A stretch of DNA of 64,000 nucleotides. It comes from a bacterium. GTDB lineage: Bacteria; Chloroflexota; Anaerolineae; Caldilineales; Caldilineaceae. The stretch is from NCBI GenBank assembly GCA_016124945.1, contig WGMT01000024.1:124001-188000 (forward strand), in the 5' to 3' direction. The position numbers were made by a program, and so were the translations under genes. The notes beneath the pieces were generated by a model. It did not search any database. It was not told where the DNA came from and worked only from the letters and a program-made list of their open reading frames with translations. Shown here piece by piece: positions 1 through 64,000 of the stretch (positions are counted from its first letter, which is position 1; each line of letters begins with the position of its first letter).

Positions 1-28
1 ATGACAAGGTGAAGGGGTGACAAGGTGA
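1..28. repeat. Short direct repeat at the window edge
   Basis: TGACAAGGTGA occurs at 2-12 and again at 18-28, 16 bases apart, as if two units of an 8-base repeat. It lies just outside the stem-loop structure at 27-180. The array probably continues to the left of the window, so its true extent is unknown. Confidence 0.55.
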
Positions 29-180
29 TACTGTTGGCGAACCCGCTGTTACAAGGAAATGGTCTCAAAGCCGAAGAACTGCGGTTAGTAACCGCAGCTA
101 CGACAGACGAGACGATCCCCTATGCCGTAGGTCACGCTACTAGCGTGATGGGTGTGCTCAACGAGTTCGCCAACAGCATC
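27..180. repeat. Nested inverted-repeat structure (three-way junction)
   Basis: The outer arms are 27-45 and 162-180. They share a perfect 12-bp core (CTGTTGGCGAAC at 31-42 against 165-176) and flanking matches with two mismatches. Inside are two small perfect hairpins: 79-97 (8-bp stem, 3-base loop) and 132-148 (7-bp stem, 3-base loop). It could fold as a three-way junction in DNA or RNA. It lies 14 bases beyond the stop codon of the minus-strand TetR gene, so it may be a 3' end or intergenic repeat element. No coding function is convincing here. Confidence 0.55.
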
Positions 181-194
181 ATCGAGTCATTCGC

Positions 195-785
195 TCACCC
201 CACCTCTTCATCAATCCCCAATGACTGCAAAACACCCGGCGCCATGAGCTGGCTGAAGCGGTAGGCCATCTGTTCCGGCGTGTCGACGAGCCCTGTGCGC
301 AGCCACCAGCGGACAGCGCCCAGCAGCGCGCCGGTGAGCATCTGTGCCGTCAACGCCGGCGGCACGGTGACGTGTCGCGCCACCGCACGCAATGGCTCAT
401 GTTTCATCATCGACTGCTGCGAAAGATAGTCCCAGAGTTGAAGGATAAACGAGATCTCCCCCTTTTCTGCGAGAACGCCCTGGTAGAAAATCGCATAGTC
501 GTAAACATGCTTGAAGACCGGGTAACTCAGCGGCTTGCCGTCCATGAGCAGGGAATGGGGATCCAACTCGGCGGTTTCCTCGGCAATGGCATGGAAACGG
601 GCTTCGAGTGCATGCCACAAGAGCTGCTCTTTGTTCTCGTAGTGGTTGTAAAAGGTCTTTTTGGCGACATCTGCCTGTTTTACCACATCCTCCACCGTCA
701 CCAAGTGAAACGGTTTCTCCCGAATCAGGGCGAGCATTGCCTCAATCAGCATCTTTTCCGTCCGCATGTAGCGTCGATCTGTCAT
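195..785 (-). CDS. TetR/AcrR family transcriptional regulator
   Basis: A 196-residue protein with an N-terminal helix-turn-helix (about residues 10-55; TVEDVVKQADVAKKTFYNHY is typical of TetR recognition helices) and a variable ligand-binding C-terminal part. The start at 785 is chosen because an AGGTG ribosome site lies just upstream; a longer frame reaches 929 but would overlap the divergent promoter. It is divergent from the alpha/beta hydrolase at 928, 142 bases away, the usual arrangement for a local repressor and its target. The ligand cannot be told from sequence. Confidence 0.88.
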   Translation of the reverse strand: MTDRRYMRTEKMLIEAMLALIREKPFHLVTVEDVVKQADVAKKTFYNHYENKEQLLWHALEARFHAIAEETAELDPHSLLMDGKPLSYPVFKHVYDYAIFYQGVLAEKGEISFILQLWDYLSQQSMMKHEPLRAVARHVTVPPALTAQMLTGALLGAVRWWLRTGLVDTPEQMAYRFSQLMAPGVLQSLGIDEEVG

Positions 786-927
786 GGTAGACACCTGTCT
801 AGTAAGTAACTCCCGCTGTTGACTCAGCCTCGTTGTTTCGATATTTTCACCTATGTAACACAAAAACAGTGATTGCACGATTGTGAATATCGGTACTCGT
901 AGCGAGCGCAACCATAAGGAGCCAATC

Positions 928-1893
928 ATGTTGTCAACCCTCCATCACCAAACTGAGTCAATCACACAGATGCAGCAAACCTACTGGCGCACTTACCATG
1001 CCGAGGCGCCTTTGGCGCGCTTTGACAGCCTGTGTCGCAGCTACAAAGTGACATCCACCGGCGTGAACATCCACGTCGACGCCTATGAACGTCCTGAACA
1101 GGACGCGCCGGTGCTGATCTTCAATCATGGCGGCGGCGGATACTCTCGGCTTTTCATCCCGCTAGCATTCACACTTTATGACCGAGGCTACACCGTCCTC
1201 TGCCCCGATCAACGAGGACAGGGGCTGTCTGAGGGGGATCGTAGCGACTTTACGTTGTCGCAGTTTGTGCAGAACATTGTGGACGTGGCGCACTGGGCGC
1301 GGGCCAGGTATTCAGGCAAACTTTTTATGGCCGGTGGCAGTCTTGGCGGCGGCTTAACCTACAAAGCCGCCGCCGCTGGGGCACCTGTGGCGGCAATTGT
1401 GTGTCACAACCTGTATGATTTCGGGAATGCCCGCGATACACTGGCTGTGTCTCGTTTTGCGCTGCTGGCAGATCTGCCGGGTGTGGCGTCGCTTTTTGCA
1501 TCGAACACCCGGTTCTTCGCCAAACTGCTGCCCAATCTACGGCTTCCATATCGTTTGCTGGGCAGATTCGACAAGATGGTGGATGAACGAGCTGTGAACT
1601 TTTACGCCCAATGGCTTGCGGATCCCCTGCCTATTCGACGTATCAGCCTGCGTTACATGGCCAGCACCTTTAGCACGCCGCCTGCCATCCCGCTGCAAGA
1701 AAACAAAATGCCAATTTTGGTGATCAACCAAACCCGCGATCAGATGGTCTCCCCCGCGGTGACAAAGCGCAACTACGACAAACTAGGCGGCCCCAAACAG
1801 TACGTTGCCATCGACTATGGACATTGGGCGTTCGGCGCAGGCTTCGAGGAGGAGTGGAGCGACATCGTGGATCGCTTTCTGCAGCAGTGCTGA
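928..1893 (+). CDS. Alpha/beta hydrolase (serine esterase/lipase-like)
   Basis: A 321-residue alpha/beta-hydrolase-fold protein. Visible are an HGGGGY oxyanion-hole segment near residue 68, the nucleophile elbow GGSLGG with Ser138, a late acid in the NQTRDQMV strand, and the catalytic His in YGHWAF near residue 300. The start at 928 follows an AAGGAG at 916-921; an in-frame GTG at 883 has no such site. No signal peptide is seen, so it is probably cytoplasmic. The likely role is hydrolysis of an ester or lactone, and the divergent TetR protein is the likely regulator. The substrate is unknown. Confidence 0.85.
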   Translation: MLSTLHHQTESITQMQQTYWRTYHAEAPLARFDSLCRSYKVTSTGVNIHVDAYERPEQDAPVLIFNHGGGGYSRLFIPLAFTLYDRGYTVLCPDQRGQGLSEGDRSDFTLSQFVQNIVDVAHWARARYSGKLFMAGGSLGGGLTYKAAAAGAPVAAIVCHNLYDFGNARDTLAVSRFALLADLPGVASLFASNTRFFAKLLPNLRLPYRLLGRFDKMVDERAVNFYAQWLADPLPIRRISLRYMASTFSTPPAIPLQENKMPILVINQTRDQMVSPAVTKRNYDKLGGPKQYVAIDYGHWAFGAGFEEEWSDIVDRFLQQC

Positions 1894-1949
1894 CACGATC
1901 CCAACAGCACCGGATCTCAATTTGATCCTCACCCCAAAACGTCCTATTA

Positions 1950-1997
1950 TTAACCGTGAGTTAACGGATGGTCTCTGTCGGCCCCCTGCCGGCAGGG
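1950..1997. promoter_or_regulatory. Inverted repeats upstream of the binding-protein gene
   Basis: The 216-base gap before the binding protein at 2110 holds TTAAC-N5-GTTAA at 1950-1964 and the perfect 14-bp palindrome CCCTGCCGGCAGGG at 1984-1997. Either could be an operator, and the GC-rich one could also help end transcription from the hydrolase gene. No T-run follows it and no clear promoter boxes were identified, so the role is open. Confidence 0.3.
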
Positions 1998-2109
1998 TCG
2001 TCGGTGAGAGCACTCTCCGCTCAGGGACGCTTGCAGTCGTGCAGGCGTTCTCTTCTCATTTGTCCTCTGATTTGTTTGTCTCGAACCATCAACCCAATAG
2101 GAGTAACAC

Positions 2110-3024
2110 ATGAAAGGTCTGTTCCGACTGTTTGCTTTGTTGATCCTTGTCGTTGCTGTGGCAGCCTGTGTGCAGGTTGCACCGGCCCCTGCGCCTGGCG
2201 ATTCGGGCAGTAGTGAAGGTGGCGACGCCGCTGCGCCCGCCGACGATCTGCTGGCCGAAATCATGGACCGTGGCACCATTCGCATCTCCACCGATCCCAA
2301 CTACGAGCCGCAGTCGTTCCTCAATTCCGACGGCGAATTCGTCGGCTTTGATGTGGACGTGGCACGCGAGATCGCAAGCCGCCTTGGTGTGGAAGTGGAA
2401 TTCGTCACCCCCGACTGGGATCTGATCACCGCCGGCAACTGGGGCGGCCAATGGGACATGAGCGTCGGCTCCATGGCCGTCACCACCGGCCGCGACGAAG
2501 TGCTCGAATTCGCCAACCCACCCTACTACTACACCCCGGCCCAGTTTGCCGCCACCACGGCTTCGGGTATCACCACGCTTGAGCAGTTGAATGGCCAGCC
2601 CATCTGTGTGGGCGTCTCCACCACCTACGAAACCTGGCTCAGCGGCGATTTGGAAGCACTGGGCCTGCCCGCCAGCAGCTACTACCACGAGCCGCCCACC
2701 GATGTCACCGTGATCCCGTTGCAGACGGACAACGAATGCGCACAGCAGATCCAGGCCGGTCGTAGCGAATTCAGCGTCTTCCTCACCTCCAACACCGTCG
2801 TAGAAGCCGCCATCCGTGAAGGCGTGGACATCGTCAAGGTCAACGGCGCCGTCTTCTCCGAAAACCTGGCCGCCGCCTTCGACGAAGCCTCCACCAAGGA
2901 CATCACCGGCCTCAAGGACCGTGTCGGCGAGATCATCCAAGAAATGCACGACGACGGCACCCTGAGCGAGATTTCGATGGAATGGTTTGGTGAGGATCTG
3001 ACGATGGATCCGTCGGCGCAGTAG
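2110..3024 (+). CDS. Polar amino-acid ABC transporter substrate-binding lipoprotein
   Basis: A 304-residue SBP_bac_3-type protein (PBP type II fold). It has a lipoprotein signal peptide with lipobox VAAC (Cys20), an acidic/Pro-Ala linker, then the ligand domain (about residues 45-295) starting with ...IRISTDPNYEPQSF. The family delivers polar amino acids or small nitrogen compounds to a permease/ATPase pair. Here the matching permease (5790) and ATPase (6641) lie downstream behind two hydrolase genes. An AGGAG at about 2099-2103 precedes the ATG. A 7-base-unit hairpin element starts 5 bases after its stop codon. Confidence 0.92.
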   Translation: MKGLFRLFALLILVVAVAACVQVAPAPAPGDSGSSEGGDAAAPADDLLAEIMDRGTIRISTDPNYEPQSFLNSDGEFVGFDVDVAREIASRLGVEVEFVTPDWDLITAGNWGGQWDMSVGSMAVTTGRDEVLEFANPPYYYTPAQFAATTASGITTLEQLNGQPICVGVSTTYETWLSGDLEALGLPASSYYHEPPTDVTVIPLQTDNECAQQIQAGRSEFSVFLTSNTVVEAAIREGVDIVKVNGAVFSENLAAAFDEASTKDITGLKDRVGEIIQEMHDDGTLSEISMEWFGEDLTMDPSAQ

Positions 3025-3028
3025 AGAT

Positions 3029-3163
3029 AAATGAGTAAGGAGTAATAAGTAGGGGAAGGGGACATATCGTCACAAATGCTTGCCGTCTCGTTGACGAAGC
3101 GAGCTGCATTCGCGACGACACATACCCTTCCCCTACTCATTATTCATTACTCATTACTCATTT
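3029..3163. repeat. Heptad hairpin element (GAGTAAT family)
   Basis: The left arm 3029-3060 and right arm 3125-3163 are complementary runs of a degenerate 7-base unit (GAGTAAT/GAGTAAG) ending in the same GGGGAAGGG block. The right arm is 39 bases and the left 32, a difference of exactly one 7-base unit. The spacer 3061-3124 is itself weakly palindromic (ACATATCGTCACAAATGC against the reverse complement of 3106-3123, differing mainly by transitions). The element fills the gap between the stop at 3024 and the start at 3193. Confidence 0.8.
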
Positions 3164-3192
3164 CCCTCCCCCTTCTCTGAAACGGAACACCC

Positions 3193-4533
3193 ATGATCGA
3201 CACCCAAACCGCGTCGTCGGCGATCTGTGCCGCTGTGGACGCGTTGACGCCGGTGTTGACCGGCTTTTTGCAGCGATTGGTGCAGTCGCCCAGCCTGCCG
3301 AACCAGGAACATGATGTGCAGGCGCTGATCGCGGCCAGGTTAGAAGAACTGGGCCTGACCGTGGACATCATCCCCACGCGCTTTTCCGAGTTGGCAGATC
3401 ATCCATCCTTCGGCGACGACGGCTTTTCGCCCGACGCACGTATCAACGTGGTAGGCCGCTGGGCCGGTGACCCGTCCTTGGGCGGCGGCGTCGGATCGTT
3501 GATCCTCAACGGCCACGTGGACGTGGTCTCCGCGGGCGATGCGGCCCTATGGCGGTTGCCGCCGTGGAGCGGCGTTTTCGAGGACGGCAAGGTGCATGGG
3601 CGCGGTTCATGCGACATGAAGGCCGGCCTCACCGCAGGCATCTTTGCCCTGGCGGCGCTACGAAGCCTGGGCTATCAGCCTGCCCACGACATCCTGCTGC
3701 AAAGCGTCATCGGCGAGGAATCGGGCGGCGTCGGTACGTTGACCACGATTGTCAAGGGGTACCGCGCCGATGGCGTGATTGTCCTAGAGCCGACGCAGCA
3801 GCAGATCTGTCCTCTGCAATCGGGCGCGTTGACCTTCCGCCTCACCGTGCGTGGCAAAGCAGCCCACGCCGCTATGAAGATCGAAGGCGTCAGCGCGATT
3901 GGCAAGTTCCTCAAAATTTATGACGCCGTCGAACGACTGGATCAAGAACGCCATGCCCGCTACCACAACCCCGCCTTCGACGACGCCCGCAACGTTGCGC
4001 CTATTAGCATCGGCACGGTGCGTGGCGGCGAATGGCATTCTACCGTGGCCGAAACTGTGGTGGCCGAAGGGCGCTGCGGCGTCTTCCCCGGCGAATCCAA
4101 CGAGGACGCCCGCTGCCTGCTGTCCGAGACGATCCAATCGGTCGTTGACACCGATCCATGGCTGGCCGCCAACCCGCCCAGGTTGGAGTGGTTTGAGGGG
4201 CAGTTCGCCTCCGCCGAAACACCCGTCGATCATCCACTGATCCATACGTTGGCGGCACAACATCGGCAGATCCACGGCGCAGAGCCGGCGATTCGCGGCG
4301 TCCCTTTCGGCTCGGATATGCGTCTATTCATCAACGATGGCCATATGCCCGCCGTCCATTACGGCCCCGGCGATGTTCGGTTGGCTCACGCCGTAGACGA
4401 GTTTGTGGACGTAGCGGAGGTGGTGGCGGTGGCGAAGACGGTGGCGCTGATGGTTGTTGAGTGGTGCGGTGGACGAATAGTGCTTAGTCCGTTGCACTAC
4501 GCACTATCGAATCCGAGTGGACGTCGAATGTAG
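3193..4533 (+). CDS. M20 family metallo-amidohydrolase (ArgE/DapE/CPG2-like)
   Basis: A 446-residue dinuclear-zinc hydrolase. Metal ligands and catalytic residues are in place: GHVDV (His108, Asp110), GRGSCDMKAG (Asp141), GEESGG (Glu175/176), an EPTQ acid, and the late His in RLAHAVDEFVD. The family cleaves N-acyl amino acids, carbamoyl compounds or dipeptides in the cytoplasm. Its place between an amino-acid binding protein and a DDAH-like enzyme suggests it trims an imported amino-acid conjugate (inference). The usual family end is near EWCG; about 19 more residues are encoded by the repeat hairpin at 4477-4508, so the C-terminus has probably been rewritten by the repeat. The ribosome site is weak. 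Confidence 0.88.
   Translation: MIDTQTASSAICAAVDALTPVLTGFLQRLVQSPSLPNQEHDVQALIAARLEELGLTVDIIPTRFSELADHPSFGDDGFSPDARINVVGRWAGDPSLGGGVGSLILNGHVDVVSAGDAALWRLPPWSGVFEDGKVHGRGSCDMKAGLTAGIFALAALRSLGYQPAHDILLQSVIGEESGGVGTLTTIVKGYRADGVIVLEPTQQQICPLQSGALTFRLTVRGKAAHAAMKIEGVSAIGKFLKIYDAVERLDQERHARYHNPAFDDARNVAPISIGTVRGGEWHSTVAETVVAEGRCGVFPGESNEDARCLLSETIQSVVDTDPWLAANPPRLEWFEGQFASAETPVDHPLIHTLAAQHRQIHGAEPAIRGVPFGSDMRLFINDGHMPAVHYGPGDVRLAHAVDEFVDVAEVVAVAKTVALMVVEWCGGRIVLSPLHYALSNPSGRRM
4477..4508. repeat. Short heptad hairpin inside the M20 3' end
   Basis: ATAGTGCTTAGT (4477-4488) faces ACTACGCACTAT (4497-4508) across an 8-base loop, with one mismatch. The unit is the TAGTGCG family also seen at 12.5, 44.2 and 49.7 kb. 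It is translated as the tail of the M20 protein. Confidence 0.7.
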
Positions 4534-4540
4534 TTCGTAG

Positions 4541-4604
4541 GATGGGTTACGACCGCACGTGTGACCAATGGGTGTCTCGCCAAGATCGGCGGTCGTAACC
4601 CATC
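4541..4604. repeat. REP-like palindrome (GGGTTACG family)
   Basis: GATGGGTTACGACCGC at 4541-4556 is perfectly complementary to 4589-4604, with a 32-base loop. The left flank TTCGTAG and this GGGTTACG core resemble palindromic intergenic repeats that I recall from many bacterial genomes, often linked to REP-associated tyrosine transposases. No transposase gene lies in the window. A TAGTGCG-family remnant (GACTACGCATTA) follows at 4608-4619. Confidence 0.65.
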
Positions 4605-4646
4605 AGGGACTACGCATTAACAACCACGTCCGCGTTCGAACATGCT

Positions 4647-4673
4647 CTCGTAGACCCGCACGAGGGCGTGCTC
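4647..4673. repeat. Half copy of the hairpin repeat at 43.1 kb
   Basis: This 27-base stretch matches 43152-43180 except for a 2-base gap and one substitution (shared core TAGACCCGCACG, then GGGCGTGCTC). At 43.1 kb the sequence is the loop and part of the right arm of a 31-bp-stem hairpin; here the left arm is missing. It lies 45 bases before the start of the DDAH-like gene. Confidence 0.6.
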
Positions 4674-4718
4674 ACGCCGCAATTTGTGGAGATTGACACT
4701 CACTTGAAAGGTTTTCCC

Positions 4719-5606
4719 ATGCGACCGATTGGTTCGCAGTCGATGGTGGATGAACTGAACTATGTAATCGTCAAGCACCCGCGCCATTCGCACGTGGATC
4801 AGGCGAATGTCGACGCGCAGTGGCAGGCGCTTAATTATTTGAGCCGTCCTGATTTGGGACAGGTGCTGACCGAGTTTGACGAGTTCGTGTCGCTGCTCAA
4901 CGGTTTCGGCACGGAGATCGGAACGTTGCCGCCGTCCTCGGGCGTGGGATTGGATTCGATCTACACCCACGATCCGGTGGTGATTACGAACAGGGGCGCG
5001 ATTCTATGTACGATGGGCAAGGCGGCGCGCTTGGTTGAGGCCGACGCCTTCGCCGCATACCTGCGCAGCATGGACGTGCCCATCCTGGGCCGCATTGAGC
5101 CGCCCGGCACGCTGGAAGGCGGCGACGTCTGCTGGATCGACGAGCGCACTGTCGCCGTGGGCGAAGGCTACCGCACCAACGCCGAGGGCATTCGCCAATT
5201 TCGTGCGTTGCTGGGCGACGCCGTCGACGAGGTGATCCCCGTGCCGCTGCCCCACTGGAACGGACCCGACGAGTGTCTGCACCTGCTCTCGTTGATTAGC
5301 CCCGTTGACCACGATCTGGCCGTTGTCTACTCGCGGCTGATGCCGGTGCCTTTCCGCCAATGGCTCCTCGCCCGTGGCATCCACCTGATCGAAGTACCCG
5401 ACGAGGAATATGATTCCTTCGCCTGCAACGTGCTGACCGTCTCTCCCGGAAAAGTCATCATGATCGCCGGCAACCCCATCACCCAATCCCGCCTCGAAGC
5501 CGCCGGCGTCGAAGTGTCCACCTTTTCGGGCCAGGATCTCTGCATCAAAGGCGGCGGCGGGCCGACGTGTTTGACGCGACCAGTCCTGCGGACGACTAAC
5601 AGGTGA
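4719..5606 (+). CDS. DDAH/amidinotransferase superfamily hydrolase
   Basis: A 295-residue protein of the guanidino-group-modifying superfamily (dimethylarginine dimethylaminohydrolase, arginine deiminase and relatives). Catalytic elements are visible: YTHDP (Asp85), TLEGGDV (Glu133, Asp136), GYRTN (Arg152), ECLHLL (His188) and the C-terminal nucleophile in GGGPTCLT (Cys284). The expected reaction is hydrolysis of a (methyl)guanidino compound to citrulline or a urea plus an amine; the exact substrate is not decided by these motifs. The start at 4719 has GAAAGG 7 bases upstream. Its stop TGA (5604-5606) is the first three bases of a 7-base-unit array. Confidence 0.85.
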   Translation: MRPIGSQSMVDELNYVIVKHPRHSHVDQANVDAQWQALNYLSRPDLGQVLTEFDEFVSLLNGFGTEIGTLPPSSGVGLDSIYTHDPVVITNRGAILCTMGKAARLVEADAFAAYLRSMDVPILGRIEPPGTLEGGDVCWIDERTVAVGEGYRTNAEGIRQFRALLGDAVDEVIPVPLPHWNGPDECLHLLSLISPVDHDLAVVYSRLMPVPFRQWLLARGIHLIEVPDEEYDSFACNVLTVSPGKVIMIAGNPITQSRLEAAGVEVSTFSGQDLCIKGGGGPTCLTRPVLRTTNR

Positions 5607-5772
5607 CGACGGACGACCGACGACGGACGACCGACGACCGACGACTGGATCGTCATTTACCTTGAGACTTCGTTATCGTTCCTTTTTTGACTTGTACTTG
5701 TTTGCCACACAAAATTGTTCCATTTTAGGTGTAACGTACTGATGGGTGGCTGTCGTCAGTCGTCCATCGTCT
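5604..5772. repeat. Heptad element (NGACGAC family)
   Basis: Six 7-base units of the form NGACGAC run from 5604 to 5645. Three complementary units (GTCGTCN form) lie at 5752-5772, just before the permease ribosome site at 5778-5784. The spacer of about 105 bases is AT-rich and shows no strong inner palindrome. The stop codon of the DDAH-like gene is part of the first unit. Confidence 0.75.
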
Positions 5773-5789
5773 TTCCCAGGGGAGCCCCA

Positions 5790-6644
5790 ATGACCGCATC
5801 CACCACCGAAGAACGTCACCGTAGTCAGGCGCAGCAGATCCACGATTTGCAGCGCCTTCGTCGCCGACGCTTTCATATGGGCGTCAATGCATCCTATGTG
5901 GTGCTGTTTGCCTTTCTCCTCTATGCCTTCAGCGGGATTCAACTGCAAATTGGCAATCTCCGTTTCACCACCATCCGCCTGGATTGGGCGTTCATCGGCG
6001 AATATTGGTACTTCATCTTCGGCGGTGTTGGGCTTACGATCCTGCTCTCGGTGCTTTCGATTGCGCTGGCGACGATCCTTTCACTGCTTGGCGCGCTAGG
6101 ACGGCTCTCGAAGTATCCGCCGGCCTACGCTCTGGCCACCTTCTACATTTCCTTGATCCGCGGCACGCCGTTGCTGTTGCAGATCATCTTCTTCTTCCTG
6201 GCGTTGCCGCAGTTGGGTATCCGGCTGACGGGGCTCTCCGCGGGCGTGCTGGCTTTGGGACTCAACTACGGTGCGTACATGACCGAGATTATGCGCGCCG
6301 GTATCCAATCCGTGGATCAAGGACAGCGTGAAGCTGCCCTCGCCATCGGCATGACGCAGCCGCAGATCATGCGCCGCATCATCTTGCCGCAGGCGTTGCG
6401 GTTGGTGATCCCGCCCATCGGTAACCAGTTCATCGCCATGCTCAAGGACACGTCGTTGATCTCCGTCACCGGCTTTGTGTGGGAAGTGCTGTGGCGGGCG
6501 CAGAAGGTGGGGCGCGCCAACTTTCGCAGCCTCGAAGCGCTGCTGGTGGCCGCTATTTTTTACTGGATCATTACGATCCTCTTTTCCGCCGTACAGGGCC
6601 GCATCGAGGAATATCTGGCCAGAGGGGAGCGCACGTCCGCATGA
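5790..6644 (+). CDS. Polar amino-acid ABC transporter permease
   Basis: A 284-residue HisM/GlnP-type inner-membrane permease. It has several hydrophobic segments and the cytoplasmic EAA loop (EAALAIGMTQPQIMRRIILP) that docks on the ATPase, followed by PPIGNQFIAMLKDTSL, typical of this family. The start at 5790 follows AGGGGAG at 5778-5784; a longer frame from 5715 would run through the repeat. It overlaps the ATPase gene by 4 bases (ATGA), so the two are translationally coupled. It probably works with the binding protein at 2110. Confidence 0.92.
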   Translation: MTASTTEERHRSQAQQIHDLQRLRRRRFHMGVNASYVVLFAFLLYAFSGIQLQIGNLRFTTIRLDWAFIGEYWYFIFGGVGLTILLSVLSIALATILSLLGALGRLSKYPPAYALATFYISLIRGTPLLLQIIFFFLALPQLGIRLTGLSAGVLALGLNYGAYMTEIMRAGIQSVDQGQREAALAIGMTQPQIMRRIILPQALRLVIPPIGNQFIAMLKDTSLISVTGFVWEVLWRAQKVGRANFRSLEALLVAAIFYWIITILFSAVQGRIEEYLARGERTSA

Positions 6645-7411
6645 GTGATATCGTCCGCGTTTCGGAACTCAACAAGTATTTCGGCAGCTTGCACGTGCTG
6701 AAGGATGTGTCATTTTCAGTGGCCCCGGCAGAGGTAATCTGCATCATCGGCCCTAGCGGCTCGGGCAAAAGCACGCTGCTGCGCTGTATTAACTTCCTGG
6801 AGACGCCCGACTTCGGCTCGATTGAAGTCGACGGTATCGAGGTCAAAGCAGGCGTGCCTGAATCCAATCGCAAGCAAAAGATCCACAAACTGCGCCTGCA
6901 AACGGGCATGGTCTTCCAATCGTTCAACCTCTTCCCGCACATGACGGCGCTGGGCAACGTCATCGAAGGGCCGGTGACGGTGAAAAAGATGGCGCAGAAA
7001 GAGGCCGCCGACATCGGCATGGGCCTCCTCGAAAAAGTGGGCCTGGCCGAAAAACGCGACGAATTCCCCAAGCGCCTCTCCGGTGGACAGCAACAGCGTG
7101 TGGCCATTGCCCGCGCCCTGGCCATGCAGCCCAAAGTCATGCTCTTTGATGAGCCGACGTCGGCGCTTGATCCGGAGTTAATCGGCGAAGTGTTAGGCGT
7201 CATGCAGCAGTTGGTGGAAGAAGGCATGACCATGCTCACCGTTACCCACGAGATGAGCTTTGCGCGCAAATTCGCCCACCGCATCATGTTCATGGACGAA
7301 GGCCGCGTTGTCGAGACGGGCGCGCCGGAGAAGCTGTTCACCAATCCCGAAGACGAGCGTACGCGCAGCTTCCTGGGCGCGCTGGCGAGGATTGGTCACC
7401 GCAAGGATTGA
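6641..7411 (+). CDS. Polar amino-acid ABC transporter ATP-binding protein
   Basis: A 256-residue GlnQ/HisP-type ATPase with Walker A GPSGSGKST, Q-loop (GMVFQSFNLF), signature LSGGQQQR, Walker B VMLFDEPTSALD and switch His in VTHEMSF. It energises the permease at 5790. It may also serve the second permease at 15595, since no second ATPase gene is present in the island (inference). The N-terminus is set by the ATGA overlap with the permease stop. Confidence 0.93.
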   Translation: MSDIVRVSELNKYFGSLHVLKDVSFSVAPAEVICIIGPSGSGKSTLLRCINFLETPDFGSIEVDGIEVKAGVPESNRKQKIHKLRLQTGMVFQSFNLFPHMTALGNVIEGPVTVKKMAQKEAADIGMGLLEKVGLAEKRDEFPKRLSGGQQQRVAIARALAMQPKVMLFDEPTSALDPELIGEVLGVMQQLVEEGMTMLTVTHEMSFARKFAHRIMFMDEGRVVETGAPEKLFTNPEDERTRSFLGALARIGHRKD

Positions 7412-7414
7412 GGA

Positions 7415-7461
7415 TTGACAAGCACCTCTGTATCTTATAGGATGGCCATGTAGATAGCCAT
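7415..7461 (+). promoter_or_regulatory. Promoter and possible operator of the toxin-antitoxin pair
   Basis: TTGACA at 7415-7420 and TAGGAT at 7438-7443 are separated by 17 bases, a good housekeeping-type promoter match. ATGGC (7442-7446) and GCCAT (7457-7461) form an inverted repeat just downstream, placed where an antitoxin could repress its own operon. A strong GGAGGT ribosome site follows at 7465-7470. Confidence 0.5.
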
Positions 7462-7475
7462 AATGGAGGTGTACT

Positions 7476-7754
7476 ACGAAACAACTGTCTATCGCAGAAG
7501 CAAGAGATCAGTTTGCCGCTCTGATTCGCGATGTTGAAACAGAGCAACAAGTCGAAGTGACGCGGCGCGGAAAAACCGTGGCCGTTGTGCTGTCGATTGA
7601 TGAATACCGGCGGCTGACGGCCAAAGACACGTCATTTTGGTCGGCCTATCAGGCTTTTCGAGAAAAGTATGATCCAGAAATTTATGGTTTGACCGATGAG
7701 GATGACTTCCCCCCTCCACGCGATAGTTCACCAGGGCGTGAGGTAGATCTGTGA
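7476..7754 (+). CDS. YefM/Phd-type antitoxin with no standard start codon
   Basis: The reading frame from 7476 encodes TKQLSIAEARDQFAALIRDV followed by VEVTRRGKTVAVVLSIDEYRRL, the classic YefM/Phd antitoxin N-terminal fold, and ends in an acidic Pro-rich tail. A strong GGAGGT sits 5 bases before ACG at 7476. No ATG, GTG or TTG occurs in frame between the upstream stop at 7461 and the GTG at 7557, which would delete the DNA-binding part. Translation may start at ACG 7476 or CTG 7485, or an ATG was lost or miscalled. It overlaps the toxin gene by 4 bases (GTGA). Confidence 0.72.
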   Translation, partial: TKQLSIAEARDQFAALIRDVETEQQVEVTRRGKTVAVVLSIDEYRRLTAKDTSFWSAYQAFREKYDPEIYGLTDEDDFPPPRDSSPGREVDL

Positions 7755-8188
7755 GTTTGAAGTACTTACTCGATACGAATATTATTTCCGTTCCAACGAA
7801 AGCAAACCCAAACGAACGTGTGATGGCGTGTCTACAAACGCACAAGGTGGAAATCGCCACAGCGACGGTTGTCTGGCACGAACTTCTGTACGGTTGTCGC
7901 CGACTGCCGCCATCGAAAAGACGTCGCGCAATTGAGGCTTACCTGGATGATGTCGTGCTACCCTCGATTCCTCTTTTGCCATACGATGTAGTGGCGGCGC
8001 GCTGGCACGCTGCAGAACGTGCCAGGCTTGAAAAGTTGGGGCAAATGCCCCCCTTCGTCAATGGACAGATTGCCGCCATTGCAGCCGTGAACGGGCTCAC
8101 GCTGGTAACGAACAACGTCTCTGACTTTACAGATTTTCAGGACCTTACGGTCGTCGATTGGTCGGCAGTCTACAATTTCGGCGAATAG
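7751..8188 (+). CDS. PIN-domain toxin (VapC-like ribonuclease)
   Basis: A 145-residue PIN-domain protein. It has LLDTNI with the first acidic residue, a Glu in VWHELLYG, and the C-terminal GLTLVTNNVSDF block. The third acidic position, usually Asp in a DGQIAAIA-like motif, reads NGQIAAIA (AAT codon); a single base change from GAT would explain it. VapC proteins cut tRNA or rRNA and need these acids for metal binding, so activity may be reduced. The GTG start overlaps the antitoxin stop, a normal toxin-antitoxin operon layout. Confidence 0.82.
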   Translation: MSLKYLLDTNIISVPTKANPNERVMACLQTHKVEIATATVVWHELLYGCRRLPPSKRRRAIEAYLDDVVLPSIPLLPYDVVAARWHAAERARLEKLGQMPPFVNGQIAAIAAVNGLTLVTNNVSDFTDFQDLTVVDWSAVYNFGE

Positions 8189-8202
8189 CCAAGGAACACG
8201 CC

Positions 8203-9099
8203 ATGACAACCACACTAGAACGCCCTCTGATCAGCAACGGCTTTACCCTGTCCCCCCAAATTCTAGGACAACTCCAACCATCCGATTCGTCCGCCCCCAT
8301 TGAGGATCTGCGTGCGCAATACCGGGCTCAGGGCTACCTGTGGCTTAAACACTTCCTCCCCCGCGAGGACGTGCTCGCCTTCCGCCGCCGCTTCTTCGCC
8401 GCTTTCGCCGAGACCGGTCTGCTGGCAGAAGGCACCGATCCTGTGGATGGTATCTACAGCGGCCACGAAGACCGCGACCAATCGCGCAAGTTGATGATGG
8501 AAGCCGTGCGCTGGGCATCCTACGAATCGTTCTGCTTCGCGCCGCGCATCTGGCAGTTCTACGAGGAATTCCTGGGTGGGCCGGTCTACCTGCACAAACG
8601 CAAGATCATGCGCTACACCCGTCCCCATGATGTCAACTGCACCGGCGCGCACTACGATCTCACCTACCTGCGCGGCGGCACAGACAGTGTCTGCACCAGT
8701 TGGTTCCCCATCGGTGATATTCCTGTAGAGATGGGCGGGCTGGTCTATCTCGAAGGTTCCGACCGTTGGGGTCGAGAGATGGAAGAAGAATTCCGCGCCA
8801 ACAATGCCGACCTTTCCCCCGAAGAACGCATCAGCGCCTACAACAAAAACATGGCCCAAGGCGGCTGGCTAAGCAAGGATCTGCCCAACCTGGCCGAACG
8901 TATGGGCAGCCGCTGGCTCGTCGCCGATTTCGAGGCCGGCGACATGATGGTACACAGCGCCTACATGATCCACGCCGCCACCGTCAACGAGAGCGACGAA
9001 GGCCGCATGCGCCTTTCCACCGACATCCGCTATCAACTCGTCCGCGAGGAGATCGACCAGCGCTGGCAGAATCACTGGTCGCTGGACGACATGTTGTAG
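8203..9099 (+). CDS. Phytanoyl-CoA dioxygenase (PhyH) family oxygenase
   Basis: A 298-residue Fe(II)/2-oxoglutarate-dependent oxygenase of the PhyH family. The iron ligands are seen in GAHYDLTY (HxD) and the distal His in MVHSAYMIHAA, and the 2-oxoglutarate Arg in RMRLSTDIRYQ. Family members hydroxylate lipids, ectoine or other small molecules, so the substrate is undefined. The start at 8203 has AAGGA 8-12 bases upstream and lies 14 bases after the toxin stop. Clustering with a Rieske oxygenase suggests an oxidative breakdown route (inference). Confidence 0.85.
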   Translation: MTTTLERPLISNGFTLSPQILGQLQPSDSSAPIEDLRAQYRAQGYLWLKHFLPREDVLAFRRRFFAAFAETGLLAEGTDPVDGIYSGHEDRDQSRKLMMEAVRWASYESFCFAPRIWQFYEEFLGGPVYLHKRKIMRYTRPHDVNCTGAHYDLTYLRGGTDSVCTSWFPIGDIPVEMGGLVYLEGSDRWGREMEEEFRANNADLSPEERISAYNKNMAQGGWLSKDLPNLAERMGSRWLVADFEAGDMMVHSAYMIHAATVNESDEGRMRLSTDIRYQLVREEIDQRWQNHWSLDDML

Positions 9100-9141
9100 A
9101 ATGGGGACACAGCGATTGTCGCATCTGTGAAAGGAGGCAAT

Positions 9142-9534
9142 GTGACCGTTCAAGTGACCTTATCAGTATCGGAACGATTGATGGAGCAGGCTCAGCAGTT
9201 GGCCGACGATATGGATCAGGATGCGGCATCCGTCCTTGCGGAGACGCTGGAATTGCTTTGGCCAACGTTTGGCGACGTACCCGATGTGAAATCGGATGTT
9301 CCCGCCTCTCAGCTTTCAGATGATGAGGTTTTGGCGCTTGCAGACTTAAAAATGAACCTGGAGCAGAATGAACGCCTGGGGTATTTGCAGGCAAAAGGTA
9401 AAAATACAACATTGACCGCTGATGAGCGCTACGAATTGTTGGCGTTAATGCATATCTACCAGCGTGGTCAACTGCGCAAATCCCAAGGATTGGTCGAGGC
9501 TGTTCGTCGAAAACTACGTCCACCATTGTCTTGA
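9142..9534 (+). CDS. Small protein paired with an HNH nuclease
   Basis: A 130-residue soluble protein. The N-terminus (VTLSVSERLMEQAQQLADDM) resembles a ribbon-helix-helix strand and helix, as in small DNA-binding or antitoxin proteins, followed by a helical charged region. GTG at 9142 is chosen because AAGGAGG lies 5 bases upstream. The gene ends 9 bases before the HNH gene, so they are probably co-transcribed. I do not recognise a named family; a regulatory or antitoxin-like role for the nuclease is inference only. Confidence 0.7.
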   Translation: MTVQVTLSVSERLMEQAQQLADDMDQDAASVLAETLELLWPTFGDVPDVKSDVPASQLSDDEVLALADLKMNLEQNERLGYLQAKGKNTTLTADERYELLALMHIYQRGQLRKSQGLVEAVRRKLRPPLS

Positions 9535-9543
9535 GCAACGAGG

Positions 9544-9966
9544 ATGAGCAGTCTATCCGAGAATCTGCGGCGCGCTGTACGCGAACGAGCCGGAAATCGC
9601 TGTGAGTACTGTCTGAGCCACCAGGATCTCATCATGGGGTGGCTTCAGGTTGATCACATTCATCCTGTGTCGAAGGGTGGAAGTGATGATCTTGAGAATC
9701 TCTGTCTTGCCTGTGCGCTTTGCAACCAGTACAAATGGACGACGACTGAAGGTGTTGATCCACAGACTGGTGTCGTTGTTCGGTTGTTTAACCCACGCGA
9801 AGAACAGTGGTCTGCCCACTTTGGGTGGAGTCCGGATGGTGCAGAGATAGTTGGCAAGACGACTTGTGGCCGCGCAACAGCAGATGCGTTACGACTGAAC
9901 AATCCACTGGCAAAGGCTGTCCGTCGCAATTGGGCGGCAGTAGGTTGGCATCCCCCGGCAGCGTAG
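9544..9966 (+). CDS. HNH endonuclease
   Basis: A 140-residue HNH nuclease with a structural zinc site (CEYC near residue 20 and CALC near 58) and the catalytic block VDHIHPVSKGGSDDLENL (His, central Asn and late Asn/His pattern). The C-terminal 70 residues contain Trp and Arg and no recognised domain. Stand-alone HNH proteins of this size occur in restriction, toxin and mobile contexts; none of these is proved here. It follows the small protein at 9142 by 9 bases. Confidence 0.85.
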   Translation: MSSLSENLRRAVRERAGNRCEYCLSHQDLIMGWLQVDHIHPVSKGGSDDLENLCLACALCNQYKWTTTEGVDPQTGVVVRLFNPREEQWSAHFGWSPDGAEIVGKTTCGRATADALRLNNPLAKAVRRNWAAVGWHPPAA

Positions 9967-10014
9967 AGTTGTTCCTCAAACAGTAGTCAATCATCCAGTT
10001 CCAGGAGCACCCGT

Positions 10015-11277
10015 ATGACAACCACACCTACACCGGACTTCATCGGACGCACACCCGTGCACATGGCGGAGATGACCGTCCCCCCATCGGCTGCGTATTT
10101 GGTGGATCTGCCCGATCTCACCGCCGAAACCCTGGCTGTGGACCCGCTGCCGCGCGCCTTCACCATCCCCGCCAGTTGGTACACTGATCCCGGCTATCAT
10201 GAGGCCGATCAGCACGTCATCTTTGCGCAGACATGGCAGTACGTCGGCCATATGGATCAGTTTAAGCAGCCTGGCGACGCCGTCTACACCCATGTGGCGG
10301 GCAATCCCATCCTGGTGATTTACGATCCCGAAGCCGGCCAGGTAATTCGTGCTTTCTACAACGTCTGCCTGCACCGTGCCGGGCCACTCACCGTACGCGG
10401 GGACAAGCGCAAAGTCATCCAGTGTGGCTACCACGGCTGGACATACTTCCTCAACGGCATGTTGCGCGGCGTTCCCGACTGGGATCGGGTCGAGCTTTTC
10501 AACAAGGAAGACTACAGCTTGCGTCCGGTCAATGTTTCGGTGTGGCAAGGGCTTATCTTTGTCAACCTGTCGCCCAACCCAACGCCCATCGAAACCGTCT
10601 TCGCGGGGATCGAAAAACGCATCGCCCCCATGCGTCTGGACACGAAACGCTTCTACCGCCGCGACGAATACGAACTGGCCTGTAATTGGAAGGTCTACAT
10701 GGACAACTACCTGGAGGGATACCACATCCCCATCGTCCATCCCGACCTCAACCGCATCCTCGACTACCGGCAATACGTCACCGAGACCGCCCCCCATTAT
10801 TCGCTGCAAACCAGCCCCTTCCAAGACGGTGACAACGTCTACAGTTCTCTTGGCGGCGACGGCAGCGGCGCATTCTACTACACCGTCTTCCCCAATTTCA
10901 TGCTCAATATTGTGCCTGGGCGCTTGCAGACAAACATTGTGGTGCCGCTGGCAGCGGATCGCTGCCAGGTGATCTTCGACTACTTCTACGACGAACACGT
11001 CCTCGCCAACGAGGACGCTATCCTCGAAGAGATCCGCTACAGCGACATGGTGCAGCAAGAGGATGTGGAAATTTGCGAACAGGTACAACGGGGGCTGAAG
11101 TCACGGGTCTACGATCAAGGGCGCTTCTCTGTGAAGCGAGAGGCAGGCGTCTATCACTTCCAGAATCTGCTCAAGCAGTGTTACCGTGCAGAATTGGTGG
11201 AAGATGGAACAGCATTGACGGAAGACCAAGGCCGAAAGACGAACGTTGAATCTATTTCTGTTGCTGCGGATGATTGA
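10015..11277 (+). CDS. Rieske non-haem iron oxygenase, alpha subunit
   Basis: A 420-residue oxygenase. The Rieske [2Fe-2S] ligands are CLH (Cys118, His120) and CGYH (Cys137, His140), 17 residues apart. The mononuclear iron site is the GYHIPIVHPD segment. The late GRFSVKREAGVYHFQ pattern recalls the choline/betaine/carnitine branch rather than classic ring dioxygenases. Such enzymes need a reductase and often a ferredoxin, and none is encoded in the window. AGGAG at 10003-10007 precedes the ATG. Possible chemistry is N-demethylation or C-N cleavage of a quaternary or methylated amine (inference). Confidence 0.9.
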   Translation: MTTTPTPDFIGRTPVHMAEMTVPPSAAYLVDLPDLTAETLAVDPLPRAFTIPASWYTDPGYHEADQHVIFAQTWQYVGHMDQFKQPGDAVYTHVAGNPILVIYDPEAGQVIRAFYNVCLHRAGPLTVRGDKRKVIQCGYHGWTYFLNGMLRGVPDWDRVELFNKEDYSLRPVNVSVWQGLIFVNLSPNPTPIETVFAGIEKRIAPMRLDTKRFYRRDEYELACNWKVYMDNYLEGYHIPIVHPDLNRILDYRQYVTETAPHYSLQTSPFQDGDNVYSSLGGDGSGAFYYTVFPNFMLNIVPGRLQTNIVVPLAADRCQVIFDYFYDEHVLANEDAILEEIRYSDMVQQEDVEICEQVQRGLKSRVYDQGRFSVKREAGVYHFQNLLKQCYRAELVEDGTALTEDQGRKTNVESISVAADD

Positions 11278-11300
11278 GTGCAGACCGTTGTGGACACAAA

Positions 11301-11345
11301 TTAGGGGGAACATGGATCTTTGCTTTTGATCCATGTTCCCTCTAA
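11301..11345 (+). terminator. Strong hairpin after the Rieske gene
   Basis: Arms 11301-11318 and 11328-11345 pair over 18 bp with a single G-T wobble and a 9-base loop (core GGGAACATGGATC). It lies 24 bases after the stop. No long T-run follows, so it may be a weak intrinsic terminator or an mRNA-stabilising hairpin. Confidence 0.6.
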
Positions 11346-11461
11346 TCTAGTCATCAGTGCACCGCCAATCCGCACCCGGCTGCTGCTCCTGGGCGTGCGC
11401 ATTGGGGAGCGCGGCAGCGTGCGTGAGATTATTGCTCTACTCACATAACAAGGAGAAACCC

Positions 11462-12496
11462 ATGTCCCCCACCCAATCTCCCCTCCGCATTGGCATCATC
11501 GGCGCCGGCTGGCCCGGTGAACGGCACACCGAAGGCTTCACCGCCTGCGGCGACGCCGTGGTGACAGCCGTCGCCGATCTGGAAACGACACGCCGTGAAG
11601 CATTTGCCACCCGCTATCACGTCCCCAAACAGTACGCCGATTACCACGATCTACTGGCCGATTCCGAAGTCGATGCCGTAATGATCGCGCTGCCCAATCA
11701 CCTGCACAAACCATCTACGATTGCAGCGTTACAGGCGGGCAAGCATGTCTTCTGCGAGAAGCCGCCTGCCGTCAACACCGCCGAGGCCAGGGAAATGGCC
11801 GATGTCGCCGCCGCCCAAGGACTCGTCCTCGGCTATGCCACCCGCCGTCGCTACAACCCCACCACCGACCGGCTGGCCGAGCGGATCGCCCGTGGCGAAC
11901 TGGGCGAGATCTACCACGCCCGTTCGGTATGGACGCGTAGCTGGGGTGTGCCGCAAGGCGTCGGCGGCTGGTTCGTCGATCCGCTGCGTGCAGGCGGTGG
12001 GGCGCTCATTGACATCGGCATCCACGTCCTCGATCAGGCGTGGTTCCTCATGGGCTGCCCCAAACCGGTGACCATCTCCGGTTCGGTCTTCAACAAATTC
12101 CCCGAACTCACCGGCACCGACGACAGCGCCTTCGCCCTCATCCGCTTCGAAGACGGGCGCAGCCTGCACGTCGAAGCCGCCTGGGTCCTCGCCCAGCCCA
12201 AAGACATTCAAGACGTCCACATCTACGGCACCCAAGGCGGTGCTCGCCTCGACGACGACACGCTGGACTACTACAACGTAGGCCCCGATGGCGCAACCAC
12301 CCTTACGCCTAGATTCCCGCGCGGCCAGGCCGCGTCCTTTGTGGCGATGGCCGTAGACTTCGCCCACGCCGTGCGCACCGGCGGCCAAACCCGCACCAGC
12401 GCCGAACAGGGCGTCCTCTTGATGGCCATGCTGGAGGGGATCTACCGGTCGGGGAAGATAGGGCGGGAGATGGCGGTGGACGACGTTGTTGGATAG
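11462..12496 (+). CDS. Gfo/Idh/MocA family oxidoreductase
   Basis: A 344-residue NAD(P)-dependent dehydrogenase. It has the N-terminal Rossmann motif GIIGAGWPGERH, the family motif FCEKPPAV, and the beta-sheet substrate domain (GGALIDIGIHVLDQAW). The family oxidises or reduces sugars, inositols and related alcohols. AGGAG at 11451-11455 sets the start at 11462; the frame upstream crosses the terminator region. Its stop TAG (12494-12496) is part of the first unit of a TAGTGCG array. Together with the MDR gene at 12648 it may oxidise an alcohol product of the oxygenases (inference). Confidence 0.9.
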   Translation: MSPTQSPLRIGIIGAGWPGERHTEGFTACGDAVVTAVADLETTRREAFATRYHVPKQYADYHDLLADSEVDAVMIALPNHLHKPSTIAALQAGKHVFCEKPPAVNTAEAREMADVAAAQGLVLGYATRRRYNPTTDRLAERIARGELGEIYHARSVWTRSWGVPQGVGGWFVDPLRAGGGALIDIGIHVLDQAWFLMGCPKPVTISGSVFNKFPELTGTDDSAFALIRFEDGRSLHVEAAWVLAQPKDIQDVHIYGTQGGARLDDDTLDYYNVGPDGATTLTPRFPRGQAASFVAMAVDFAHAVRTGGQTRTSAEQGVLLMAMLEGIYRSGKIGREMAVDDVVG

Positions 12497-12594
12497 TGCG
12501 TAGTGCGTAGTACGTAGTACGTAGTACGTAGTACGTAAAGCAAGCCTCCCTATAGCGGCGAAACTATCTTTACGGACTACGCACTACGCACTAT
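12493..12594. repeat. Heptad hairpin element (TAGTGCG/TAGTACG family)
   Basis: ATAGTGCGTAGTGCGTAGT at 12493-12511 is perfectly complementary to 12576-12594. Past this 19-bp stem the left arm carries three extra TAGTACG units before TAAAG, while the right arm goes straight to the matching CTTTA. The arms therefore differ by exactly 21 bases. The element occupies most of the 151-base gap between two co-directional genes. Confidence 0.85.
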
Positions 12595-12647
12595 ACTTCA
12601 CGCCATATCTCGCCCATAGTCTATCTATCATCCCTTTCGGAGGCCCC

Positions 12648-13700
12648 ATGCCACGCGGACTCTACGTCGATCAGCCGCAACACGTGATTTTGGCAGAATA
12701 CGAAGACGGCCCGATTCAGCCGGATCAGGTGCGCTTTCGTAGTGAATTTGCCGCCATCAAGCATGGCACGATTTTTCATCTGTTTAGCGGCGAATCGCCC
12801 TTTCAGGATCAGCGTTTCGATTCTGAGCAGCGTCTCTTTGTAAAGAAGGAGAACCCTGACACGCAGCCGGGCGGCATGTTGGGCCAGTTCGTCGGCAACA
12901 TCGCCGTCGGCGCGGTGACGGAAGTGGGCAGCGCCGTGGACAATTTCGCCGTCGGGCAGCGAGTTTACTGTTACGGTCCCATCGCGGAGACGGTGACCCG
13001 CTCCTCCGCCCAGGTGCATCCCCTGCCCGACGCCGTCTCGCCCGAAGACGCCGTCTGCCTCGATCCGGCGCTCTACGCCTACGCCGCCGTGCGCGATGCC
13101 CGCATCACCTTAGGCGACAATACCGTGGTCACCGGCCTGGGCGCAATCGGCCTCTTCGTGGTGCAACTGCTGGTGCAGGCGGGTTGTCTCAACGTCATCG
13201 CCGTGGACCCGCTGCCCAAGCGCCGTGCTCTGGCGGAAAAATTAGGCGCCCACCTCACACTCGATCCCACTTCCACCGATGTGGGCCTCGCCGTACGCCA
13301 CGCATTAGGACAGGGCGCAGATGTCGCCATTGAAGCCAGCGGCAACTACCGGGCGCTGAACGACGCCATGCGTTCCGTGCAGCAGTGCGCCCGTATTGTC
13401 ACCCTCGGCTACTACAAGGGCGATCACAGCCATGTGCCGTTTGGCGCAGAGTGGCACCACAATCGCCTCGAACTCGTTAGCAGTATGCCGGTATGGGACA
13501 ACCCAACCCGCGAGCATCCGCTTTGGGATCTCCACCGCCTGGAACGCACGGTGTTGGCCTTCTTCGAGCGCAAAGTGCTCACGTCCAACGAACTGGTGGA
13601 TCCGATTGTCCCCTTTGCAGAGGCCGCAGATGCCTTCCTCGCCGTCTACGCCGACCCCGTGCAGGCGATCAAATTGGGCGTGCGTTTCTCTGGTGGATGA
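12648..13700 (+). CDS. MDR family (zinc-type) alcohol dehydrogenase-like protein
   Basis: A 350-residue medium-chain dehydrogenase/reductase. The GroES-like N-terminal half (GQFVGNIAVGAVTEVGS, FAVGQRVY) is followed by a Rossmann domain with TGLGAIGLFVVQLL and an acidic NAD-binding Asp in VIAVDP. The usual run of structural-zinc cysteines is not visible, so it may be a zinc-poor member. Its start has TTTCGGAGG upstream. It likely acts with the Gfo/Idh/MocA enzyme just before it; the substrate is unknown. Confidence 0.87.
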   Translation: MPRGLYVDQPQHVILAEYEDGPIQPDQVRFRSEFAAIKHGTIFHLFSGESPFQDQRFDSEQRLFVKKENPDTQPGGMLGQFVGNIAVGAVTEVGSAVDNFAVGQRVYCYGPIAETVTRSSAQVHPLPDAVSPEDAVCLDPALYAYAAVRDARITLGDNTVVTGLGAIGLFVVQLLVQAGCLNVIAVDPLPKRRALAEKLGAHLTLDPTSTDVGLAVRHALGQGADVAIEASGNYRALNDAMRSVQQCARIVTLGYYKGDHSHVPFGAEWHHNRLELVSSMPVWDNPTREHPLWDLHRLERTVLAFFERKVLTSNELVDPIVPFAEAADAFLAVYADPVQAIKLGVRFSGG

Positions 13701-13756
13701 TAGTGATTCCTTTTTGCCAAAGGGATAGCTCTACGCTAGGATCTGGCTACTTAAAA

Positions 13757-13791
13757 TCGCAACTCGCAATCCGTAATCCGCAACTCGCAAT
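13757..13791. repeat. Single heptad arm (CGCAATT family)
   Basis: Five 7-base units of the form [TC]CG[CT]AA[CT] span 13757-13791 and stop just before the GGAG ribosome site of the next gene. No complementary arm is seen in the gap of about 100 bases, so this is a half element. The same unit family forms a two-arm element at 54.6 kb. Confidence 0.7.
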
Positions 13792-13801
13792 GGAGAAACC
13801 C

Positions 13802-15463
13802 ATGACCATCAAACGCTCAACGATCCTCCCTGTGATCATATTGCTGTTGGGGTTGTTGATCAGCGCCTGTGTGGCGCCGACTGCACCTGCCACCCCAACC
13901 GACGGCACCCCTGCTCCCGCCGAAGAAGCCACTGCCCCCTCGGCTGGTGCAGGCGAAGCAGACACCGTCGCCGATAAAGGCATCCGCAACTTCGTCTACC
14001 GCGACCTGCCCGATCTGGGTGGGCGCAGCGTGGCCGTCGTCACCTCGAACAGCTACCTGCCGCTGAACTTCGTCGATCCCCTCACCGGCGAGGAAGGTGG
14101 TTGGGAGTATGACGCCGTCAAGGAGATCTGCCGCCGCCTCAATTGCACCGTGGAATGGGGCGTCAGCTCCTGGGAAGCCATGATCCCCGCCGTCGCCCAA
14201 GGACAGTTCGACCTGGGCATGGACGGCATCACCATCACCGAAGAGCGCGCCCAGCAGGTCGATTTCTCCGATCCCTACATGACCAGCCAACAGTTTATGC
14301 TGGTGAGCGCCGATGAAGATCGTTTTGCCACGCCCGAAGAGTTCGCCGCCGATGAGTCGCTGCTTGTGGGCGCGCAGACCGGCACCACCGGCTTCTACAC
14401 CGCCGTCTACGACATTTTGGACGGTGACGAAGCGAACCCCCGCGTCATCGTCTTCGACGACTTCGGCGCAACGGTGCAGGCGCTCATCGCCGGTGACATC
14501 GACCTCGTCCTTGTAGACGCGGCCAGTGGGCGCGGCTACATCGGCGCCAATCCAGAGGCGTTGAAAATCGTGGGCGACGCCCTCGCCACCGAAGACTTCG
14601 GCTTCATCTTCACGCCTGGCTCCGAATTCGTGGAACCTTTCAACGCAGCCCTGGCCACCATGAAGGCCGACGGTTACACGGCTTACCTGGACAGTCGTTG
14701 GTTCTTCCTCACCAACACCAACGGCGAGGACATCTACGATCAACTGCCCGACCTGGGCGGCCAGACCATCGCCGCCGTCACCTCCAACGACTACCCGCCC
14801 CTAAGCACCATGGATCCGCAGACCGGCATCGAAGGTGGCTGGGAGTATGATGTGGTCAACGAGATCTGCCGCCGCTTGAATTGCACCGTGGAATGGGGCC
14901 TCTCTTCGTGGTCGGCCATGATTCCGGCTGTCTCCGAAGGCCAGTTCGATGTGGGCATGGACGGCATCACCATCACCGAAGAACGCGCCCAGCAGGTCGA
15001 TTTCTCTATTCCGTACATGACCAGCCAGCAGTTTATGCTGGTGGCGGCCGATGAAGATCGCTTCAGCACACCTGAGGAGTTTGCCGCCGACGAGTCGCTG
15101 TTGGTGGCCGCACAGACGGGCAGTACCGGCTTTTACACCGCCATCTACAATGTCCTCGACGGCGACGAAAGCAACCCCCGCGTCCTCATCTTCGACGACT
15201 TCGGGGCGATGGTGCAAGCGCTCATCGCCGGTGACGTTGACCTTGTCCTCGTGGATGCGGCCAGCGGGCGCGGTTACATCGGCGCCAACCCCGATGCTCT
15301 GAAGATCGTGGGCGATGCCCTCGCTACCGACAACTTCGGTTTCATCTTCCAACTTGGCTCCGACCTCGTCGAACCCTTCAACGCCGCCATCGAAACCATC
15401 CAGGCCGACGGCTACGGCGAGTATCTGAACACGAAGTGGTTCTTCCTCTACAGCCCGAATTAG
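13802..15463 (+). CDS. Tandem-domain ABC substrate-binding lipoprotein
   Basis: A 553-residue lipoprotein (lipobox LISAC, Cys23) that carries two complete SBP_bac_3 domains in a row. The domains repeat with a 738-base (246-residue) period. The first starts near 14003 (DLPDLGGRSVAVVTSN) and the second near 14741 (QLPDLGGQTIAAVTSN). They are nearly identical over long stretches, e.g. GGWEYD, EICRRLNCTVEWG and GQFD.GMDGITITEERAQQ. Normal family members have one domain. This points to a recent in-frame duplication giving a two-site binding protein for the permease at 15595. GGAG at 13792-13795 precedes the ATG. Confidence 0.92.
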   Translation: MTIKRSTILPVIILLLGLLISACVAPTAPATPTDGTPAPAEEATAPSAGAGEADTVADKGIRNFVYRDLPDLGGRSVAVVTSNSYLPLNFVDPLTGEEGGWEYDAVKEICRRLNCTVEWGVSSWEAMIPAVAQGQFDLGMDGITITEERAQQVDFSDPYMTSQQFMLVSADEDRFATPEEFAADESLLVGAQTGTTGFYTAVYDILDGDEANPRVIVFDDFGATVQALIAGDIDLVLVDAASGRGYIGANPEALKIVGDALATEDFGFIFTPGSEFVEPFNAALATMKADGYTAYLDSRWFFLTNTNGEDIYDQLPDLGGQTIAAVTSNDYPPLSTMDPQTGIEGGWEYDVVNEICRRLNCTVEWGLSSWSAMIPAVSEGQFDVGMDGITITEERAQQVDFSIPYMTSQQFMLVAADEDRFSTPEEFAADESLLVAAQTGSTGFYTAIYNVLDGDESNPRVLIFDDFGAMVQALIAGDVDLVLVDAASGRGYIGANPDALKIVGDALATDNFGFIFQLGSDLVEPFNAAIETIQADGYGEYLNTKWFFLYSPN

Positions 15464-15464
15464 G

Positions 15465-15587
15465 AAAGGGATTGGGGATTGGGGATTCGGGACTGGGGAC
15501 TGGGGATTGGGTAGACAAAGACTTGCCGCTGAAGTAAGTCTTGCTGTCTACCCAATCCCCAGTCCCCGATCCCCAGTCCCTAATCCC
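15465..15587. repeat. Heptad hairpin element (GGGGATT family)
   Basis: The left arm (about 15468-15516) and right arm (15546-15587) are complementary runs of GGGGATT/GGGGACT-type units. The left is longer by one 7-base unit. The stem continues inward through GTAGACA/TGTCTAC and AAGACTT/AAGTCTT, so the whole element can form one long hairpin. It starts 2 bases after the binding-protein stop and ends 7 bases before the permease ATG. Confidence 0.85.
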
Positions 15588-15594
15588 CTCCATT

Positions 15595-16449
15595 ATGACG
15601 ACACTTGCTCCGTCCCGCGGCCGCCGCTCGCCTGCCGATCTCTTCGCCCGACTGCCCTACTGGCTGATTGTGGCGGTGTTGATCGGCATTTTTATGCTGT
15701 GGGAAATCCTCACAGACGCCGACTATCGCATCATTTTTAATGCCGTCTCGCGTGGCATCGGGGTGACGATCTACGTCTGCATCGTCGCCTATGTCTTCGC
15801 CGTGCTGACGGGGCTGCTCCTTGGGCTAATGCGTATGTCGACCAATCGGGTGATCCGCGAGGTGAGCACCTTTTACATCGAGATCGTGCGTGGCGTGCCC
15901 ATGTTGGTGATCCTCTATTACGTGGCTTTTGTGGGCGCGCCCGTGATTGTGGACGTAATCAACTGGGGCGGCCTACAGCTCACCACGCTTGGGATTCCAC
16001 AACTTGGCACGCCGCTTGCCGAATTCAGCATCCGCCGCCTCGATTTTACCTCGCGCGCTATCCTGGCACTGGTGATTGGCTACAGCGCCTTCATTGCCGA
16101 GATCTTCCGCGCCGGCATTGAGAGCATCGAACGTGGACAGATGGAAGCGGCGCGGAGTCTGGGCATGTCCTACTGGCAGGCCATGCGTTTTGTGATCCTG
16201 CCACAAGCTGTTCGACGTGTGCTGCCACCACTGGGCAACGATTTTGTGGCCATGCTCAAAGATTCAGCGCTCGTTTCCGTCCTCGGTGTACCCGACATCA
16301 CACAGATGGGAAAGGTCTACGCCGCGGGTACCTTCAAATTTTTCGAGACCTACAACGTCGTCGCCTTCCTTTATCTGGTGATGACGGTGGCACTGTCACT
16401 TGTGGTGCGCTGGATCGAACAGCGTATGCCCTCGGGGAATGAGCGCTAG
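15595..16449 (+). CDS. Polar amino-acid ABC transporter permease (second)
   Basis: A 284-residue HisM/GlnP-type permease with multiple membrane segments, an EAA loop ([20 protein letters not shown]) and the [20 protein letters not shown] block. It is the likely partner of the tandem binding protein; no ATPase gene follows, so it may borrow the one at 6641. No Shine-Dalgarno is visible before ATG 15595, because the right arm of the hairpin element runs up to 7 bases before it. The frame stays open to a TTG at 15541 through the repeat, so the true start is uncertain. Confidence 0.88.
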
Positions 16450-16479
16450 ACATTGCGCCGGATCATCCATCCCAATTCT

Positions 16480-16507
16480 TTGTCACTTCCACTCCATTAG
16501 GTAAAAT
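16480..16507 (+). promoter_or_regulatory. Probable pdxS promoter
   Basis: TTGTCA at 16480-16485 and TAAAAT at 16502-16507 are spaced by 16 bases, each 5 of 6 to consensus. The leader of about 105 bases contains AACGTGT (16520-16526) facing ACACGTT (16542-16548), a possible protein-binding palindrome. No known riboswitch motif was recognised. Confidence 0.5.
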
Positions 16508-16619
16508 AAGGCACTTAGAAACGTGTGCAGAAATTGGACGTACACGTTCGTATGTAGAATTGTCGAGATTTTGTTGTGATTCATTGCAGCCGGCGCGAAA
16601 GCGATTGAGGAGAGAAACC

Positions 16620-17546
16620 ATGAGCAACCAGCAGAGTGGCCTGAACGGCCAACAAAATGGTCACGTTGAAAAGGGGACGTTCGCCGTCAAGGCGGGCATG
16701 GCGCAGATGTTGAAGGGCGGCGTCATTATGGATGTGGTCAATGCCGAACAGGCGCGCATCGCCGAAGAAGCAGGCGCTTGCGCCGTGATGGCGCTGGAAC
16801 GGGTGCCGGCGGACATTCGCAAACAGGGTGGCGTCGCCCGCATGAGTGATCCGCAGATGATCAAGGAGATCATCGCGGCTGTCACGATTCCGGTCATGGC
16901 CAAAGCCCGCATTGGTCACTTCGTCGAAGCGCAGATTCTTGAGGCCATTGGCGTCGACTACATCGACGAGAGTGAGGTCCTCACCCCGGCAGACGAAGAG
17001 CACCACATCAACAAGCACAAATTCGCTGTGCCCTTTGTCTGTGGCTGCCGCAACTTAGGCGAGGCCCTGCGCCGTGTGGCCGAAGGGGCCGCCATGATCC
17101 GCACCAAAGGCGAAGCCGGCACCGGCAACGTGGTCGAAGCCGTGCGTCACGCCCGCTCCGTCCACAGTGCCATTCGCCAACTCACCACCATGGACGAGGA
17201 CGAGCTTTACGCCTATGCCAAGGAAATCCGCGCACCGTTCGATCTGGTGAAGCAGACGGCTGAACTGGGGCGACTGCCTGTAGTCAACTTCGCCGCCGGC
17301 GGCGTCGCTACCCCGGCGGACGCTGCCTTGATGATGCAACTGGGCGTCGACGGTGTCTTCGTAGGATCGGGCATCTTCAAGAGCGGTGATCCAGTGAAGC
17401 GTGGACACGCCATCGTGCAGGCTGTGACGCACTACAACGATGCCAAGATCCTCGCCGAAGTGAGCGAAGACCTGGGCGAACCAATGGTCGGCATCAATCT
17501 GGATACACTTTCTGAACCGGAAAAGATGGCGCACAGAGGGTGGTAA
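16620..17546 (+). CDS. pdxS: Pyridoxal 5'-phosphate synthase, synthase subunit
   Basis: A 308-residue PdxS/SNZ TIM barrel that condenses ribose 5-phosphate, glyceraldehyde 3-phosphate and ammonia to pyridoxal 5'-phosphate. The highly conserved segments are all present: [41 protein letters not shown] with its active-site Lys, [15 protein letters not shown], and [10 protein letters not shown] with the second Lys. The N-terminus has a 17-residue Gln/Asn-rich extension. GAGGAGAG at 16608-16615 sets the start. It works with PdxT, 109 bases downstream. Confidence 0.97.
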
Positions 17547-17655
17547 CAAGCACGTCGGCAACAACGAGGCGATGACGTGGGGATGCCGTGAAGTCCGGCT
17601 CCCAGTATCTTATCGATAGCAAATTAGGTCAAAGCCGGTATCCGAAAAGGTAACC

Positions 17656-18258
17656 ATGACCACTACAACCATCGGTGTCCTTGCACTGCAAGGGGCTTTT
17701 CGGGAACATGTAAAGATCCTGAGAAACCTTGGCATCGCCGCTGAAGAAGTACGCAAGCCGGACCAACTCAACGGCCTGAACGGGCTGATTATCCCCGGCG
17801 GAGAAAGCACCAGTATGGCGCTCATCGCCGAACGATGGGGCATGATCGAACCCCTACGCCGTTGGGTCCATAGCGGAAGGCCGACATGGGGCACCTGCGC
17901 CGGCATGATTCTGCTGGCCGAACAAGCAACCGGACAGAAACAGGGGGGGCAGGCGCTTATCGGCGGACTTGACGTGACCGTAAACCGCAACTATTTCGGC
18001 CGCCAAGTTGACAGCTTTGAAATCGAGCTGACCGTGAAAGCCTTTGGCGATCACCCGTTCCATGCAGTCTTTATTCGGGCACCGGCGATCACGGCTGTAG
18101 CGCCCCATGTCGAAGTCCTGGCAGAAATCCAACCGGCTGGTGACAGCAACCAAGTTGCCGTTGCCGCTCGTCAAGGCACAATCCTAGCCACCGCTTTCCA
18201 TCCCGAACTGACCCAGGATCATCGCTGGCACCAAATGTTTGCCGAGATGGTGAGTTGA
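17656..18258 (+). CDS. pdxT: Pyridoxal 5'-phosphate synthase, glutaminase subunit
   Basis: A 200-residue class I glutaminase (PdxT/SNO) that frees ammonia from glutamine and channels it to PdxS. Motifs are the PGGEST oxyanion segment near residue 48, the nucleophile in GTCAGM and the His-Glu pair in AFHPELT. The length is normal for the family. A strong terminator follows, so pdxS-pdxT forms a closed unit with the promoter at 16480. Confidence 0.97.
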
Positions 18259-18272
18259 GCCATCAAGCCCAA

Positions 18273-18310
18273 AAAGAGAAACCCCTCGGCAAGCCGAGGG
18301 GTTTCTCTTT
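18273..18310. terminator. Bidirectional terminator after pdxT
   Basis: An 18-bp perfect stem (18273-18290 with 18293-18310) with a tiny loop. The arms start AAAGAGAAACC and end GGTTTCTCTTT, giving a T-rich end on both strands. It separates pdxT from the convergent DUF4013 gene. Confidence 0.9.
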
Positions 18311-18372
18311 GGCAAAAAGATGCTACGAAATCCAAAACAGTGAATCGAACAGCGCAACCTCAAAAAACTGGA

Positions 18373-19338
18373 TCACCGTCTGATATCACCTGCCGGACCG
18401 CTCTCACTGTCGCCGCCGGACGAACCAGGTAAGCCGTCCTGAGAACCGCTTGATCCTGCATCCGTACGCGTGACATCGTCTGGCGACACCTCATCCATAG
18501 GGGGCGTGGGCGCTGCTTCAGCGCTTTGCGGATCACGCACCACTACCGAAGACGGAGCCGCCGGCGCTGTACTGGGCGTAGGTGCAGACGGAGTATCATT
18601 AGAGGCGTACACGCCCGAATCGTACGTTGCCGTAGCGGGCTGCCATCTCGCGAAGCCATCCGCAGGGAGCTGACCGTACAGGTGATACTGGAAATAAGCG
18701 GTCACCAAGGTGCCAAGCGGGATGGTCACAATCAAGCCGATACCACAGGCAACAAGGCCCACCAAGAAGGCAACCGTGGAAAGGATCAGGCTACCCACGA
18801 CATAGACAATCGCCACAACGGCCACGTCGCCAATATTTTTGCGGGTAAACTGCCAAATCTCCGTAAACGCAAGCCCGCTGCGAATCCGCTCATCCCGCGC
18901 GAACGAGATCGTGAAACCCGGCTGAACCAAAGCAACGAAAAGAGCATAAATCAGCGACAGACAACTTCCGCAAAGCAGCAAGACCAGCCCAAATAAAGCA
19001 GCACCTTCGTCTCCGGTGTCCAGCAAAACCGCTCCGAAAATAGTCGGCAGCGTCATCACCAAAACTGGCAGCGTCCATACGAACGTGACCACGAACATCT
19101 TGAAACCACGGGCAAGGTCATCTGCCCACTGATCCCACTCAGGCAGCACAGAACGGGCACCGCTCTGCACATTGCCCATCAACCGTAATCCATAGCCGGT
19201 CAAAATAAAGAAACCAACTACACCGACCAGAACAGAACTAAGCAGGATACTCACCAACAACACAAGCGTGCCGATGGTCGTCTTCTCTATCCACCGTTCT
19301 TCCTCAGTAAAATACGTTAACGCACGGCCGATATCCAT
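18373..19338 (-). CDS. DUF4013 family membrane protein
   Basis: A 321-residue integral membrane protein. Residues about 20-230 hold several hydrophobic segments (e.g. LVLLVSILLSSVLVGVVGFF) and match the DUF4013 layout. The C-terminal 90 residues are a soluble Ala-Pro-Ser-Asp-rich tail. The start at 19338 has AAAGGAG five bases upstream; the longer frame lacks one. The function of the family is unknown. It is convergent with pdxT. Confidence 0.82.
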   Translation of the reverse strand: MDIGRALTYFTEEERWIEKTTIGTLVLLVSILLSSVLVGVVGFFILTGYGLRLMGNVQSGARSVLPEWDQWADDLARGFKMFVVTFVWTLPVLVMTLPTIFGAVLLDTGDEGAALFGLVLLLCGSCLSLIYALFVALVQPGFTISFARDERIRSGLAFTEIWQFTRKNIGDVAVVAIVYVVGSLILSTVAFLVGLVACGIGLIVTIPLGTLVTAYFQYHLYGQLPADGFARWQPATATYDSGVYASNDTPSAPTPSTAPAAPSSVVVRDPQSAEAAPTPPMDEVSPDDVTRTDAGSSGSQDGLPGSSGGDSESGPAGDIRR

Positions 19339-19568
19339 AAAAACTCCTTTGTGTTTCCTTGACGACGCCAAAAAACGACGTCTGCATACCGAAGATGGCA
19401 GGAAAATTCTAGCACAGCCGCCACACCAATCAAACCGAAAGAACGTGGCGAAACTCATCCGACACTACGTGGCACGCCAAAAAAAGTTGCGCAACCCAGA
19501 AAGGACGCATGGACCTAACCAGATCCAATAAAACGCCTGCGCGCCACTATCGCCAGAGACAACTACTG

Positions 19569-20864
19569 TTATGGGCCGGCAAGGGCGGCCTCGATCTCCT
19601 CCCGTACCCACTCGCTCTCCTCTACCGCCAATGCCGCTTGCAAGAGCCGGGATATGCCACGGCGAGACCCTCGCCCAACCTGCCCCAGTGCCCAAGCCGC
19701 GTGTCCACGCGGAAGGGGATCTGCATCGCACAGCGCCAGCCGTAACGCGTCCACGACCTCACGATCCCCCCAATTCCCAAGCGCCACACAGACATTGCGC
19801 AACAGGCCCACACGGCCAGCACGCAACAACGGCGAACCTGCAAAACGCGTCGCAAAGGCCACATCATCGAGCCAGTAAGGCGACTCGCTACGAAACCCGT
19901 CAAGCAAAGATGGCGCCACTCGTTCAACGATTGCACTGGCAACGCCAGGTGCGTCTAAACCGACTGTCCGTCTACGATTCCAAGGACAAACCTCCTGGCA
20001 CACATCACAGCCAAAGATCCGGTTGCCAAACGCCGATCTCAATCGACGGGGGATAGCCTGCCGGCTCTCAATCGTCCAGTAGGAAATACACAAGGCAGGA
20101 TCCAAATGGAGGGGACCCACAAAGGCGTCGGTCGGGCAAGCAGAAAGACAACGAGTGCAGCCTCCGCAGGTCCCTATCGCCTGGCCGTCTCCTACCGGAA
20201 CCTCCCACCGACCCAAACGTGTGTTCCAACTAAGCCCGTCGGCAACTTCGTCGACGACGACACTCGCCTCAGCCGTCACAACCGGCTTGTAATCGAACAC
20301 CTCAGGCACCATCAACGTACCCAAGAGCAGCCAACTCCCCTGCACAGGATGAATCGTACAGCAGTTCTTCCCTGTGAATCCCAAACCTGCTGAGCGCGCC
20401 CAGTCTCTCTCAAGCACGGGGCCGGTGTCAACCAGCGCCTTACCCCGCCGTTCACGACCACTGGCCGCACGAATCATCCCATCCAACGCGTAGAGAGAAG
20501 GGCGCATCACATCGTGATAATCTGCACGCCACGCATAACGCGCGATGACACCCCGGCTCGGATCAGCGAGGATAGACGGGTCGATGAAGACCCGGCCATA
20601 ATCGACGCCGACCACGATCACAGAGCGGAATTCCTCGCCGCCACGGGCTAGGCGTTCAGGTTCAACACGCTTTTCAACGAAACGCTCCAGGTACCGCATC
20701 TCTCCGGCACGTCCCAAAGCAAGCCACCGCTCGAAAAACTCACTGTGGAGCGCCCGGCCAATAGGAACGATACCGCACAGGTCGAAACCCAATTGAAAAG
20801 CACGCTCAAACACCAACTGCGTCAAATCAGAGATACCAGCGTGCAGACTCGCATCATTCATCAT
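19569..20864 (-). CDS. queG: Epoxyqueuosine reductase
   Basis: A 431-residue QueG protein that makes queuosine from epoxyqueuosine in tRNA, using cobalamin and two 4Fe-4S clusters. The cluster motifs are CGGCTRCLSACPTDAF and, further on, CDVCQEVCPWN. The N-terminal cobalamin-binding part contains RYAWRADYHDVM and DTGPVLERDWA. The C-terminal 100 residues look like HEAT repeats (RNVCVALGNWGDREVVDAL), common in longer QueG forms. Two adjacent ATGs (20864, 20861) are possible starts. Confidence 0.94.
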   Translation of the reverse strand: MMNDASLHAGISDLTQLVFERAFQLGFDLCGIVPIGRALHSEFFERWLALGRAGEMRYLERFVEKRVEPERLARGGEEFRSVIVVGVDYGRVFIDPSILADPSRGVIARYAWRADYHDVMRPSLYALDGMIRAASGRERRGKALVDTGPVLERDWARSAGLGFTGKNCCTIHPVQGSWLLLGTLMVPEVFDYKPVVTAEASVVVDEVADGLSWNTRLGRWEVPVGDGQAIGTCGGCTRCLSACPTDAFVGPLHLDPALCISYWTIESRQAIPRRLRSAFGNRIFGCDVCQEVCPWNRRRTVGLDAPGVASAIVERVAPSLLDGFRSESPYWLDDVAFATRFAGSPLLRAGRVGLLRNVCVALGNWGDREVVDALRLALCDADPLPRGHAAWALGQVGRGSRRGISRLLQAALAVEESEWVREEIEAALAGP

Positions 20865-21111
20865 GACTTCAGTATACAGCAACCCCTCAAAGACGTCGCC
20901 ACGGCACATAACCGCGAAGAAAACGGCGAGCAAGCGTGCCAGGCGCTTCCCACTGGCCTAACGCCCAAAGTAAAGAACCCGCATAACAGAGACCCAAAGC
21001 CCGCAGCACTTGCTCCGGATCGCACCAAACGAGGGGGGTAAGACCAACGTGCCCAACATGAAACAGACCTGAGGTGGGCAAACTGAAGCAACCGGCTGCT
21101 CAAGAAACCAC

Positions 21112-21142
21112 AAAAAAGGGGACACGCCACCGACGTGTCCCC
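21112..21142 (-). terminator. Intrinsic terminator for the 21.2-22.8 kb operon
   Basis: GGGGACACG at 21118-21126 pairs with CGTGTCCCC at 21134-21142. Read on the minus strand, the stem is followed by six T residues (21117-21112). It lies just beyond the stop of the small membrane protein. Confidence 0.85.
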
Positions 21143-21167
21143 CAAACCCAACTATGATACTGACAAG

Positions 21168-21566
21168 TCAACCATCTTCCCACTCCTCTTCGCTACCCAC
21201 CACCCGAAACTCCCGCCTTCCATGGCCGTCGACGAAGGATGGCGTTGCCGGTAGGTAACCATGGACTTCCTTTGGGGCCGGCTGCCCGTATCCTCCCGGA
21301 TATCCGCCCATTGGCGGGCTGACCACTATGACCGGTGGCTGATACGAGTTACCTCCCGGTACACCCTCCGTTCGTCTTTGCGTCTCCGGTGAACGTTCAC
21401 TCCGACGCGTCGCAGCCATCACGAGTAGCGCGGCTGGAATTCCGGCCAAAATACCGAATATCACCCCGATGGCCATGCTTAAGGCGTCGGAACTCAGCCG
21501 CTGACCCACACCCCAGCCCAAGGCGGCGCAGAACAGTAGTACAGCGACAATAAAAAATTTCTTCAC
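21168..21566 (-). CDS. Small two-segment membrane protein
   Basis: A 132-residue protein with two hydrophobic helices at the N-terminus (about residues 3-19 and 29-52) and a Gly-Pro-Tyr-rich soluble tail ending acidic (SEEEWEDG). GTG at 21566 is the start, with GGAGAT upstream. It lies 38 bases downstream of the FtsK-like ATPase on the same strand. It could anchor that ATPase, which has no membrane segment of its own (inference). I do not recognise a family. Confidence 0.72.
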   Translation of the reverse strand: MKKFFIVAVLLFCAALGWGVGQRLSSDALSMAIGVIFGILAGIPAALLVMAATRRSERSPETQRRTEGVPGGNSYQPPVIVVSPPMGGYPGGYGQPAPKEVHGYLPATPSFVDGHGRREFRVVGSEEEWEDG

Positions 21567-21604
21567 GTTTTTCCATCTCCCAATTCCAACGTTCTACAGA
21601 CCTA

Positions 21605-22777
21605 CTATGCGTTATGGATCGGCTGACTATTACCCGTCCTGCCAAACAACTTACCAAGTGCTGCGATTGGCGCCGGAAAGACAAACGGTCGCGAAGGAGC
21701 TTGAGTCTGCGGGGATTCGACCTGCTCAGAAGCACAATCAGGATGCCAGCGGCGGCTGTTGCGGTTACCCTGCCAAAGCTCGCCAACAACGACGTCCATG
21801 TCGTTCCGCCCAAGCCATGCAGCCTGAAAGCGGACAACTTCTCCACCGGCCACAAGGAGAAAGTCGCCCTTGCCGTCTAGCTTTTCAGCGCCCGAACTGT
21901 TTACACCGGTGGCGTAGCGGGCTTCGTCGGCCCCGGCCACCACACCAACCAGGCGAACTGGGAAGTTGGCCTTGATCGATCCACCAATGAGTGCGGCAGT
22001 CGGCTTCTGGGTACAGGCTACAAGGTGAATGCCTGCCTCACGTCCCCGTTGCGCAATCCTGGAAATCGCTGCTTCAACTGACTTTCCACCGACTTGAATC
22101 AAGTCTGCCAGTTCGTCAATGGCCACGACAATCGCCGGTCGCGACTCGCTCGCTCGATCTCTGCGCTCCATCTCGCCCACAACCCAATTGAGCGCGGCTT
22201 CTGCCAGTTCAATCGTATCCTGAACGCCGTTGAGGACGTGGGGCAGCCGCTCGAGGGGGCGAAATCCACGACCCTTAGGATCGATTAGAATCATCTGAAG
22301 ATCGCCCTGCCGGTTGAACATGGCCATCGACGTCAAGAATGTCCTTGCGAGCGCGGTCTTCCCCGAACCAGTCGTTCCAGCCAACAAGACGTGCGAAACA
22401 CTCGGTGACGAAAGGCGCAAGACAAGGGGTGTTCCCGATTCGTCTACGCCCAGAACCGCGGCGAGCGGCGGGACTGTAGTTAGTCGCGTGCATAGTGGCA
22501 GCAGACGGACAGGTTGCGGATCTGGTCGCGGTACTTCGACATTAATCGCACCGCCGTCTCGATAGATCCTCGCTTCTCGGCTTCCAAGTGCTTGGGCGAT
22601 CTCCTCGGCAAGCGATGCCACCTTTGCCACCTTGGTGCCAAGCTGAGTCGCAAGCCGAAACTGGACAAGCCGAGGGGTTACGATACCGCCTTCGACTCTC
22701 CCGGTGATCTTATGGCGGCCCAGAACTGCCTCAATCCGATCCGCCTGCATGTTGAGTGTACGGGTACGCCGAGCCAT
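21605..22777 (-). CDS. Soluble FtsK/SpoIIIE-family ATPase
   Basis: A 390-residue protein with the FtsK motor core: Walker A AGTTGSGKTALAR near residue 132, Walker B VVAIDELADLI near 215 and a GIHLVACTQKPTA sensor region. The N-terminal 100 residues resemble the FtsK alpha domain (VEGGIVTPRLVQFRLA). It lacks the membrane domain and the C-terminal gamma (KOPS-reading) domain of full FtsK, so it is probably not the division translocase. AAAGGAGG precedes the ATG. The LexA-type box at 22971 lies upstream, suggesting damage control (inference). Confidence 0.85.
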   Translation of the reverse strand: MARRTRTLNMQADRIEAVLGRHKITGRVEGGIVTPRLVQFRLATQLGTKVAKVASLAEEIAQALGSREARIYRDGGAINVEVPRPDPQPVRLLPLCTRLTTVPPLAAVLGVDESGTPLVLRLSSPSVSHVLLAGTTGSGKTALARTFLTSMAMFNRQGDLQMILIDPKGRGFRPLERLPHVLNGVQDTIELAEAALNWVVGEMERRDRASESRPAIVVAIDELADLIQVGGKSVEAAISRIAQRGREAGIHLVACTQKPTAALIGGSIKANFPVRLVGVVAGADEARYATGVNSSGAEKLDGKGDFLLVAGGEVVRFQAAWLGRNDMDVVVGELWQGNRNSRRWHPDCASEQVESPQTQAPSRPFVFPAPIAALGKLFGRTGNSQPIHNA

Positions 22778-22970
22778 GAGCCCTCCTTTCCCTTTGTGCT
22801 CCTATTGGTTCAAAAGTATTCTTCATGCTAGGATCTTGTAGAAGTGCTCCACTTTGGAGTGTCGAACTGAATCAGGCAAGAGGCGAAGGCAGAGGCGACA
22901 GCGTTAAGTGGCATGCGACAGTGTGAGGTGCCCTGGTAAAGCGTCTGCAAATGTTCTAATACGAGTGTAT

Positions 22971-22984
22971 AGAACACGTGTTCT
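22971..22984. promoter_or_regulatory. LexA-type operator (SOS box)
   Basis: AGAACACGTGTTCT is a perfect 14-base palindrome. It matches the AGAAC-N4-GTTCT operator described for Dehalococcoides LexA and fits the Bacillus-type GAAC-N4-GTTC core. It lies between the divergent FtsK-like gene (start 22777) and clpB (start 23071). An extra GTTCT half-site lies at 22953-22957. Which gene it controls is not clear from position alone. Confidence 0.6.
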
Positions 22985-23070
22985 TGTGTCAATACCCAGA
23001 TTGAGATTTGGGATACCAAGGCCTGAAATTGGGATATGCATCTCGCAATCCAGGAACTACAGGAAAAAAT

Positions 23071-25677
23071 ATGCGCCCGGATCGATACACAGAATTACTT
23101 CAGGATGCGGTCTTAGAAGCCCAATCTTTGGCAAGACAACACAATCATCCTTCGGTGGATCCCGAACACTTGTTGCTGGCCCTCATCCAGCAACAGAACG
23201 GGGTGGTTCCGTCTGTCCTACGGCGGGCTGAGGCGGATCTGGTGCGACTGCAGTCCAATGTCGAAGGCGCGCTCAATCGGCGCGCCCGGGCCTCGGGCAG
23301 TGGCATCCAGGTGAACCTAAGCCGGTCTACGTCGGCTCTCCTTGACGCGGCGGAGCAGCGGGCTACTGCCATGAAAGACGCCTACACCTCGACGGAGCAT
23401 GTCCTTTTGGCGATGGCGACCTCCGGCGACACTGCCGAGAGCAAGTTACTGGCGTCTGTGGGCGCGACCGAAGACCGCATCATGCGCGCCCTCGCGACGG
23501 TGCGGGGCAGCCAACGGGTCACTTCGCAGAACCCTGAAGGTCAATACGAGGCGCTTGAGAAGTATGGGCGCGACTTGACCAAGGACGCGGCCGCCGGGAA
23601 GCTTGATCCTGTCATTGGGCGTGACGAAGAGATCCGTCGTGTTGTTCAGATCTTGAGTCGGCGTACAAAGAACAATCCGGTGCTGATTGGCGATCCCGGT
23701 GTCGGAAAGACGGCGATAGTAGAGGGTTTGGCACAGCGCGTCGTTTCAGGTGACGTACCCACTTCGCTCCGCAATCGCCGTCTGATTTCACTTGATTTGG
23801 GCTCAATGCTTGCCGGTGCGAAGTTCCGAGGAGAGTTTGAAGAAAGGCTCAAGGCCGTCCTCAACGAAGTTCAAGCGAGCGCGGGCGAGGTGATTCTGTT
23901 CATCGATGAAATGCATACGTTGGTCGGTGCAGGTGCTGCAGAAGGTGCACTCGATGCCTCGAACATGTTGAAACCCATGTTGGCACGCGGCGAACTGCAT
24001 GCAATTGGCGCCACCACGTTGGACGAGTACCGAAAACATATTGAGAAGGACGCCGCGCTCGAAAGGCGGTTTCAACCCGTGATTGTTGACCAGCCCTCGG
24101 TTGACGATACCATTTCCATTCTGCGTGGACTCAAAGTGCGCTACGAAGTGCACCACGGTGTACGCATCACCGATGCAGCCGTGATCGCAGCCAGCCGCAT
24201 GAGCCATCGCTACATCAGCGACCGCTTCCTGCCCGACAAGGCTATTGACTTAATTGACGAGGCAGCCAGCACTTTGCGTATGCAGATCGATAGTAAGCCA
24301 CAAGTATTAGACGAGGTCGATCGTCAGGTGATGCAGTTAGAGATCGAGCGTGAGGCGCTGCGCCGCGAGAGTGATCAAGCGTCGGGAAAACGGCTGTCAA
24401 CGCTTGAATCCGAGCTAACCGACCTCAAGGAACGGAGCCTTCGGCTCTCTACCATGTGGCAAAGCGAGCGCGAAGCGATTGCTCGACTCCAATCGCTCAA
24501 GGAGGAGGTTGATCACGTTTCCACTCAGATTGAGCAGGCCGAGCGTGAGTATGACTTGCAGCGCGCCGCCGAACTCCGTTACGGCCGGTTGAATGAGCTA
24601 AGCCGCCAGATTGCTGCTGCTGAAGAGCGAGTACAACAGCTCCAACGAGACGGCGCCCTACTCAAGGAAGAGGTTGACGCTGAGGAAATCGCTTCCGTTG
24701 TCAGTAAGTGGACGGGCATCCCTGTAAGCAACCTTATGGAATCTGAACGGCAGAAACTGGTACGCATGGAAGACGAACTACACCGCCGCGTGGTCGGCCA
24801 GGATAAGGCCGTGCGTGTCGTAGCTGCCGCCATCCGACGGAGCCGAGCCGGTCTCCAGGATCCAGCCCGCCCCATCGGCAGTTTCATCTTTCTCGGTCCA
24901 ACCGGGGTTGGGAAGACCGAACTCGCCCGTACGCTGGCACGATTCCTGTTTGATGACGAGAACAACATAGTTCGCATAGATATGAGCGAGTATCAGGAGC
25001 GGCATACGGTCGCCAGGCTGGTGGGTGCACCTCCTGGATACGTTGGCTACGACGAAGGTGGTCAATTGACCGAATCGGTGCGTCGCCATCCTTATTCAGT
25101 CGTCCTCTTTGACGAGATAGAAAAGGCCCACCCCGAAGTCTTTAACGTCCTCCTTCAGGTACTAGATGATGGACGACTAACCGATGGCCAGGGACGGACG
25201 GTTGACTTCCGCAACACGGTTATCATCATGACAAGCAACATTGGCAGCCACCACATTCTAGAGGTAGCCGGTGTCGACGACGAGGTAGAACGCAGGGTCC
25301 TTACGGCATTGCGCGCTCATTTCCGCCCTGAGTTCCTCAATCGCGTCGATGACATTGTGATCTTCCACAGCCTCACCATGGAACACCTCATCGAGATCGT
25401 AGACATTCAACTGCGTGGCATCGAGTCGCGACTCGCTGAACGTGGTATTCGAATCGAAGTGAGTGATGACGCCAAGCGCGCAATCGTTCAGGCCGGTTAT
25501 GACCCTGCCTACGGTGCACGGCCACTCAAGAGAGCCATACAGCAGTACGTGGCCGATCCGCTGGCGATTGAGATCCTAGAAAGTCGAGTTGCTGACGGAA
25601 GCGTGGTGACTGTGGGCAGCACCAACGGTGGTTTGACCTTCTCAGTGGGCGCTAGTGGGTCAATGTCACCGAGTTAA
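23071..25677 (+). CDS. clpB: ClpB-type AAA+ disaggregase
   Basis: An 868-residue Hsp100 chaperone. In order: Clp N domain (residues 1-145), NBD1 with GDPGVGKTA and [11 protein letters not shown], the long coiled-coil M domain (about 400-520) that separates ClpB from ClpC, NBD2 with GPTGVGKTE and the Walker [11 protein letters not shown], and the C-terminal D2-small domain. It refolds aggregated proteins with DnaK in the cytoplasm. The start at 23071 has AGGA 7 bases upstream; the frame continues upstream without a better site. No CIRCE element was found, only the LexA-type palindrome. Confidence 0.95.
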
Positions 25678-25980
25678 GCGAAGAGCACGCCATTTGCGCT
25701 CCGTGAGAAGGCGGCACATACCTAAACGACTCTGGCTTATGGTCAGTTAACGAGATGTTTACCTTTGGGGCTCGGCAGGGAAACATCTTGGTGTTTTGTC
25801 AGATTTGCGTTAATCGCCACGGGGAAGGGGCGGGCAATGGGTGGTCTCCGCCGAAGTGAATTCACCGCAAGTTCGGCATGGTGGCATCTTTTTTGGGGCC
25901 TCACGCAATATCCCCGAACTTGCTTTCCGACTTTATTATCGAATCCTGTTCAACTCGAAACCTGAACGAAGGAGCTTTTG
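25678..25980. other. Intergenic region, no feature recognised
   Basis: About 300 bases between clpB and the PLP enzyme. A 66-codon plus-strand frame is present but lacks a ribosome site and any recognisable content. No strong hairpin with a T-run was seen. The last bases carry AAGGAGC (25969-25975) for the next gene. Confidence 0.5.
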
Positions 25981-27033
25981 ATGCGTGCCGACCAGCTTGA
26001 AACCCCTGTTGCCGTGGTAGACCTAGACAGGCTAAACGCCAATATCGAGAGGCTACAGGCCTATCTCAACCAGCATCGCATTGGCAATCGCCCACACATC
26101 AAGACGCACAAGATTCCTGCGATTGCGCACATGCAGCTAAATGCCGGTGCCATCGGGATCACAGTACAAAAGATCGCGGAAGCCGAAGTGATGGCAGATG
26201 CAGGGATTCGTGATATGTTCCTGCCATACAACATCCTGGGTCAAGCCAAACTCGAGCGGTTGATGCACCTCACTCGCCGAGTTTCACTCAGTGTTTCCGC
26301 CGACTCGCAGACCACGGTGGCAGGGCTCGCGGCCGCTGCCCGAAGGGAAGGAGCCTGCCTGCCGGTGCTGGTGGAGTTTGACACGGGCACAGGCCGTTGT
26401 GGCGTCCAAACCCCGCAGGAGGCCGCGGACCTGGCCCTGTACATTGTGCGTCAGGACAATCTAAGGTTCACAGGTGTCATGGCCTATCCTTCGAACGAAA
26501 ACACCGACGCCTTTGTGGCCGCGCTGCGGGAGATCCTCGCACACCACGGTGTTGCAATCGAAGTGGTCAGCGGTGGTGGGTCGCCCAACATGTGGAACGC
26601 TCACGCATACAAAGAAGTGACGGAGCACCGCGCAGGCACCTACGTCTACGGCGACAGGTCGCTTGTCAACGTAGGCGCACTGAAGCAGGACGAGGTCTCG
26701 TTTCATGTCCTCGCGACGGTGGTGAGCCGTCCTACCGCCGATAGAGCGATCCTCGATGCTGGTAGCAAGACGTTAACAAGCGACAAATCTCGCGGGGCCG
26801 AGGGCTATGGCCTGATCCTCGAGTATCCAGATGCAATGATCAACAATCTATCTGAAGAGCACGGCTGGGTGGATCTCTCTGCGTGTCGGCGAAAGCCCGA
26901 AATTGGTGAAAGGGTCACAATTCTTGTCAATCACTGTTGCGTGGTCAACAACATGTTCAACGAAGTTGTAGGCTTACGCCGCGGCGAGGTTGAGGTTGTC
27001 TGGCCGGTGGCAGCACGGGGACTACTTACATAA
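25981..27033 (+). CDS. D-threonine aldolase/D-serine dehydratase-like PLP enzyme
   Basis: A 350-residue fold-type III PLP enzyme. The N-terminal alanine-racemase-like barrel carries the PLP Lys in RPHIKTHK near residue 42. The C-terminal beta domain includes HCCVVNNMFNEVVGL, whose His and Cys recall the metal site of D-serine dehydratase and D-threonine aldolase. The reaction is probably cleavage or dehydration of a D-beta-hydroxy amino acid. ATG 25981 follows AAGGAGC. A terminator follows the stop. Confidence 0.85.
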   Translation: MRADQLETPVAVVDLDRLNANIERLQAYLNQHRIGNRPHIKTHKIPAIAHMQLNAGAIGITVQKIAEAEVMADAGIRDMFLPYNILGQAKLERLMHLTRRVSLSVSADSQTTVAGLAAAARREGACLPVLVEFDTGTGRCGVQTPQEAADLALYIVRQDNLRFTGVMAYPSNENTDAFVAALREILAHHGVAIEVVSGGGSPNMWNAHAYKEVTEHRAGTYVYGDRSLVNVGALKQDEVSFHVLATVVSRPTADRAILDAGSKTLTSDKSRGAEGYGLILEYPDAMINNLSEEHGWVDLSACRRKPEIGERVTILVNHCCVVNNMFNEVVGLRRGEVEVVWPVAARGLLT

Positions 27034-27053
27034 ACCTTCTGTGCACAACGAAC

Positions 27054-27086
27054 AACGGCCGGAACGCAGAATGCGTTCCGGCCGTT
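27054..27086. terminator. Terminator between convergent genes
   Basis: The stem AACGGCCGGAACGCA (27054-27068) pairs perfectly with 27072-27086 around a 3-base loop and is followed by TCTTGTTCTTG. It separates the PLP enzyme from the convergent cNMP-domain gene. Confidence 0.88.
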
Positions 27087-27124
27087 TCTTGTTCTTGAAC
27101 TCAGTCGAGCGACCCAAGGCTAGG

Positions 27125-29746
27125 CTATGGGGCTACAGTTCTCTGAAAGGTGAGCAAGAAGTTTGTGTGAATTGTGTGGAATGGCAAATCAGGCGTGCCT
27201 AGCCCCATGCCCTGTACCACGTCGCTTGGCAAACCCTCCACCTTCGCATTGTACGAGTTGCCTGCCTTGAACATGGGATAGTTCGATGCATACTCCGGCG
27301 ACGGCTTGTTCTCCGTCTGAATCGTGTCTCCGCCGCCGGGCCAGAAGATCGTAACCGGTTGGCCGACGATCCGTTGACCGTTCTCGTCGAGCACCTCTAC
27401 GTAGACATGGTGCTTGCCGCCGGCTTCCTGTTCGTTCTCCCAGCGCACGTCGATCAGCCGCCAGTAGGGTTGCCCGGATGGTACGCCAGCTTCCGCCACG
27501 GATACGCCCAACTGATCGATGCGACCATCCCACCCGCGTGGAGGCGCCGCCACCGCTTGCCGGACTTCGGGTTCCACCGGCTCAGGCTGCACTTCAACCT
27601 GCTGCACCACTCGCGCGATGACGGGCGTGGGCGGGACAGGCGTAAAGGTCGGCGTGGGCGGAATAGGTGTCACCGTCGGCGTGGCCGTTGGCGTGTGTGT
27701 CAAAGTGGGAATCGGTGTTTCTGTAGGAAACGGCGTGTAGGTCGGCGTGGCGAACGCATCAGATTGACCCGCCATCGCAACCTCGGCCACCGCGTTCGGA
27801 TTGGAGGCCAGTGCGCTGCTCACTTCAGAACTACCTTGAAAGGCATTGAAGATGCTAGCCGAGACAACCGTAGAATCTCCGGCTGCCACGGTCGGACCAT
27901 TCAGCAAGGCGTTTAGCGACGCCCACGCAGCAACCGTGAACAAGTAGGTCAGAATCAGAACCAGCAGCACGAGCCGCAGCTTGGCGCCGGTGCTGAGCCC
28001 GGAAAACCATTCTCCGACGCTAAGTCGCTGACGTTCAGGCGCTGGCTGGCGAGATGCGGCCCGTCGGCGCTGCGACGAGATGGTCATTGCGCCTGAAGGC
28101 TGGCCTTCGTCCACTTCCTCCACGCGCATCGTCTCGCCGCCGCCGCTTCGCTGCGAAATCAACCGGCTCATGCTCATGGCGAGCCCTGGAATCCGCATCA
28201 TCAAACCTTCCAGGTCTTCTCGATCTAGGGTAAGCAGGTCAATCTCGGTATCGGCATAGGCGGTGTGACCGTGTAACTGATTGCTGAGGATTGCACGTTC
28301 GCCAAAAGTCTCGCCTTCGGCAAGCGTCCAACCTGGTCCGCCGCCGAGAGGCTGCATCCGCACGAAACCCCGCTCTATCAGATAGAGGACATCGCCGGGC
28401 GCTCCTGCGCGAAATACCTGTTCCCCTGACCGGTAGCGGGTAGGGCGGAGATATTGCACCACTTCACGTAGATCACGTGTACTCAGGTTGGCAAACAAGG
28501 GGAAACGCCGGTATCGTCCTTCGTCGACGACCTCTTCCTGCGCGGCTAGCTGAGAGGCTACCACCAGATTCAGCGCTGCGCCGATGCTTGGATACAACGA
28601 AACCAACTCATCGAGGTCCGCCTTATAGAGAACCCAGAGATTGGTGTCGTGTACGGCCGTTGCATCGTTGACGCGATTGCGACCTGTAAGCAGGCTCATC
28701 TCGCCAAAGTAGCGTCCCGGACCGATGCGGTCGACTTCCTGAATCACACCGGTGGCGGTTTCGGTACTCAGCTCAACTTCGCCCTCGTCCACCAGGTAAA
28801 GCGCGTCGCCTGAACCACCGGCCTGGTAGATCATCTCTCCGCCAGGGACGTGCTGCAACACAAGCCGCTGTGCAATGGCGTGTAAATTCTGGGCACCCAT
28901 TGTGGCAAAGATCGGCGTCTGTGCAAGCCGGATGACTGCCTGTGTCTGATCGGCAGGGCCCAGGCTCCCCCGCAGACGTCGCCCCATGGTCCGGCGCACA
29001 GCGGGATAGAGACTGCTGATCTGGTAGAACTCGCTAAGTGGCACCACCCAGACCAGTGAAGGTTCAAGCGCCCAGGCGACCTCTGTATAGGGCTTGTGGG
29101 TGAGGAGAGGCAGCGCACCCAGAATCTCCCCGGCCGGAACTGTGCGGCTTTCGTCGCCGTCGGCTTCACTTCGCACGGCCAGATCGCCACGTTCAAGCAA
29201 AAAGAAGCCCTGCGGATTTTCTCCAACCTGGTAGAGCGGCTCGCCGGCATCCAATTCAAAAGGTCGCAACCGAGATGCTAGCGGACGCAACACACTCGCA
29301 GGCAGATCGCCGAGTAGCTCGGTCCGCGCAAGACGATCGGTGAGATAATCTTCCATCTGCACCAGTTGCTCGCCGTAGGAAAGTGACAGGGTGACGCCCA
29401 CTTGAGGATGCTTCTGAATCAGCCGGCGCAAAGCGTCATCCGACAGTGCCAACAAGCTGACATCCGCCGCCGCGACTGCGCCCATTTGGTATTCGGCACC
29501 CTGCAGAAATTCTGCCTCGCTGAGCAGGCTTCCCGGCCCCAGAGTCGCCAAGGTCATTCCTTGGTCGCTCATTAAGCGTACGTAACCGCTTTCCACCAGG
29601 AACAGCGTGTTCGCTCGTTCGCCACTGCTATAGATCACCGCACCGCGCGGACGGCTCTCCGTGCGAAAGGAATCACCGATCAAGCGCTGATCGGGTTCCG
29701 TCAATTCGGCGAATAGAGGAACCTGACGGATCAACTCAACGTTCAC
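27125..29746 (-). CDS. Membrane protein with four cyclic-nucleotide-binding domains
   Basis: An 873-residue protein. Four CRP-like cNMP-binding folds lie in tandem (about residues 5-115, 140-250, 275-385 and 410-520; e.g. PGRYFGEMSLLTGRNRVNDA and AEGETFGERAILSNQ). A basic stretch and one membrane segment follow (about 575-600, LRLVLLVLILTYLFTVAAWA), then a Thr-Pro-rich linker and an outer-face C-terminal domain of about 140 residues. No DNA-binding or catalytic domain is seen. It may couple an internal nucleotide signal to an envelope output (inference). The start at 29746 has AAAGGAGA upstream. Confidence 0.85.
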   Translation of the reverse strand: MNVELIRQVPLFAELTEPDQRLIGDSFRTESRPRGAVIYSSGERANTLFLVESGYVRLMSDQGMTLATLGPGSLLSEAEFLQGAEYQMGAVAAADVSLLALSDDALRRLIQKHPQVGVTLSLSYGEQLVQMEDYLTDRLARTELLGDLPASVLRPLASRLRPFELDAGEPLYQVGENPQGFFLLERGDLAVRSEADGDESRTVPAGEILGALPLLTHKPYTEVAWALEPSLVWVVPLSEFYQISSLYPAVRRTMGRRLRGSLGPADQTQAVIRLAQTPIFATMGAQNLHAIAQRLVLQHVPGGEMIYQAGGSGDALYLVDEGEVELSTETATGVIQEVDRIGPGRYFGEMSLLTGRNRVNDATAVHDTNLWVLYKADLDELVSLYPSIGAALNLVVASQLAAQEEVVDEGRYRRFPLFANLSTRDLREVVQYLRPTRYRSGEQVFRAGAPGDVLYLIERGFVRMQPLGGGPGWTLAEGETFGERAILSNQLHGHTAYADTEIDLLTLDREDLEGLMMRIPGLAMSMSRLISQRSGGGETMRVEEVDEGQPSGAMTISSQRRRAASRQPAPERQRLSVGEWFSGLSTGAKLRLVLLVLILTYLFTVAAWASLNALLNGPTVAAGDSTVVSASIFNAFQGSSEVSSALASNPNAVAEVAMAGQSDAFATPTYTPFPTETPIPTLTHTPTATPTVTPIPPTPTFTPVPPTPVIARVVQQVEVQPEPVEPEVRQAVAAPPRGWDGRIDQLGVSVAEAGVPSGQPYWRLIDVRWENEQEAGGKHHVYVEVLDENGQRIVGQPVTIFWPGGGDTIQTENKPSPEYASNYPMFKAGNSYNAKVEGLPSDVVQGMGLGTPDLPFHTIHTNFLLTFQRTVAP

Positions 29747-29795
29747 GCTATCTCCTTTCGGTCAAGCGAGGAGGCAAGAATAGAATTACACAAGT

Positions 29796-29815
29796 GGTGC
29801 TGCGCATGCAGCACC
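29796..29815. terminator. Short hairpin between two minus-strand genes
   Basis: GGTGCTGC (29796-29803) pairs with GCAGCACC (29808-29815) around GCAT. It lies after the stop of the SH3b lipoprotein gene on the minus strand. No T-run follows, so termination is only possible. Confidence 0.4.
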
Positions 29816-29906
29816 CTGCCCATTGTACTGCATTGAATGGCCGCTAACTAATCGCTTAGCCGACAACATACTGACGATCTGCTATGCATGCTCTTCACTA
29901 GAACAC

Positions 29907-31382
29907 TCAGTTTTGTCGGAAAATGACCTCGTACGTATAGTGACCGACTGCAAACAAGTATTGCTTGGTTTCAAGATCACGTTGACAACTCGCTAAATCG
30001 GTATGAGGTTTGCAGTCGCAATAGCCTGCATCTCGCATCATCTCGAAAGCAGGCCAGTCTGCGCTCATTCCGGCGGATGGCGGGCTCAGTGGACTTCCCG
30101 CACCGTCAACGATCTGCAACTGTCCGCCCCCGCCGCGATATATATCCCATTGAGCCAATCCAGGTCCCTTTTGGCCCGTTTCCCTAACTTGGCCGCTGAA
30201 TACCTCAATCACGCGAACGCCATTGATGGGATTACCGGCGGCATCGAGAACCGTGGCAAAAATGCTGTTCTCACCGCCGCCACAGCTCTGTGCATCCTGA
30301 CCGACTGGGCGCAACCTCGTAACCACAGAGTAGCCGCCTGCAGACGCCGGTGGCTGATCTGCCGGTGGCTGATCTGCCGGTGGCGCTTCCACCGGTGCGA
30401 CTGTTTCAGGCTGAGGCGCCTGCGTGGGTGCGGGTGTAGCCGTTGGCGGCACGGGCGGCGCGGTTGGAATAGCAGCAGCCACCGAGACTTCTCCAACATT
30501 GCCTACCGCCTCGACCAAGGGCGCAAAGATCCAACCCACCGAGCCGTCTAATAGGTTCACCTGCCACCAATCGCCGGCGCTGTTCTTGGCAAGAATCGCT
30601 GCCAACGTCCCCGCCTGCATCGCCCCAACTATCGGATGCTCTGTACTGGGGCCGGCGCGTACATTCATGGGGGAAACGGCCTGCACTTGTGCCAACTGCT
30701 CTTGAACGGCCACATCTGTTGCAACCGGCGTGGGGGCTTCCTGTTCACTGACTGGCGTCGGTGTCTCCGCCGGTAAGACCTCAGCCGTCGAAGACGCTGG
30801 TTCCTCGGTGGTCTGGTTCTGGTCAGGCACAACCGTGGCCGGCACTGCCTGAGCCAAATTCTGCGCCACGTTTGCGGATGGTGTCGGCGGAGTTTGTTGC
30901 ACACTCTGAGGATTCTCAGGCGCAGGAGGTGCCGCCGAAGTGAAGCCTCGCTGTTCTGCGTAACGGGCAACGATGGCCGAAGTCAAACCAAGGTCAGTGG
31001 AGAGCATAGTCAAGGCATCTGCATCGCCGTTAGGACCCTCAGCGATGGTCTGCTCGGCCACGAGGACAAGCCACTGATTGGCATTTGCCACGTCTAAAGC
31101 GTCAAGTGCTGCCTGAGCCGTTGGCAGATTCCGATCTTCTGCATAAGTATAAGCAATGTCCTTTGTTACATCAGCAAGATCAGCGCTCCTGCTCTCCTCC
31201 CGCGAAGGGCCGCAGCCCGCCACCACCAACGCCACCAACAGCACAACAATTGTCCACGGGCGTAGGGCGCGCAAAGAACCCAACCAGGTGACACATTCTT
31301 GAGCTTGGTATGGTAGTGGGGAGTCAGGCGAGCGCAGGAGTGAGGAAAGCTTTGTGGAATGGGCAATCAGTTTTCGTATCAT
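29907..31382 (-). CDS. SH3b-domain lipoprotein with Pro-Thr linkers
   Basis: About 490 residues. A lipoprotein signal (VVLLVALVVAGC) comes unusually late, after about 40 residues, so the true start is uncertain; the frame is open to 31457. Then follow a helical segment, Pro-Thr/Gln-rich linkers, a bacterial SH3 domain (SPMNVRAGPSTEHPIVGAMQ to DGSVGWIFAPLVE), a short PPADQ tandem repeat (bases 30355-30385), and a Cys-containing C-terminal domain (DAAGNPINGVRVIEVFSG). SH3b domains bind cell-wall or surface polymers. The C-terminal module recalls those of the proteins at 27125 and 37584. Confidence 0.8.
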   Translation of the reverse strand: MIRKLIAHSTKLSSLLRSPDSPLPYQAQECVTWLGSLRALRPWTIVVLLVALVVAGCGPSREESRSADLADVTKDIAYTYAEDRNLPTAQAALDALDVANANQWLVLVAEQTIAEGPNGDADALTMLSTDLGLTSAIVARYAEQRGFTSAAPPAPENPQSVQQTPPTPSANVAQNLAQAVPATVVPDQNQTTEEPASSTAEVLPAETPTPVSEQEAPTPVATDVAVQEQLAQVQAVSPMNVRAGPSTEHPIVGAMQAGTLAAILAKNSAGDWWQVNLLDGSVGWIFAPLVEAVGNVGEVSVAAAIPTAPPVPPTATPAPTQAPQPETVAPVEAPPADQPPADQPPASAGGYSVVTRLRPVGQDAQSCGGGENSIFATVLDAAGNPINGVRVIEVFSGQVRETGQKGPGLAQWDIYRGGGGQLQIVDGAGSPLSPPSAGMSADWPAFEMMRDAGYCDCKPHTDLASCQRDLETKQYLFAVGHYTYEVIFRQN

Positions 31383-31558
31383 ACGCAATCCAGGGAAATG
31401 GGTGAACGAGGACCGGCCTCGCCGACGAATACCGCTAAGATACGGTTTCCGCCTCACCTTTCAATTGCCATGTGCTATAATGCACAGATACCTTTTGCTG
31501 TGGGCTAAAGCCATCGACTGGCAACAACAAAATAATCAGAACGGTGCCAGACACAGCA

Positions 31559-31584
31559 GCGGTCTGTCGCGATGGACAGACCGC
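31559..31584 (-). terminator. Hairpin downstream of tRNA-Leu
   Basis: GCGGTCTGTC (31559-31568) pairs perfectly with GACAGACCGC (31575-31584). It lies 15 bases past the 3' end of the minus-strand tRNA, where a terminator or processing hairpin is expected. The following minus-strand sequence is only weakly T-rich. Confidence 0.55.
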
Positions 31585-31597
31585 CTATGCAATCTAG

Positions 31598-31681
<84 letters not shown>

Positions 31682-31819
31682 TGAGTCAAGTATAATTCGT
31701 GACGATTGAGTTCGTCAAGTATGAACCACTTTGGTAGATTATCGCTTTACAGAACCACCAATATCAAGAATCACTGATCTAAAGCATGCTGACTTGCAGA
31801 ATGACCGAGAAGAACACCT

Positions 31820-32410
31820 ATGGATGAACAGGCGCTGCTTGAACGGTCACTAAACGGTGACTTAAGCGCGTTCAATCGCATTGTCGTCGAATATCAGTCG
31901 CTTGCGTACAGCGTCGCCTATCGGTTGCTGAATGACACCGATTCCGCCGGCGATGCGGTACAGGACAGCTTCATCAAAGCGTTTCGGGCGTTGGAAACTT
32001 TCCGCGGTGGCAGCTTCAAAAGCTGGCTGATGCGCATCGTAACCAACACCTGTTACGACGTGCTGCGCGCCCGAAAACGACACAAAACCGACAGCATCGA
32101 CGACATACCGGTAGAGAGTGAATACATCCCTGCCCTCACCGACACCCACGAATCCCCCCAGCAATACGTGGAACGTCAAGAGTTGGCCGGACTCATCTCC
32201 GTCGCCATTCAAAACCTGCCCGAAGACCAGCAGATCAGTATTGTCCTCTGCGATGTGGAGGGCTACAGCTACGAGGAAATCGCTGAAATCACAGGTGTGG
32301 CCATCGGCACCGTGAAATCGCGTATCAGCCGTGCACGTACCAAGGTGCGCGACTACCTGATTCTCCATCCGGAACTTTTGCCGGCAGCCTTTCGTCATAG
32401 TGAAGAGTAG
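31820..32410 (+). CDS. ECF-type RNA polymerase sigma factor
   Basis: A 196-residue group IV sigma factor. Sigma region 2 spans about residues 20-90 (AYRLLNDTDSAGDAVQDSF, TFRGGSFKSWLMRIVTN) and region 4 about residues 130-185 (LPEDQQISIVLCDVEGYSYE, GTVKSRISRAR). It redirects transcription in response to an envelope or stress signal. The gene at 32566 encodes its probable membrane anti-sigma factor. The target promoters cannot be named. Confidence 0.93.
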   Translation: MDEQALLERSLNGDLSAFNRIVVEYQSLAYSVAYRLLNDTDSAGDAVQDSFIKAFRALETFRGGSFKSWLMRIVTNTCYDVLRARKRHKTDSIDDIPVESEYIPALTDTHESPQQYVERQELAGLISVAIQNLPEDQQISIVLCDVEGYSYEEIAEITGVAIGTVKSRISRARTKVRDYLILHPELLPAAFRHSEE

Positions 32411-32483
32411 CCGACATCGCGAAGAATAGCAGACCTATGTCGATTCTACACCTTTTCCAGGATTTATTTCTAAGAATACCATT

Positions 32484-32511
32484 CTAGGATCCATACCCTA
32501 GGATCCATACC
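32484..32511. repeat. Perfect 14-bp tandem repeat
   Basis: CTAGGATCCATACC occurs twice head to tail (32484-32497 and 32498-32511), 55 bases before the anti-sigma start. The 14-base period is twice the 7-base period of the hairpin elements elsewhere, but it has no complementary arm. It could be a regulatory direct repeat or a replication slip. Confidence 0.6.
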
Positions 32512-32565
32512 CAACGAGCAGGATTCCCTGCAAGCATCACCAACGCAGCACCTGTCTGAACCCTT

Positions 32566-34056
32566 ATGAGCGAACTGCCTCACGACCCAATTACAGACGA
32601 GCTGCTCTCCGCCTACATCGATGGCGATGTCACTGAAGCGGAAAAGCGACAAGTCGAATACGCAATCGCCAACGATCCCGATGTCGCCTGGCAAGTAGAA
32701 ACGCTGCGTCAAACGGTTGATTTGTTGCGCGATCTGCCGACTGTGCCGTTCACTCGCTCGTTTGTCATTCACGAAGAGCAGGTGGCTGACGTGCTGGCCC
32801 TTCGCCGAGGTCAGATCACCGGTGGTGCGGCAACGGAGCCGGTACCCCCGTGGCGGCGTCTTCTACGCTTCTTAAACGGCGGCAACCTGCTGTTGCGCAA
32901 TGCATCGGTTTTGGCGGCTGCGCTCTTCCTCGTTGTCAGCTTGGGGCGAATCGCATTGGACGGTCCGGCCTTTGCACCAATGGCATCTGCGCCTGAGATG
33001 ACGCGTATGCAAGACGCTGCGCCGGCTGCATTTGAGGCTGCGCCTGCATCTTCAACCGCAATGGAAGCCCCACTCGAAGCACCTCTGGCAGATGAATCGG
33101 CAGCAGATGAATCGGCAGCAGATGAATCGGCAGCAGAAGACTCAGCAGCCGAGGACTCAGTTATAGAGGACTCAGCTGTAGAGGAAACGGAGGCTGACGC
33201 ACGTACAATGGCACTGGAATCTCGGCCTTTTGACGCCGCGGCTGAGGACAGTGGCGATGCTGTTGTTGCTGAAGCTGAAACCACGTCGATGGTTCAGGAT
33301 CAGAATGCAGATACCACACGCAAGACAGCGGAGCCTGAACGTGCCGACGATAGCGCCGTCCTCGCCCGCCAATCAGACACGTCCGAGGACGCGTCCTCAG
33401 ACGCATCAACTGCGGCAAATGCCGAGGAGGCGGGTGACGCTGCGGCTGTCACCATGTTTGCGCCTGCTCTTGAAAGTGCAGCAGCGTCGGCAGCGGCCCA
33501 AGATGCAACCACTGAGACAGCTCGTGACGCCGCTCCAACCGTCCCAGCCCTCTCGATTCCATCGCTACTCAATCCATTCCAGTGGCTACGTCCGGCGCAG
33601 CCGGCGGCGAGTGCCCCTGCATCTGAAGGAGGCGCACCAGCATCGGATGCCCCTGCACAGGCTGCTTCAGGCGAGGCTGCTTCCGCGGAAGCGGTGCCGT
33701 TGGTCATTGAAGGTGAAACGCCCACTGTGACCGCAACGCCAACAGAGACGCCTACATCTACACCGTCGCCAACACCGTCGCCAACACAAACGGCCACTGC
33801 CACAGCGGTGATCGCCATGTCCACGCCGACAGCGGCTGCCGTTGCGTTGTCCAACGCCCAGGGCGAAGCGGCAGCTTCTACCGAGCAGATCCAAGTGGCC
33901 GACCGGCCAATTCCGGCGGCGTCTAGCGGAGCAGATGAAGGCAATTTCTGGTCGGTCGTGCAGTTGGCTGCACTGGGGTTGACCGTCCTCTTCTTTGTAC
34001 TATGGCTGTTAAGTCGTACACGCCACAAATCACCGAATCGAACAAACCGTGCCTGA
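32566..34056 (+). CDS. Probable membrane anti-sigma factor
   Basis: A 496-residue protein. The N-terminal 80 residues (ITDELLSAYIDGDVTEAEKR) have the fold signature of anti-sigma domains, but without the HxxxCxxC zinc motif. A membrane segment (about residues 107-125) is followed by about 330 residues of Ala/Ser/Glu-rich and Pro-Thr-rich sequence with an ADESA tandem repeat, then a second membrane segment near the C-terminus. It should hold the ECF sigma factor at 31820 at the membrane. Its stop overlaps mutM by 8 bases. Confidence 0.82.
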   Translation: MSELPHDPITDELLSAYIDGDVTEAEKRQVEYAIANDPDVAWQVETLRQTVDLLRDLPTVPFTRSFVIHEEQVADVLALRRGQITGGAATEPVPPWRRLLRFLNGGNLLLRNASVLAAALFLVVSLGRIALDGPAFAPMASAPEMTRMQDAAPAAFEAAPASSTAMEAPLEAPLADESAADESAADESAAEDSAAEDSVIEDSAVEETEADARTMALESRPFDAAAEDSGDAVVAEAETTSMVQDQNADTTRKTAEPERADDSAVLARQSDTSEDASSDASTAANAEEAGDAAAVTMFAPALESAAASAAAQDATTETARDAAPTVPALSIPSLLNPFQWLRPAQPAASAPASEGGAPASDAPAQAASGEAASAEAVPLVIEGETPTVTATPTETPTSTPSPTPSPTQTATATAVIAMSTPTAAAVALSNAQGEAAASTEQIQVADRPIPAASSGADEGNFWSVVQLAALGLTVLFFVLWLLSRTRHKSPNRTNRA

Positions 34057-34873
34057 ACTGCCCGAAGTAGAAACCTACATTCGTGCGCTGGCGCCGTTGC
34101 TGCAAGGCAAACGGATCGCCGGCGCACACGTCTATTGGCCCCGCACCATTGCCGCCCCTGATGCCGGCGCCTTCGTCAATCTGATACAAGGCCGTGGTTT
34201 TGTTCACTTTGATCGGCGCGGCAAGTATATGCTCTTCGGGCTTGACAGCGGCGAAACGCTGGTTGTGCATTTGCGTATGACTGGCGAACTGCGCGTGCAG
34301 CCGGCCGACATGAGGCCGGACAAGCATACGCATCTTCTCCTCGATCTTGAGAGTGGTGAACGCCTTCATTATCGAGACCAGCGCAAATTTGGCCGGGTCT
34401 GGCTGGTAGATGATGTTACACAAGTGCTGGCACGGCTCGGCCCTGAACCACTGAGCGGCGACTTTGCCCCATCTGGGTTGGCACAAGCCCTGAGCGGACG
34501 CACCGCAGCCATCAAGGCACTGCTTCTAGATCAGTCGATTGTAGCGGGGGTAGGCAACATCTATGCCGACGAAGCGCTCTTCCACGCAAGGATCGATCCT
34601 CGCCGCACCGGCGGAGATCTTACAGCGGATGAAGTTGTTTGCCTTTGGCAGGGCGTAAGAGAGGTGTTGACAAAGGGGATTGAACTGCGGGGGAGCTCAC
34701 TGGGGAGCGGGCCGCAAAACTATACACCGCCGGACGGGCTGCCCGGCGAGGCGCAAGAATTTCACCAAGTCTTCCGCCGCACAGGGCTACCCTGTCCTGT
34801 GTGTGGTGTGCCTGTGCAACGGGTGGTGCTGGCACAACGTAGCACTCACTTCTGCCCGTCTTGTCAACGTTGA
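34049..34873 (+). CDS. mutM: Formamidopyrimidine-DNA glycosylase
   Basis: A 274-residue Fpg/MutM base-excision enzyme that removes oxidised purines such as 8-oxoguanine. The catalytic N-terminus is MPELPEVET (Pro2, Glu3). The H2TH region contains QSIVAGVGNIYADEALF, and the C-terminal zinc finger is CPVCGVPVQRVVLAQRSTHFCPSC. The GTG start overlaps the anti-sigma stop by 8 bases, so expression may be coupled to the sigma operon. All key residues are present. Confidence 0.97.
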   Translation: MPELPEVETYIRALAPLLQGKRIAGAHVYWPRTIAAPDAGAFVNLIQGRGFVHFDRRGKYMLFGLDSGETLVVHLRMTGELRVQPADMRPDKHTHLLLDLESGERLHYRDQRKFGRVWLVDDVTQVLARLGPEPLSGDFAPSGLAQALSGRTAAIKALLLDQSIVAGVGNIYADEALFHARIDPRRTGGDLTADEVVCLWQGVREVLTKGIELRGSSLGSGPQNYTPPDGLPGEAQEFHQVFRRTGLPCPVCGVPVQRVVLAQRSTHFCPSCQR

Positions 34874-34889
34874 TATGCCACATCGACGT

Positions 34890-35129
34890 TTAGACGTCGG
34901 TCGGGGTCTGTCCCGGCTTGCGTAACCGCTTCGCCTGTTCAAACTCGGCCCGCAACTCGGCCTCGCGCTGTGCGGCGGCTTTGCGTCCTTCTTCCAAAGC
35001 TCTGTCCACCCGAGATTGATAACCCTTGTCGAAGCTGGTGTCACGCGCCGGCGCCATGACATATCCGACTGCCAGCCCCACAGCAATCCCCACCACTGTG
35101 CCCAAGAAGAGATTGATACTTTTGCTCAT
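34890..35129 (-). CDS. YtxH-like small membrane protein
   Basis: A 79-residue protein with one N-terminal membrane or glycine-zipper segment (FLGTVVGIAVGLAVGYVMAP) and a charged helical tail, the layout of YtxH/general-stress proteins. It is convergent with mutM, with 16 bases between the stops and no visible terminator. The function is unknown. Confidence 0.75.
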   Translation of the reverse strand: MSKSINLFLGTVVGIAVGLAVGYVMAPARDTSFDKGYQSRVDRALEEGRKAAAQREAELRAEFEQAKRLRKPGQTPTDV

Positions 35130-35220
35130 GTCATTCCTCTTTGCCGAAAATGGATACTACTCTTGACTCTGCCTATTGTCGCGTAGGTCCGCAGCGCTGG
35201 CAAACTTCTCTAACAGACTG

Positions 35221-35340
35221 GTTGTAATTCAAAGTTGGGGCGAACAGTGCCTGGCACGGGCCAAGCGCACATACGTTGACGGGTGCCCCACTGGCCCGTG
35301 CCAGGCACTGTGGCGAGCGCGCCCCCAACTTGAATTACAC
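35221..35340. repeat. REP-like quasi-palindrome (AGTGCCTGGCAC family), copy 1
   Basis: Left arm 35221-35263 and right arm 35292-35340 are complementary apart from small indels. They share TGTAATTCAA, a G-run and CAGTGCCTGGCACGGGCCA. A shorter copy lies at 37428-37497. No transposase gene is nearby. Confidence 0.75.
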
Positions 35341-35381
35341 CCAACAGAATTGCACACCCACTGCTGTAACATCGTCTAAAC

Positions 35382-35432
35382 GAAAAATAGGAGAGAACAC
35401 CGGTTCTGAAACCTGGTTCTCTCCTATTTTTC
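35382..35432. terminator. Terminator in the ytxH-pspC gap
   Basis: GAAAAATAGGAGAGAAC (35382-35398) pairs with GTTCTCTCCTATTTTTC (35416-35432); the inner part is partly paired. The A/T ends give a T-run on both strands. It probably ends the minus-strand PspC gene at 35521. Confidence 0.85.
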
Positions 35433-35520
35433 ACAACTTTCACTTTGGGCTTCTTGTCACTCGATGCAGGACCCGACAAATCTGCCTGGATTGTGACCGA
35501 ATCTGCCGCCAGTTTCGATG

Positions 35521-36576
35521 TTATTTTGTGCCGGCATCAATGATCTGTACCTGTTTGGCTTCCGCTTCACCTTCAGGCTTGTAATCGGCCTGGTAGTTGA
35601 TGGCCGCCATGTTCCCATTGCGCACCGGCAGCACCGCACCGAGGATGGCGTAAAGCAGCACGCCGAAACCCATCGTCCCCAACGAGAAGAGAATCCAGAA
35701 GAGACGGAGCAAGTTGGCATCGAGGCGCAGGCTCTCGGCCATGCCACCAGACACACCCAACCACATACGATCTGTGCGGCTGCGCTTCAGCGGGATGCGT
35801 CCACGGGCGTCGCTGAGCCCGTTCTTGATCGCGTTACGGTCAACACGCAGGTTGTTCGAGACTTTGGGCATTGACATACGGGCCCGGCTGCGCCAATCTG
35901 TGAAATTCACGCGCCACTCTTTCTGATTCTTCAAGAGCAGCAGCCCGGCGCCGATGAGCAGGGCCGGCCAGAAGACAATCGATGCCACCGACCAGAATGC
36001 GTTCCAGATCCAGGGCAGAACGCCTACATTGGCCAGAAACCAGAGGCCGCCGATGATCACCAGCACACTGCCGGCGCGGCGCAGGCTGCTCTCACTAATG
36101 TTAATGGCGGCAGGCTCACGCTGTCCACCGAGGGCTGTACCCACCGGCAACAGCAGCCAGAGGACGATGTAAGCCAGGATGCCTGCACCCGCCGTGGGGA
36201 TGGTCATCACCACCCAGAGCAGACGTACCAGCACCGGGTCGATGTTCAGATACTCGGCCAGGCCACCACAGACGCCGCCAAGGATCTGGTGCGTCGGATG
36301 ACGGTAGAGCGGTGTCCGCACGCTCTGCACCGTGGCTGTGTGATTTTCTGGCTGGGTTTCGGTTTGCGCACTTTGCACAGGAACGCTTTCTTCTTGCATT
36401 GTCCTCTCCGCATTGATCGATGCTTCCACTTTGATCGGTTCTTGACGATTCATCGACGCTTCCTCTTGGGGAAGGTGGGCTCCCTGGGGATCGATTTGAG
36501 ACTGTTCGTTATTGGCGAATGGTTCCACCAAACCGTCGGTCTGGGTTGGTTGTTGAGATTGACCTGCGTTGCTCAT
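35521..36576 (-). CDS. PspC-domain membrane protein (two PspC modules)
   Basis: A 351-residue protein. The N-terminal 90 residues are Gln/Glu-rich and soluble. A first PspC domain (LYRHPTHQILGGVCGGLAEY) is followed by membrane segments of the LiaF type and then a second, diverged PspC domain (RTDRMWLGVSGGMAESLRLD). PspC proteins act in phage-shock and envelope-stress responses. GAGGGAAG precedes the ATG. It is divergent from the gene at 36729. Confidence 0.85.
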   Translation of the reverse strand: MSNAGQSQQPTQTDGLVEPFANNEQSQIDPQGAHLPQEEASMNRQEPIKVEASINAERTMQEESVPVQSAQTETQPENHTATVQSVRTPLYRHPTHQILGGVCGGLAEYLNIDPVLVRLLWVVMTIPTAGAGILAYIVLWLLLPVGTALGGQREPAAINISESSLRRAGSVLVIIGGLWFLANVGVLPWIWNAFWSVASIVFWPALLIGAGLLLLKNQKEWRVNFTDWRSRARMSMPKVSNNLRVDRNAIKNGLSDARGRIPLKRSRTDRMWLGVSGGMAESLRLDANLLRLFWILFSLGTMGFGVLLYAILGAVLPVRNGNMAAINYQADYKPEGEAEAKQVQIIDAGTK

Positions 36577-36728
36577 TTTCTTCCCTCACTGTACACTCAA
36601 AGTTGAACACACAATAGTGTGATGATGGCACTTCATGCTTGTGCGTACGCATTTGTTACAATGGACAATACGCACCCCGCGCCGGAAAGTTTCAAGATTC
36701 GCTTACCAATCGCGACCAACAGATTTTC

Positions 36729-37406
36729 ATGCACACACACCGCTCGAACCCACTGCCAACCGGCCCGACTTCAACTGACCTGACTTCAGGACAGCGCGCC
36801 CTCTTGCAACACAAGATCCACGTTGATCCTGGGGCGTGGGGGCAGAGCGATGTTGGTGTGCGCAAGCGCCTCGCTTCGGCGTGGACGGCGGCACTGCATC
36901 TGGCCGATTCGTTTGGTGGCCTGCCCGATGACGCACTGCACTGGTGGGCCCATCACCCGCGAGGACATGTCCTGTTGACGGCGGATGAAGAAGGCTACTG
37001 CACAGGCGAACGTATTGTTGGGGATCGTAGCCTATCGGCCCTGGCATTGGTGCCTTTTCATCGTATCGTGGTGCAGCCGAAGATGGCGACAATCAGGGCG
37101 CTACATGTTCTAGATCACCTACTTGGCTGCAACGGTGAACCGTCCGGCGGCTGGCTTTCGGACGGCGGTGGACGTTCGCTCCGCTGGCAGCGCACCGGTA
37201 GCCGGATCGCAACGATCTTTCCTCTTGGCTATGGGATCTCACATGCCGGTCAACAGGACCCTCACTGGTATCTGGCCGAGGCGCTGTGGATGGCGCTGAC
37301 TGATCGCGTACAACTCAACGTCGCCGATCCCAAACTGGAGCGCCTGCTGTATCAGTCGATCCTCGACGCTGGTTTTTGGCGGAATTTCCTCGCGGAAGAT
37401 CAATGA
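36729..37406 (+). CDS. Hypothetical protein
   Basis: A 225-residue soluble protein of unknown family. It has no signal peptide or membrane segment and is rich in Trp and His in its middle (DDALHWWAHHPRGHVLLTADEEGYC). ATG 36729 is preferred over the upstream in-frame codon at 36639, but neither has a clear ribosome site. The gene is flanked by repeat elements and envelope genes, which gives no firm hint of function. Confidence 0.6.
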   Translation: MHTHRSNPLPTGPTSTDLTSGQRALLQHKIHVDPGAWGQSDVGVRKRLASAWTAALHLADSFGGLPDDALHWWAHHPRGHVLLTADEEGYCTGERIVGDRSLSALALVPFHRIVVQPKMATIRALHVLDHLLGCNGEPSGGWLSDGGGRSLRWQRTGSRIATIFPLGYGISHAGQQDPHWYLAEALWMALTDRVQLNVADPKLERLLYQSILDAGFWRNFLAEDQ

Positions 37407-37427
37407 GTGACTACCACCCACAGTCGA

Positions 37428-37497
37428 GGGTATAATTCGACCTTGGGGTGAACAGTGCCTGGCACTGTGGCGCGCTCCCCCAACCTGAAGTACACCC
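37428..37497. repeat. REP-like quasi-palindrome (AGTGCCTGGCAC family), copy 2
   Basis: The perfect core palindrome AGTGCCTGGCACT is flanked by complementary arms (TATAATTCGACCTTGGGG against CCCCCAACCTGAAGTACA). It is a shorter version of the element at 35221-35340, with the GGGCCA part and inner loop missing. It lies 22 bases after the stop at 37406. Confidence 0.75.
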
Positions 37498-37583
37498 CAC
37501 AGCAGATCGCGCATATCGCCACATCGCACATTCATGTTACAATGTCTCCGCTCAATAAAGACCCTTCCACATTTTGGTGAACT

Positions 37584-39365
37584 ATGGCATCTCTTCCACC
37601 ATCGGGCGCTGTGCCTCCGACTGAACAGGCTATAGATCCGCAGCAGGCGAGCCTCTACACGCTTCAAGAATCTACGGGACGCCGCCCGTGGCTGCGCTTT
37701 GTGTTGGCCGGTCTGTTCCTCGTGGTGGTGGTTTGGTTGTTACTCATCGCCCTCCTGCCGGGGTGGCGGACGACGGTTTCGGGTTGGCTGGATCGTTCAA
37801 CGGGTACCATCACCCAACAAGCGAACCTGCCACCTGCAGGGAGCCGCGACTTGACGTCACTAACAGTGTCACAGTCGTTGACACAGACGGCGACGGCCAC
37901 CCCGACGCCACATCCAGCGCTTTCGTTGGACGTGACACTAGACGAAAGTACGGCGCCGCCTCGTTGGCAGATCGCCTATCCCGATGTTGCACGAGGACCT
38001 GGGCTGGGCTGTGCTTACTTTTCCTTTCGGCTAATCGGCGCCGACGCCAGCAACCCGGCGTTGCTTGATCAGGTGGACGCCGAATTGGTCATCTACGACG
38101 GCGAGTTTGTCTTTGAACGCTACGGCCCCCTGCCGCTCCAGGATCTGCGCGGACTGGCCGACAGCCAATACTATGAGTTGCCCGGCAGTGGGCCTGAATG
38201 TAGCCGTCATCGTTTCTCCGAGCCTGAAGCGTACAGCGGCCTGGAGTTCAGGCTTTCTTTGCTGGCCGGTGATATCCCTGTGCAGATCTTTCGTTACGGG
38301 TTAACCGACGCTCTCGCCTTTGCCACCATCACGCCTACGCCAGCGGCCGCCACGATTACGCCCACACCCTTTGCGCAGGCGCGGATCAAAGAGGCGATCA
38401 ATGTGCGTAGTGGACCGGGTACGGCCTACTCTATTGTCGGCGCAGCGCGCAAGGACGATGTCTACGCCGTCACCGCCTCAGACGGCACACGTCAGTGGTG
38501 GCAGATCGACTACCAGGGGCTGATTGGCTGGGTCTACGCACCTTTGGTGGAGACAATCGCTGTCGACGAAATTGCGGTCGCACAGGCGATTCCACCGCTA
38601 CCGCCGCCTCTGCCCACCGTGGCGCCAACAGTAACGCCGGCGCCGCCTACCCCAGAGCCGACGCCCTACTTCCCCTTCTTGCTTTCCAGCGTTGGGATCT
38701 GTGAATCGAATCAGGCCATGACCTATTTTGAAGGGCAAGTCCTTAACGCCGATGGTACGCCGCTTATCGGCGCCTGTGTCCACATTGCCTACGACGGCCC
38801 ACGCCAGACCAAATGTACCGGCTGTGACGGCGATGTGAACGCCAAATGGGGCTTCCCGGGCAGAAGCGATTCTACCGTACGGATCTATGTCGTGCCTTGC
38901 CCGGAAGAAGGCATGACCGGCAGCGGTCAGGATGCCTTCACCGGCTTTGGCCCACTTGTGCCCGTATCGCCGGTGTGGACCTACACCGTCGGCGAGAGCG
39001 CTCAGTGTAAGGGTATCACCTTTACCGACAACCGCTTCTTCGACGATGGCGGACAGCAGATCCCGCCGCCCGCACCTACGCTTGCGCCTTCGCCAAACGA
39101 ACTCTACCGCTTCCAGGGCGGTGGTCAGGCATTTACGCCTCCGTTTATTCTTTCGGCGGGGCAGGTGCGCTTCCGGATCAACCTTACAGGGCAGGGGACG
39201 TACAGTCTGCAACTGCTCAGCAGCATCGGGCGCAACATCGACATCCTTGCCGGCGGTAGCGGCGCGGCGACCGTTGACAAAACCGTGGATATCCCCGGCA
39301 ACGGCACCTACTTCGTCAGTGTGATCACCGACGGTCCGTGGACGATCCTCGTAGAAAATCCGTAG
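37584..39365 (+). CDS. SH3b-domain membrane-anchored surface protein
   Basis: A 593-residue protein. One N-terminal membrane segment (about residues 34-56, FVLAGLFLVVVVWLLLIALL) puts the rest outside. A beta-rich domain (about 110-235) is followed by a Pro-Thr linker, an SH3b domain (KEAINVRSGPGTAYSIVGAA to GLIGWVYAPLVE), another linker, a Cys-rich module (residues about 365-470) and a C-terminal jelly-roll-like domain (GTYSLQLLSS, GTYFVSVITDGPW). The SH3b and its flank closely resemble the protein at 29907. It probably binds the cell surface. Confidence 0.8.
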   Translation: MASLPPSGAVPPTEQAIDPQQASLYTLQESTGRRPWLRFVLAGLFLVVVVWLLLIALLPGWRTTVSGWLDRSTGTITQQANLPPAGSRDLTSLTVSQSLTQTATATPTPHPALSLDVTLDESTAPPRWQIAYPDVARGPGLGCAYFSFRLIGADASNPALLDQVDAELVIYDGEFVFERYGPLPLQDLRGLADSQYYELPGSGPECSRHRFSEPEAYSGLEFRLSLLAGDIPVQIFRYGLTDALAFATITPTPAAATITPTPFAQARIKEAINVRSGPGTAYSIVGAARKDDVYAVTASDGTRQWWQIDYQGLIGWVYAPLVETIAVDEIAVAQAIPPLPPPLPTVAPTVTPAPPTPEPTPYFPFLLSSVGICESNQAMTYFEGQVLNADGTPLIGACVHIAYDGPRQTKCTGCDGDVNAKWGFPGRSDSTVRIYVVPCPEEGMTGSGQDAFTGFGPLVPVSPVWTYTVGESAQCKGITFTDNRFFDDGGQQIPPPAPTLAPSPNELYRFQGGGQAFTPPFILSAGQVRFRINLTGQGTYSLQLLSSIGRNIDILAGGSGAATVDKTVDIPGNGTYFVSVITDGPWTILVENP

Positions 39366-39458
39366 TGAATATTCGTCCTACTGAAAATTATCTGTAACTA
39401 TTTCGCTTCAGGTGTACCTTATCTGCACCGCTACCATTGTTCAAGGAGTAAGCACGGC

Positions 39459-42272
39459 ATGAACTTATTGCGACTGCGTCGAATCGCATGGCTGTTGCTC
39501 GTCTGTGCCCTCAGTTTGCCGTTTGTCTCCGTTACCGCGCTGGCGCAAGACGCGTCCGTTGTCTATCAGCGCTACGACGTCGACATCCAAATTCAGGCGG
39601 ACGGCTCTTTCCTGGTGCGTGAGATCCAGGAAGTCCTCTTCAACGAAGAATTTCAGACTGCGTTTGCCGAGATTCCTACCGAACTCACCGAATCTATTGG
39701 CAGTGTCCGGGTCTACGAGATGTTGGCCGGCTCTGAAGTGGAATATGTCGAGGCTAACCTGCGTAGCAATGATGCGTTGTTGCCTTACACCTTTTCCACC
39801 TCACGCGACGGCAACTTCGTCTACGTAGACTGGGCGTACAGCCCCACCGGTGCCGGTGAAACACGCACTTTCATCGTGGAATATCAGGTCTTCGGTGGCC
39901 TGTGGATCTACCCCGAAGGCGACATCCTGGAGTGGCGCGCCGTCCCTGGTGATCGGAGCGGCGTTCCCGTTGAGTCGTCCACTGTTACGGTGACGCTGCC
40001 CGAGGTTGTGGAAATCGATGCGCTCCCGGTAATGGCCTACGGCCCCGACTTCGAGACCCGTTACGCGCTTTCCGGCATCTCGAACCCGCTGACAGAACCA
40101 ACCAGCGCCGATCAAGTGATCTTCGTGGCAACGAACCCGCTGCCCGATGGACAAGGCTTTCAGGTGCAGGTCGGCTTTCCGCATGGGATGGTGAATACGC
40201 AGCCAAGCCGTTGGCAAGTGGCTGAAGACACCGCCAATCTTGAAGTGTCGCTGCCGGCGCTGGAGACGACGATCCGTATTCAGGAAGACGGTTCTTTGCT
40301 GGTGGAAGAGATCCACGCTGTCGCCGTAGAAGCGGGCGCGCTCTACGAAAGCAATCGCACCATCGCAACCCGTTTCCTCGATGGTATCGGGCAGGTGGAA
40401 GTCTACGAAGGTGACCAGCGCTTCCAGGAGGCACGCTCAAATTGTGAGTATTGTGTCCGTATCAGCGAGAACAGCCGCTCTGCCGACTGGGTGACCTATG
40501 ATGGCAACTACGAAGTTGTCTTCGATGATCGGGCTGCCGGCGGCGTCTCTGTTGCCTGGGCCTATCCGCCATTGGTGCGCGGTGAACAGGCAATCTTCGT
40601 GCTGCGCTATCGTGTCCTCGGTGCGATTCAGATACTCGATAACAACCAGCGCCTGGCGTGGACAGCCGTCTACCCAAATCGTCAGGCAACGGTGGATACC
40701 GCTACGCTTTATCTCTACCCGCCGCCAGGTGTACGCCCCAATCAACTGCGTGTCACCGGAGGGCCGACCGAAATGGACGGCGGCGCTGTGCGTGTCATCT
40801 ATAACGGCGCGGTTGAACCAGGACAGTCCTGGGAGATCTCAGTCGAGATGCCGGCAGACGCCACCAACGCCACCATGCCCATCTGGCAACAAGAGATCGA
40901 GCGCACGGTTGCCCTGGCTGCGGCTGCCGAACAGGCACAGGCTCGGCTGCAAGTCGCCTTTGCGACAGCCACGGGGCTGCTCCTGGCTTTGGGGATTGTC
41001 GGCCTCTACCTGGCCTGGTACACCTGGGGACGAGACAAGCCGCTGCCCGAAGTGGCCGACTATCTCACCGAGCCGCCGTCTGATCTGGCCCCGGGGCTGG
41101 TGGCCTACCTGCTCGATGAAGAACCCAGCACCAAGGGCGCACTGGCGGGTCTTTTCCATTTGGCCGGCCTCGGCTTCCTCGAAATCGATCTGGAAGGTGG
41201 CATGAGTGTGCGCAAGGTGCCCACACCGCCCAACTCGCCGGAGACGCTACCCAATCATCTGCGTCATCTGTTGAGTGTGCTTGATCCTGTATTGTCGACG
41301 GAGCAGGATGTCTCTTACGCAGAGATTGAGCCTGTGTTTGTACAGGCGTTGCCTGCCACTTACGCCAAGATGGGCGAAAGTGTTGAAATCTACTTCGACG
41401 ACCTGCCCGGCGAGTCGCGCCAACGCTGGTTGGTTTGGGGGCAGTGGGCCGTAATCCTGGCGGTGATCCTGGCGCTCTTCCTGGCTGTGGGTTATGCATC
41501 GCGCCTGGGCTGGCTGGCGCTTGGGCCGGCGTTTGCCTTCATCGTGCTGGGCGGTGGCCTGATCTGGCTAAGTCGCCACATGCCGCGGCGCACCGACGCC
41601 GGGGTGGAAGAAGCGCAACGCTGGCGCGCCTTCAAGCGCTACCTGGGCAATCTCAAGCAGTACGCCTCGGTCGAAGACGCGCAAAAGATCCTGGATCGCT
41701 ACTTTGCCTATGCCGTCGCCTTTGATCAGGAGGCAATTGTGCTCGAAAGCGCGGCGCAAATGGGGACGCGCATCCCCACCTGGTCTTATGGGCCGACAAT
41801 GCGCCGTCGCTGGGCTGGGCGCACCATCGCGCAAGGATCGTCGACGACGCCGTCGCAGCCGTCGGGTGCGCCGCTCTCGTTGCCACCGTTGGCCGATCGC
41901 CCCACACTGTCATTGCCCGACAGCCAGTCAATCGGTCGATCTCTGAATCGGGCCAGCGAAAGCCTGGGGTCACGGCTCAGCCGCAGCAGCGAAAATCTGG
42001 GCGCTGTGCTGGCGACGGCGGCAGGTACGCAGTCTGCGGCGACGCCCTTCGGCAGCATCCAAAAGGGAACGGCTTCCACCTTTGATGTGTTGGGCGAGAT
42101 CCTCAAAGCGTCATCGTCGGGTGGCGGCAGCAGCAGCCATAGCGGTGGACGTAGCGGTTCCTCGTCGAGTTGGGGATCGAGTCGATCTTCGAGTCGGCGT
42201 TCGTCGTTCCGCAGCAGCCGCTCCAGCGGTTCCCGGCGCAGCGGCGGCGGCGGGCGACGCGGGTTTAGATAG
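39459..42272 (+). CDS. DUF2207 family membrane protein
   Basis: A 937-residue protein with a signal peptide ending near ALAQ. The DUF2207 extracytoplasmic domain is present twice (about residues 30-260, DVDIQIQADGSFLVREIQE, and 270-470, ETTIRIQEDGSLLVEEIHA). Membrane segments follow near 505-525 and 660-705, then a cytoplasmic part and a Ser-Arg-Gly-rich low-complexity C-terminus of about 50 residues. The usual protein has one such domain. AAGGAG precedes the ATG. The family function is unknown. Confidence 0.85.
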   Translation: MNLLRLRRIAWLLLVCALSLPFVSVTALAQDASVVYQRYDVDIQIQADGSFLVREIQEVLFNEEFQTAFAEIPTELTESIGSVRVYEMLAGSEVEYVEANLRSNDALLPYTFSTSRDGNFVYVDWAYSPTGAGETRTFIVEYQVFGGLWIYPEGDILEWRAVPGDRSGVPVESSTVTVTLPEVVEIDALPVMAYGPDFETRYALSGISNPLTEPTSADQVIFVATNPLPDGQGFQVQVGFPHGMVNTQPSRWQVAEDTANLEVSLPALETTIRIQEDGSLLVEEIHAVAVEAGALYESNRTIATRFLDGIGQVEVYEGDQRFQEARSNCEYCVRISENSRSADWVTYDGNYEVVFDDRAAGGVSVAWAYPPLVRGEQAIFVLRYRVLGAIQILDNNQRLAWTAVYPNRQATVDTATLYLYPPPGVRPNQLRVTGGPTEMDGGAVRVIYNGAVEPGQSWEISVEMPADATNATMPIWQQEIERTVALAAAAEQAQARLQVAFATATGLLLALGIVGLYLAWYTWGRDKPLPEVADYLTEPPSDLAPGLVAYLLDEEPSTKGALAGLFHLAGLGFLEIDLEGGMSVRKVPTPPNSPETLPNHLRHLLSVLDPVLSTEQDVSYAEIEPVFVQALPATYAKMGESVEIYFDDLPGESRQRWLVWGQWAVILAVILALFLAVGYASRLGWLALGPAFAFIVLGGGLIWLSRHMPRRTDAGVEEAQRWRAFKRYLGNLKQYASVEDAQKILDRYFAYAVAFDQEAIVLESAAQMGTRIPTWSYGPTMRRRWAGRTIAQGSSTTPSQPSGAPLSLPPLADRPTLSLPDSQSIGRSLNRASESLGSRLSRSSENLGAVLATAAGTQSAATPFGSIQKGTASTFDVLGEILKASSSGGGSSSHSGGRSGSSSSWGSSRSSSRRSSFRSSRSSGSRRSGGGGRRGFR

Positions 42273-42274
42273 AT

Positions 42275-43060
42275 ATGCAGATCGCCGGTGTGAGGACAAA
42301 GCACAATCCATACGATCCTTTTGCCGTGGTCGAACATCGTCCTTGGCCGATGCCGACTCGTCCGTGGGTGATGGCGCAGCGCTGGCACGATCTGCTCTTT
42401 GCCCACTGGCCGCTGCCTGCCGAAGTGGTGAGCGCGCTGTTGCCGTCGGGGTTAACGCTGGACACCTACGAGGGCGAGGCGTGGCTGGGTGTGGTGCCTT
42501 TCCGTATGAGCCACGTCCGTCCGCGCTATGTGACGGCGGTGCCGTGGCTCTCTCACTTCCCGGAATTGAATGTGCGCACCTACGTGCGGGTGGGCGACAA
42601 GCCGGGTGTCTTCTTTTTCAGCCTGGACGCGGGCAACCCGGTGGCCGTCTTCCTGGCGCGTACATTCTTTCATCTGCCCTACTTCCGTGCACGCATGGAC
42701 ATGTCAACGCAACCGGGTGGGCGCACCATCCACTACCGGAGCCTGCGCACACATGGCGACGCTTTCCCGGCGCGATTCGAGGGCAGCTATGGGCCGATAG
42801 GTGAAACGCAACAGGTGACGCCGGGCAGCTTCGAGTACTGGCTGATTGAACGTTATGCCCTCTACAGCGCCGACCGTCGAGGACGCATCTATCGCGGCGA
42901 GATTCAGCATCAGCCTTGGCCGATCCAGGCGGCTGAGGCTGAAATTTCCTTGAATTCCCTGGTGCAGGCCGCTGGTCTGCGCTTGCCCGACATTCCCCCG
43001 CTGCTCCATTTCGCCCACCGTCTGGACGTCGTCGCCTGGGCGATTCAACCCGTTTTGTGA
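42275..43060 (+). CDS. DUF2071 (YqjF-like) protein
   Basis: A 261-residue soluble protein that matches the DUF2071 pattern (RWHDLLFAHWPLPAEVVSAL, FPELNVRTYVR, a late YALYS segment). The biochemical role of the family is unknown. The ATG is 2 bases after the DUF2207 stop, with no clear ribosome site of its own, so translation may be coupled. Confidence 0.8.
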   Translation: MQIAGVRTKHNPYDPFAVVEHRPWPMPTRPWVMAQRWHDLLFAHWPLPAEVVSALLPSGLTLDTYEGEAWLGVVPFRMSHVRPRYVTAVPWLSHFPELNVRTYVRVGDKPGVFFFSLDAGNPVAVFLARTFFHLPYFRARMDMSTQPGGRTIHYRSLRTHGDAFPARFEGSYGPIGETQQVTPGSFEYWLIERYALYSADRRGRIYRGEIQHQPWPIQAAEAEISLNSLVQAAGLRLPDIPPLLHFAHRLDVVAWAIQPVL

Positions 43061-43115
43061 CTGCTGATCTGTGACCGGCGATTCCGCCACGTATTGTAGG
43101 GGTTTCAGCACTCGA

Positions 43116-43193
43116 ATATCTGCGGAGAGAGCACGCCCACGTGCGGCTGTTCTCGTGTAGACCCGCACGTGGGCGTGCTCTCTCCGCAGATAT
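43116..43193. repeat. Long perfect hairpin repeat (31-bp stem)
   Basis: Arms 43116-43146 and 43163-43193 pair perfectly over 31 bp with a 16-base loop. The arm begins ATATCTGCGGAGAG. No T-run follows. A half copy of its loop and right arm lies at 4647-4673, so it is a dispersed element rather than a simple terminator. Confidence 0.85.
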
Positions 43194-43238
43194 CTGAATG
43201 ACACTGACTAATCACCAATCAACAACGGCTGGACGAGT

Positions 43239-44234
43239 ATGACAAATGAATCTGCGGTCGAATCAGCGCCATCGACCAAACCGCGGTTTCGACTGGGTTT
43301 CCCAGTGAAAGTGATCGGCGCGCCCAATCTGCCATCACATGACAGCCGACGCTGGCACAACAATCCCCACCTCAGCGTTAGTCTGGCCTATTTGCGCGAT
43401 ATTTTTGTCTACCTGGGGCAACGGGGCATCAAGTTCTACCGAATGGCCGGCCAACTGGCGCCCTACCTCACCCACCCCGCACTGCCTGCTTTTCACCGCC
43501 AACTCCAAGAATGTGATCTCGAACTGGCCGCGTTGGGCGATCTGGCGCGCCAGGACGGTCTACGCCTTACGCTGCATCCCGGCTTCTTTGTGCAACTCAA
43601 CAGCCCCGATGAAAGCTGGGTGCAACGCTCGGTGACTGAGTTGGCCGCCTCTGCTGAACTGTTGGCGCGTATGGGGCTGAGCGACGAATCGGTGATCGTG
43701 GTCCACGTGGGAGGCGTCCACGGTGATGTGCTTGCGGGGCGCGAACGCTTTGTGCGCCAGGTCAATCTACTCCCCGAAGCTGTGAAGAACCGTCTTGTGT
43801 TGGAACACGATGATCGTCGCTATCACCTGCAAGATGCGCTCTGGATCTACCAGCGCACCGGACTACGGATCGTCTTCGATGTGCTGCACCACCGTTGTTT
43901 CGATCCTGTGGACATGCCATTGGTGGACGCATTGCGGTTGGCGCTTTCCACCTGGCCACAGACACAACGCCCCAAGATCCACATGAGCAGCCCGCGTACC
44001 GAAGTACGTACCCTTGTGCGTCATGGCGGGCTGATCCTACAACCGCCGCTGCCCAACCAGCACAGCGACTTTATCAACCCCTTCGAAGTCATCGATCTGC
44101 TCAGCCACGCCATGCGCCTGGGCCTGCGTCCCTTCGACGTGATGCTCGAAGCCAAGGCCAAAGACGTCGCCCTCCTGCGTCTACGCGAGCAGATTAAGCG
44201 GTTCGCGCCGAAGTTGGGGGCGGTGGTGGGGTGA
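43239..44234 (+). CDS. uvdE: UV damage endonuclease UvdE
   Basis: A 331-residue UVDE TIM-barrel nuclease that nicks DNA 5' to UV photoproducts and abasic sites. Family landmarks are RLTLHPGFFVQLNSP, VIVVHVGGVHGD, RLVLEHDDRRY with metal-binding Glu/Asp, IVFDVLHHRCF, KIHMSSPR and the late MLEAKAKD. The N-terminal 18 residues are a variable extension. With mutM and the LexA-type box it adds to a repair theme. A heptad array starts 3 bases after the stop. Confidence 0.93.
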   Translation: MTNESAVESAPSTKPRFRLGFPVKVIGAPNLPSHDSRRWHNNPHLSVSLAYLRDIFVYLGQRGIKFYRMAGQLAPYLTHPALPAFHRQLQECDLELAALGDLARQDGLRLTLHPGFFVQLNSPDESWVQRSVTELAASAELLARMGLSDESVIVVHVGGVHGDVLAGRERFVRQVNLLPEAVKNRLVLEHDDRRYHLQDALWIYQRTGLRIVFDVLHHRCFDPVDMPLVDALRLALSTWPQTQRPKIHMSSPRTEVRTLVRHGGLILQPPLPNQHSDFINPFEVIDLLSHAMRLGLRPFDVMLEAKAKDVALLRLREQIKRFAPKLGAVVG

Positions 44235-44237
44235 ATG

Positions 44238-44341
44238 TAATGCGTGATGCGTAATGCGTGATGCGTGATTCGTTAACGGTATTGCAGCGCCATTGGGAAC
44301 CAATTGGGTTCACCAATTATGCATTACGAATTACGCATTAC
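44238..44341. repeat. Heptad hairpin element (TAATGCG/TGATGCG family)
   Basis: Six 7-base units (TAATGCG, TGATGCG and variants) run from 44238 to 44279. The complementary arm is 44313-44341, with four units. The spacer contains CAATTGGG/CCATTGGG repeats. The element lies between uvdE and the next gene, whose in-frame upstream extension runs through the right arm. Confidence 0.8.
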
Positions 44342-44382
44342 TTCTCTTTTTTCAATCAGCACAATCGATTGCGAGCACGACT

Positions 44383-45132
44383 ATGACCCAAGGTTACTCG
44401 GATCCCTACATTCGGCGGCGGACGGTGTTGGTGGCGGTGGTCAACAATGCGGCGGACCTACGGCGGGCGGCGTCGGAGGGCTGGTATCGGATTCCGCAGC
44501 GACGAGCGCCGCGGCGGATCGGTGCGGATTATCTGGCGTTCTATCAAACCGGCGCGTTCGGTGACGCGCCGGAAGCGCATACGGTGAGCTACTACGCACC
44601 GGTGCGCCGCTATCACCTTTCGACCCGCGCCCAGTTGCTGCCCGAGGACGCGGACCATCCTCGCGCCGAAGATTACTACTTCCGCATTGACCTGGGGCCG
44701 CTGGTGCGTTTGGATCGTCCTATCGCGGCGACGAAACTGCGGCGTATCACCTTCATCCACACCACCTTCGAACGTCTCCTCGCCGCGGAAGACGTCGCCG
44801 ATCTCTTTGCACAGGACGACAGCTTCGACGCGCTCTGGCAGGCGCTCCACGTCAATCGGCTACGTCCGCTGGCGAACCGGCTGGCCGGTGAATGGCCGGT
44901 GGACATTACATTGCGAGTACGCGGCGGCTACCTGGGCATTCGCTGTGTCGAGGACAACAGCACTGCCGAAGCACAGTTCGCCGTCCTCCCGGCGCGGTGG
45001 ACCTTGCTCAACCTCGATGCAGAACAGATTCGCACCGACTTGCCCGGCTGTTTGCGCCAGATCGCGTCGATGCTGGTCAATCTCGGCGGCGCGCTGGACA
45101 ATCGACCTGGTCCCGAATTTCAGCTACCGTAA
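44383..45132 (+). CDS. Hypothetical protein
   Basis: A 249-residue soluble protein of unknown family. The first 110 residues (TVLVAVVNNAADLRRAASEG, GADYLAFYQTGAFG) weakly recall PUA/EVE-like small beta domains, but I would not assign this. ATG 44383 is preferred; a frame upstream from 44293 would be encoded partly by the repeat arm. No Shine-Dalgarno is evident. It lies between uvdE and a secreted protein. Confidence 0.65.
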   Translation: MTQGYSDPYIRRRTVLVAVVNNAADLRRAASEGWYRIPQRRAPRRIGADYLAFYQTGAFGDAPEAHTVSYYAPVRRYHLSTRAQLLPEDADHPRAEDYYFRIDLGPLVRLDRPIAATKLRRITFIHTTFERLLAAEDVADLFAQDDSFDALWQALHVNRLRPLANRLAGEWPVDITLRVRGGYLGIRCVEDNSTAEAQFAVLPARWTLLNLDAEQIRTDLPGCLRQIASMLVNLGGALDNRPGPEFQLP

Positions 45133-45183
45133 CGGGATCTTTGCTATCGAGTTCGGTAGCCAATATCAGATAGGATCTTACGC

Positions 45184-46122
45184 ATGAAAATTTCATCTGG
45201 ACATCAAAGCAAGTTCTTGCCGTTGTTCGTTTTTGCGTTTGTGGGGATAGCGATTCTCTACTCAGCACAGTTGGCACTGGCGGTGGACAATCCATCGTCG
45301 CCACAACAGAGCATTCCCGGTGGCCCGGCGGTGATCTACTTGCCTGCCGTTTACGATACCGAGCCAACCGCCACACCCGAACCGACAGCGACACCCCAAC
45401 CCACGGCCACTCCGGAGCCCACAGCCGAACCGACGCCTACCGACATTCCCGCCCTGACTTGCCCCACCTCTTCGGAACGTCAGTACACGTTGATCCCTGT
45501 GTTGCCACCGCCCGCGGACCACCCCGACGAATTGCACGGGGATCTGAACCTGGCGTTGCGCAGCTATGTGCCTGTCTCTGCCGCGTTGACCATTGTGGAC
45601 ATCGACGGCCCGTCAGACGGCGATCCGCCCTTCTTCCCCGCCATGTTTGGGGACGCACGTACCCCTGCTTTCACCTCGGCGCACCGCGTCTACGATTGGA
45701 ACTGGGCTTGTGGCGAGCGCGGCTGCCGCGGGGACAACCTGACTGCACGGGAAGTCACGCTGTTGGGGATGCGCACCGGCGAGGGCGAAGCTATCTCCTT
45801 CCCCAGCCGTGGCGCGCAGATCTACGGTGGCGGCTTTACGGCGTTGGTCCTTTACGCGTCGGAAGAGCGCATCACCCTCGGCTATACCCGCGACGACAGC
45901 GTTGCACCCGGCTACGCCGTCCATTTGGAAGGAGTCTGTGTTGATCCCAACCTGTTGGCGCTCTACCGGCAGGCCAACCAGGCCGGGCGCGGCAATCTGC
46001 CTGCACTGCGCAACGGTGAAATCCTGGGCACTGTGAAAGTGAACGAAGTGCTTGGCGCCATCCGCGATCGCGGCGATTTTATGGATCCGCGTGCGCGCAA
46101 AGATTGGTGGCGTGGCAGGTGA
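45184..46122 (+). CDS. Secreted protein with Pro-Thr linker
   Basis: A 312-residue protein with an N-terminal signal or anchor segment (LFVFAFVGIAILYSAQLALA), a 40-residue linker built of PTATPEPTATPQ-like repeats, and a C-terminal domain of about 220 residues containing four cysteines (WACGERGC among them). Its function is not recognised. AGGATC lies before the ATG. Its stop TGA leads straight into a GGGGATT-family stretch, and a strong hairpin follows. Confidence 0.72.
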   Translation: MKISSGHQSKFLPLFVFAFVGIAILYSAQLALAVDNPSSPQQSIPGGPAVIYLPAVYDTEPTATPEPTATPQPTATPEPTAEPTPTDIPALTCPTSSERQYTLIPVLPPPADHPDELHGDLNLALRSYVPVSAALTIVDIDGPSDGDPPFFPAMFGDARTPAFTSAHRVYDWNWACGERGCRGDNLTAREVTLLGMRTGEGEAISFPSRGAQIYGGGFTALVLYASEERITLGYTRDDSVAPGYAVHLEGVCVDPNLLALYRQANQAGRGNLPALRNGEILGTVKVNEVLGAIRDRGDFMDPRARKDWWRGR

Positions 46123-46294
46123 TTGGGGAGTGGGGCTAAAGGCTGTACTCGCGTAGAAATTAGAAAGTGAATAGTGTTGTTGATCGGGGAAACACAGTGC
46201 TGAATCTGTGTTTCCCCGATCCGTGTTTTCAGACTAGTCCACGTACCCAGAAGACGAAGTCTCCCCAGTCCCTAGTCCCCGGTCCCCAATCCCT
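46120..46294. repeat. Degenerate heptad element (GGGGATT family) between convergent genes
   Basis: The left stretch TGATTGGGGAGTGGGG (46120-46135) includes the stop codon of the 45184 gene. The right arm (46261-46294, CCCCAGTCCC-like units) includes the last codons of the convergent gene. The left arm has only two clear units, so it seems eroded. Confidence 0.65.
46182..46221. terminator. Bidirectional terminator-like hairpin
   Basis: GATCGGGGAAACACAG (46182-46197) pairs perfectly with 46206-46221 around an 8-base loop and is followed by CGTGTTTTC. It lies inside the spacer of the heptad element and separates convergent genes. Confidence 0.75.
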
Positions 46295-47300
46295 TTTCCG
46301 CCGTTAAATATTCGTGCAGCCAGCCGGGGACAGCGTCGGCCTGTTCAGTGCGGTAAGGCTCTTGAAGATTCGAGACGACCAGGTACCAGGTGAGGGCGCG
46401 GTTGACCATGCCGATGCGGTTGGCCAGGGCGAAGGCCGCTTGTAGATCGGCCCACCCGGCATAGCGAGACCACGGACGCAGGTAGGCGTCGCGCAGTTGA
46501 TCGAGCGCCGGGTCGCCGGGCTGGAGTTGCATGGTGTAGGCGGCGCTGCGCAGGCCAACCACCAGCGAGAAGAAGGGATGCGCAACACAGCTTTCGCCCC
46601 AATCGGCGAAGGTGATGCGGCCGATGCTGTCTGTGTCGTCAAAGAAGATATTGCCGTCGTGAAAATCGTCGTGGTGTAGCGTTTCGGGGATGCCGTAGTT
46701 GGCGAGTTCGGTACAGAGCTGACGGAAACGGGGCAGATGCGCCTGCAATTCGTTGTACTCGTTGGCGGAGAGGCCGTCTTCGTGTTCGATGCAGAGCGCG
46801 TCCACGTCTTCGAGCAGCCGCGCCAGTTGATCAGGCAACGTGACCAAGCCTCGATCCAAGACGTTGAGATCAAGGAGTTGCTGGGCGCGCGGGATCATGT
46901 CGACTTGTACCTGGGCGTAAAGCGTGAGGCAGCGTTGCCAGCGTTGGCCCTGTCCTTCGTGCTGTACAAGACTGCGCAGCGAGACGCCGCTGCCCCGCAT
47001 CAGAAACCATCCACTCTCTAGATCGGTTGCCAACACCACGGGCATGCAGTCCGGACGCCAACGCGCCAGCGATTGTGTCAGCGCTGCTTCATGTCCAAGC
47101 ATCGGCGCAGTGGCTTTGAAATAGAGGATGCCCTGGTTGGTGGGCACTTGCAGCACCGTCGACCAGGGGCGGACGTGCGGCTGTGTCACCTCGTCCACCA
47201 ACTGCAACCCGAGAAGTGTCACCGTCTCATCGATCCACGAAACGGCACGCTTGATCCATCCTGGTTGCGACCACGGCAAAGAAACGGGCGGATTGGTCAA
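46272..47300 (-). CDS. Aminoglycoside phosphotransferase/choline kinase-like protein
   Basis: A 342-residue APH-fold protein. The catalytic loop is LHHDDFHDGNIFF (HxDxxxxN) and the metal-binding DFG-like triad is in FADWGE. The N-lobe contains ILYFKA with the ATP-binding Lys. Substrates of such proteins range from antibiotics to choline and sugars; none is indicated. The start is TTG at 47300 with GAGGAT upstream. The last six residues (GLGTGD) are encoded by the right arm of the heptad element, and the natural end is probably near YLTAEK. Confidence 0.82.
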   Translation of the reverse strand: MTNPPVSLPWSQPGWIKRAVSWIDETVTLLGLQLVDEVTQPHVRPWSTVLQVPTNQGILYFKATAPMLGHEAALTQSLARWRPDCMPVVLATDLESGWFLMRGSGVSLRSLVQHEGQGQRWQRCLTLYAQVQVDMIPRAQQLLDLNVLDRGLVTLPDQLARLLEDVDALCIEHEDGLSANEYNELQAHLPRFRQLCTELANYGIPETLHHDDFHDGNIFFDDTDSIGRITFADWGESCVAHPFFSLVVGLRSAAYTMQLQPGDPALDQLRDAYLRPWSRYAGWADLQAAFALANRIGMVNRALTWYLVVSNLQEPYRTEQADAVPGWLHEYLTAEKGLGTGD

Positions 47301-47385
47301 AACGATCCTCGCTGAACAGAATCAAAGTGCAGAGTAACTGCCGTTCATTCTGACAGAAAAGTGCACTTGCAACAAGAGTCCGTCG

Positions 47386-48204
47386 TCAACTATACAGCCG
47401 TACACAATTCTTCGTCTCTTTTGCGGCGTAGAGCGCTTTGTCGGCCTGCCCGAGTAGAATCGAGATGTTGGGGATCGATGGCGAAAAGGCGCGAACACCG
47501 GCGCTCATGGTCACAGGGACAGGCTCACTCTGGAGGAACAGGGGAGTTTCGGCGATATGCCGGCGTATACGTTCAGCAAATTCCAGCGCTTTTGCCGGGG
47601 TGGCGTTGGGAAGAATGTAGGCAAATTCTTCGCCACCGTATCGGGCGAAAATGTCGGTGCTGCGTGAGTTTGCCCGGCATAGTTGGCTCACATGCGCCAG
47701 GACGGCGTCGCCGACATGGTGCCCGTACTGATCATTGATCTGCTTGAAGTCGTCTAAATCAAAGATGATCACGGCGAAAGGACGGTCGAAGTGTATGGCG
47801 TCCTCGAAGATCTGTTCCAGCCGCTCAATAAAGTGACGGCGGTTGAAGCTCTGTGTCATCGAGTCGACGATAGACAATCGATATAGCTCGCCTTGAGAGC
47901 GTATCAATTCGTCGATCAGATGAAAGTTGAAGTAGATAAAAGGCGTGAGCAGAAGGTGGACGAGTATTGTTAGGAGAATGCCCGGCAGCAGTGGCAGCGC
48001 GAAAAAGGTAGCCACCCGCACCACCATGCCCATTATGATCACAAAGAGCAGGAACACATGAAGCGCTGTCGTCCATCCTGGGCCGAAACGCGAGAGCAAC
48101 GAGATACCTGTCACCAATCGCGCCAGCCGTACCCATGCAGCGCGAAACGACATGCGCTTGTCTGTGGGGCGACTGAAAGAGTGGGGGAGTTCTGCAGAGA
48201 TCAT
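47386..48204 (-). CDS. Membrane-bound diguanylate cyclase (GGDEF)
   Basis: A 272-residue protein with two or three N-terminal membrane segments (residues about 35-95) and a GGDEF domain. The active-site motif is GGEEF, with FDLDDFKQINDQYGH before it, so it should make cyclic di-GMP from GTP. An RxxD inhibitory site (RSTD) lies five residues upstream of GGEEF, so product feedback is expected. ATG 48204 is chosen for the AAGG upstream; 48231 has none. Confidence 0.92.
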   Translation of the reverse strand: MISAELPHSFSRPTDKRMSFRAAWVRLARLVTGISLLSRFGPGWTTALHVFLLFVIIMGMVVRVATFFALPLLPGILLTILVHLLLTPFIYFNFHLIDELIRSQGELYRLSIVDSMTQSFNRRHFIERLEQIFEDAIHFDRPFAVIIFDLDDFKQINDQYGHHVGDAVLAHVSQLCRANSRSTDIFARYGGEEFAYILPNATPAKALEFAERIRRHIAETPLFLQSEPVPVTMSAGVRAFSPSIPNISILLGQADKALYAAKETKNCVRLYS

Positions 48205-48459
48205 TCGTTGATACCTTACTTGACGAAACATAAGGGCACGTGTGGGGCAGAAAGAAAGCTTGCCAATGAAGCGACGTGTGCTTTCGCTCCACTCGTACTC
48301 TGTGTAGTTGCTATTTATTGTGCTTCAGTACGTAAAATCTTAATTTTATCTATAAGATGTGCCTAGTCTACATCAATATCGACAAGGGCAAAGGGCGCAC
48401 AGCTTACGGAATGGTTGCAATATTCTGCGCTGTGTTTCGGTCGACAGCCCACAAAAAGA

Positions 48460-48489
48460 GGACGCCCCACGCGCACCTGCGGGGCGTCC
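48460..48489 (-). terminator. Intrinsic terminator
   Basis: GGACGCCCC (48460-48468) pairs with GGGGCGTCC (48481-48489). On the minus strand the stem is followed by CTCTTTTTG. It ends the membrane-protein gene at 48539. The rest of the 48205-48538 gap should hold the GGDEF promoter, but none was picked out with confidence. Confidence 0.85.
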
Positions 48490-48538
48490 CCAATCGTGGC
48501 TATTCAGTTTCTATAGTTGCAGTTTCTATGGTTCAGGA

Positions 48539-49453
48539 TCAGGCCGCGCCGCCCTCCACGCCAGGAACCGCCGGTGTCGTCCATGTGCGCCAGGCCAGTG
48601 TCCACAAAGTGGAGAAGTAGGCAGCCATGGCGCCGTTGAAGAGCCAGATGATGGGCCAGAGCAAAAAACAGAGTGCTGCAATCAACCCTGGCAACACCAG
48701 GAGAATGCCCAACAGAATGCCGATTGCAATCTGGATGACGAAGAGAATGGCGGCTGAACCCAGATTGGCGCCCAGCACGTCCACGCCGCGCCGATAGGAA
48801 TCGACGACGCCGGTGCCCTCCAACATACACGCTCGTTCAGCAAAGGTACGCAGTAGCCCCAGGATCAGAGCGAAAGGCAGGGCGATACAGGCCAGTGTGC
48901 CGATCAGCGCCAGTGCGCCTGCGCCAAATGGCATCCCCACATCACCGCCAAAGACGGCAGCCATGCCGCCACTGGTGAGGAACGCCCCCAGCCCCGCCAC
49001 AAAGATAATCAATCCTGGGATGGCCGGGATCAGGCTAATGCCCAGTAGATGTCCTGCCCGTGCCATGCCTGCCTGCCATGCTGCTCCAAACGACGACGAC
49101 ATGCCATTCTCAATGTCGTTGACGCTTGCAACCAGGCCACCGCGGGCGATGGTGCCTATGGCCCACAATGCAAGCCCAAGGATCAGCGCGAAACAGAGCA
49201 CAAAGGGAATCACAGCCATTGCAATGCCGGCTGCCGGTCCAAAATCAATGTCGGGAGGGCGCACCTGGCCGAAGTCTGGCATCTGCCCTTCAAACTCTGA
49301 AAAATCACTTTCGTCCATGCGCCAATTGGTGTTGCTGCCACCACCGCCGCCACCAATCCCACCGCTTAGCGCAGCCAACACGCCTACCAGGATCAGAAAT
49401 GGGTAGCGGGTAACAATCTCAAAAGCTCGCTGCAAAATCCGGCTGTAATCCAT
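48539..49453 (-). CDS. Multi-pass membrane protein
   Basis: A 304-residue integral membrane protein with about six hydrophobic segments and a Gly-rich loop near residue 35 (GGIGGGGGG). The layout resembles DUF4013-like and glycerophosphodiesterase-membrane-domain proteins. The start at 49453 has AAAGGAG upstream; the longer frame to 49627 would be encoded by the repeat region. The function is unknown. Confidence 0.75.
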   Translation of the reverse strand: MDYSRILQRAFEIVTRYPFLILVGVLAALSGGIGGGGGGSNTNWRMDESDFSEFEGQMPDFGQVRPPDIDFGPAAGIAMAVIPFVLCFALILGLALWAIGTIARGGLVASVNDIENGMSSSFGAAWQAGMARAGHLLGISLIPAIPGLIIFVAGLGAFLTSGGMAAVFGGDVGMPFGAGALALIGTLACIALPFALILGLLRTFAERACMLEGTGVVDSYRRGVDVLGANLGSAAILFVIQIAIGILLGILLVLPGLIAALCFLLWPIIWLFNGAMAAYFSTLWTLAWRTWTTPAVPGVEGGAA

Positions 49454-49482
49454 GAGGGATCTCCTTTGGGGAAAGGTGGGTT

Positions 49483-49558
49483 GATGCGATGAAGCGATGA
49501 AGCGATGAAGCGAGGCTCTTGACGTTCGTCCTCCGTCTTTCGTCCTCCGTCCTCTTTC
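49483..49558. repeat. Two short-unit arrays (8-base and 7-base)
   Basis: GATGAAGC-type 8-base units run from about 49483 to 49512. Five 7-base units related to the NGACGAC family (GTCCTCC/GTCTTTC type) occupy 49524-49558. Neither has a clear complementary arm here. They lie upstream of the membrane-protein start. Confidence 0.65.
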
Positions 49559-49602
49559 ACTACGTACTGCACCGCAAAACGTTTCTCCTTCATTCAACAC
49601 AA

Positions 49603-49639
49603 AAAGATCCGCCGGTGCATCATGCATCCGCGGATCTTT
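49603..49639 (-). terminator. Terminator after the aminotransferase gene
   Basis: AAAGATCCGC (49603-49612) pairs with GCGGATCTTT (49630-49639), with a further partly palindromic loop (TGCATCATGCA). On the minus strand TTTTTGTGTT follows. Confidence 0.82.
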
Positions 49640-49700
49640 GGGCTAGGCTAGAAGACAGTTGTCCTCACGTCAATTGTTGTAGGTTGGCGCATAGCTGGAC

Positions 49701-49716
49701 ACTACGCACTACGCCT
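49701..49716. repeat. Heptad remnant at the aminotransferase stop
   Basis: ACTACGCACTACGCC is two units of the TAGTGCG family on the minus strand. The TAG stop of the aminotransferase gene (49711-49709) is the start of one unit. No second arm was found nearby. Confidence 0.55.
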
Positions 49717-50902
49717 CAAAATACCCCTTCAGCGCCGCCAAACCGGCATGGATTGCAGGCACATCGATCCCCGAGTAGGCCAGGCGAATGAATTGCTGTG
49801 TTTCCCTCGCCACAGGACGGCCGAAGTGTTTACGTGTGCAGAACGAGACATTGGCCTCAGTCAATGCGCCCCGCATTAGGTCGTTAACATCTGTCAACCC
49901 CTTGCGCGCCATGATTTTGGTGACATTGGGGAAGAGGTAGAAGGTGCTTTCGGGTGCTGCAATGGAAATGCCGTCAATGTTGTTGAGCCCGGCCACGGCA
50001 GCGTCACGGCGGCGGCGCAACTCGGCCAGAATGGCATCTGGGCCACTGGTGTCGCTCTGAATCGCCCCCACCATGGCACGCTGGATAAAGTGTGTGGTGC
50101 AGCTTTCTGCATTCGTGTTGAACTTGTTGATCACGTCGATCACGGCTTTTGGCCCGATGGCCGCGCCACAACGCCAGCCGGTCATGGCGAAGCGCTTGGA
50201 ACAGGTGTAGAGGATCACCGTGCGCTCGTACATGCCGGGAAGATTGACGATGCACAACGGCTCGCCGCTATAACGCATTTCGTGGTAGGCGTCGTCGCTC
50301 ATCACCCACAGATCGTGTTCGATGGCAATCTGCGCCAGCGCTTCCATCTCTTGGCGTGTCGATTGCGCACCGGTGGGATTCTGATAGTTGTTGTAGATCA
50401 GCACCTTGGTGCGTGGCGTAATCGAGTGGCGGATGGCCTTCATGTCTAGATCAAAGCCGCTTTCGGTTTCGATGTAGCCGTAGGGCACCGCCACACCGCC
50501 CTGATACTCGATCTGCGATTCGTAGATGGGGTAGCCAGGATTGGGATAGAGCACCTCATCGCCAGGATCCATCACCGCGGCCAGGAACTTGCCGATTACC
50601 GGTTTGCCGCCGGGCTGGATCGAGACATGCTCCGCGCTGTAGTGGACACCGCGTTTGCTGCCCACGTCGGCGGCAAGTTCGGCGCGCAGTTCGGCGATTC
50701 CTGCGCCGGCGCAGTAGCCGGTGTAGCCGTCGGCGATGGCTTTCACCGTCGCTTCTACAATGTTGGCCGGTGTAGGAATGTTGATATCGCCCAGGTGAAA
50801 GGGATAGACCTTGTGGCCCTTGGCCGCCCACTCAGCCGCCGCCGCCGACACGGCAAAGGCTGTCTCTGTGCCCAATTTATCCAACTGCGATGCTAATTTC
50901 AT
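49709..50902 (-). CDS. Class I/II PLP aminotransferase
   Basis: A 397-residue fold-type I aminotransferase. Landmarks are PGYPIYESQIEY, NYQNPTGAQ with the cofactor-binding Asn, SDDAYHEMRY with the ring-pairing Asp, and CSKRFAMTGWRCG with the PLP Lys. It resembles aspartate/alanine-type enzymes; the substrate is open. The start at 50902 is the first Met of the frame. A terminator lies 70 bases beyond the stop. Confidence 0.92.
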   Translation of the reverse strand: MKLASQLDKLGTETAFAVSAAAAEWAAKGHKVYPFHLGDINIPTPANIVEATVKAIADGYTGYCAGAGIAELRAELAADVGSKRGVHYSAEHVSIQPGGKPVIGKFLAAVMDPGDEVLYPNPGYPIYESQIEYQGGVAVPYGYIETESGFDLDMKAIRHSITPRTKVLIYNNYQNPTGAQSTRQEMEALAQIAIEHDLWVMSDDAYHEMRYSGEPLCIVNLPGMYERTVILYTCSKRFAMTGWRCGAAIGPKAVIDVINKFNTNAESCTTHFIQRAMVGAIQSDTSGPDAILAELRRRRDAAVAGLNNIDGISIAAPESTFYLFPNVTKIMARKGLTDVNDLMRGALTEANVSFCTRKHFGRPVARETQQFIRLAYSGIDVPAIHAGLAALKGYFEA

Positions 50903-50982
50903 GGGGTTTCCTCAAGTGAAAGGTGGATGCTGGAACCAATTGTTGTTTCTTTCACTATAGCAGGAAATGGGGGAGAAGGGGA

Positions 50983-51080
50983 GATTGGGGGGTTAGGGAT
51001 CGGGGACTGGGGATCGGGTAGAGCAGACTCGCTCTACCCGATCCCCAGTCCCTAATCCCCAGTCCTTAATCCCCAATCCC
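50983..51080. repeat. Heptad hairpin element (GGGGATT family)
   Basis: Left arm 50983-51024 and right arm 51031-51080 are complementary GGGGATT/GGGGACT-type arrays closing on GTAGAGC/GCTCTAC with a 6-base loop. The right arm is longer by about one unit. It ends 1 base before the stop codon of the minus-strand permease (51082-51084). Confidence 0.85.
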
Positions 51081-51081
51081 A

Positions 51082-52320
51082 TCAACTCCGAACGGCGCGG
51101 AACAGGCTCTGCCAGTTCAGCGAAGAACTCGAAAGCAGTGTGTCGGCGCGGAAGAAACGGGCGGCAAGTAGGATGGCCAGGTAGGTGGTGATGGCCAGTG
51201 CCGCAACACCGACAACCGGCTGCCACAGTGGCACGTCGGTGGCCGCCAGCCGGGCGATCATCGACGGCGGCGACGTGAGCGGGAAGAGGCTCAGCGTGAC
51301 GGCCAGCGTGCTATCCGGCGCGTTGGCGATGAATCCGTTTAGCCACACCGGGATAATCAGTGGTAGGAGCACGGCAAAGGAGAACTGATTGGCCTCGCGT
51401 GATGTCGGTGCCAACGCGCCCAACGCGCCCATTAACGAGGCGTAGAGGATGAAGCCCAACAGCACATACACCATTGTCCACGCGATGAAGCCCGGCGGAA
51501 GCTGTAGCGACACCGCCGTGTCTAACAGCGTACTCGACTGTTCGGCAAAGAGCAGACTTGCCGTCAACCAGAGGCTCATCTGCACCAACGCCACTACACA
51601 CAGCCCCAGGATCTTGCCCAGCATCAACTCGCGAGGACGTAGGCTGAGCAACAGCACTTCGACAGTGCGGTTTTCTTTCTCGCGCGAGACGCTGCGCAGC
51701 ATGTAGCCACTGCTCATCACCAATACAAAGAAGAGCAGCATCGTTGCTACAATCGCCACAATGGAGGCCGGTGGTGTCATAACGGTAGGGCCGGCATCGG
51801 CGTTCTCTGTTGTCGGCACTGTCAATGGCGATTGTTGCATCTCGCGCAGCGGATCGCTTACCAACGCCCAGCGACTGTCATCGGCCCCAATCAGGTTGTA
51901 GTTGAGAATCGTCTGCAGCAGCCCTTGATTGGTAACGGCCATCGGCTGGTAATCGCGCTGGACCAACGTGATCAACCCACTCTCCACATAGTCCACTGCG
52001 ATGACGTAATACTCTGCGATCTCGCCTGCTTCCAGCGCCGACATGGCTGCCGCTTCGGAAGGGTAGGCTTGTACCGTCTCCGCGGGGATGTCGGACGGCA
52101 GCGTCTCGATCAGCCCAGAAAGGTCGACATAGGTTGTTGCCGTGGGCTCGACACTCTCCTGGCGCTCTTCCGCGTTGCCGCGACCGTTATCGGCAAGGAA
52201 TTGACTCCCAAAAGTCAACACCAGGATGAAGAGTGGGAAGAAGATTGTCAGCATCCAGAACGACGGTTTCGACAACAGTGTACGAATTTCAAAGGTGGCA
52301 ACCGTAAACACATTGCGCAT
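51082..52320 (-). CDS. ABC-2 type transporter permease (NatB-like)
   Basis: A 412-residue ABC-2 permease. An N-terminal membrane segment (PSFWMLTIFFPLFILVLTFG) is followed by a large outer loop of about 150 residues and a cluster of membrane segments in the C-terminal half, with SREKENRTVEVLLLSLRP between. This is the NatB/YhaP-type layout for export or Na+ extrusion. It is the intact partner of the frameshifted permease just upstream (stop 52327) and of the ATPase at 53514. Confidence 0.9.
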   Translation of the reverse strand: MRNVFTVATFEIRTLLSKPSFWMLTIFFPLFILVLTFGSQFLADNGRGNAEERQESVEPTATTYVDLSGLIETLPSDIPAETVQAYPSEAAAMSALEAGEIAEYYVIAVDYVESGLITLVQRDYQPMAVTNQGLLQTILNYNLIGADDSRWALVSDPLREMQQSPLTVPTTENADAGPTVMTPPASIVAIVATMLLFFVLVMSSGYMLRSVSREKENRTVEVLLLSLRPRELMLGKILGLCVVALVQMSLWLTASLLFAEQSSTLLDTAVSLQLPPGFIAWTMVYVLLGFILYASLMGALGALAPTSREANQFSFAVLLPLIIPVWLNGFIANAPDSTLAVTLSLFPLTSPPSMIARLAATDVPLWQPVVGVAALAITTYLAILLAARFFRADTLLSSSSLNWQSLFRAVRS

Positions 52321-52326
52321 AGTAAA

Positions 52327-53521
52327 TTACCTTCCTTGCAGCGTTTCTGCAATGCTTCTGAGCGAAAGCGGCTGCCCATAGCGCAGCATACCGGCGTGGA
52401 AAATCCGCGTTGCCAACCACATCATCAGCACAGCGCTCACCACCAGGATGCTCCAACTGGCGACCAACTGCCAGACTGGAATCGTGCCAATCGCCCAGCG
52501 CAGCGTCACCGTGATAAACGCCGTGGTGGGGAAGAGTGTAAAGCCGATGCTGATCGGGCTTTCAGGTGAATTCATCAGCACTGGCAGCACAAAGAGAGGA
52601 AGCACAAAGAGCATGTTGAGCAGACCGGCCACCTGTTGCCCCTGCCTCACTTCGGTGACAGCCGCGCCGATGGCGGTCATCATCCCCGCCACCAGTGTGT
52701 AAGAGGGCAGGAAGAAGACCATTACCAGCCCCAACAGTGCCCAGGGAACGTCGATCCCCTGGAGAAAGGGCCAGAAGCGGCTGCCTACAATGATCGCCAC
52801 CACAATCGCGCCACCCCAGATCACAATCTGGGTCAACGCCAGCGCCATCAGCCCCAACGATTTGCCGCCGATTAAGGCAATGGGCCGAACCGTTGTCACG
52901 AGGACCTCCATGGTGCGGTTTTCCTTCTCTTCTGCCACCACCTGGAGCAGATACCCGGCTGAACTCATCACCGCCACAATGAAAAGCATGGCCGCCATGA
53001 AGGGCAAGAGGAAGGCAAGGATCGGGCTGGTGCCCAATGACCGGCTGCCGTCGGCGTTGCGGATGGCCAACTCCGCGCCGTTGACCAGGCGCGCCTGTGC
53101 TTCGGGCGAGAGATCCTGTACAAGCCCGGCGCGCAGCCATTGGCGGAAGTCTCCTTGCGCCGACCGGCTGGGCGCGTCTTCGTTGTAGACGAGCTGCACC
53201 TGTCCGCCATTGAGATAATCAGCGGGAACGACGTAGTAGGCGTCGATTTCGCCTGCGGTTAAGGCGGCGCGAGCGGCGTCCTCGCTTGCGTAGGCGGCCA
53301 TGGGCGTCTCGAAATCGCCCTGGGGTTTCAGGGCTACATCGAGGATCTGCGCCTGATCGACATAGCCCAACGTCGCCGCTTCGGATTGTGCGCCCAGCAG
53401 GAAGCCCAACCCCATCGCCAAGGCGATTAAGAGTGGGAAAGCCCAGGGTGCTAAGCAGAAAGCTACGTCGCCGCGCCAGCCGGGTGTACTCGTGCTTTGC
53501 CAGCAACCAAAGGTTACGCAT
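52327..53521 (-). pseudogene. ABC-2 type permease (NatB-like), frameshifted
   Basis: The N-terminus is in one frame from ATG 53521 (MRNLWLLAKHEYTRLARRRS, then FLLSTLGFP). The rest is in another frame (LLIALAMGLGFLLGAQ to the stop at 52327). One extra base near 53432-53440, in the minus-strand context TTTCCCACTC, accounts for it; removing it restores STLGFPLLIALAMG and a protein of about 398 residues like its neighbour. The ATG overlaps the ATPase stop by 8 bases. It may be a true mutation, a programmed shift or a sequencing error. The C-terminal frame is otherwise intact (EEKENRTMEVLVTTVRPIAL). Confidence 0.78.
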
Positions 53522-54476
53522 GGACAGGCTCCTCTTCGTCTCGGATCTTTTCTCGTTTCACCGGCATCCCCTGATCCTGTACCGTCTGTACGAAGATGTC
53601 TTCGAGCGAGGGCTCGCTGATTTCGAAGCGTTCGACAGTAAAGCCGTCGCGCACAGCCAGCGCGCGGAAGATCTCTTGCGGGCTGGTGCCGGGTTTCAAT
53701 CCAATCTGCCACATTCCGTTTTCGCGATGCACCTGAAGCACACCGGGCAGCGACTCAAAATCGCCCTGACCCTGCACGCTGACGGCGTTGCCGGCAAAGT
53801 TGCGTTTGATCTCGCTCACCGGCCCGTAGAGGACACTGCGCCCTCGGTTGATGAGCACGATGCGTGTACAAAGTTCTTCCACCTGGTGCATCTGGTGGTT
53901 GGACATGATGATCGTCTTGCCACGGTCGCGCTCCTCTTCAAGGATGTCTTTGACCATGCGCGTGTTCACCGGATCCAAACCCGAAAATGGCTCATCGACT
54001 ACAATCAAATCGGGATTGTGGACGAGGGTGGAGATGAGTTGGGCTTTCTGTTGCATGCCTTTACTCAACTCCTGGAGCTTTTTGTTGCGGTGTGCGGCCA
54101 GATCAAGACGCTCCAGCCACGGTTGCAGCTGCTTGCGTGCCTCGCTGCTGCTCAGCCCTTTCAGCGTGGCCAGGAAGATCAGCGTCGGCTCCAGTTTTTC
54201 GTCTTTGTAGAGGCCGCGCTCCTCTGGCATGTAGCCGATGCGCTGTTTCTTATCCTCGGTGAGTGGACCACCCCACAGCGAGATTTTGCCGGCGTCAGGT
54301 CTGAAGATGTCCATCATCATGCGGATGCTGGTGGTCTTCCCCGCGCCGTTAGGCCCCAAAAGACCGAAGATCTCGCCGGGGTAGACGTTGAACGAGACGT
54401 CGCTTACGGCTTCCACTCGGCCAAAACGCTTTTGCAGGCCGGCGACAGAGACGGTTGGATTTTTCTGTTCGAGCAT
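53514..54476 (-). CDS. ABC transporter ATP-binding protein (NatA-like)
   Basis: A 320-residue ATPase. It has Walker A GPNGAGKTT, signature LSKGMQQK (in place of LSGGQ, as in NatA/YhaQ-type proteins), Walker B LIVVDEPFSGLDP and a C-terminal DUF4162-like domain. It powers the two ABC-2 permeases downstream. The start at 54476 follows AAGGAAAT. The substrate is probably Na+ or a small toxic compound, by family analogy only. Confidence 0.92.
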   Translation of the reverse strand: MLEQKNPTVSVAGLQKRFGRVEAVSDVSFNVYPGEIFGLLGPNGAGKTTSIRMMMDIFRPDAGKISLWGGPLTEDKKQRIGYMPEERGLYKDEKLEPTLIFLATLKGLSSSEARKQLQPWLERLDLAAHRNKKLQELSKGMQQKAQLISTLVHNPDLIVVDEPFSGLDPVNTRMVKDILEEERDRGKTIIMSNHQMHQVEELCTRIVLINRGRSVLYGPVSEIKRNFAGNAVSVQGQGDFESLPGVLQVHRENGMWQIGLKPGTSPQEIFRALAVRDGFTVERFEISEPSLEDIFVQTVQDQGMPVKREKIRDEEEPVHA

Positions 54477-54514
54477 GGCTGATTTCCTTCTTTTTGACGA
54501 TGCCGCTAATGGAT

Positions 54515-54547
54515 ACGGGACCACGGGCGAACGCGCCGTGGCCCCGT
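54515..54547. terminator. GC-rich hairpin upstream of the ATPase gene
   Basis: ACGGGACCACGG (54515-54526) pairs with CCGTGGCCCCGT (54536-54547) with one mismatch. It lies between the serine hydrolase stop and the ATPase start on the minus strand. Without a T-run it is only a possible terminator. Confidence 0.45.
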
Positions 54548-54630
54548 GTCACTTGAATGGCGTGTTTAACTAGGTGTTAGGTTAACGGATCACAGACAGC
54601 CTATCCCGTAAGCTGCCAGACATTTGGCTG

Positions 54631-54710
54631 ACTGCGAACTGCGGTTGTGGTGAACACAACAAGCACTCGATTATTGAATCTTCAACCGCAATTCGCAATC
54701 CGCAATTCGC
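54631..54710. repeat. Heptad hairpin element (CGCAATT family)
   Basis: The right arm is four 7-base units (54683-54710, AATTCGC type). The left arm 54631-54647 (ACTGCGA, ACTGCGG) is the complement with transitions. The spacer is 35 bases. The right arm ends 2 bases before the TAG stop of the minus-strand hydrolase gene (54715-54713). The unit family is the same as at 13757-13791. Confidence 0.75.
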
Positions 54711-54712
54711 CT

Positions 54713-57067
54713 CTACTCTACCCGGTCAAACTGATATTCCAACGCCCCAGCCCCAATAACGACAATGGGTGCGCCTTCTTCGTTCATCTGTAGGTCGACG
54801 TTGAGGCCGGCGAGTGGCATGTCGTAAGCCAGATACTCGTTCTCTTCGGCGTCTTCGCTCAGATTGGCGCGCAACTCAGAGACAAAGTCCCCTGCGTCGA
54901 GGCGTAGCATCCCATCTTCGAGCCGTAGTTCGATCTCGTTCAGGGCAGCATTGGTGTAGCGACCCAAGAAGGGTTCCACCGCGGCTGGATCAACGTCTCC
55001 CAAATCCTCCAACATGCCTTCAATGGAGTTGCGCTGATACTCATTGGCAAAGTTGACCTGTTCGTCGATCTCGCTTTCCTGCGCATAGGCGAGTTCGAGC
55101 AGACGGGTGGCGACGGCTCCATTGAAGAGATTTGTACCGCGACCATTGGTTAGAACGGTGATGCCGAAGTTGGCCGCAGGCACAAAGAGCAGCTCAGAGG
55201 TGAAGCCGAAGGTATTGCCGCCGTGGCTGATGGTCTGCAAACCCTTGTATTCGCCGATCATCCAGCCGAGGCCATAGCTCGTGTCCGCAGAGATGTCGAC
55301 CTGGGGTTGCCATGTCTCCATCAGATTTTCTTCAGACACAATCCGCTCACCGTTGGGTGCAACACCGCGGTTCAGCTCGGTGATCAGGTATTGCGCCATG
55401 TCTTCTGAAGTGGACCAGTGCGCGCCGGCTGGGGCGACGGGCAGGAGCAGCATTTCCATTTCGAAAGGAATCGGGTAGAACTCACCGGCCAGGTTTAGGC
55501 CGAATGGCTGCGCATAGTTGTCGCGGTCCATCACCTCGGCGAAAGACAGGGTGGTGTTGTCCATGCCCATGGGTGCAAGGATGCGATCTTCCAGCGATTG
55601 CGTGTAGGCGTCGAAGAGATTGCCCCATTCGCCGCCGTCGGCAGCACCTGCCACATAGCCACCCGTGCCGACCATCTGGTTGCTGTATTGGAAGGCTTCG
55701 CCAAAGTCGGTGAAGAACTCGTATGATTCCAGCTCTTCCACCACGTCTTCGGCCGTCTGGCTGTTGGCATTGAAGATCAACTCAAAGTCGCGGCGTGGCA
55801 CACCGGTACAGGCACACACAAGGTTGCGCACGGTCAATTGCTGCGTCAGTTCCGGATCGGCTACGGCGAACTCGGGCAGGATCTTAACCACTGGTGTATC
55901 CCAATCCATCAGGCCGGCGTCAACCAGCGCTGCCATGAGCATCGTCGTCATGGTTTTGCCGGTGGAACCGATCATGAAGTGGGTCTGCGGCGTAATCGGT
56001 TCGTCGCTGTCGGGGCCGCGGGCGCCGAAACCTTCACTGTAGACGACTTCGCCGTCGCGCACAATGGAGATGGCGGCAGCAGGAACGTCAAGCTGTTCCA
56101 TCTTTTCGATGACATACGCTTCGAACTCGGCCAGCAGGTCGTCGTCGAAGGCTACAGGCTCAACGCCGGTGAGATCTTCGTCTTCGATCGCGGCGATGTC
56201 ATAGCCGGTGCCGATGATCTGGATCTGTGACACACGACGCTGGATCGTGGCAAGGTCGCCGTCAAGTAGGAGTACGTAGGCGATCCCTTCGTAGAGATCC
56301 GCGCCCGCGGTGACAAGGCGATTGTCGTCTTCGGTGTCGTAGACGATGCTGACTGTCTCTTCGATACCGCGCATGGGCGGTGTGCTGGTGGTCTCCTGGC
56401 GCTCCAACGCAAAGGACGGGTCCACGATCTGCCACGCAGCTTCGATGCCGTTCTCGGCGCTCTCGGCAGGCAGGGCCAACACATAGACCTTCAGATCGCC
56501 GTCGGGCGCAGTGAGGACGGCGTATTCATCGAAGGTTTCCAGCGTCCAGTTGGTGGGCACTGGGGCGGAGAAGAGACCGGCGGGATCTGTATAGGTTTCC
56601 TTTACAGCGGCTGTGGGGGCGGCGGCTTCCAGAGCGGCATCCACCGCGGCAAGGGTGAAGGTCCCCTCCACACCAGATTGGCTGAAGGTGCCGCTGATCA
56701 CGCCCTCTTCGAGTATGCCGTCAAAAACAGCCTCTTGTGGGCCTTCAAGCATGGCAAAGGAAACGGCTGGATCGTCAAAGCGGATGTTGTGCAGGGGCAG
56801 ATCGGCTGCACCTTGTTGTGGAATGTCGATGGTGCCGGTGAGGGTGTCACCTTCGCCGGTGAACTCAACTATAATCTCCAGTTCAACATTCATCACCGCA
56901 ATGCTGCCCTGCCAACTTCCCGGTAGCCCTGTTCGAGAGGCATCTACAGGCTGTGGCGTGGTCTGTTCCGCTGTCACAGGCGGCGTGATAGGCATCTGTA
57001 CGGGCAGCGCGCAGCCTGCCAGCAACGAGGCAATCAACAGAACAAAAATGATTCGCTTGACTTTCAT
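54713..57067 (-). CDS. Beta-lactamase-family serine hydrolase lipoprotein
   Basis: A 784-residue lipoprotein (lipobox LLAGC). The N-terminal domain (residues about 45-140, GSWQGSIAVMNVELEIIVEF to GTFSQSGVEGTF) is shared with the next upstream gene. A middle domain (about 155-295) follows, then a class C beta-lactamase/DD-peptidase-like domain with the SxxK motif in GSTGKTMT, YSN in FQYSNQ and HGG in SHGGNTFGF, then a C-terminal beta domain. It probably acts on peptides or wall material outside the membrane. AAAGGAG precedes ATG 57067. Confidence 0.88.
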   Translation of the reverse strand: MKVKRIIFVLLIASLLAGCALPVQMPITPPVTAEQTTPQPVDASRTGLPGSWQGSIAVMNVELEIIVEFTGEGDTLTGTIDIPQQGAADLPLHNIRFDDPAVSFAMLEGPQEAVFDGILEEGVISGTFSQSGVEGTFTLAAVDAALEAAAPTAAVKETYTDPAGLFSAPVPTNWTLETFDEYAVLTAPDGDLKVYVLALPAESAENGIEAAWQIVDPSFALERQETTSTPPMRGIEETVSIVYDTEDDNRLVTAGADLYEGIAYVLLLDGDLATIQRRVSQIQIIGTGYDIAAIEDEDLTGVEPVAFDDDLLAEFEAYVIEKMEQLDVPAAAISIVRDGEVVYSEGFGARGPDSDEPITPQTHFMIGSTGKTMTTMLMAALVDAGLMDWDTPVVKILPEFAVADPELTQQLTVRNLVCACTGVPRRDFELIFNANSQTAEDVVEELESYEFFTDFGEAFQYSNQMVGTGGYVAGAADGGEWGNLFDAYTQSLEDRILAPMGMDNTTLSFAEVMDRDNYAQPFGLNLAGEFYPIPFEMEMLLLPVAPAGAHWSTSEDMAQYLITELNRGVAPNGERIVSEENLMETWQPQVDISADTSYGLGWMIGEYKGLQTISHGGNTFGFTSELLFVPAANFGITVLTNGRGTNLFNGAVATRLLELAYAQESEIDEQVNFANEYQRNSIEGMLEDLGDVDPAAVEPFLGRYTNAALNEIELRLEDGMLRLDAGDFVSELRANLSEDAEENEYLAYDMPLAGLNVDLQMNEEGAPIVVIGAGALEYQFDRVE

Positions 57068-57327
57068 TGGGGGGAACTCCTTTGAAATTGAAATATGGGC
57101 ATGCAACCAATGATGTTCGCCTACGGCTGTAAAGGATAGCGCAGTTGAAATTGGATAGCACCACCCAAGTGCGCCAAAAAGGGTGGAAAAACGGGTGGCA
57201 AAATCGGTGGGCTATCGAGTCTGAACTAGTGTATGGTGGATGACAGCCTCGTACCTCTTGAAATTGTTGCGATGACAGTCCGCATTCGGTGTAAGTTGCA
57301 GTAAGTCATTTGGCCGACAAAAAAGCG

Positions 57328-57360
57328 CAGGTGGGGAGATGGTGTATCTCCCCACCTGCT
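57328..57360 (-). terminator. Intrinsic terminator after the alpha/beta hydrolase gene
   Basis: GCAGGTGGGGAGAT (57328-57341) pairs perfectly with 57347-57360 around GGTGT. On the minus strand it is followed by GCTTTTTTG. The remaining gap 57068-57327 should hold the serine hydrolase promoter, but no box pair was assigned. Confidence 0.9.
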
Positions 57361-57466
57361 TGTTGTTACGGAAGATAGCGGACTGAGGATGACTGACATG
57401 ACCATTGTATTGGCGGCTTCGTCTTCTACCTGCTAACCTGCCACCTACATGCGCATGCCGACTTGC

Positions 57467-59047
57467 TTATTCCGACAGCATTACCCGCGCCAGCAGCCAT
57501 TCACTAATTGCATCGAGGAAACCAGGGACAAATTCCGGAGCGAGCCGGCTATACTCATCCACGCCGCCACTTTCTGCCGCCTGGAATAGATGGTTGGCAT
57601 TGGGGATGATTTCAACAGTGACATCTTCGTTGCCCGCCGTTTCGAGTGCTGCACTCACGGCCTCTGCATTCGCTTCAGCCGGCACCTGTAGATCCAGCCC
57701 GCCGAAGATTGCCAGCACCGGCACATCGATCTGAGCCAGATCCTCGCCCGGATCATAGGCAATAAAGAAGCGATACCAGGGCGACTGTAAAGCCGCCATC
57801 TGCGATGTAATCACCTGGGCGGCATAGGCATCCAGGTCGCCAAACTGTGCCTTCTGTGCGTCAGGAAGTTGCGTCAGTTGTTCGACTGTGGCTTCGATCA
57901 ACATTGCCTTCAGCTCTGCCCAGCCTTCGTTGCTGACGACTGTGTCTAGCACTTGCGTTTGGCGAGTACGTACCAACTCCACTTCTTCGTCGCTGATCCC
58001 TGTATCTGCGGCGAGCATCACTGCCTGTTCTAACACAACATAGTAGCCCGACAGACCCGGCCCTGCCATGAGGATCATGAAACTAAGGTTGGGATTTTGG
58101 GCGGTCAGCATAGTGGCAATCAGCCCACCTTCACTGTGGCCAAAGATGCCAATCTGCGCCGGATCGATCTCCTCGCGTTCGAGTAAGTACTCCAGACCTG
58201 ATTCAGCGTCGTTGGCAAAATCTGCCGTAGTGGCCGATTCAACATCGCCAGTCGAGCCGCCGATGCCCCGATCATCATAACGGAGGACGGCAATGCCCTG
58301 CCGAGTGAGGGCATCGGCGATCAGGGCAAAGGGACGATAGCCCGGGGCAAGGTAGATCTCCTCATCTCGATTTTGCTGTCCGCTACCGGTGACGAGGATC
58401 AACGCCGGGTGTGGCCCATCGCCTTCGGGCAGGGTGAGCGTCCCAGCCAGCATCACATCCCCGTGGCCAAAGGTAACTTCTTCTTCGCTGTAGGGGAGAT
58501 TGGGCTTGTCCTCTGTGTCCGTTTCCTGGGCAGTTTCCTGGGCAGTTTCCTGGGCAGGTTCGGCCATTCTCTGCATTTGAAAGGTTCCTTCGAAGCCAGA
58601 TTGACTAAATGTGCCTTCAACTGCATCTTCAACCAACTGCCCGTCGAATACCGCCTGTTGCGGCCCTGAGAGGATCGCAAACTGAACATCGGGCGCATTG
58701 AACGAGATTGAATGCAACTGAATGCCTCTCGCACCCTGTTGGGGAATGTCAAGAGTACCGGTCAGTTCTCCACTGTCTTCGCTGAAATGGGCAATAAAAC
58801 CCAACTGCGTCCCCATGATCGAAATCGTGCCATCCCAGTCGCCCACAAGTGACATCGTTGCCTCCTCTCCTGTCGCCACCGAAGACACGTCTTCCACAGG
58901 AACCGCCTCTTCAGTGACACTTTCATCTGGTGTATTCACTGTCGGCGAGACAGGCGAATCAACTGGCACAGGCAACGTACACGCTGCCAACATCACAGCC
59001 GCCAACACAGAGGCTGTGATAATCCCCATCCAACGACGCAGCTTCAT
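57467..59047 (-). CDS. Alpha/beta hydrolase lipoprotein
   Basis: A 526-residue lipoprotein (lipobox MLAAC). The N-terminal domain (GDWDGTISIMGTQLGFIAHF to GTFSQSGFEGTF) is the same as in the serine hydrolase at 54713. A short AQET tandem repeat follows (bases about 58525-58560), then an alpha/beta hydrolase of the dienelactone/prolyl-oligopeptidase type with nucleophile GHSEGG, Asp in IFGGLDLQVP and His in NANHLF. It is extracytoplasmic. AAAGGAG precedes ATG 59047. Confidence 0.88.
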   Translation of the reverse strand: MKLRRWMGIITASVLAAVMLAACTLPVPVDSPVSPTVNTPDESVTEEAVPVEDVSSVATGEEATMSLVGDWDGTISIMGTQLGFIAHFSEDSGELTGTLDIPQQGARGIQLHSISFNAPDVQFAILSGPQQAVFDGQLVEDAVEGTFSQSGFEGTFQMQRMAEPAQETAQETAQETDTEDKPNLPYSEEEVTFGHGDVMLAGTLTLPEGDGPHPALILVTGSGQQNRDEEIYLAPGYRPFALIADALTRQGIAVLRYDDRGIGGSTGDVESATTADFANDAESGLEYLLEREEIDPAQIGIFGHSEGGLIATMLTAQNPNLSFMILMAGPGLSGYYVVLEQAVMLAADTGISDEEVELVRTRQTQVLDTVVSNEGWAELKAMLIEATVEQLTQLPDAQKAQFGDLDAYAAQVITSQMAALQSPWYRFFIAYDPGEDLAQIDVPVLAIFGGLDLQVPAEANAEAVSAALETAGNEDVTVEIIPNANHLFQAAESGGVDEYSRLAPEFVPGFLDAISEWLLARVMLSE

Positions 59048-59085
59048 TGCTGCACACTCCTTTACTTGAATAGAGGGTGATTTGT

Positions 59086-59165
59086 CCACAGATTTCACAG
59101 ATTTTCAGGATTTCAGAGATTTGAGAAACATCCTCTGCAATCCTTTTAATCCGTGAAATCTGTGG
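59086..59165. repeat. Inverted repeat with ATTTCAG-like units
   Basis: CCACAGATTTCAC (59086-59098) is perfectly complementary to 59153-59165. The region between is built from imperfect GATTTCA/GATTTGA units. It fills the gap between the small protein at 59180 and the hydrolase start at 59047. Confidence 0.65.
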
Positions 59166-59179
59166 AACATTCTGAAATC

Positions 59180-59380
59180 CTAGAATCCGAAATCGAACCA
59201 GTTCGTGCCGAAAATGATGCCGCAGAGCATGAACAGAAAGACAATCAACAGGATCGAGCCACAGCCGATGCCTGTACATCCGCCGCGACCAAAGCCCACA
59301 TTGTCCTGTAGCCAGTCAAAAATCCATTTCAGTGCAAAAAGGCGGAAAAATCCACCTAAACAGCCGGGTCGGTCGTCCAT
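59180..59380 (-). CDS. Small membrane protein
   Basis: A 66-residue protein (MDDRPGCLGGFF...) with one strong C-terminal membrane segment (GSILLIVFLFMLCGIIFG) and a Cys/Gly-rich middle. ATG 59380 has AAAGGAT upstream; the longer frame to 59491 is repeat-encoded. It lies between two repeat elements, downstream of the FtsX-type gene. The function is unknown. Confidence 0.65.
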   Translation of the reverse strand: MDDRPGCLGGFFRLFALKWIFDWLQDNVGFGRGGCTGIGCGSILLIVFLFMLCGIIFGTNWFDFGF

Positions 59381-59404
59381 TGGGGGAATATCCTTTCGTA
59401 CATG

Positions 59405-59503
59405 GGGATTGGGGATTGGTGATTGGGCAGCGATTGGGCGATTAAACGATTGGGAGATCGTGTACAGGATCTGAAATCGCCCAATCACCAATCACCAATC
59501 CCT
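59405..59503. repeat. Heptad hairpin element (GGGATTG/GTGATTG family)
   Basis: The left array 59405-59443 and right array 59475-59503 are complementary (GATTGGG and GATTGGTG-type units). The TAG stop of the FtsX-type gene (59504-59502) is part of the right array. The left end lies 25 bases from the start of the small protein gene. Confidence 0.8.
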
Positions 59504-62500
59504 ATTCGTACCTCAGCGCCTCTGCCGGGTAGATCCGCGACGCCTGAAGAGCGGGCAGGATCGTGGTGAGCAGAGAGAAAACATAAGCCAGCAGCAAGAT
59601 ACCGCCGATTTCGAGCCAGGGCATGGTGAATGCCCCGGGGTTGATCAGCTCAAAGAACTCGCCCAGCATGTTGCGCCCCAGGATCACGCCGGTGGCGGTG
59701 CCGATGGCAATGCCCACGAAGGCGATGAAACTCGCCTCAAGCACAAATGAGAGCGCCACCATGCCGGGCTGGTAGCCGATAGCCCGCAACATGCCGATTT
59801 GCTGGCGTCGTTCTACCACAGTGCGGCTGCTGATCACGCCTAGCGCCGCAATGCCTACGAAGAGGCCCAGCGCCATGAAGCCTTGGAAGAGCTGCAACAC
59901 GCCGCGGGTGATCTGCTGCCCCTGAGCGAAGCTCTCGGCCATGATCGTGGCGTTGAGCCCACTGCTTAGGAAGGCTCGTTCCAGCGCCAACGCTACTTCG
60001 TGCGCATTTGCGCCGTCTGCTACCTTGACATACCACTGTTCGGGTATGTACTCGGGGCTGATAGAACGTTGATAGCCTGTCTTGCTCATAAACATACCAC
60101 TGCCTGCCAGCGTGTTCATGGTGTCGAGGATGCCGATCACCTGGAACTCGCTGATCTCACCGGCCTCATTGCGCAGCGACACAGTGACATTCTCGGGCAG
60201 CATGGTAGCGTCTTCGGCCACCTGCGCCAGGACGAAACGCTCGAAACTCTCGTCTCCGCGGCGACGGGGGCCAAATTCTTCTTCGTCGAACCCGTTATTC
60301 GTTTCAACGACGATAGGGCCGTCGCCGGTGTTTTGATTCTCCTCATCAAACTCCACAGGGAAGCGAGTGATGGCGTCGGATGTGAAGATCACCACGTCAT
60401 CGCGCTCAGACATGGCCTGCCACACGGCGTCGTCGTCCTCAAAGCCAGGGGCGCGCAACTTAAACGGGTAAACTTCCGACGCGCTCTTCACAAAGCCAGA
60501 GTCGATGCCGACTACCTGAGAGCGATACCAAAGTTCGTCGTCTGGCTCCTTGACCGCCTCAAAGTCGTCCAGATAGGTACCCACGGCGGCTACCTGATCC
60601 TGTGGGAAGTCGGCGCTGCCGACCAGTCGCTGGTTGAGATCTTCGATTGGGTCAAAGAAACTGAGCAGCGTTGTGTTCAATTGGATGTCGAAACCAGCGC
60701 TGCGTTCGGCATCGGGCTCCACCAACGTCTGCGTCGCCTGGATCACAATGCTCATGATCACCACTGTGGTGATGACCATAGCGAACATTGTCATCGCCAT
60801 CCCTGTGCGGAAGCGGCTGCTCAGCGGGTAGGCGATAGCGGTGCGTAGGACAGGCGTCAGTGCGCCGATGCCGCCCAACACCCGGTTGATCGCCCACACC
60901 CAGGTGTCTGCATTGAACATCACCACCAGAATTCCACCCAGGATGAGCATCGGGCCGCCCAATGCAAAGTTTAACGGCACCCAGATGGGGTTCCCCTGGA
61001 AGAAGGCGCTACCGTCGCCGAAGACGCGCGCCCACGGCACTGCCCAGATGGCGATCATGCCCAGGCCCACCAACGTGAAGATCAAGCGACGGCGGGTGTC
61101 GCTGCGAAGTTTGCTGAAACCGAGCAGCCACTCTACTGTAAAGGCCACGCCGATGAGCGCCAGGGTTACACCTGTCAGGATCGCGGTCAGCCCCTGGCTG
61201 TCCATGCCCCACCAGATCACATAGGCACCGCCTGCCAACAGCAACGGCCCCACTACGCTGCGCACAATGCGCTGCCAGAGGGGACGGCGTGTTCCAATGT
61301 CGGCGTCGGGGATGTCGCGGATAGCGGCCACAATGTTGAGCCGGCTAACCCGGAACGACGAGAAGGTGACCACCACAAAGGTGAAGAGCACACCTAAGCA
61401 GTAGGCGATAATAATCGACGGCGTCGTCACATTGAACTGGAAGCGGAAGAAAAGCTCCTGCCCGCTGAATTGGCTGCTCACATCGTTAAAGAGGGTGCTC
61501 AGAAAATCGATCATGAGGAATGAGACGCCCAACCCTAGCACCACGCCGAAGAATGCAGCCACCAGATCATAGAGCACGCCTTCGGTGAGGAACATCTGCA
61601 CCAGATGACTGCGCTGCATGCCGATGGCGCGGGCCATGCCCATTTCACTGCGCCGTTCGGCAGCCAACATGACGAAGATCATAAAGATGAGCAATACACC
61701 TGCCATAATCGAGAAGATGCCGAAGATCGAGAAGACTGTGCTAAACGTCGTGCCGGCGATGCCCGACACGGCGACGACCGTCTGCTTGTTGAGCGGATCA
61801 AGCACGTCCATGGGGGTCATCGCTTCAATGGCGGCGTTGAGATCGGCGCTGTCTTCGTCGTTGTAGGGCAGGTTGAGCAGCCAAGCACGGTTGGACACGT
61901 TCCCCAAAGTAGAGCGTAACGCGTCCATGTCATCGCGTTCGATGACAGCAGGCAGCGCCATCAGTTGATCCCCGCGGGGCATGGCTGAGTCGATAATGCC
62001 GCCAAAGAGCGAAAGAAAGAATGCTTCGCCGCCGCTTGGAATCATGTTCTCGGCGCTAACGGCCTCAGCTTCGATTACACGCATTACCGACGGACGCCGC
62101 AACACTGTCACCACATCGGCCAATTTGTCGTCGTCGAGCGCCAGTACACGCAGCCGTTCGCTTACTTCTTGGGTGTATTGCAGCCCTTCCACGGCGTCGC
62201 CCAGGTTAGAGACCAGAATAAAGTTGACGCGGTCGGGCATAATCGGTGACAGCAACTGCTGCGCCTCGTCTAAGCGCATCATGACGACGGGGGTAAGCGT
62301 CCCCATCGGCCCGGCCTCGTCGACGATTCCCTTCACGCGGTATGGTAGTGGAATCGGCCCCAAGAAAATTTCGAGCACATCGCCCACTTCGGCGTCGAGC
62401 TGTTGCGCCCCCAATCGATTGAGATAGACGTCGCCCTGCCGAAGTTGCAGGCCGAACTGCCCCAACACGCGGTCGATCTCGCTGCGTAGCGTATTCAGAT

Positions 62501-63572
62501 TGAGCGCGCTAACCAGTTCGGTGGCATCTGGGATGTTGAGTGATTCGAGCAGCGGAATCGTCGCTCCGGCTGCGGGTGGAGTGGCAGGTGTACCCTCTAG
62601 TGCTGTCGCGTCACCTACGGCGGGAGGACCGCTCTCCGTCGTTGCGCTATCTGTGCTGTCAACGGCTGTTTCTGTTTGAGGAAGGAGCCCCTGGATCTGT
62701 TCAAGCGAGCCTTCGGGCAACTGGGGCGCGTCCTCGCCGAGCAACGAAGAGAGGAACGCATTGGCCTGCGCTTCGGTGAGATCGCCGGACGCCAATGATC
62801 CCACGGCAGCAATCGCCACCGCTGCGTCGGAGAGTTGCAAATCCACGCCAAGATTGCTGGCTGCTGCACCTGCCATTGTGAAAATGTCGGTGGCGGATTG
62901 GAAGATGTTGCCAACACCAGGCTGGAGTGCGTCCATGGAGACGGGTTCGCCGTCTACCGAATTAAGGCCAAACTCCTGATCGTAGTAGCTGTCCACGGCA
63001 AAAATAAAGCCCAGCGGCTCGCCCTGACCGGTACTGGTGTTGCGGATAATCGTGGGGAAGATGATGGCCGGCGCTACACCGTCAATAAGCGGTTCGTTTT
63101 CGGTCTTGGCGCGCAAGATTTCAAATTGCTCGTTGCTGATGCCGGGCAACCCTTCGGTAAGCAGGCTGAGGAGTGTGTCGTAACCGGTGCCACTTAGATC
63201 GATCCCTGCATCTTCAGCCGTAGCGTCGACAGCCTCTTCGTCGAATTGACCTGCGAAATTGGCGAATGTTGTCAACAACGGCGGCGCGATGACCTGGTCG
63301 ATCTCGCCGTAGGCGCTTACGGCGTAGCGCTGCACCGAATAGTCCAATGTATCGCCGGTGCTGAGAGCGGCGACGATGATCACTGTGCTCAATGTCAAAC
63401 CGGCCACAATCAGCGCCGTTTGTGTAGGACGGCGGGGCATGTTGCGAACGCCCAATTTGGTGGCGGTGGGGTTGCGGAAGTAAAGCAACGCTACTGCCAG
63501 CAGCATAATCAACACAACCACCAGCAGCACAAAGCTGACGGGGTTAAGCCAGGAGGGGAGAAAGTCGAACAT
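59502..63572 (-). CDS. ABC transporter permease with two FtsX domains
   Basis: A 1356-residue permease. An N-terminal membrane segment and a large outer region (about residues 75-590) precede a first FtsX core (about 600-790, TVFSIFGIFSIMAGVLLIFMIF). Further membrane segments follow, then a second outer loop (about 930-1180) and a second FtsX core (LFQGFMALGLFVGIAALGVI to the end). The layout is that of large MacB/LolC-like export permeases. AAGGAG lies before ATG 63572. Its ATPase is the gene at the window edge. Confidence 0.92.
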   Translation of the reverse strand: MFDFLPSWLNPVSFVLLVVVLIMLLAVALLYFRNPTATKLGVRNMPRRPTQTALIVAGLTLSTVIIVAALSTGDTLDYSVQRYAVSAYGEIDQVIAPPLLTTFANFAGQFDEEAVDATAEDAGIDLSGTGYDTLLSLLTEGLPGISNEQFEILRAKTENEPLIDGVAPAIIFPTIIRNTSTGQGEPLGFIFAVDSYYDQEFGLNSVDGEPVSMDALQPGVGNIFQSATDIFTMAGAAASNLGVDLQLSDAAVAIAAVGSLASGDLTEAQANAFLSSLLGEDAPQLPEGSLEQIQGLLPQTETAVDSTDSATTESGPPAVGDATALEGTPATPPAAGATIPLLESLNIPDATELVSALNLNTLRSEIDRVLGQFGLQLRQGDVYLNRLGAQQLDAEVGDVLEIFLGPIPLPYRVKGIVDEAGPMGTLTPVVMMRLDEAQQLLSPIMPDRVNFILVSNLGDAVEGLQYTQEVSERLRVLALDDDKLADVVTVLRRPSVMRVIEAEAVSAENMIPSGGEAFFLSLFGGIIDSAMPRGDQLMALPAVIERDDMDALRSTLGNVSNRAWLLNLPYNDEDSADLNAAIEAMTPMDVLDPLNKQTVVAVSGIAGTTFSTVFSIFGIFSIMAGVLLIFMIFVMLAAERRSEMGMARAIGMQRSHLVQMFLTEGVLYDLVAAFFGVVLGLGVSFLMIDFLSTLFNDVSSQFSGQELFFRFQFNVTTPSIIIAYCLGVLFTFVVVTFSSFRVSRLNIVAAIRDIPDADIGTRRPLWQRIVRSVVGPLLLAGGAYVIWWGMDSQGLTAILTGVTLALIGVAFTVEWLLGFSKLRSDTRRRLIFTLVGLGMIAIWAVPWARVFGDGSAFFQGNPIWVPLNFALGGPMLILGGILVVMFNADTWVWAINRVLGGIGALTPVLRTAIAYPLSSRFRTGMAMTMFAMVITTVVIMSIVIQATQTLVEPDAERSAGFDIQLNTTLLSFFDPIEDLNQRLVGSADFPQDQVAAVGTYLDDFEAVKEPDDELWYRSQVVGIDSGFVKSASEVYPFKLRAPGFEDDDAVWQAMSERDDVVIFTSDAITRFPVEFDEENQNTGDGPIVVETNNGFDEEEFGPRRRGDESFERFVLAQVAEDATMLPENVTVSLRNEAGEISEFQVIGILDTMNTLAGSGMFMSKTGYQRSISPEYIPEQWYVKVADGANAHEVALALERAFLSSGLNATIMAESFAQGQQITRGVLQLFQGFMALGLFVGIAALGVISSRTVVERRQQIGMLRAIGYQPGMVALSFVLEASFIAFVGIAIGTATGVILGRNMLGEFFELINPGAFTMPWLEIGGILLLAYVFSLLTTILPALQASRIYPAEALRYE

Positions 63573-63591
63573 GGTGAGACTCCTTGAGAAA

Positions 63592-63774
63592 TGACGACAG
63601 ACAACGGACGACGGAGGCCAGATGACGGACGACAGCAGAAGTGACTTCGCATGTCACCTGCAAACCTGCACCTTGCAACAGTGGGCCACACTGCTTAACT
63701 CAATGACATTGAGTACACTCATGCAGCTACGACACGAACGTCGTCCGTCGTCTGTCGTCCGTCGTCTGTTGTCA
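63592..63774. repeat. Heptad hairpin element (NGACGAC family)
   Basis: The left array 63592-63633 has six units (GGACGAC, AGACAAC and variants). The right array 63740-63774 has five complementary units. The spacer holds small hairpins (CTCAATGACATTGAG at 63700-63714 among them). The right array is inside the coding frame of the ATPase and encodes its tail. The unit is nearly the same as at 5604. Confidence 0.85.
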
Positions 63775-64000
63775 TCGCCGTGTCATACCCAATCCCATTA
63801 TCCGGGATGCCGTCGTCGATGATCTCGCCGTCTTTCATATGCACAATGCGGTTGCACAGAGCGCCGATCTTGGCGTCATGGGTGACGAGGACGAAGGTCT
63901 GGTTCTGTTCGCGATTGAGGCGTTGCATGATCGTCAATACATCGTCTGCTGTTTGGCTGTCGAGGTTGCCGGTAGGTTCGTCGGCCCAGACGATGGCGGG
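63719..64000 (-). CDS. ABC transporter ATP-binding protein, C-terminal part
   Basis: The last 93 codons of an ATPase whose start lies beyond 64000. Visible are the Walker B end and D-loop ([12 protein letters not shown]), the switch His (LVTHDAK) and the family end [12 protein letters not shown], typical of LolD/MacB ATPases. It is the partner of the FtsX permease at 59502. After about [14 protein letters not shown] the protein continues for 18 residues ([18 protein letters not shown]) encoded by the heptad array; the repeated TTDD reflects the 21-base (three-unit) period. Confidence 0.9.

Follow-up and report, generated by a model that had tools for sequence, protein, structure and literature searches.

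Paired heptamer arrays beside stop codons in a Caldilineaceae draft genome: tight spacers, array-supplied stops and a smaller unexplained part

The window analyzed here, a 64,000-nucleotide stretch (G000:C94:124001-188000) with a GC content of 58%, is part of the 8.74 Mb draft genome G000 from the Caldilineaceae, whose contamination is estimated at 9%. Its spacers contain tandem arrays of 7-base units, and the usual anatomy is a left G-rich arm, a core and a right, inverted C-rich arm (Table 1). A hairpin or a further repeat can form the core. Gene calling relied on a simple caller based on codon usage, and gene starts are therefore approximate. Among known RNA families, only a tRNA was found in the window. 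The earlier note had described stop codons embedded in or abutting these arrays. The stops at 5604-5606, 12494-12496, 49709-49711 and 46120-46122 (the last within GGTGATTGGGG) were all verified, as were the short gaps between arrays and the stops at 3024, 15463, 44234, 51082 and 54713. The stop at 59502-59504, also proposed to be part of a repeat unit, does abut an array but is offset by +1 from the exact array (TAG-GGATTGGTGATT; here and below, the hyphen marks the end of the stop) and is a degenerate unit at best.

Table 1. Array elements of the window and their position relative to neighboring genes
Feature	Position	Strand	Relation to genes and remarks
Left arm, AATGAGT-type array	3030-3051		~5 nt past stop of 2110-3024 (solute-binding protein)
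Right arm, inverted partner of 3030-3051	3134-3162
Left arm, NGACGAC array	5604-5645		First unit TGACGAC contains TGA stop 5604-5606 of 4668-5606 (arginine deiminase-like)
Right arm GTCGTCAGTCGTCCATCGTC, inverted partner of 5604-5645	5752-5771		Read from sequence
Left arm, TAGTGCG/TAGTACG array	12494-12537		First TAG (12494-12496) is the stop of 11462-12496
Right arm, inverted partner of 12494-12537	12571-12593
Left arm, GGGGATT/GGGGACT array	15468-15511		4 nt past stop of 13790-15463 (solute-binding protein)
Right arm, inverted partner of 15468-15511	15551-15588		6 nt ahead of ATG at 15595 (permease)
Left arm, ATGCGTG/ATGCGTA array	44237-44273		2-5 nt past stop of 43305-44234
Right arm, inverted partner of 44237-44273	44315-44341
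Short degenerate left arm GGTGATTGGGGAGTGGGG	46118-46135		Overlaps TGA stop 46120-46122 of 45184-46122; read from sequence
Right arm, GGGGACT type	46262-46293	reverse	Provides TAG stop and GLGTGD tail of 46272-47222
Short TAGTGCG-type array	49700-49714	reverse	Contains TAG stop 49709-49711 of 49709-50902
Left arm GGGATCGGGGACTGGGGATCGGGTAGAGC	50996-51024		Inverted repeat
Right arm, AATCCCC-type array	51031-51080		1 nt from reverse-strand stop of 51082-52320
CGCAATT array	54687-54710		2 nt from reverse-strand stop of 54713-57067
Left arm, GGGGATT/GGTGATT array	59403-59426
Right arm, inverted partner of 59403-59426	59481-59500		Abuts reverse-strand TAG of 59502-63572 (FtsX-like)
Left arm, degenerate NGACGAC array	63592-63633		Upstream of 63572 start; read from sequence
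Right arm, GTCGTCN array, inverted partner of 63592-63633	63739-63773

The arrays were surveyed in 446 kb of the genome (set 1) and in 800 kb of held-out, independent DNA from the same genome (set 2). At a score of at least 14, the 446 kb yielded 38 period-7 tandem arrays and a resampled control of the same dinucleotide composition yielded none; period 8 was weaker than period 7, and the multiples 14 and 21 followed. Arrays of periods 7 and 8 are overwhelmingly intergenic (87/95 in set 1 and 164/176 in set 2). The order of paired arms is strongly constrained: in set 2 we counted 36 G-then-C, 6 GG and 5 CC pairs and a single C-then-G pair, so that the reversed order hardly occurs. Among the unit families are GGGGATT/GGTGATT/GGGGACT, NGACGAC, TAGTGCG, AATGCGT, AATGAGT and AGCGTTG. 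G-tracts are present in GGGGATT units and absent from TAGTGCG, AATGCGT and NGACGAC units, which behave alike. Most arms have no fixed GTAG or CGTC tag and are tandem 7-mers of varying family. Other inverted repeats, of CAGGTGCGACGCACTGG, CAGTGCCTGGCACGGGCC, GTAGGATGGGTTCCGAC and GGAGAGAGCACGCCCACGTGCGG types, were seen in the same spacers (C26 and C94 spacers; window region 34935-35500) and look like REPs. Inverted pairs with a period of 8-10 bases were seen as well (ACACGGATT and CCGCAAAGACGCAAAGG repeats in G000, e.g. at C26 30700, 92272 and 124773) and may belong to the same element class as the heptamer arrays.

The distances of arrays to stop and start codons, the check proposed in the earlier note, were analyzed in both sets. 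Under the simple null, arrays are placed uniformly in the same spacer, and an array is near a stop if it starts within 6 bp of it. In set 1, 29 of 91 array starts were near a stop (11.2 expected), almost all of them belonging to the G-rich arm. For this arm alone the counts were 27/47 (7.4 expected) in set 1 and 63/91 (7.6 expected) in set 2, which bears out the proposed non-random location of the elements at gene 3' ends. C-rich arms showed no stop excess (2/44 and 4/85 within 6 bp in sets 1 and 2, respectively); this asymmetry reflects the anatomy, in which G-richness belongs to the 5' arm. In set 1, start codons showed no excess of nearby array starts (6/83, 8.2 expected).

The space available to an element turned out to be small. 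Orthologous spacers without arrays in related genomes measure only 13 nt (in G023, all of it ribosome-binding site) and 36 nt (in G007), and an element placed in such a spacer must touch the stop. In a second null, which also assumes uniform placement, the element could lie anywhere in the residual spacer, with 15-20 nt left before the next start as a guard for the ribosome-binding site. Accounting for spacer length and this guard raised the expectation from 12.4 to 16-17 of 31 in set 1 (20 observed) and from 15.8 to 24-27 of 55 in set 2 (40 observed). The excess over the guarded null had p ~0.04-0.07 in set 1, and 0 of 5000 draws reached it in set 2. Short spacers thus account for much of the stop bias, and a significant remainder is left in the larger set. 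This remainder could reflect targeted insertion at stops or terminator regions, as the earlier note had suggested, where an enzyme or microhomology-guided copying would put the element at TGA or TAG. We regard such targeting as unlikely: short spacers explain much of the effect, and arrays are also found far from stops and in divergent spacers. Nor did we find an associated transposase. Across 150 genomes, the number of Y1 transposase genes showed no relation, by inspection, to the number of arrays: G174 has 104 array matches and no Y1 match, G108 has eight Y1 matches and no array match, and G000 itself has three Y1 matches. A Y1 transposase was therefore rejected as the driver of the arrays.

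The junction between stop and array in the GACGAC family speaks for targeting and partly against it. Of the 15 GACGAC arrays near a stop, ten begin precisely at the TGA (TGA-CGAC) and two more have TAG-ACGAC, the G of the stop coinciding with the G of the unit; none of the 15 starts one or two units upstream of the stop. However, among 26 distinct T-first GACGAC arrays from the whole genome, the TGA is an in-frame stop in 14 and not a coding-frame stop in the other 12. The T-first arrays whose TGA is no stop suggest that TGACGAC can by itself form the end of an element, in-frame cases then being favored by selection; alternatively, the stop may be targeted or provide microhomology. The same junctions bear on growth of the array from a seed, also raised in the earlier note, in which a stop-containing 7-mer would be tandemly duplicated outwards. 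In-register stops are indeed common, being found in 17/23 stop-near TAGTGCG/TAATGCG arrays and 11/15 GACGAC arrays, and the stop is the first unit in ten of the latter. Yet a duplicated unit should carry the stop with it, and T occurs in only 9 of 126 internal GACGAC-family units. Seed growth would also leave unexplained both the inverted second arm and the sharing of unit families by unrelated genes and genera, and some of these families do occur in divergent spacers. We consider it very improbable.

Many stops are supplied by the arrays themselves. In 42/131 cases the stop lies 3-20 nt into the G-rich array that follows, with offsets spread roughly evenly. Here the reading frame enters the array and terminates within it, which leaves the proteins with tails such as VIGD*, GTGD* or GIGDL*. 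Roughly even offsets are as expected for a frame that enters a 7-base unit with a stop triplet. In TAGTGCG-type arrays, the stop falls at the first, second and third unit in seven, five and one cases, respectively (offsets -3, -10 and -17). Comparison with orthologs revealed displaced stops (IVKKQGIGDL* versus IVD*; VVIGD* versus IVL*), and two distant homologs of gene 46272-47222 end without its GLGTGD tail, the end of the same-genus copy being ambiguous; for gene 11462-12496, no relative scored above the threshold. Stops outside arrays are native, as in the FtsX-like protein, whose end EALRYE* is shared by almost every relative whether or not an array is present. Array-overlapped stops comprise 29 TAG, 20 TGA and 10 TAA (background 257, 292 and 249), a modest skew. 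An avoidance of TAA in array-supplied stops, indicated by 0/15 in set 1, was not replicated in set 2 (10/44).

Across related genomes, the stop stays in place while the arrays of an orthologous spacer can belong to different unit families or be absent. At L064:10377, where the TAG is at a constant position, GGGGAT-type arrays occur in G007 and G027, CGCAGATT-type repeats in G032 and G019, and no array in G023. Similarly, the spacer between the arginine deiminase and permease genes has a TGACGAC array in G000, TGACGATT in G001, a ATAGAACGC element in G014 and nothing in G007. Five species retain GACGRC-type arms at a convergent site, with a loop ranging from 12 nt (G019) to more than 140 nt (G007, where it contains a REP-like repeat). 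The two arms may evolve in concert, which is suggestive only, as sites are few and arms were picked as the best inverted repeat. The nearest array-bearing genomes are 80-86% identical, too distant for an empty/filled junction or a target duplication to be read, and GGNGAYT-related arrays are patchy within the class (39/150 genomes).

Several side observations were also made. REP-like repeats are found in loops of array pairs whose arms, without the loop insert, are shared by relatives (G007 contig C16, ~389.8-391.5 kb, and orthologs), which gives the impression of mobile repeats nested within hairpins. One array lies within a coding region (L055:1005-1042; G007 contig C16, site e9), with coding sequence conserved on either side; its units are of GGGGATT type in two related genomes and of CGCAGATT type in three. 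G030, G032 and G034 contain dozens of copies of a ~114 bp repeat (L055:11386-11499), which is probably a small mobile element.

The paired arms could also have a selected role in RNA, with a 3' hairpin kept beside the stop and tuning translation termination, mRNA decay or transcription end, by analogy with proposals for E. coli REPs. A strong inverted repeat (score of at least 16) was present in 85 of 234 spacers and in none of the shuffled ones. In the window, solute-binding-protein genes precede two elements (3025-3192 and 15464-15594), and one element lies directly before a permease gene; E. coli REPs in such placement are thought to protect the upstream mRNA. The arrays may have a REP-like role near stops; REPs within 15 nt of a stop have been reported to stall ribosomes, according to work cited in PMC12306157. 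However, G.U mismatches between arms were not preferred over A.C mismatches on the sense strand (149 versus 139 in total; the first wobble-pair count gave 44 A.C mismatches), and thus there is no sign of RNA pairing maintaining the arms. RNA hairpin selection as read from a wobble-pair excess was rejected on these counts. The element is, moreover, missing from the same spacer in some related genomes, and overall we find an RNA role rather doubtful.

In our assessment the probable explanation, with considerable room for doubt, is that intergenic heptamer elements settle and turn over in short spacers, and that their adjacency to stops results mainly from where an element survives. The element, a G-rich tandem array followed by a core and an inverted C-rich array, would settle and turn over inside short gene-to-gene spacers, where the free space would be the few bases from the stop to the next ribosome-binding site or the gap between two facing stops. 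Its outer arm would consequently touch the stop, as seen in related genomes. Where an array covers the last codons, the reading frame would enter it, as seen for many genes; as 7 is not divisible by 3, any frame is closed after at most three units if the unit carries a stop triplet, and the array supplies a stop and a tail of a few residues. Arrays may lengthen and change by slippage, and DNA-level copying between the arms, e.g. template switching at the hairpin, may keep them matched. Two results count against settlement in short spacers as the explanation: the residual excess over the guarded null, and the exact TGA start of ten of the 15 stop-near GACGAC arrays, which a simple run-in does not predict. 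A bolder and decidedly unlikely proposal has the paired heptamer arrays, with their interchangeable units, written into spacers by a dedicated process. Anchored on the G of the stop (TGA-CGAC, TAG-ACGAC), this process would also rewrite the two arms jointly, and species would thereby exchange families while the site stays fixed. Overall, the positional bias splits three ways, into tight spacers, arrays supplying stops and tails, and a smaller unexplained part.

Heptamer arrays near stops have been described before. Rehm et al. 2015 (PMC4692102) reported G-rich heptamers near or overlapping stops on the sense strand, namely the GGGAATC repeats of Xanthomonas, often found as two arrays in convergent orientation, and the GGGGA(C/T)T repeats of Nostoc. 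The arrays described here share with them the intergenic location, the sense G-rich strand near or over the stop and the depletion between divergent genes, and with those of Xanthomonas also the convergent pairs (36 G-then-C pairs in set 2). In contrast to one unit type per genome, discussed as G-quadruplexes, several families occur here, among them TAGTGCG and AATGCGT, which lack G-tracts and take the same position, and different species have exchanged families at one spacer. The bias does not require G-quadruplexes, the property proposed for these best-studied relatives. The GTAG/CGTC REP elements with their RAYT transposases (Di Nocera et al. 2013, PMC3733652), the termini of which often provide a TAG stop, are likewise intergenic inverted repeats by gene 3' ends with the stop supplied by the element. 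However, a REP is a palindrome of 20-40 bp that carries a fixed tag, whereas the elements studied here are tandem 7-base units, mostly tagless, and do not follow Y1 transposase genes. The TAACTGA repeats of Beggiatoaceae (MacGregor 2015, PMC4679880) are also intergenic heptamer arrays, some of which overlap upstream stops because the unit stops all frames; unlike the present arrays, they have a single unit, lie mostly towards start codons and almost never form an inverted pair. Thus, stop-proximal inverted heptamers (PMC4692102) and stop-supplying REPs (PMC3733652) are already known, and what the present case adds is the Chloroflexota lineage, the units without G-tracts and the unit swapping at fixed spacers. 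Most unusual is the exchange of unit families while the orthologous spacer stays fixed; it offers a way to approach the origin of heptamer arrays, which are over-represented in many bacteria.

Follow-up and report, generated by a model that had tools for sequence, protein, structure and literature searches.

Heptamer repeats and intergenic palindromes in bacteria

The short tandem heptanucleotide repeats of cyanobacteria go by the name STRR, and REP sequences consist of a fixed palindrome without tandem units. Heptamer repeats of a convergent kind are described from Xanthomonas campestris and X. axonopodis, where copies of GGGAATC occur in large number throughout the genome and are mostly intergenic (Rehm et al. 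2015, PMC4692102). Inverted pairs are reported there as always convergent (70 and 75 cases). The G-rich strand is the sense strand near a stop codon and the antisense strand upstream of the next open reading frame (ORF), and some repeats overlap the stop. The same account finds 90% of the repeats flanked by the same ORFs in the two species; it also mentions short tandem heptanucleotide repeats of the cyanobacteria Calothrix and Nostoc/Anabaena. Chloroflexus aurantiacus carries (GATAGRA)n satellites, as described in PMC6749651. A proposal relayed in PMC4679880 holds that 7 nt may be the contact length of a polymerase, which would favour slippage. In a literature search, heptad hairpins of Caldilineaceae were nowhere described; PMC4692102 and PMC6749651 come closest. 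The hairpins analysed here are a widespread and real feature, and a variant of the kind already described.

The window is a stretch of 64,000 nt (G000:C94:124001-188000) from the genome of a Chloroflexota bacterium (8.74 Mb in 107 contigs), here called G000. The comparison genome, G001, is that of a congener. The catalogue of hairpins covers 2.31 Mb, of which 1.795 Mb (with the window) come from G000 and 0.517 Mb from G001. Sampled stretches carry L-numbers; part of them were picked around repeat hits, so that they are enriched in heptads, and the others mostly by position in long contigs. The 175 heptad hairpins catalogued in the two genomes are thus a count for the sample and not a genome total. 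The assemblies are MAG-like (G000 is 98.46% complete with 9.24% contamination), and array lengths rest on the assembly.

Heptad hairpins of the window

The hairpin at 12.5 kb illustrates the general layout. Its left arm (12494–12537, forward strand, 44 nt) consists of two TAGTGCG units, four TAGTACG units and a final TA. A core or loop, to which no strand is assigned, follows at 12538–12570. The right arm (12571–12593, reverse strand, 23 nt) carries the reverse complement of two TAGTGCG units and one TAGTCCG, and is 21 nt shorter than the left. The first TAG of the left arm is the stop codon of the ORF at 11357–12496. At 3.0 kb, arms of the AATGAGT type lie at 3030–3051 (forward strand, 22 nt, three units) and 3134–3162 (reverse strand, 29 nt, four units), the left one beginning 6 nt past the stop of the ORF at 2110–3024. 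At 15.5 kb the units are of the GGGGAYT type: the left arm (15468–15511, forward strand, 44 nt, six units) begins 5 nt past the stop of the ORF at 13493–15463, and the right arm occupies 15551–15587 (reverse strand, 37 nt, five units). The arm differences of 21, 7 and 7 nt that had been read from these three hairpins are confirmed by the array coordinates (44/23, 22/29 and 44/37).

Further elements of the window vary in unit type and in the state of the orthologous place in G001. A TAATGCG-type hairpin at 44237–44341 has arms of 37 and 26 nt; G001 holds a short single array there. Opposite the GGGGAYT-type hairpin at 50983–51078, G001 has a recognizable left arm and a replaced core. A TGATTGG-type hairpin lies at 59403–59500 (arms 24 and 20 nt) and a GACGACG-type hairpin with a long core at 63591–63775 (arms 43 and 36 nt). 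A GACGACC array is followed, some 115 nt further downstream, by a shorter inverted partner, the element covering 5605–5770 with an approximate end; at the orthologous site G001 has a CGATTGA-type hairpin. A single CGCAACT/CGCAATC array (13754–13790) lies immediately before the start of the next gene.

Six window elements give strong predicted RNA folds (z −5 to −12 against shuffled sequence), the hairpins at 12.5, 3.0 and 15.5 kb scoring −5.1, −11.8 and −12.3. Fold-backs are far beyond chance expectation: 464 kb hold 71 with a score of 46 or more, and a codon-shuffled copy holds none. An Rfam scan of the window matched a tRNA only, with no known RNA family at the hairpins. Two other structures were noted in passing. 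A short hairpin with TAGTTCGTAG ends at 4534–4667 corresponds in G001 (C51, L061 about 8308–8381) to a single array of about ten TAGTGCG units, and at 35219–35343 there is a long hairpin without heptads, whose 20-nt arm (ACAGTGCCTGGCACGGGCCA) is perfect.

Period, polarity and position

Seven is the dominant period. In 845 kb of G000, 311 arrays have period 7, compared with 2–43 for each of the other periods from 4 to 15, the harmonic 14 excepted; 337 of 356 period-7 arrays found by TRF are free of indels. Polarity is equally uniform. The G-rich strand points inward in 166 of the 175 hairpins, is mixed or balanced in nine and points outward in none. The hairpins border on the upstream stop codon or extend over it: the median distance from stop to element edge is −1 nt, with 95 of 180 stops inside the element, and the median distance from hairpin to start codon is 24 nt.

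Stop-bearing units favour ORF ends inside arrays, so orientation was tested again on arrays with the stop outside, 0–40 nt away. Near stops, G-rich sense outnumbers C-rich sense by 50:6 in paired and 23:7 in single arrays of G000, and by 17:2 and 24:7 in G001. Before starts the preference is for C sense over G sense, at 71:17 (paired) and 27:8 (single) in G000 and 15:3 (paired) in G001; for single G001 arrays the ratio of 14:9 is not significant. Runs of four G are confined to GGGGAYT-type units and are absent from TAGTGCG, TAATGCG, AATGAGT, CGATTGA and GACGACG units. G-quadruplex capability is ruled out as a general property, several unit types being without G-runs.

Composite forms also occur. 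In L024 (14940–15124), L028 (8868–9130) and L040 (12294–12455), outer arms of one unit type (e.g. TGATTCG, TAATGCG) enclose inner arms of TAGTGCG. At L044 16936–17402 and L164 10689–11119, two heptad hairpins or arrays apparently lie inside one conserved gene, perhaps in linkers, and the units differ between the two species.

Arm length and slippage

The sequence-only reading generalized from its three hairpins that arms differ by whole multiples of 7. This rule does not hold for the class. Array length differences modulo 7 fall into residues 0–6 as 31/36/26/29/22/13/18 among the 175 hairpins, so that only 31 fit, and the same window contains differences of 11 nt (44.2 kb) and 4 nt (59.4 kb). 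The spread over all residues arises because outer ends fray. A gapped alignment of 27 heptad-rich hairpins likewise gave gaps of many sizes, because alignments extended into cores, and internal indels with matched flanks were used instead. Seven of 13 such indels are multiples of 7 (five of 7 nt, one of 14, one of 28), a proportion to be read with the aligner's preference for multiples of 7 in heptad sequence; the remaining six measure 1, 1, 1, 2, 3 and 6 nt.

Slippage of whole units inside one arm, which had been proposed as the source of the differences, is supported at individual sites. At 12.5 kb only the left arm has the fourfold TAGTACG. In L042 2606–2683 the right arm alone carries two additional outer TAGTACG units, and at the orthologous site L109/L071 two extra units are confined to the left arm of G001. 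A genome-wide signature of this process did not appear: adjacent units are no more alike than in shuffled arrays (lag-1 identity z −0.9), so single-unit slippage left no general trace. Identity at lag 2 is enriched in pooled arrays (z 5.0) and not in paired arms analysed by class.

Unit repertoires and probable turnover in two species

The spectra of unit types differ between the congeners (chi-square p 1e-10). Hairpins of G000 are distributed as TAGTGCG 34, GTGATTG 34, TAATGCG 26, GACGACG 15, CGATTGA 15, GGGGAYT 11, AATGAGT 7 and other 7; the corresponding G001 counts are 0, 2, 0, 0, 2, 4, 10 and 8. Within the sample, 72 of 93 TAGTGCG arrays in G000 have an inverted partner, compared with 0 of 16 in G001, where the genome-wide listing gives one facing pair (C70:2877 and 2929). 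The pattern TAGTGCGTAGTGCGTAGT was found in one of 151 Chloroflexota genomes drawn. A 17-base version of it occurs in 10 of 46 genomes of the family, with a facing pair in G181 (contig C206).

Presence of heptads at a given place is only weakly, and not significantly, associated between species. Orthologous intergenic regions hold them in both genomes in 13 cases, in one only in 11 and 7, and in neither in 17 (p 0.07). Variable coding stretches inflate the association of arrays obtained by anchor intervals (p 8e-10), which the intergenic test replaces. Hairpins counted by anchor intervals co-occur once, are present in one genome only in 15 and 10 intervals, and are absent from both in 241.

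Co-variation of arms, the check proposed for arm-to-arm correction, does appear between species. At 11 of 12 orthologous sites, chosen by eye for a hairpin in both species and with end coordinates set by hand, the two arms of a hairpin match each other better than either matches the same-side arm of the other species. The scores include the paired core at the 51.0-kb site and some others; for the heptad part alone at 51.0 kb, the left–left score is 46 against within-element scores of 45 and 22, which favours neither pattern. Left out of the list were L088 and L111 with L063, which involve paralogous transporter genes, and L041/L074 8732, where the G000 side is a single array. Between-species scores lie at or near the shuffled level at L118, L042 2590, L045 and L048 2660 (left arms). 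There, TAGTGCG or GTGATTG units of G000 face AATGAGT or GGTATTG-type units of G001, and arms and core differ together. A unit match at the level of shuffled sequence points to replacement of whole hairpins, and not to repair of one arm. Copying from one arm to the other would leave core and unit type as they were, and the joint difference of arms and core is likewise read as whole-hairpin replacement. In a separate case, L109 4724–4760, a minimal hairpin in which TGACGAC faces CGTCGTCA is opposed in G001 by a full CGATTGA-type hairpin.

Matching between arms and alternative explanations

The two arms of a hairpin share a unit type. The stronger claim, that they stay matched in unit sequence, was overstated, for exact unit matches are few. 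Counted from the inner end, the 15.5-kb hairpin has 2 of 5, the 3.0-kb hairpin has 1 of 3, and the 12.5-kb hairpin has 0 of 3, or 2 of 3 when the count starts outside. Median arm-to-arm identity is 0.89 and 16 of 175 hairpins have perfect arms. Beyond unit type, a modest element-specific matching is observed. An arm matches its own partner better than a random right arm of the class at 0.901 vs 0.860 for TAGTGCG and 0.801 vs 0.754 for GTGATTG; the figures for GACGACG (0.830 vs 0.823) and GGGGAYT (0.729 vs 0.707) are closer. The excess over permutation is about 3.5 sd for GTGATTG and TAGTGCG and about 5 sd for TAATGCG, which is a mixed class. In a best-match test that length differences blur, the partner was strictly best for 28 of 226 arm queries and tied for 23.

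Ongoing correction, for instance by template switching in a quasi-palindrome, had been offered as the cause of this matching. In such a process an arm newly made during replication would fold back and take the other as template, so that variants and unit changes spread between arms. Template switching at inverted repeats and homogenization of arms are established elsewhere (PMC8794818, PMC8604942, PMC7202029), and the perfect arms, the element-specific matching and the 11-of-12 pattern speak for it; correction combined with rapid drift may also generate that pattern. Where arms can be traced, however, the evidence mostly speaks against correction. TAGTCCG, kept in the right arm at 12.5 kb, is present in both arms of L026 8092, L034 6997 and L049 11875, so by sequence comparison it is likely the older form relative to TAGTACG, and the change in the left arm was not copied across. 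At L109/L071, the one site where arms are clearly orthologous by side, heptad-arm scores are 64 (left–left) and 48 (right–right) between species against 46 and 42 within elements. Eight aligned paralogous copies of a TACCAG subfamily have core and arms in common, and among their heptad pairs (columns 11–28 with 136–153) two cells changed on both sides, four on one side and eight are unpaired. Tandemly doubled units are missing from the opposite arm in 47 of 285 cases. One-arm slippage is thus supported at individual sites and correction is unsupported where it can be followed, and we regard continuing correction as unlikely. Complementarity could instead be kept by selection for base pairing in the transcript, through protection of the mRNA 3′ end, termination or intercistronic control. 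The strong folds, the location at gene ends and the strand order fixed relative to the sense of transcription favour such a role; several tests speak against it as the cause of matching. Mismatches show no skew towards sense-strand G–U pairs, which number 61 against 83 for the antisense (p 0.08), the direction being, if anything, the reverse, and G–U wobble selection is rejected. No T-run, and so no U-run in the transcript, follows the right arms at 12.5, 3.0 and 15.5 kb, which speaks against intrinsic terminators there; a terminator scan also gave no match at these places, a weak test given its loop limit of 8. Whole-structure covariation in the TACCAG subfamily is weak, its score being reached by 34 of 500 shuffles. 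Transcript selection appears quite improbable as the force that keeps arms alike.

A further reading makes the hairpins non-autonomous mobile elements, MITE- or REP-like, with heptad ends and spread by a transposase. Dispersed copies with related cores are consistent with it, as are three Y1_Tnp matches in the genome, one of which (L078) lies between inverted heptad arrays. Most cores are unrelated, though: 56 of 3240 pairs exceed the shuffled maximum, one of them the self-match of a core listed under two right arms. Ten exact-ended TAGTGCG elements gave one target-site match at k=2 (0.9 expected under the null) and none at k=3–9, so that these ten show no target-site duplication of the MITE kind. 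No transposase is tied to heptad hairpins. The palindromes adjoining the Y1_Tnp gene of L078 form a separate REP-like family and are not of the heptad type; L077 has no heptad array and L079 has one unpaired array. We judge spread by a transposase very unlikely. As observations in their own right, the RAYT-like gene and palindromes of L078 sit between inverted TTCTGAT-type arrays (569–615 and 2253–2285), as though a heptad hairpin had received them in its loop, and a long hairpin of the window (43104–43198, TGCGGAG..AGCACGCCC..GTGCGG) resembles the palindromes at L078 1123–1234 and 1863–1934. This resemblance suggests that the heptad hairpins share the genome with a distinct REP/RAYT system. 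A more radical possibility, a dedicated process that writes whole hairpins at gene 3′ ends by machinery that measures 7 nt, makes both arms at once from species-specific units, keeps the sites and replaces the sequence, is highly doubtful.

A proposed model of paired birth, drift and turnover

The preferred reading, to which we assign a probability of roughly 0.55, combines paired birth of the arms, independent drift and turnover of whole hairpins. Arms would look matched because of their common birth and the species-wide repertoire of units, and not because of ongoing correction. The element consists of two short arrays of 7-nt units with their G-rich strands inward, positioned where a gene ends and ahead of the following start, and the hairpin often supplies the stop codon of the upstream gene. 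Both arms would arise together, either when an existing element disperses or through a single copying event by fold-back. Neither target-site duplication nor a tied transposase points to an agent for this step. Afterwards each arm would drift on its own, through point mutations and through the addition or loss of entire 7-nt units confined to that arm, as a few sites illustrate. In the longer term, hairpins are probably replaced at the same intergenic sites by other unit types, as the differences between the two species suggest. A role, if there is one, is likely that of an intercistronic or 3′-end hairpin, by analogy with REP sequences. The differing unit types at orthologous sites make the birth of hairpins directly testable by sequencing of strains.

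Comparison with known systems

Several described systems share part of this picture. The imperfect inverted repeats of quasi-palindrome template switching, as treated in PMC8794818, PMC8604942 and PMC7202029, are alike in having arms that can be homogenized; in the heptad hairpins no homogenization was detected where arms can be traced by side. REP/BIME palindromes with RAYT (PMC2817692) are also intergenic hairpins in many copies, but the REP-like family of G000 is distinct from the heptad hairpins. Cyanobacterial repeats, to the extent that PMC4692102 mentions them, are likewise intergenic heptanucleotide arrays, and their GGGGA(C/T)T units form one of the classes found here. The GATAGRA satellites of Chloroflexus are heptamer-derived repeats of the same phylum; they have a single unit, and the passages on them in PMC6749651 do not describe hairpin pairing.

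The closest known system is that of the convergent heptamer repeats of Xanthomonas, as presented in PMC4692102. Both have 7-nt units, an intergenic position, convergent pairs and the same rule of strand and stop codon. Xanthomonas has essentially one unit family, whereas at least seven types occur here, several of them without G-runs. Many enclose structured cores, and the unit types at orthologous sites often differ between the two congeners. The strand rule reported for a single unit in Xanthomonas thus recurs in another phylum with at least seven units. The rule is therefore independent of unit sequence, which suggests that one cause, linked both to the step of 7 nt and to the ends of genes, is shared.
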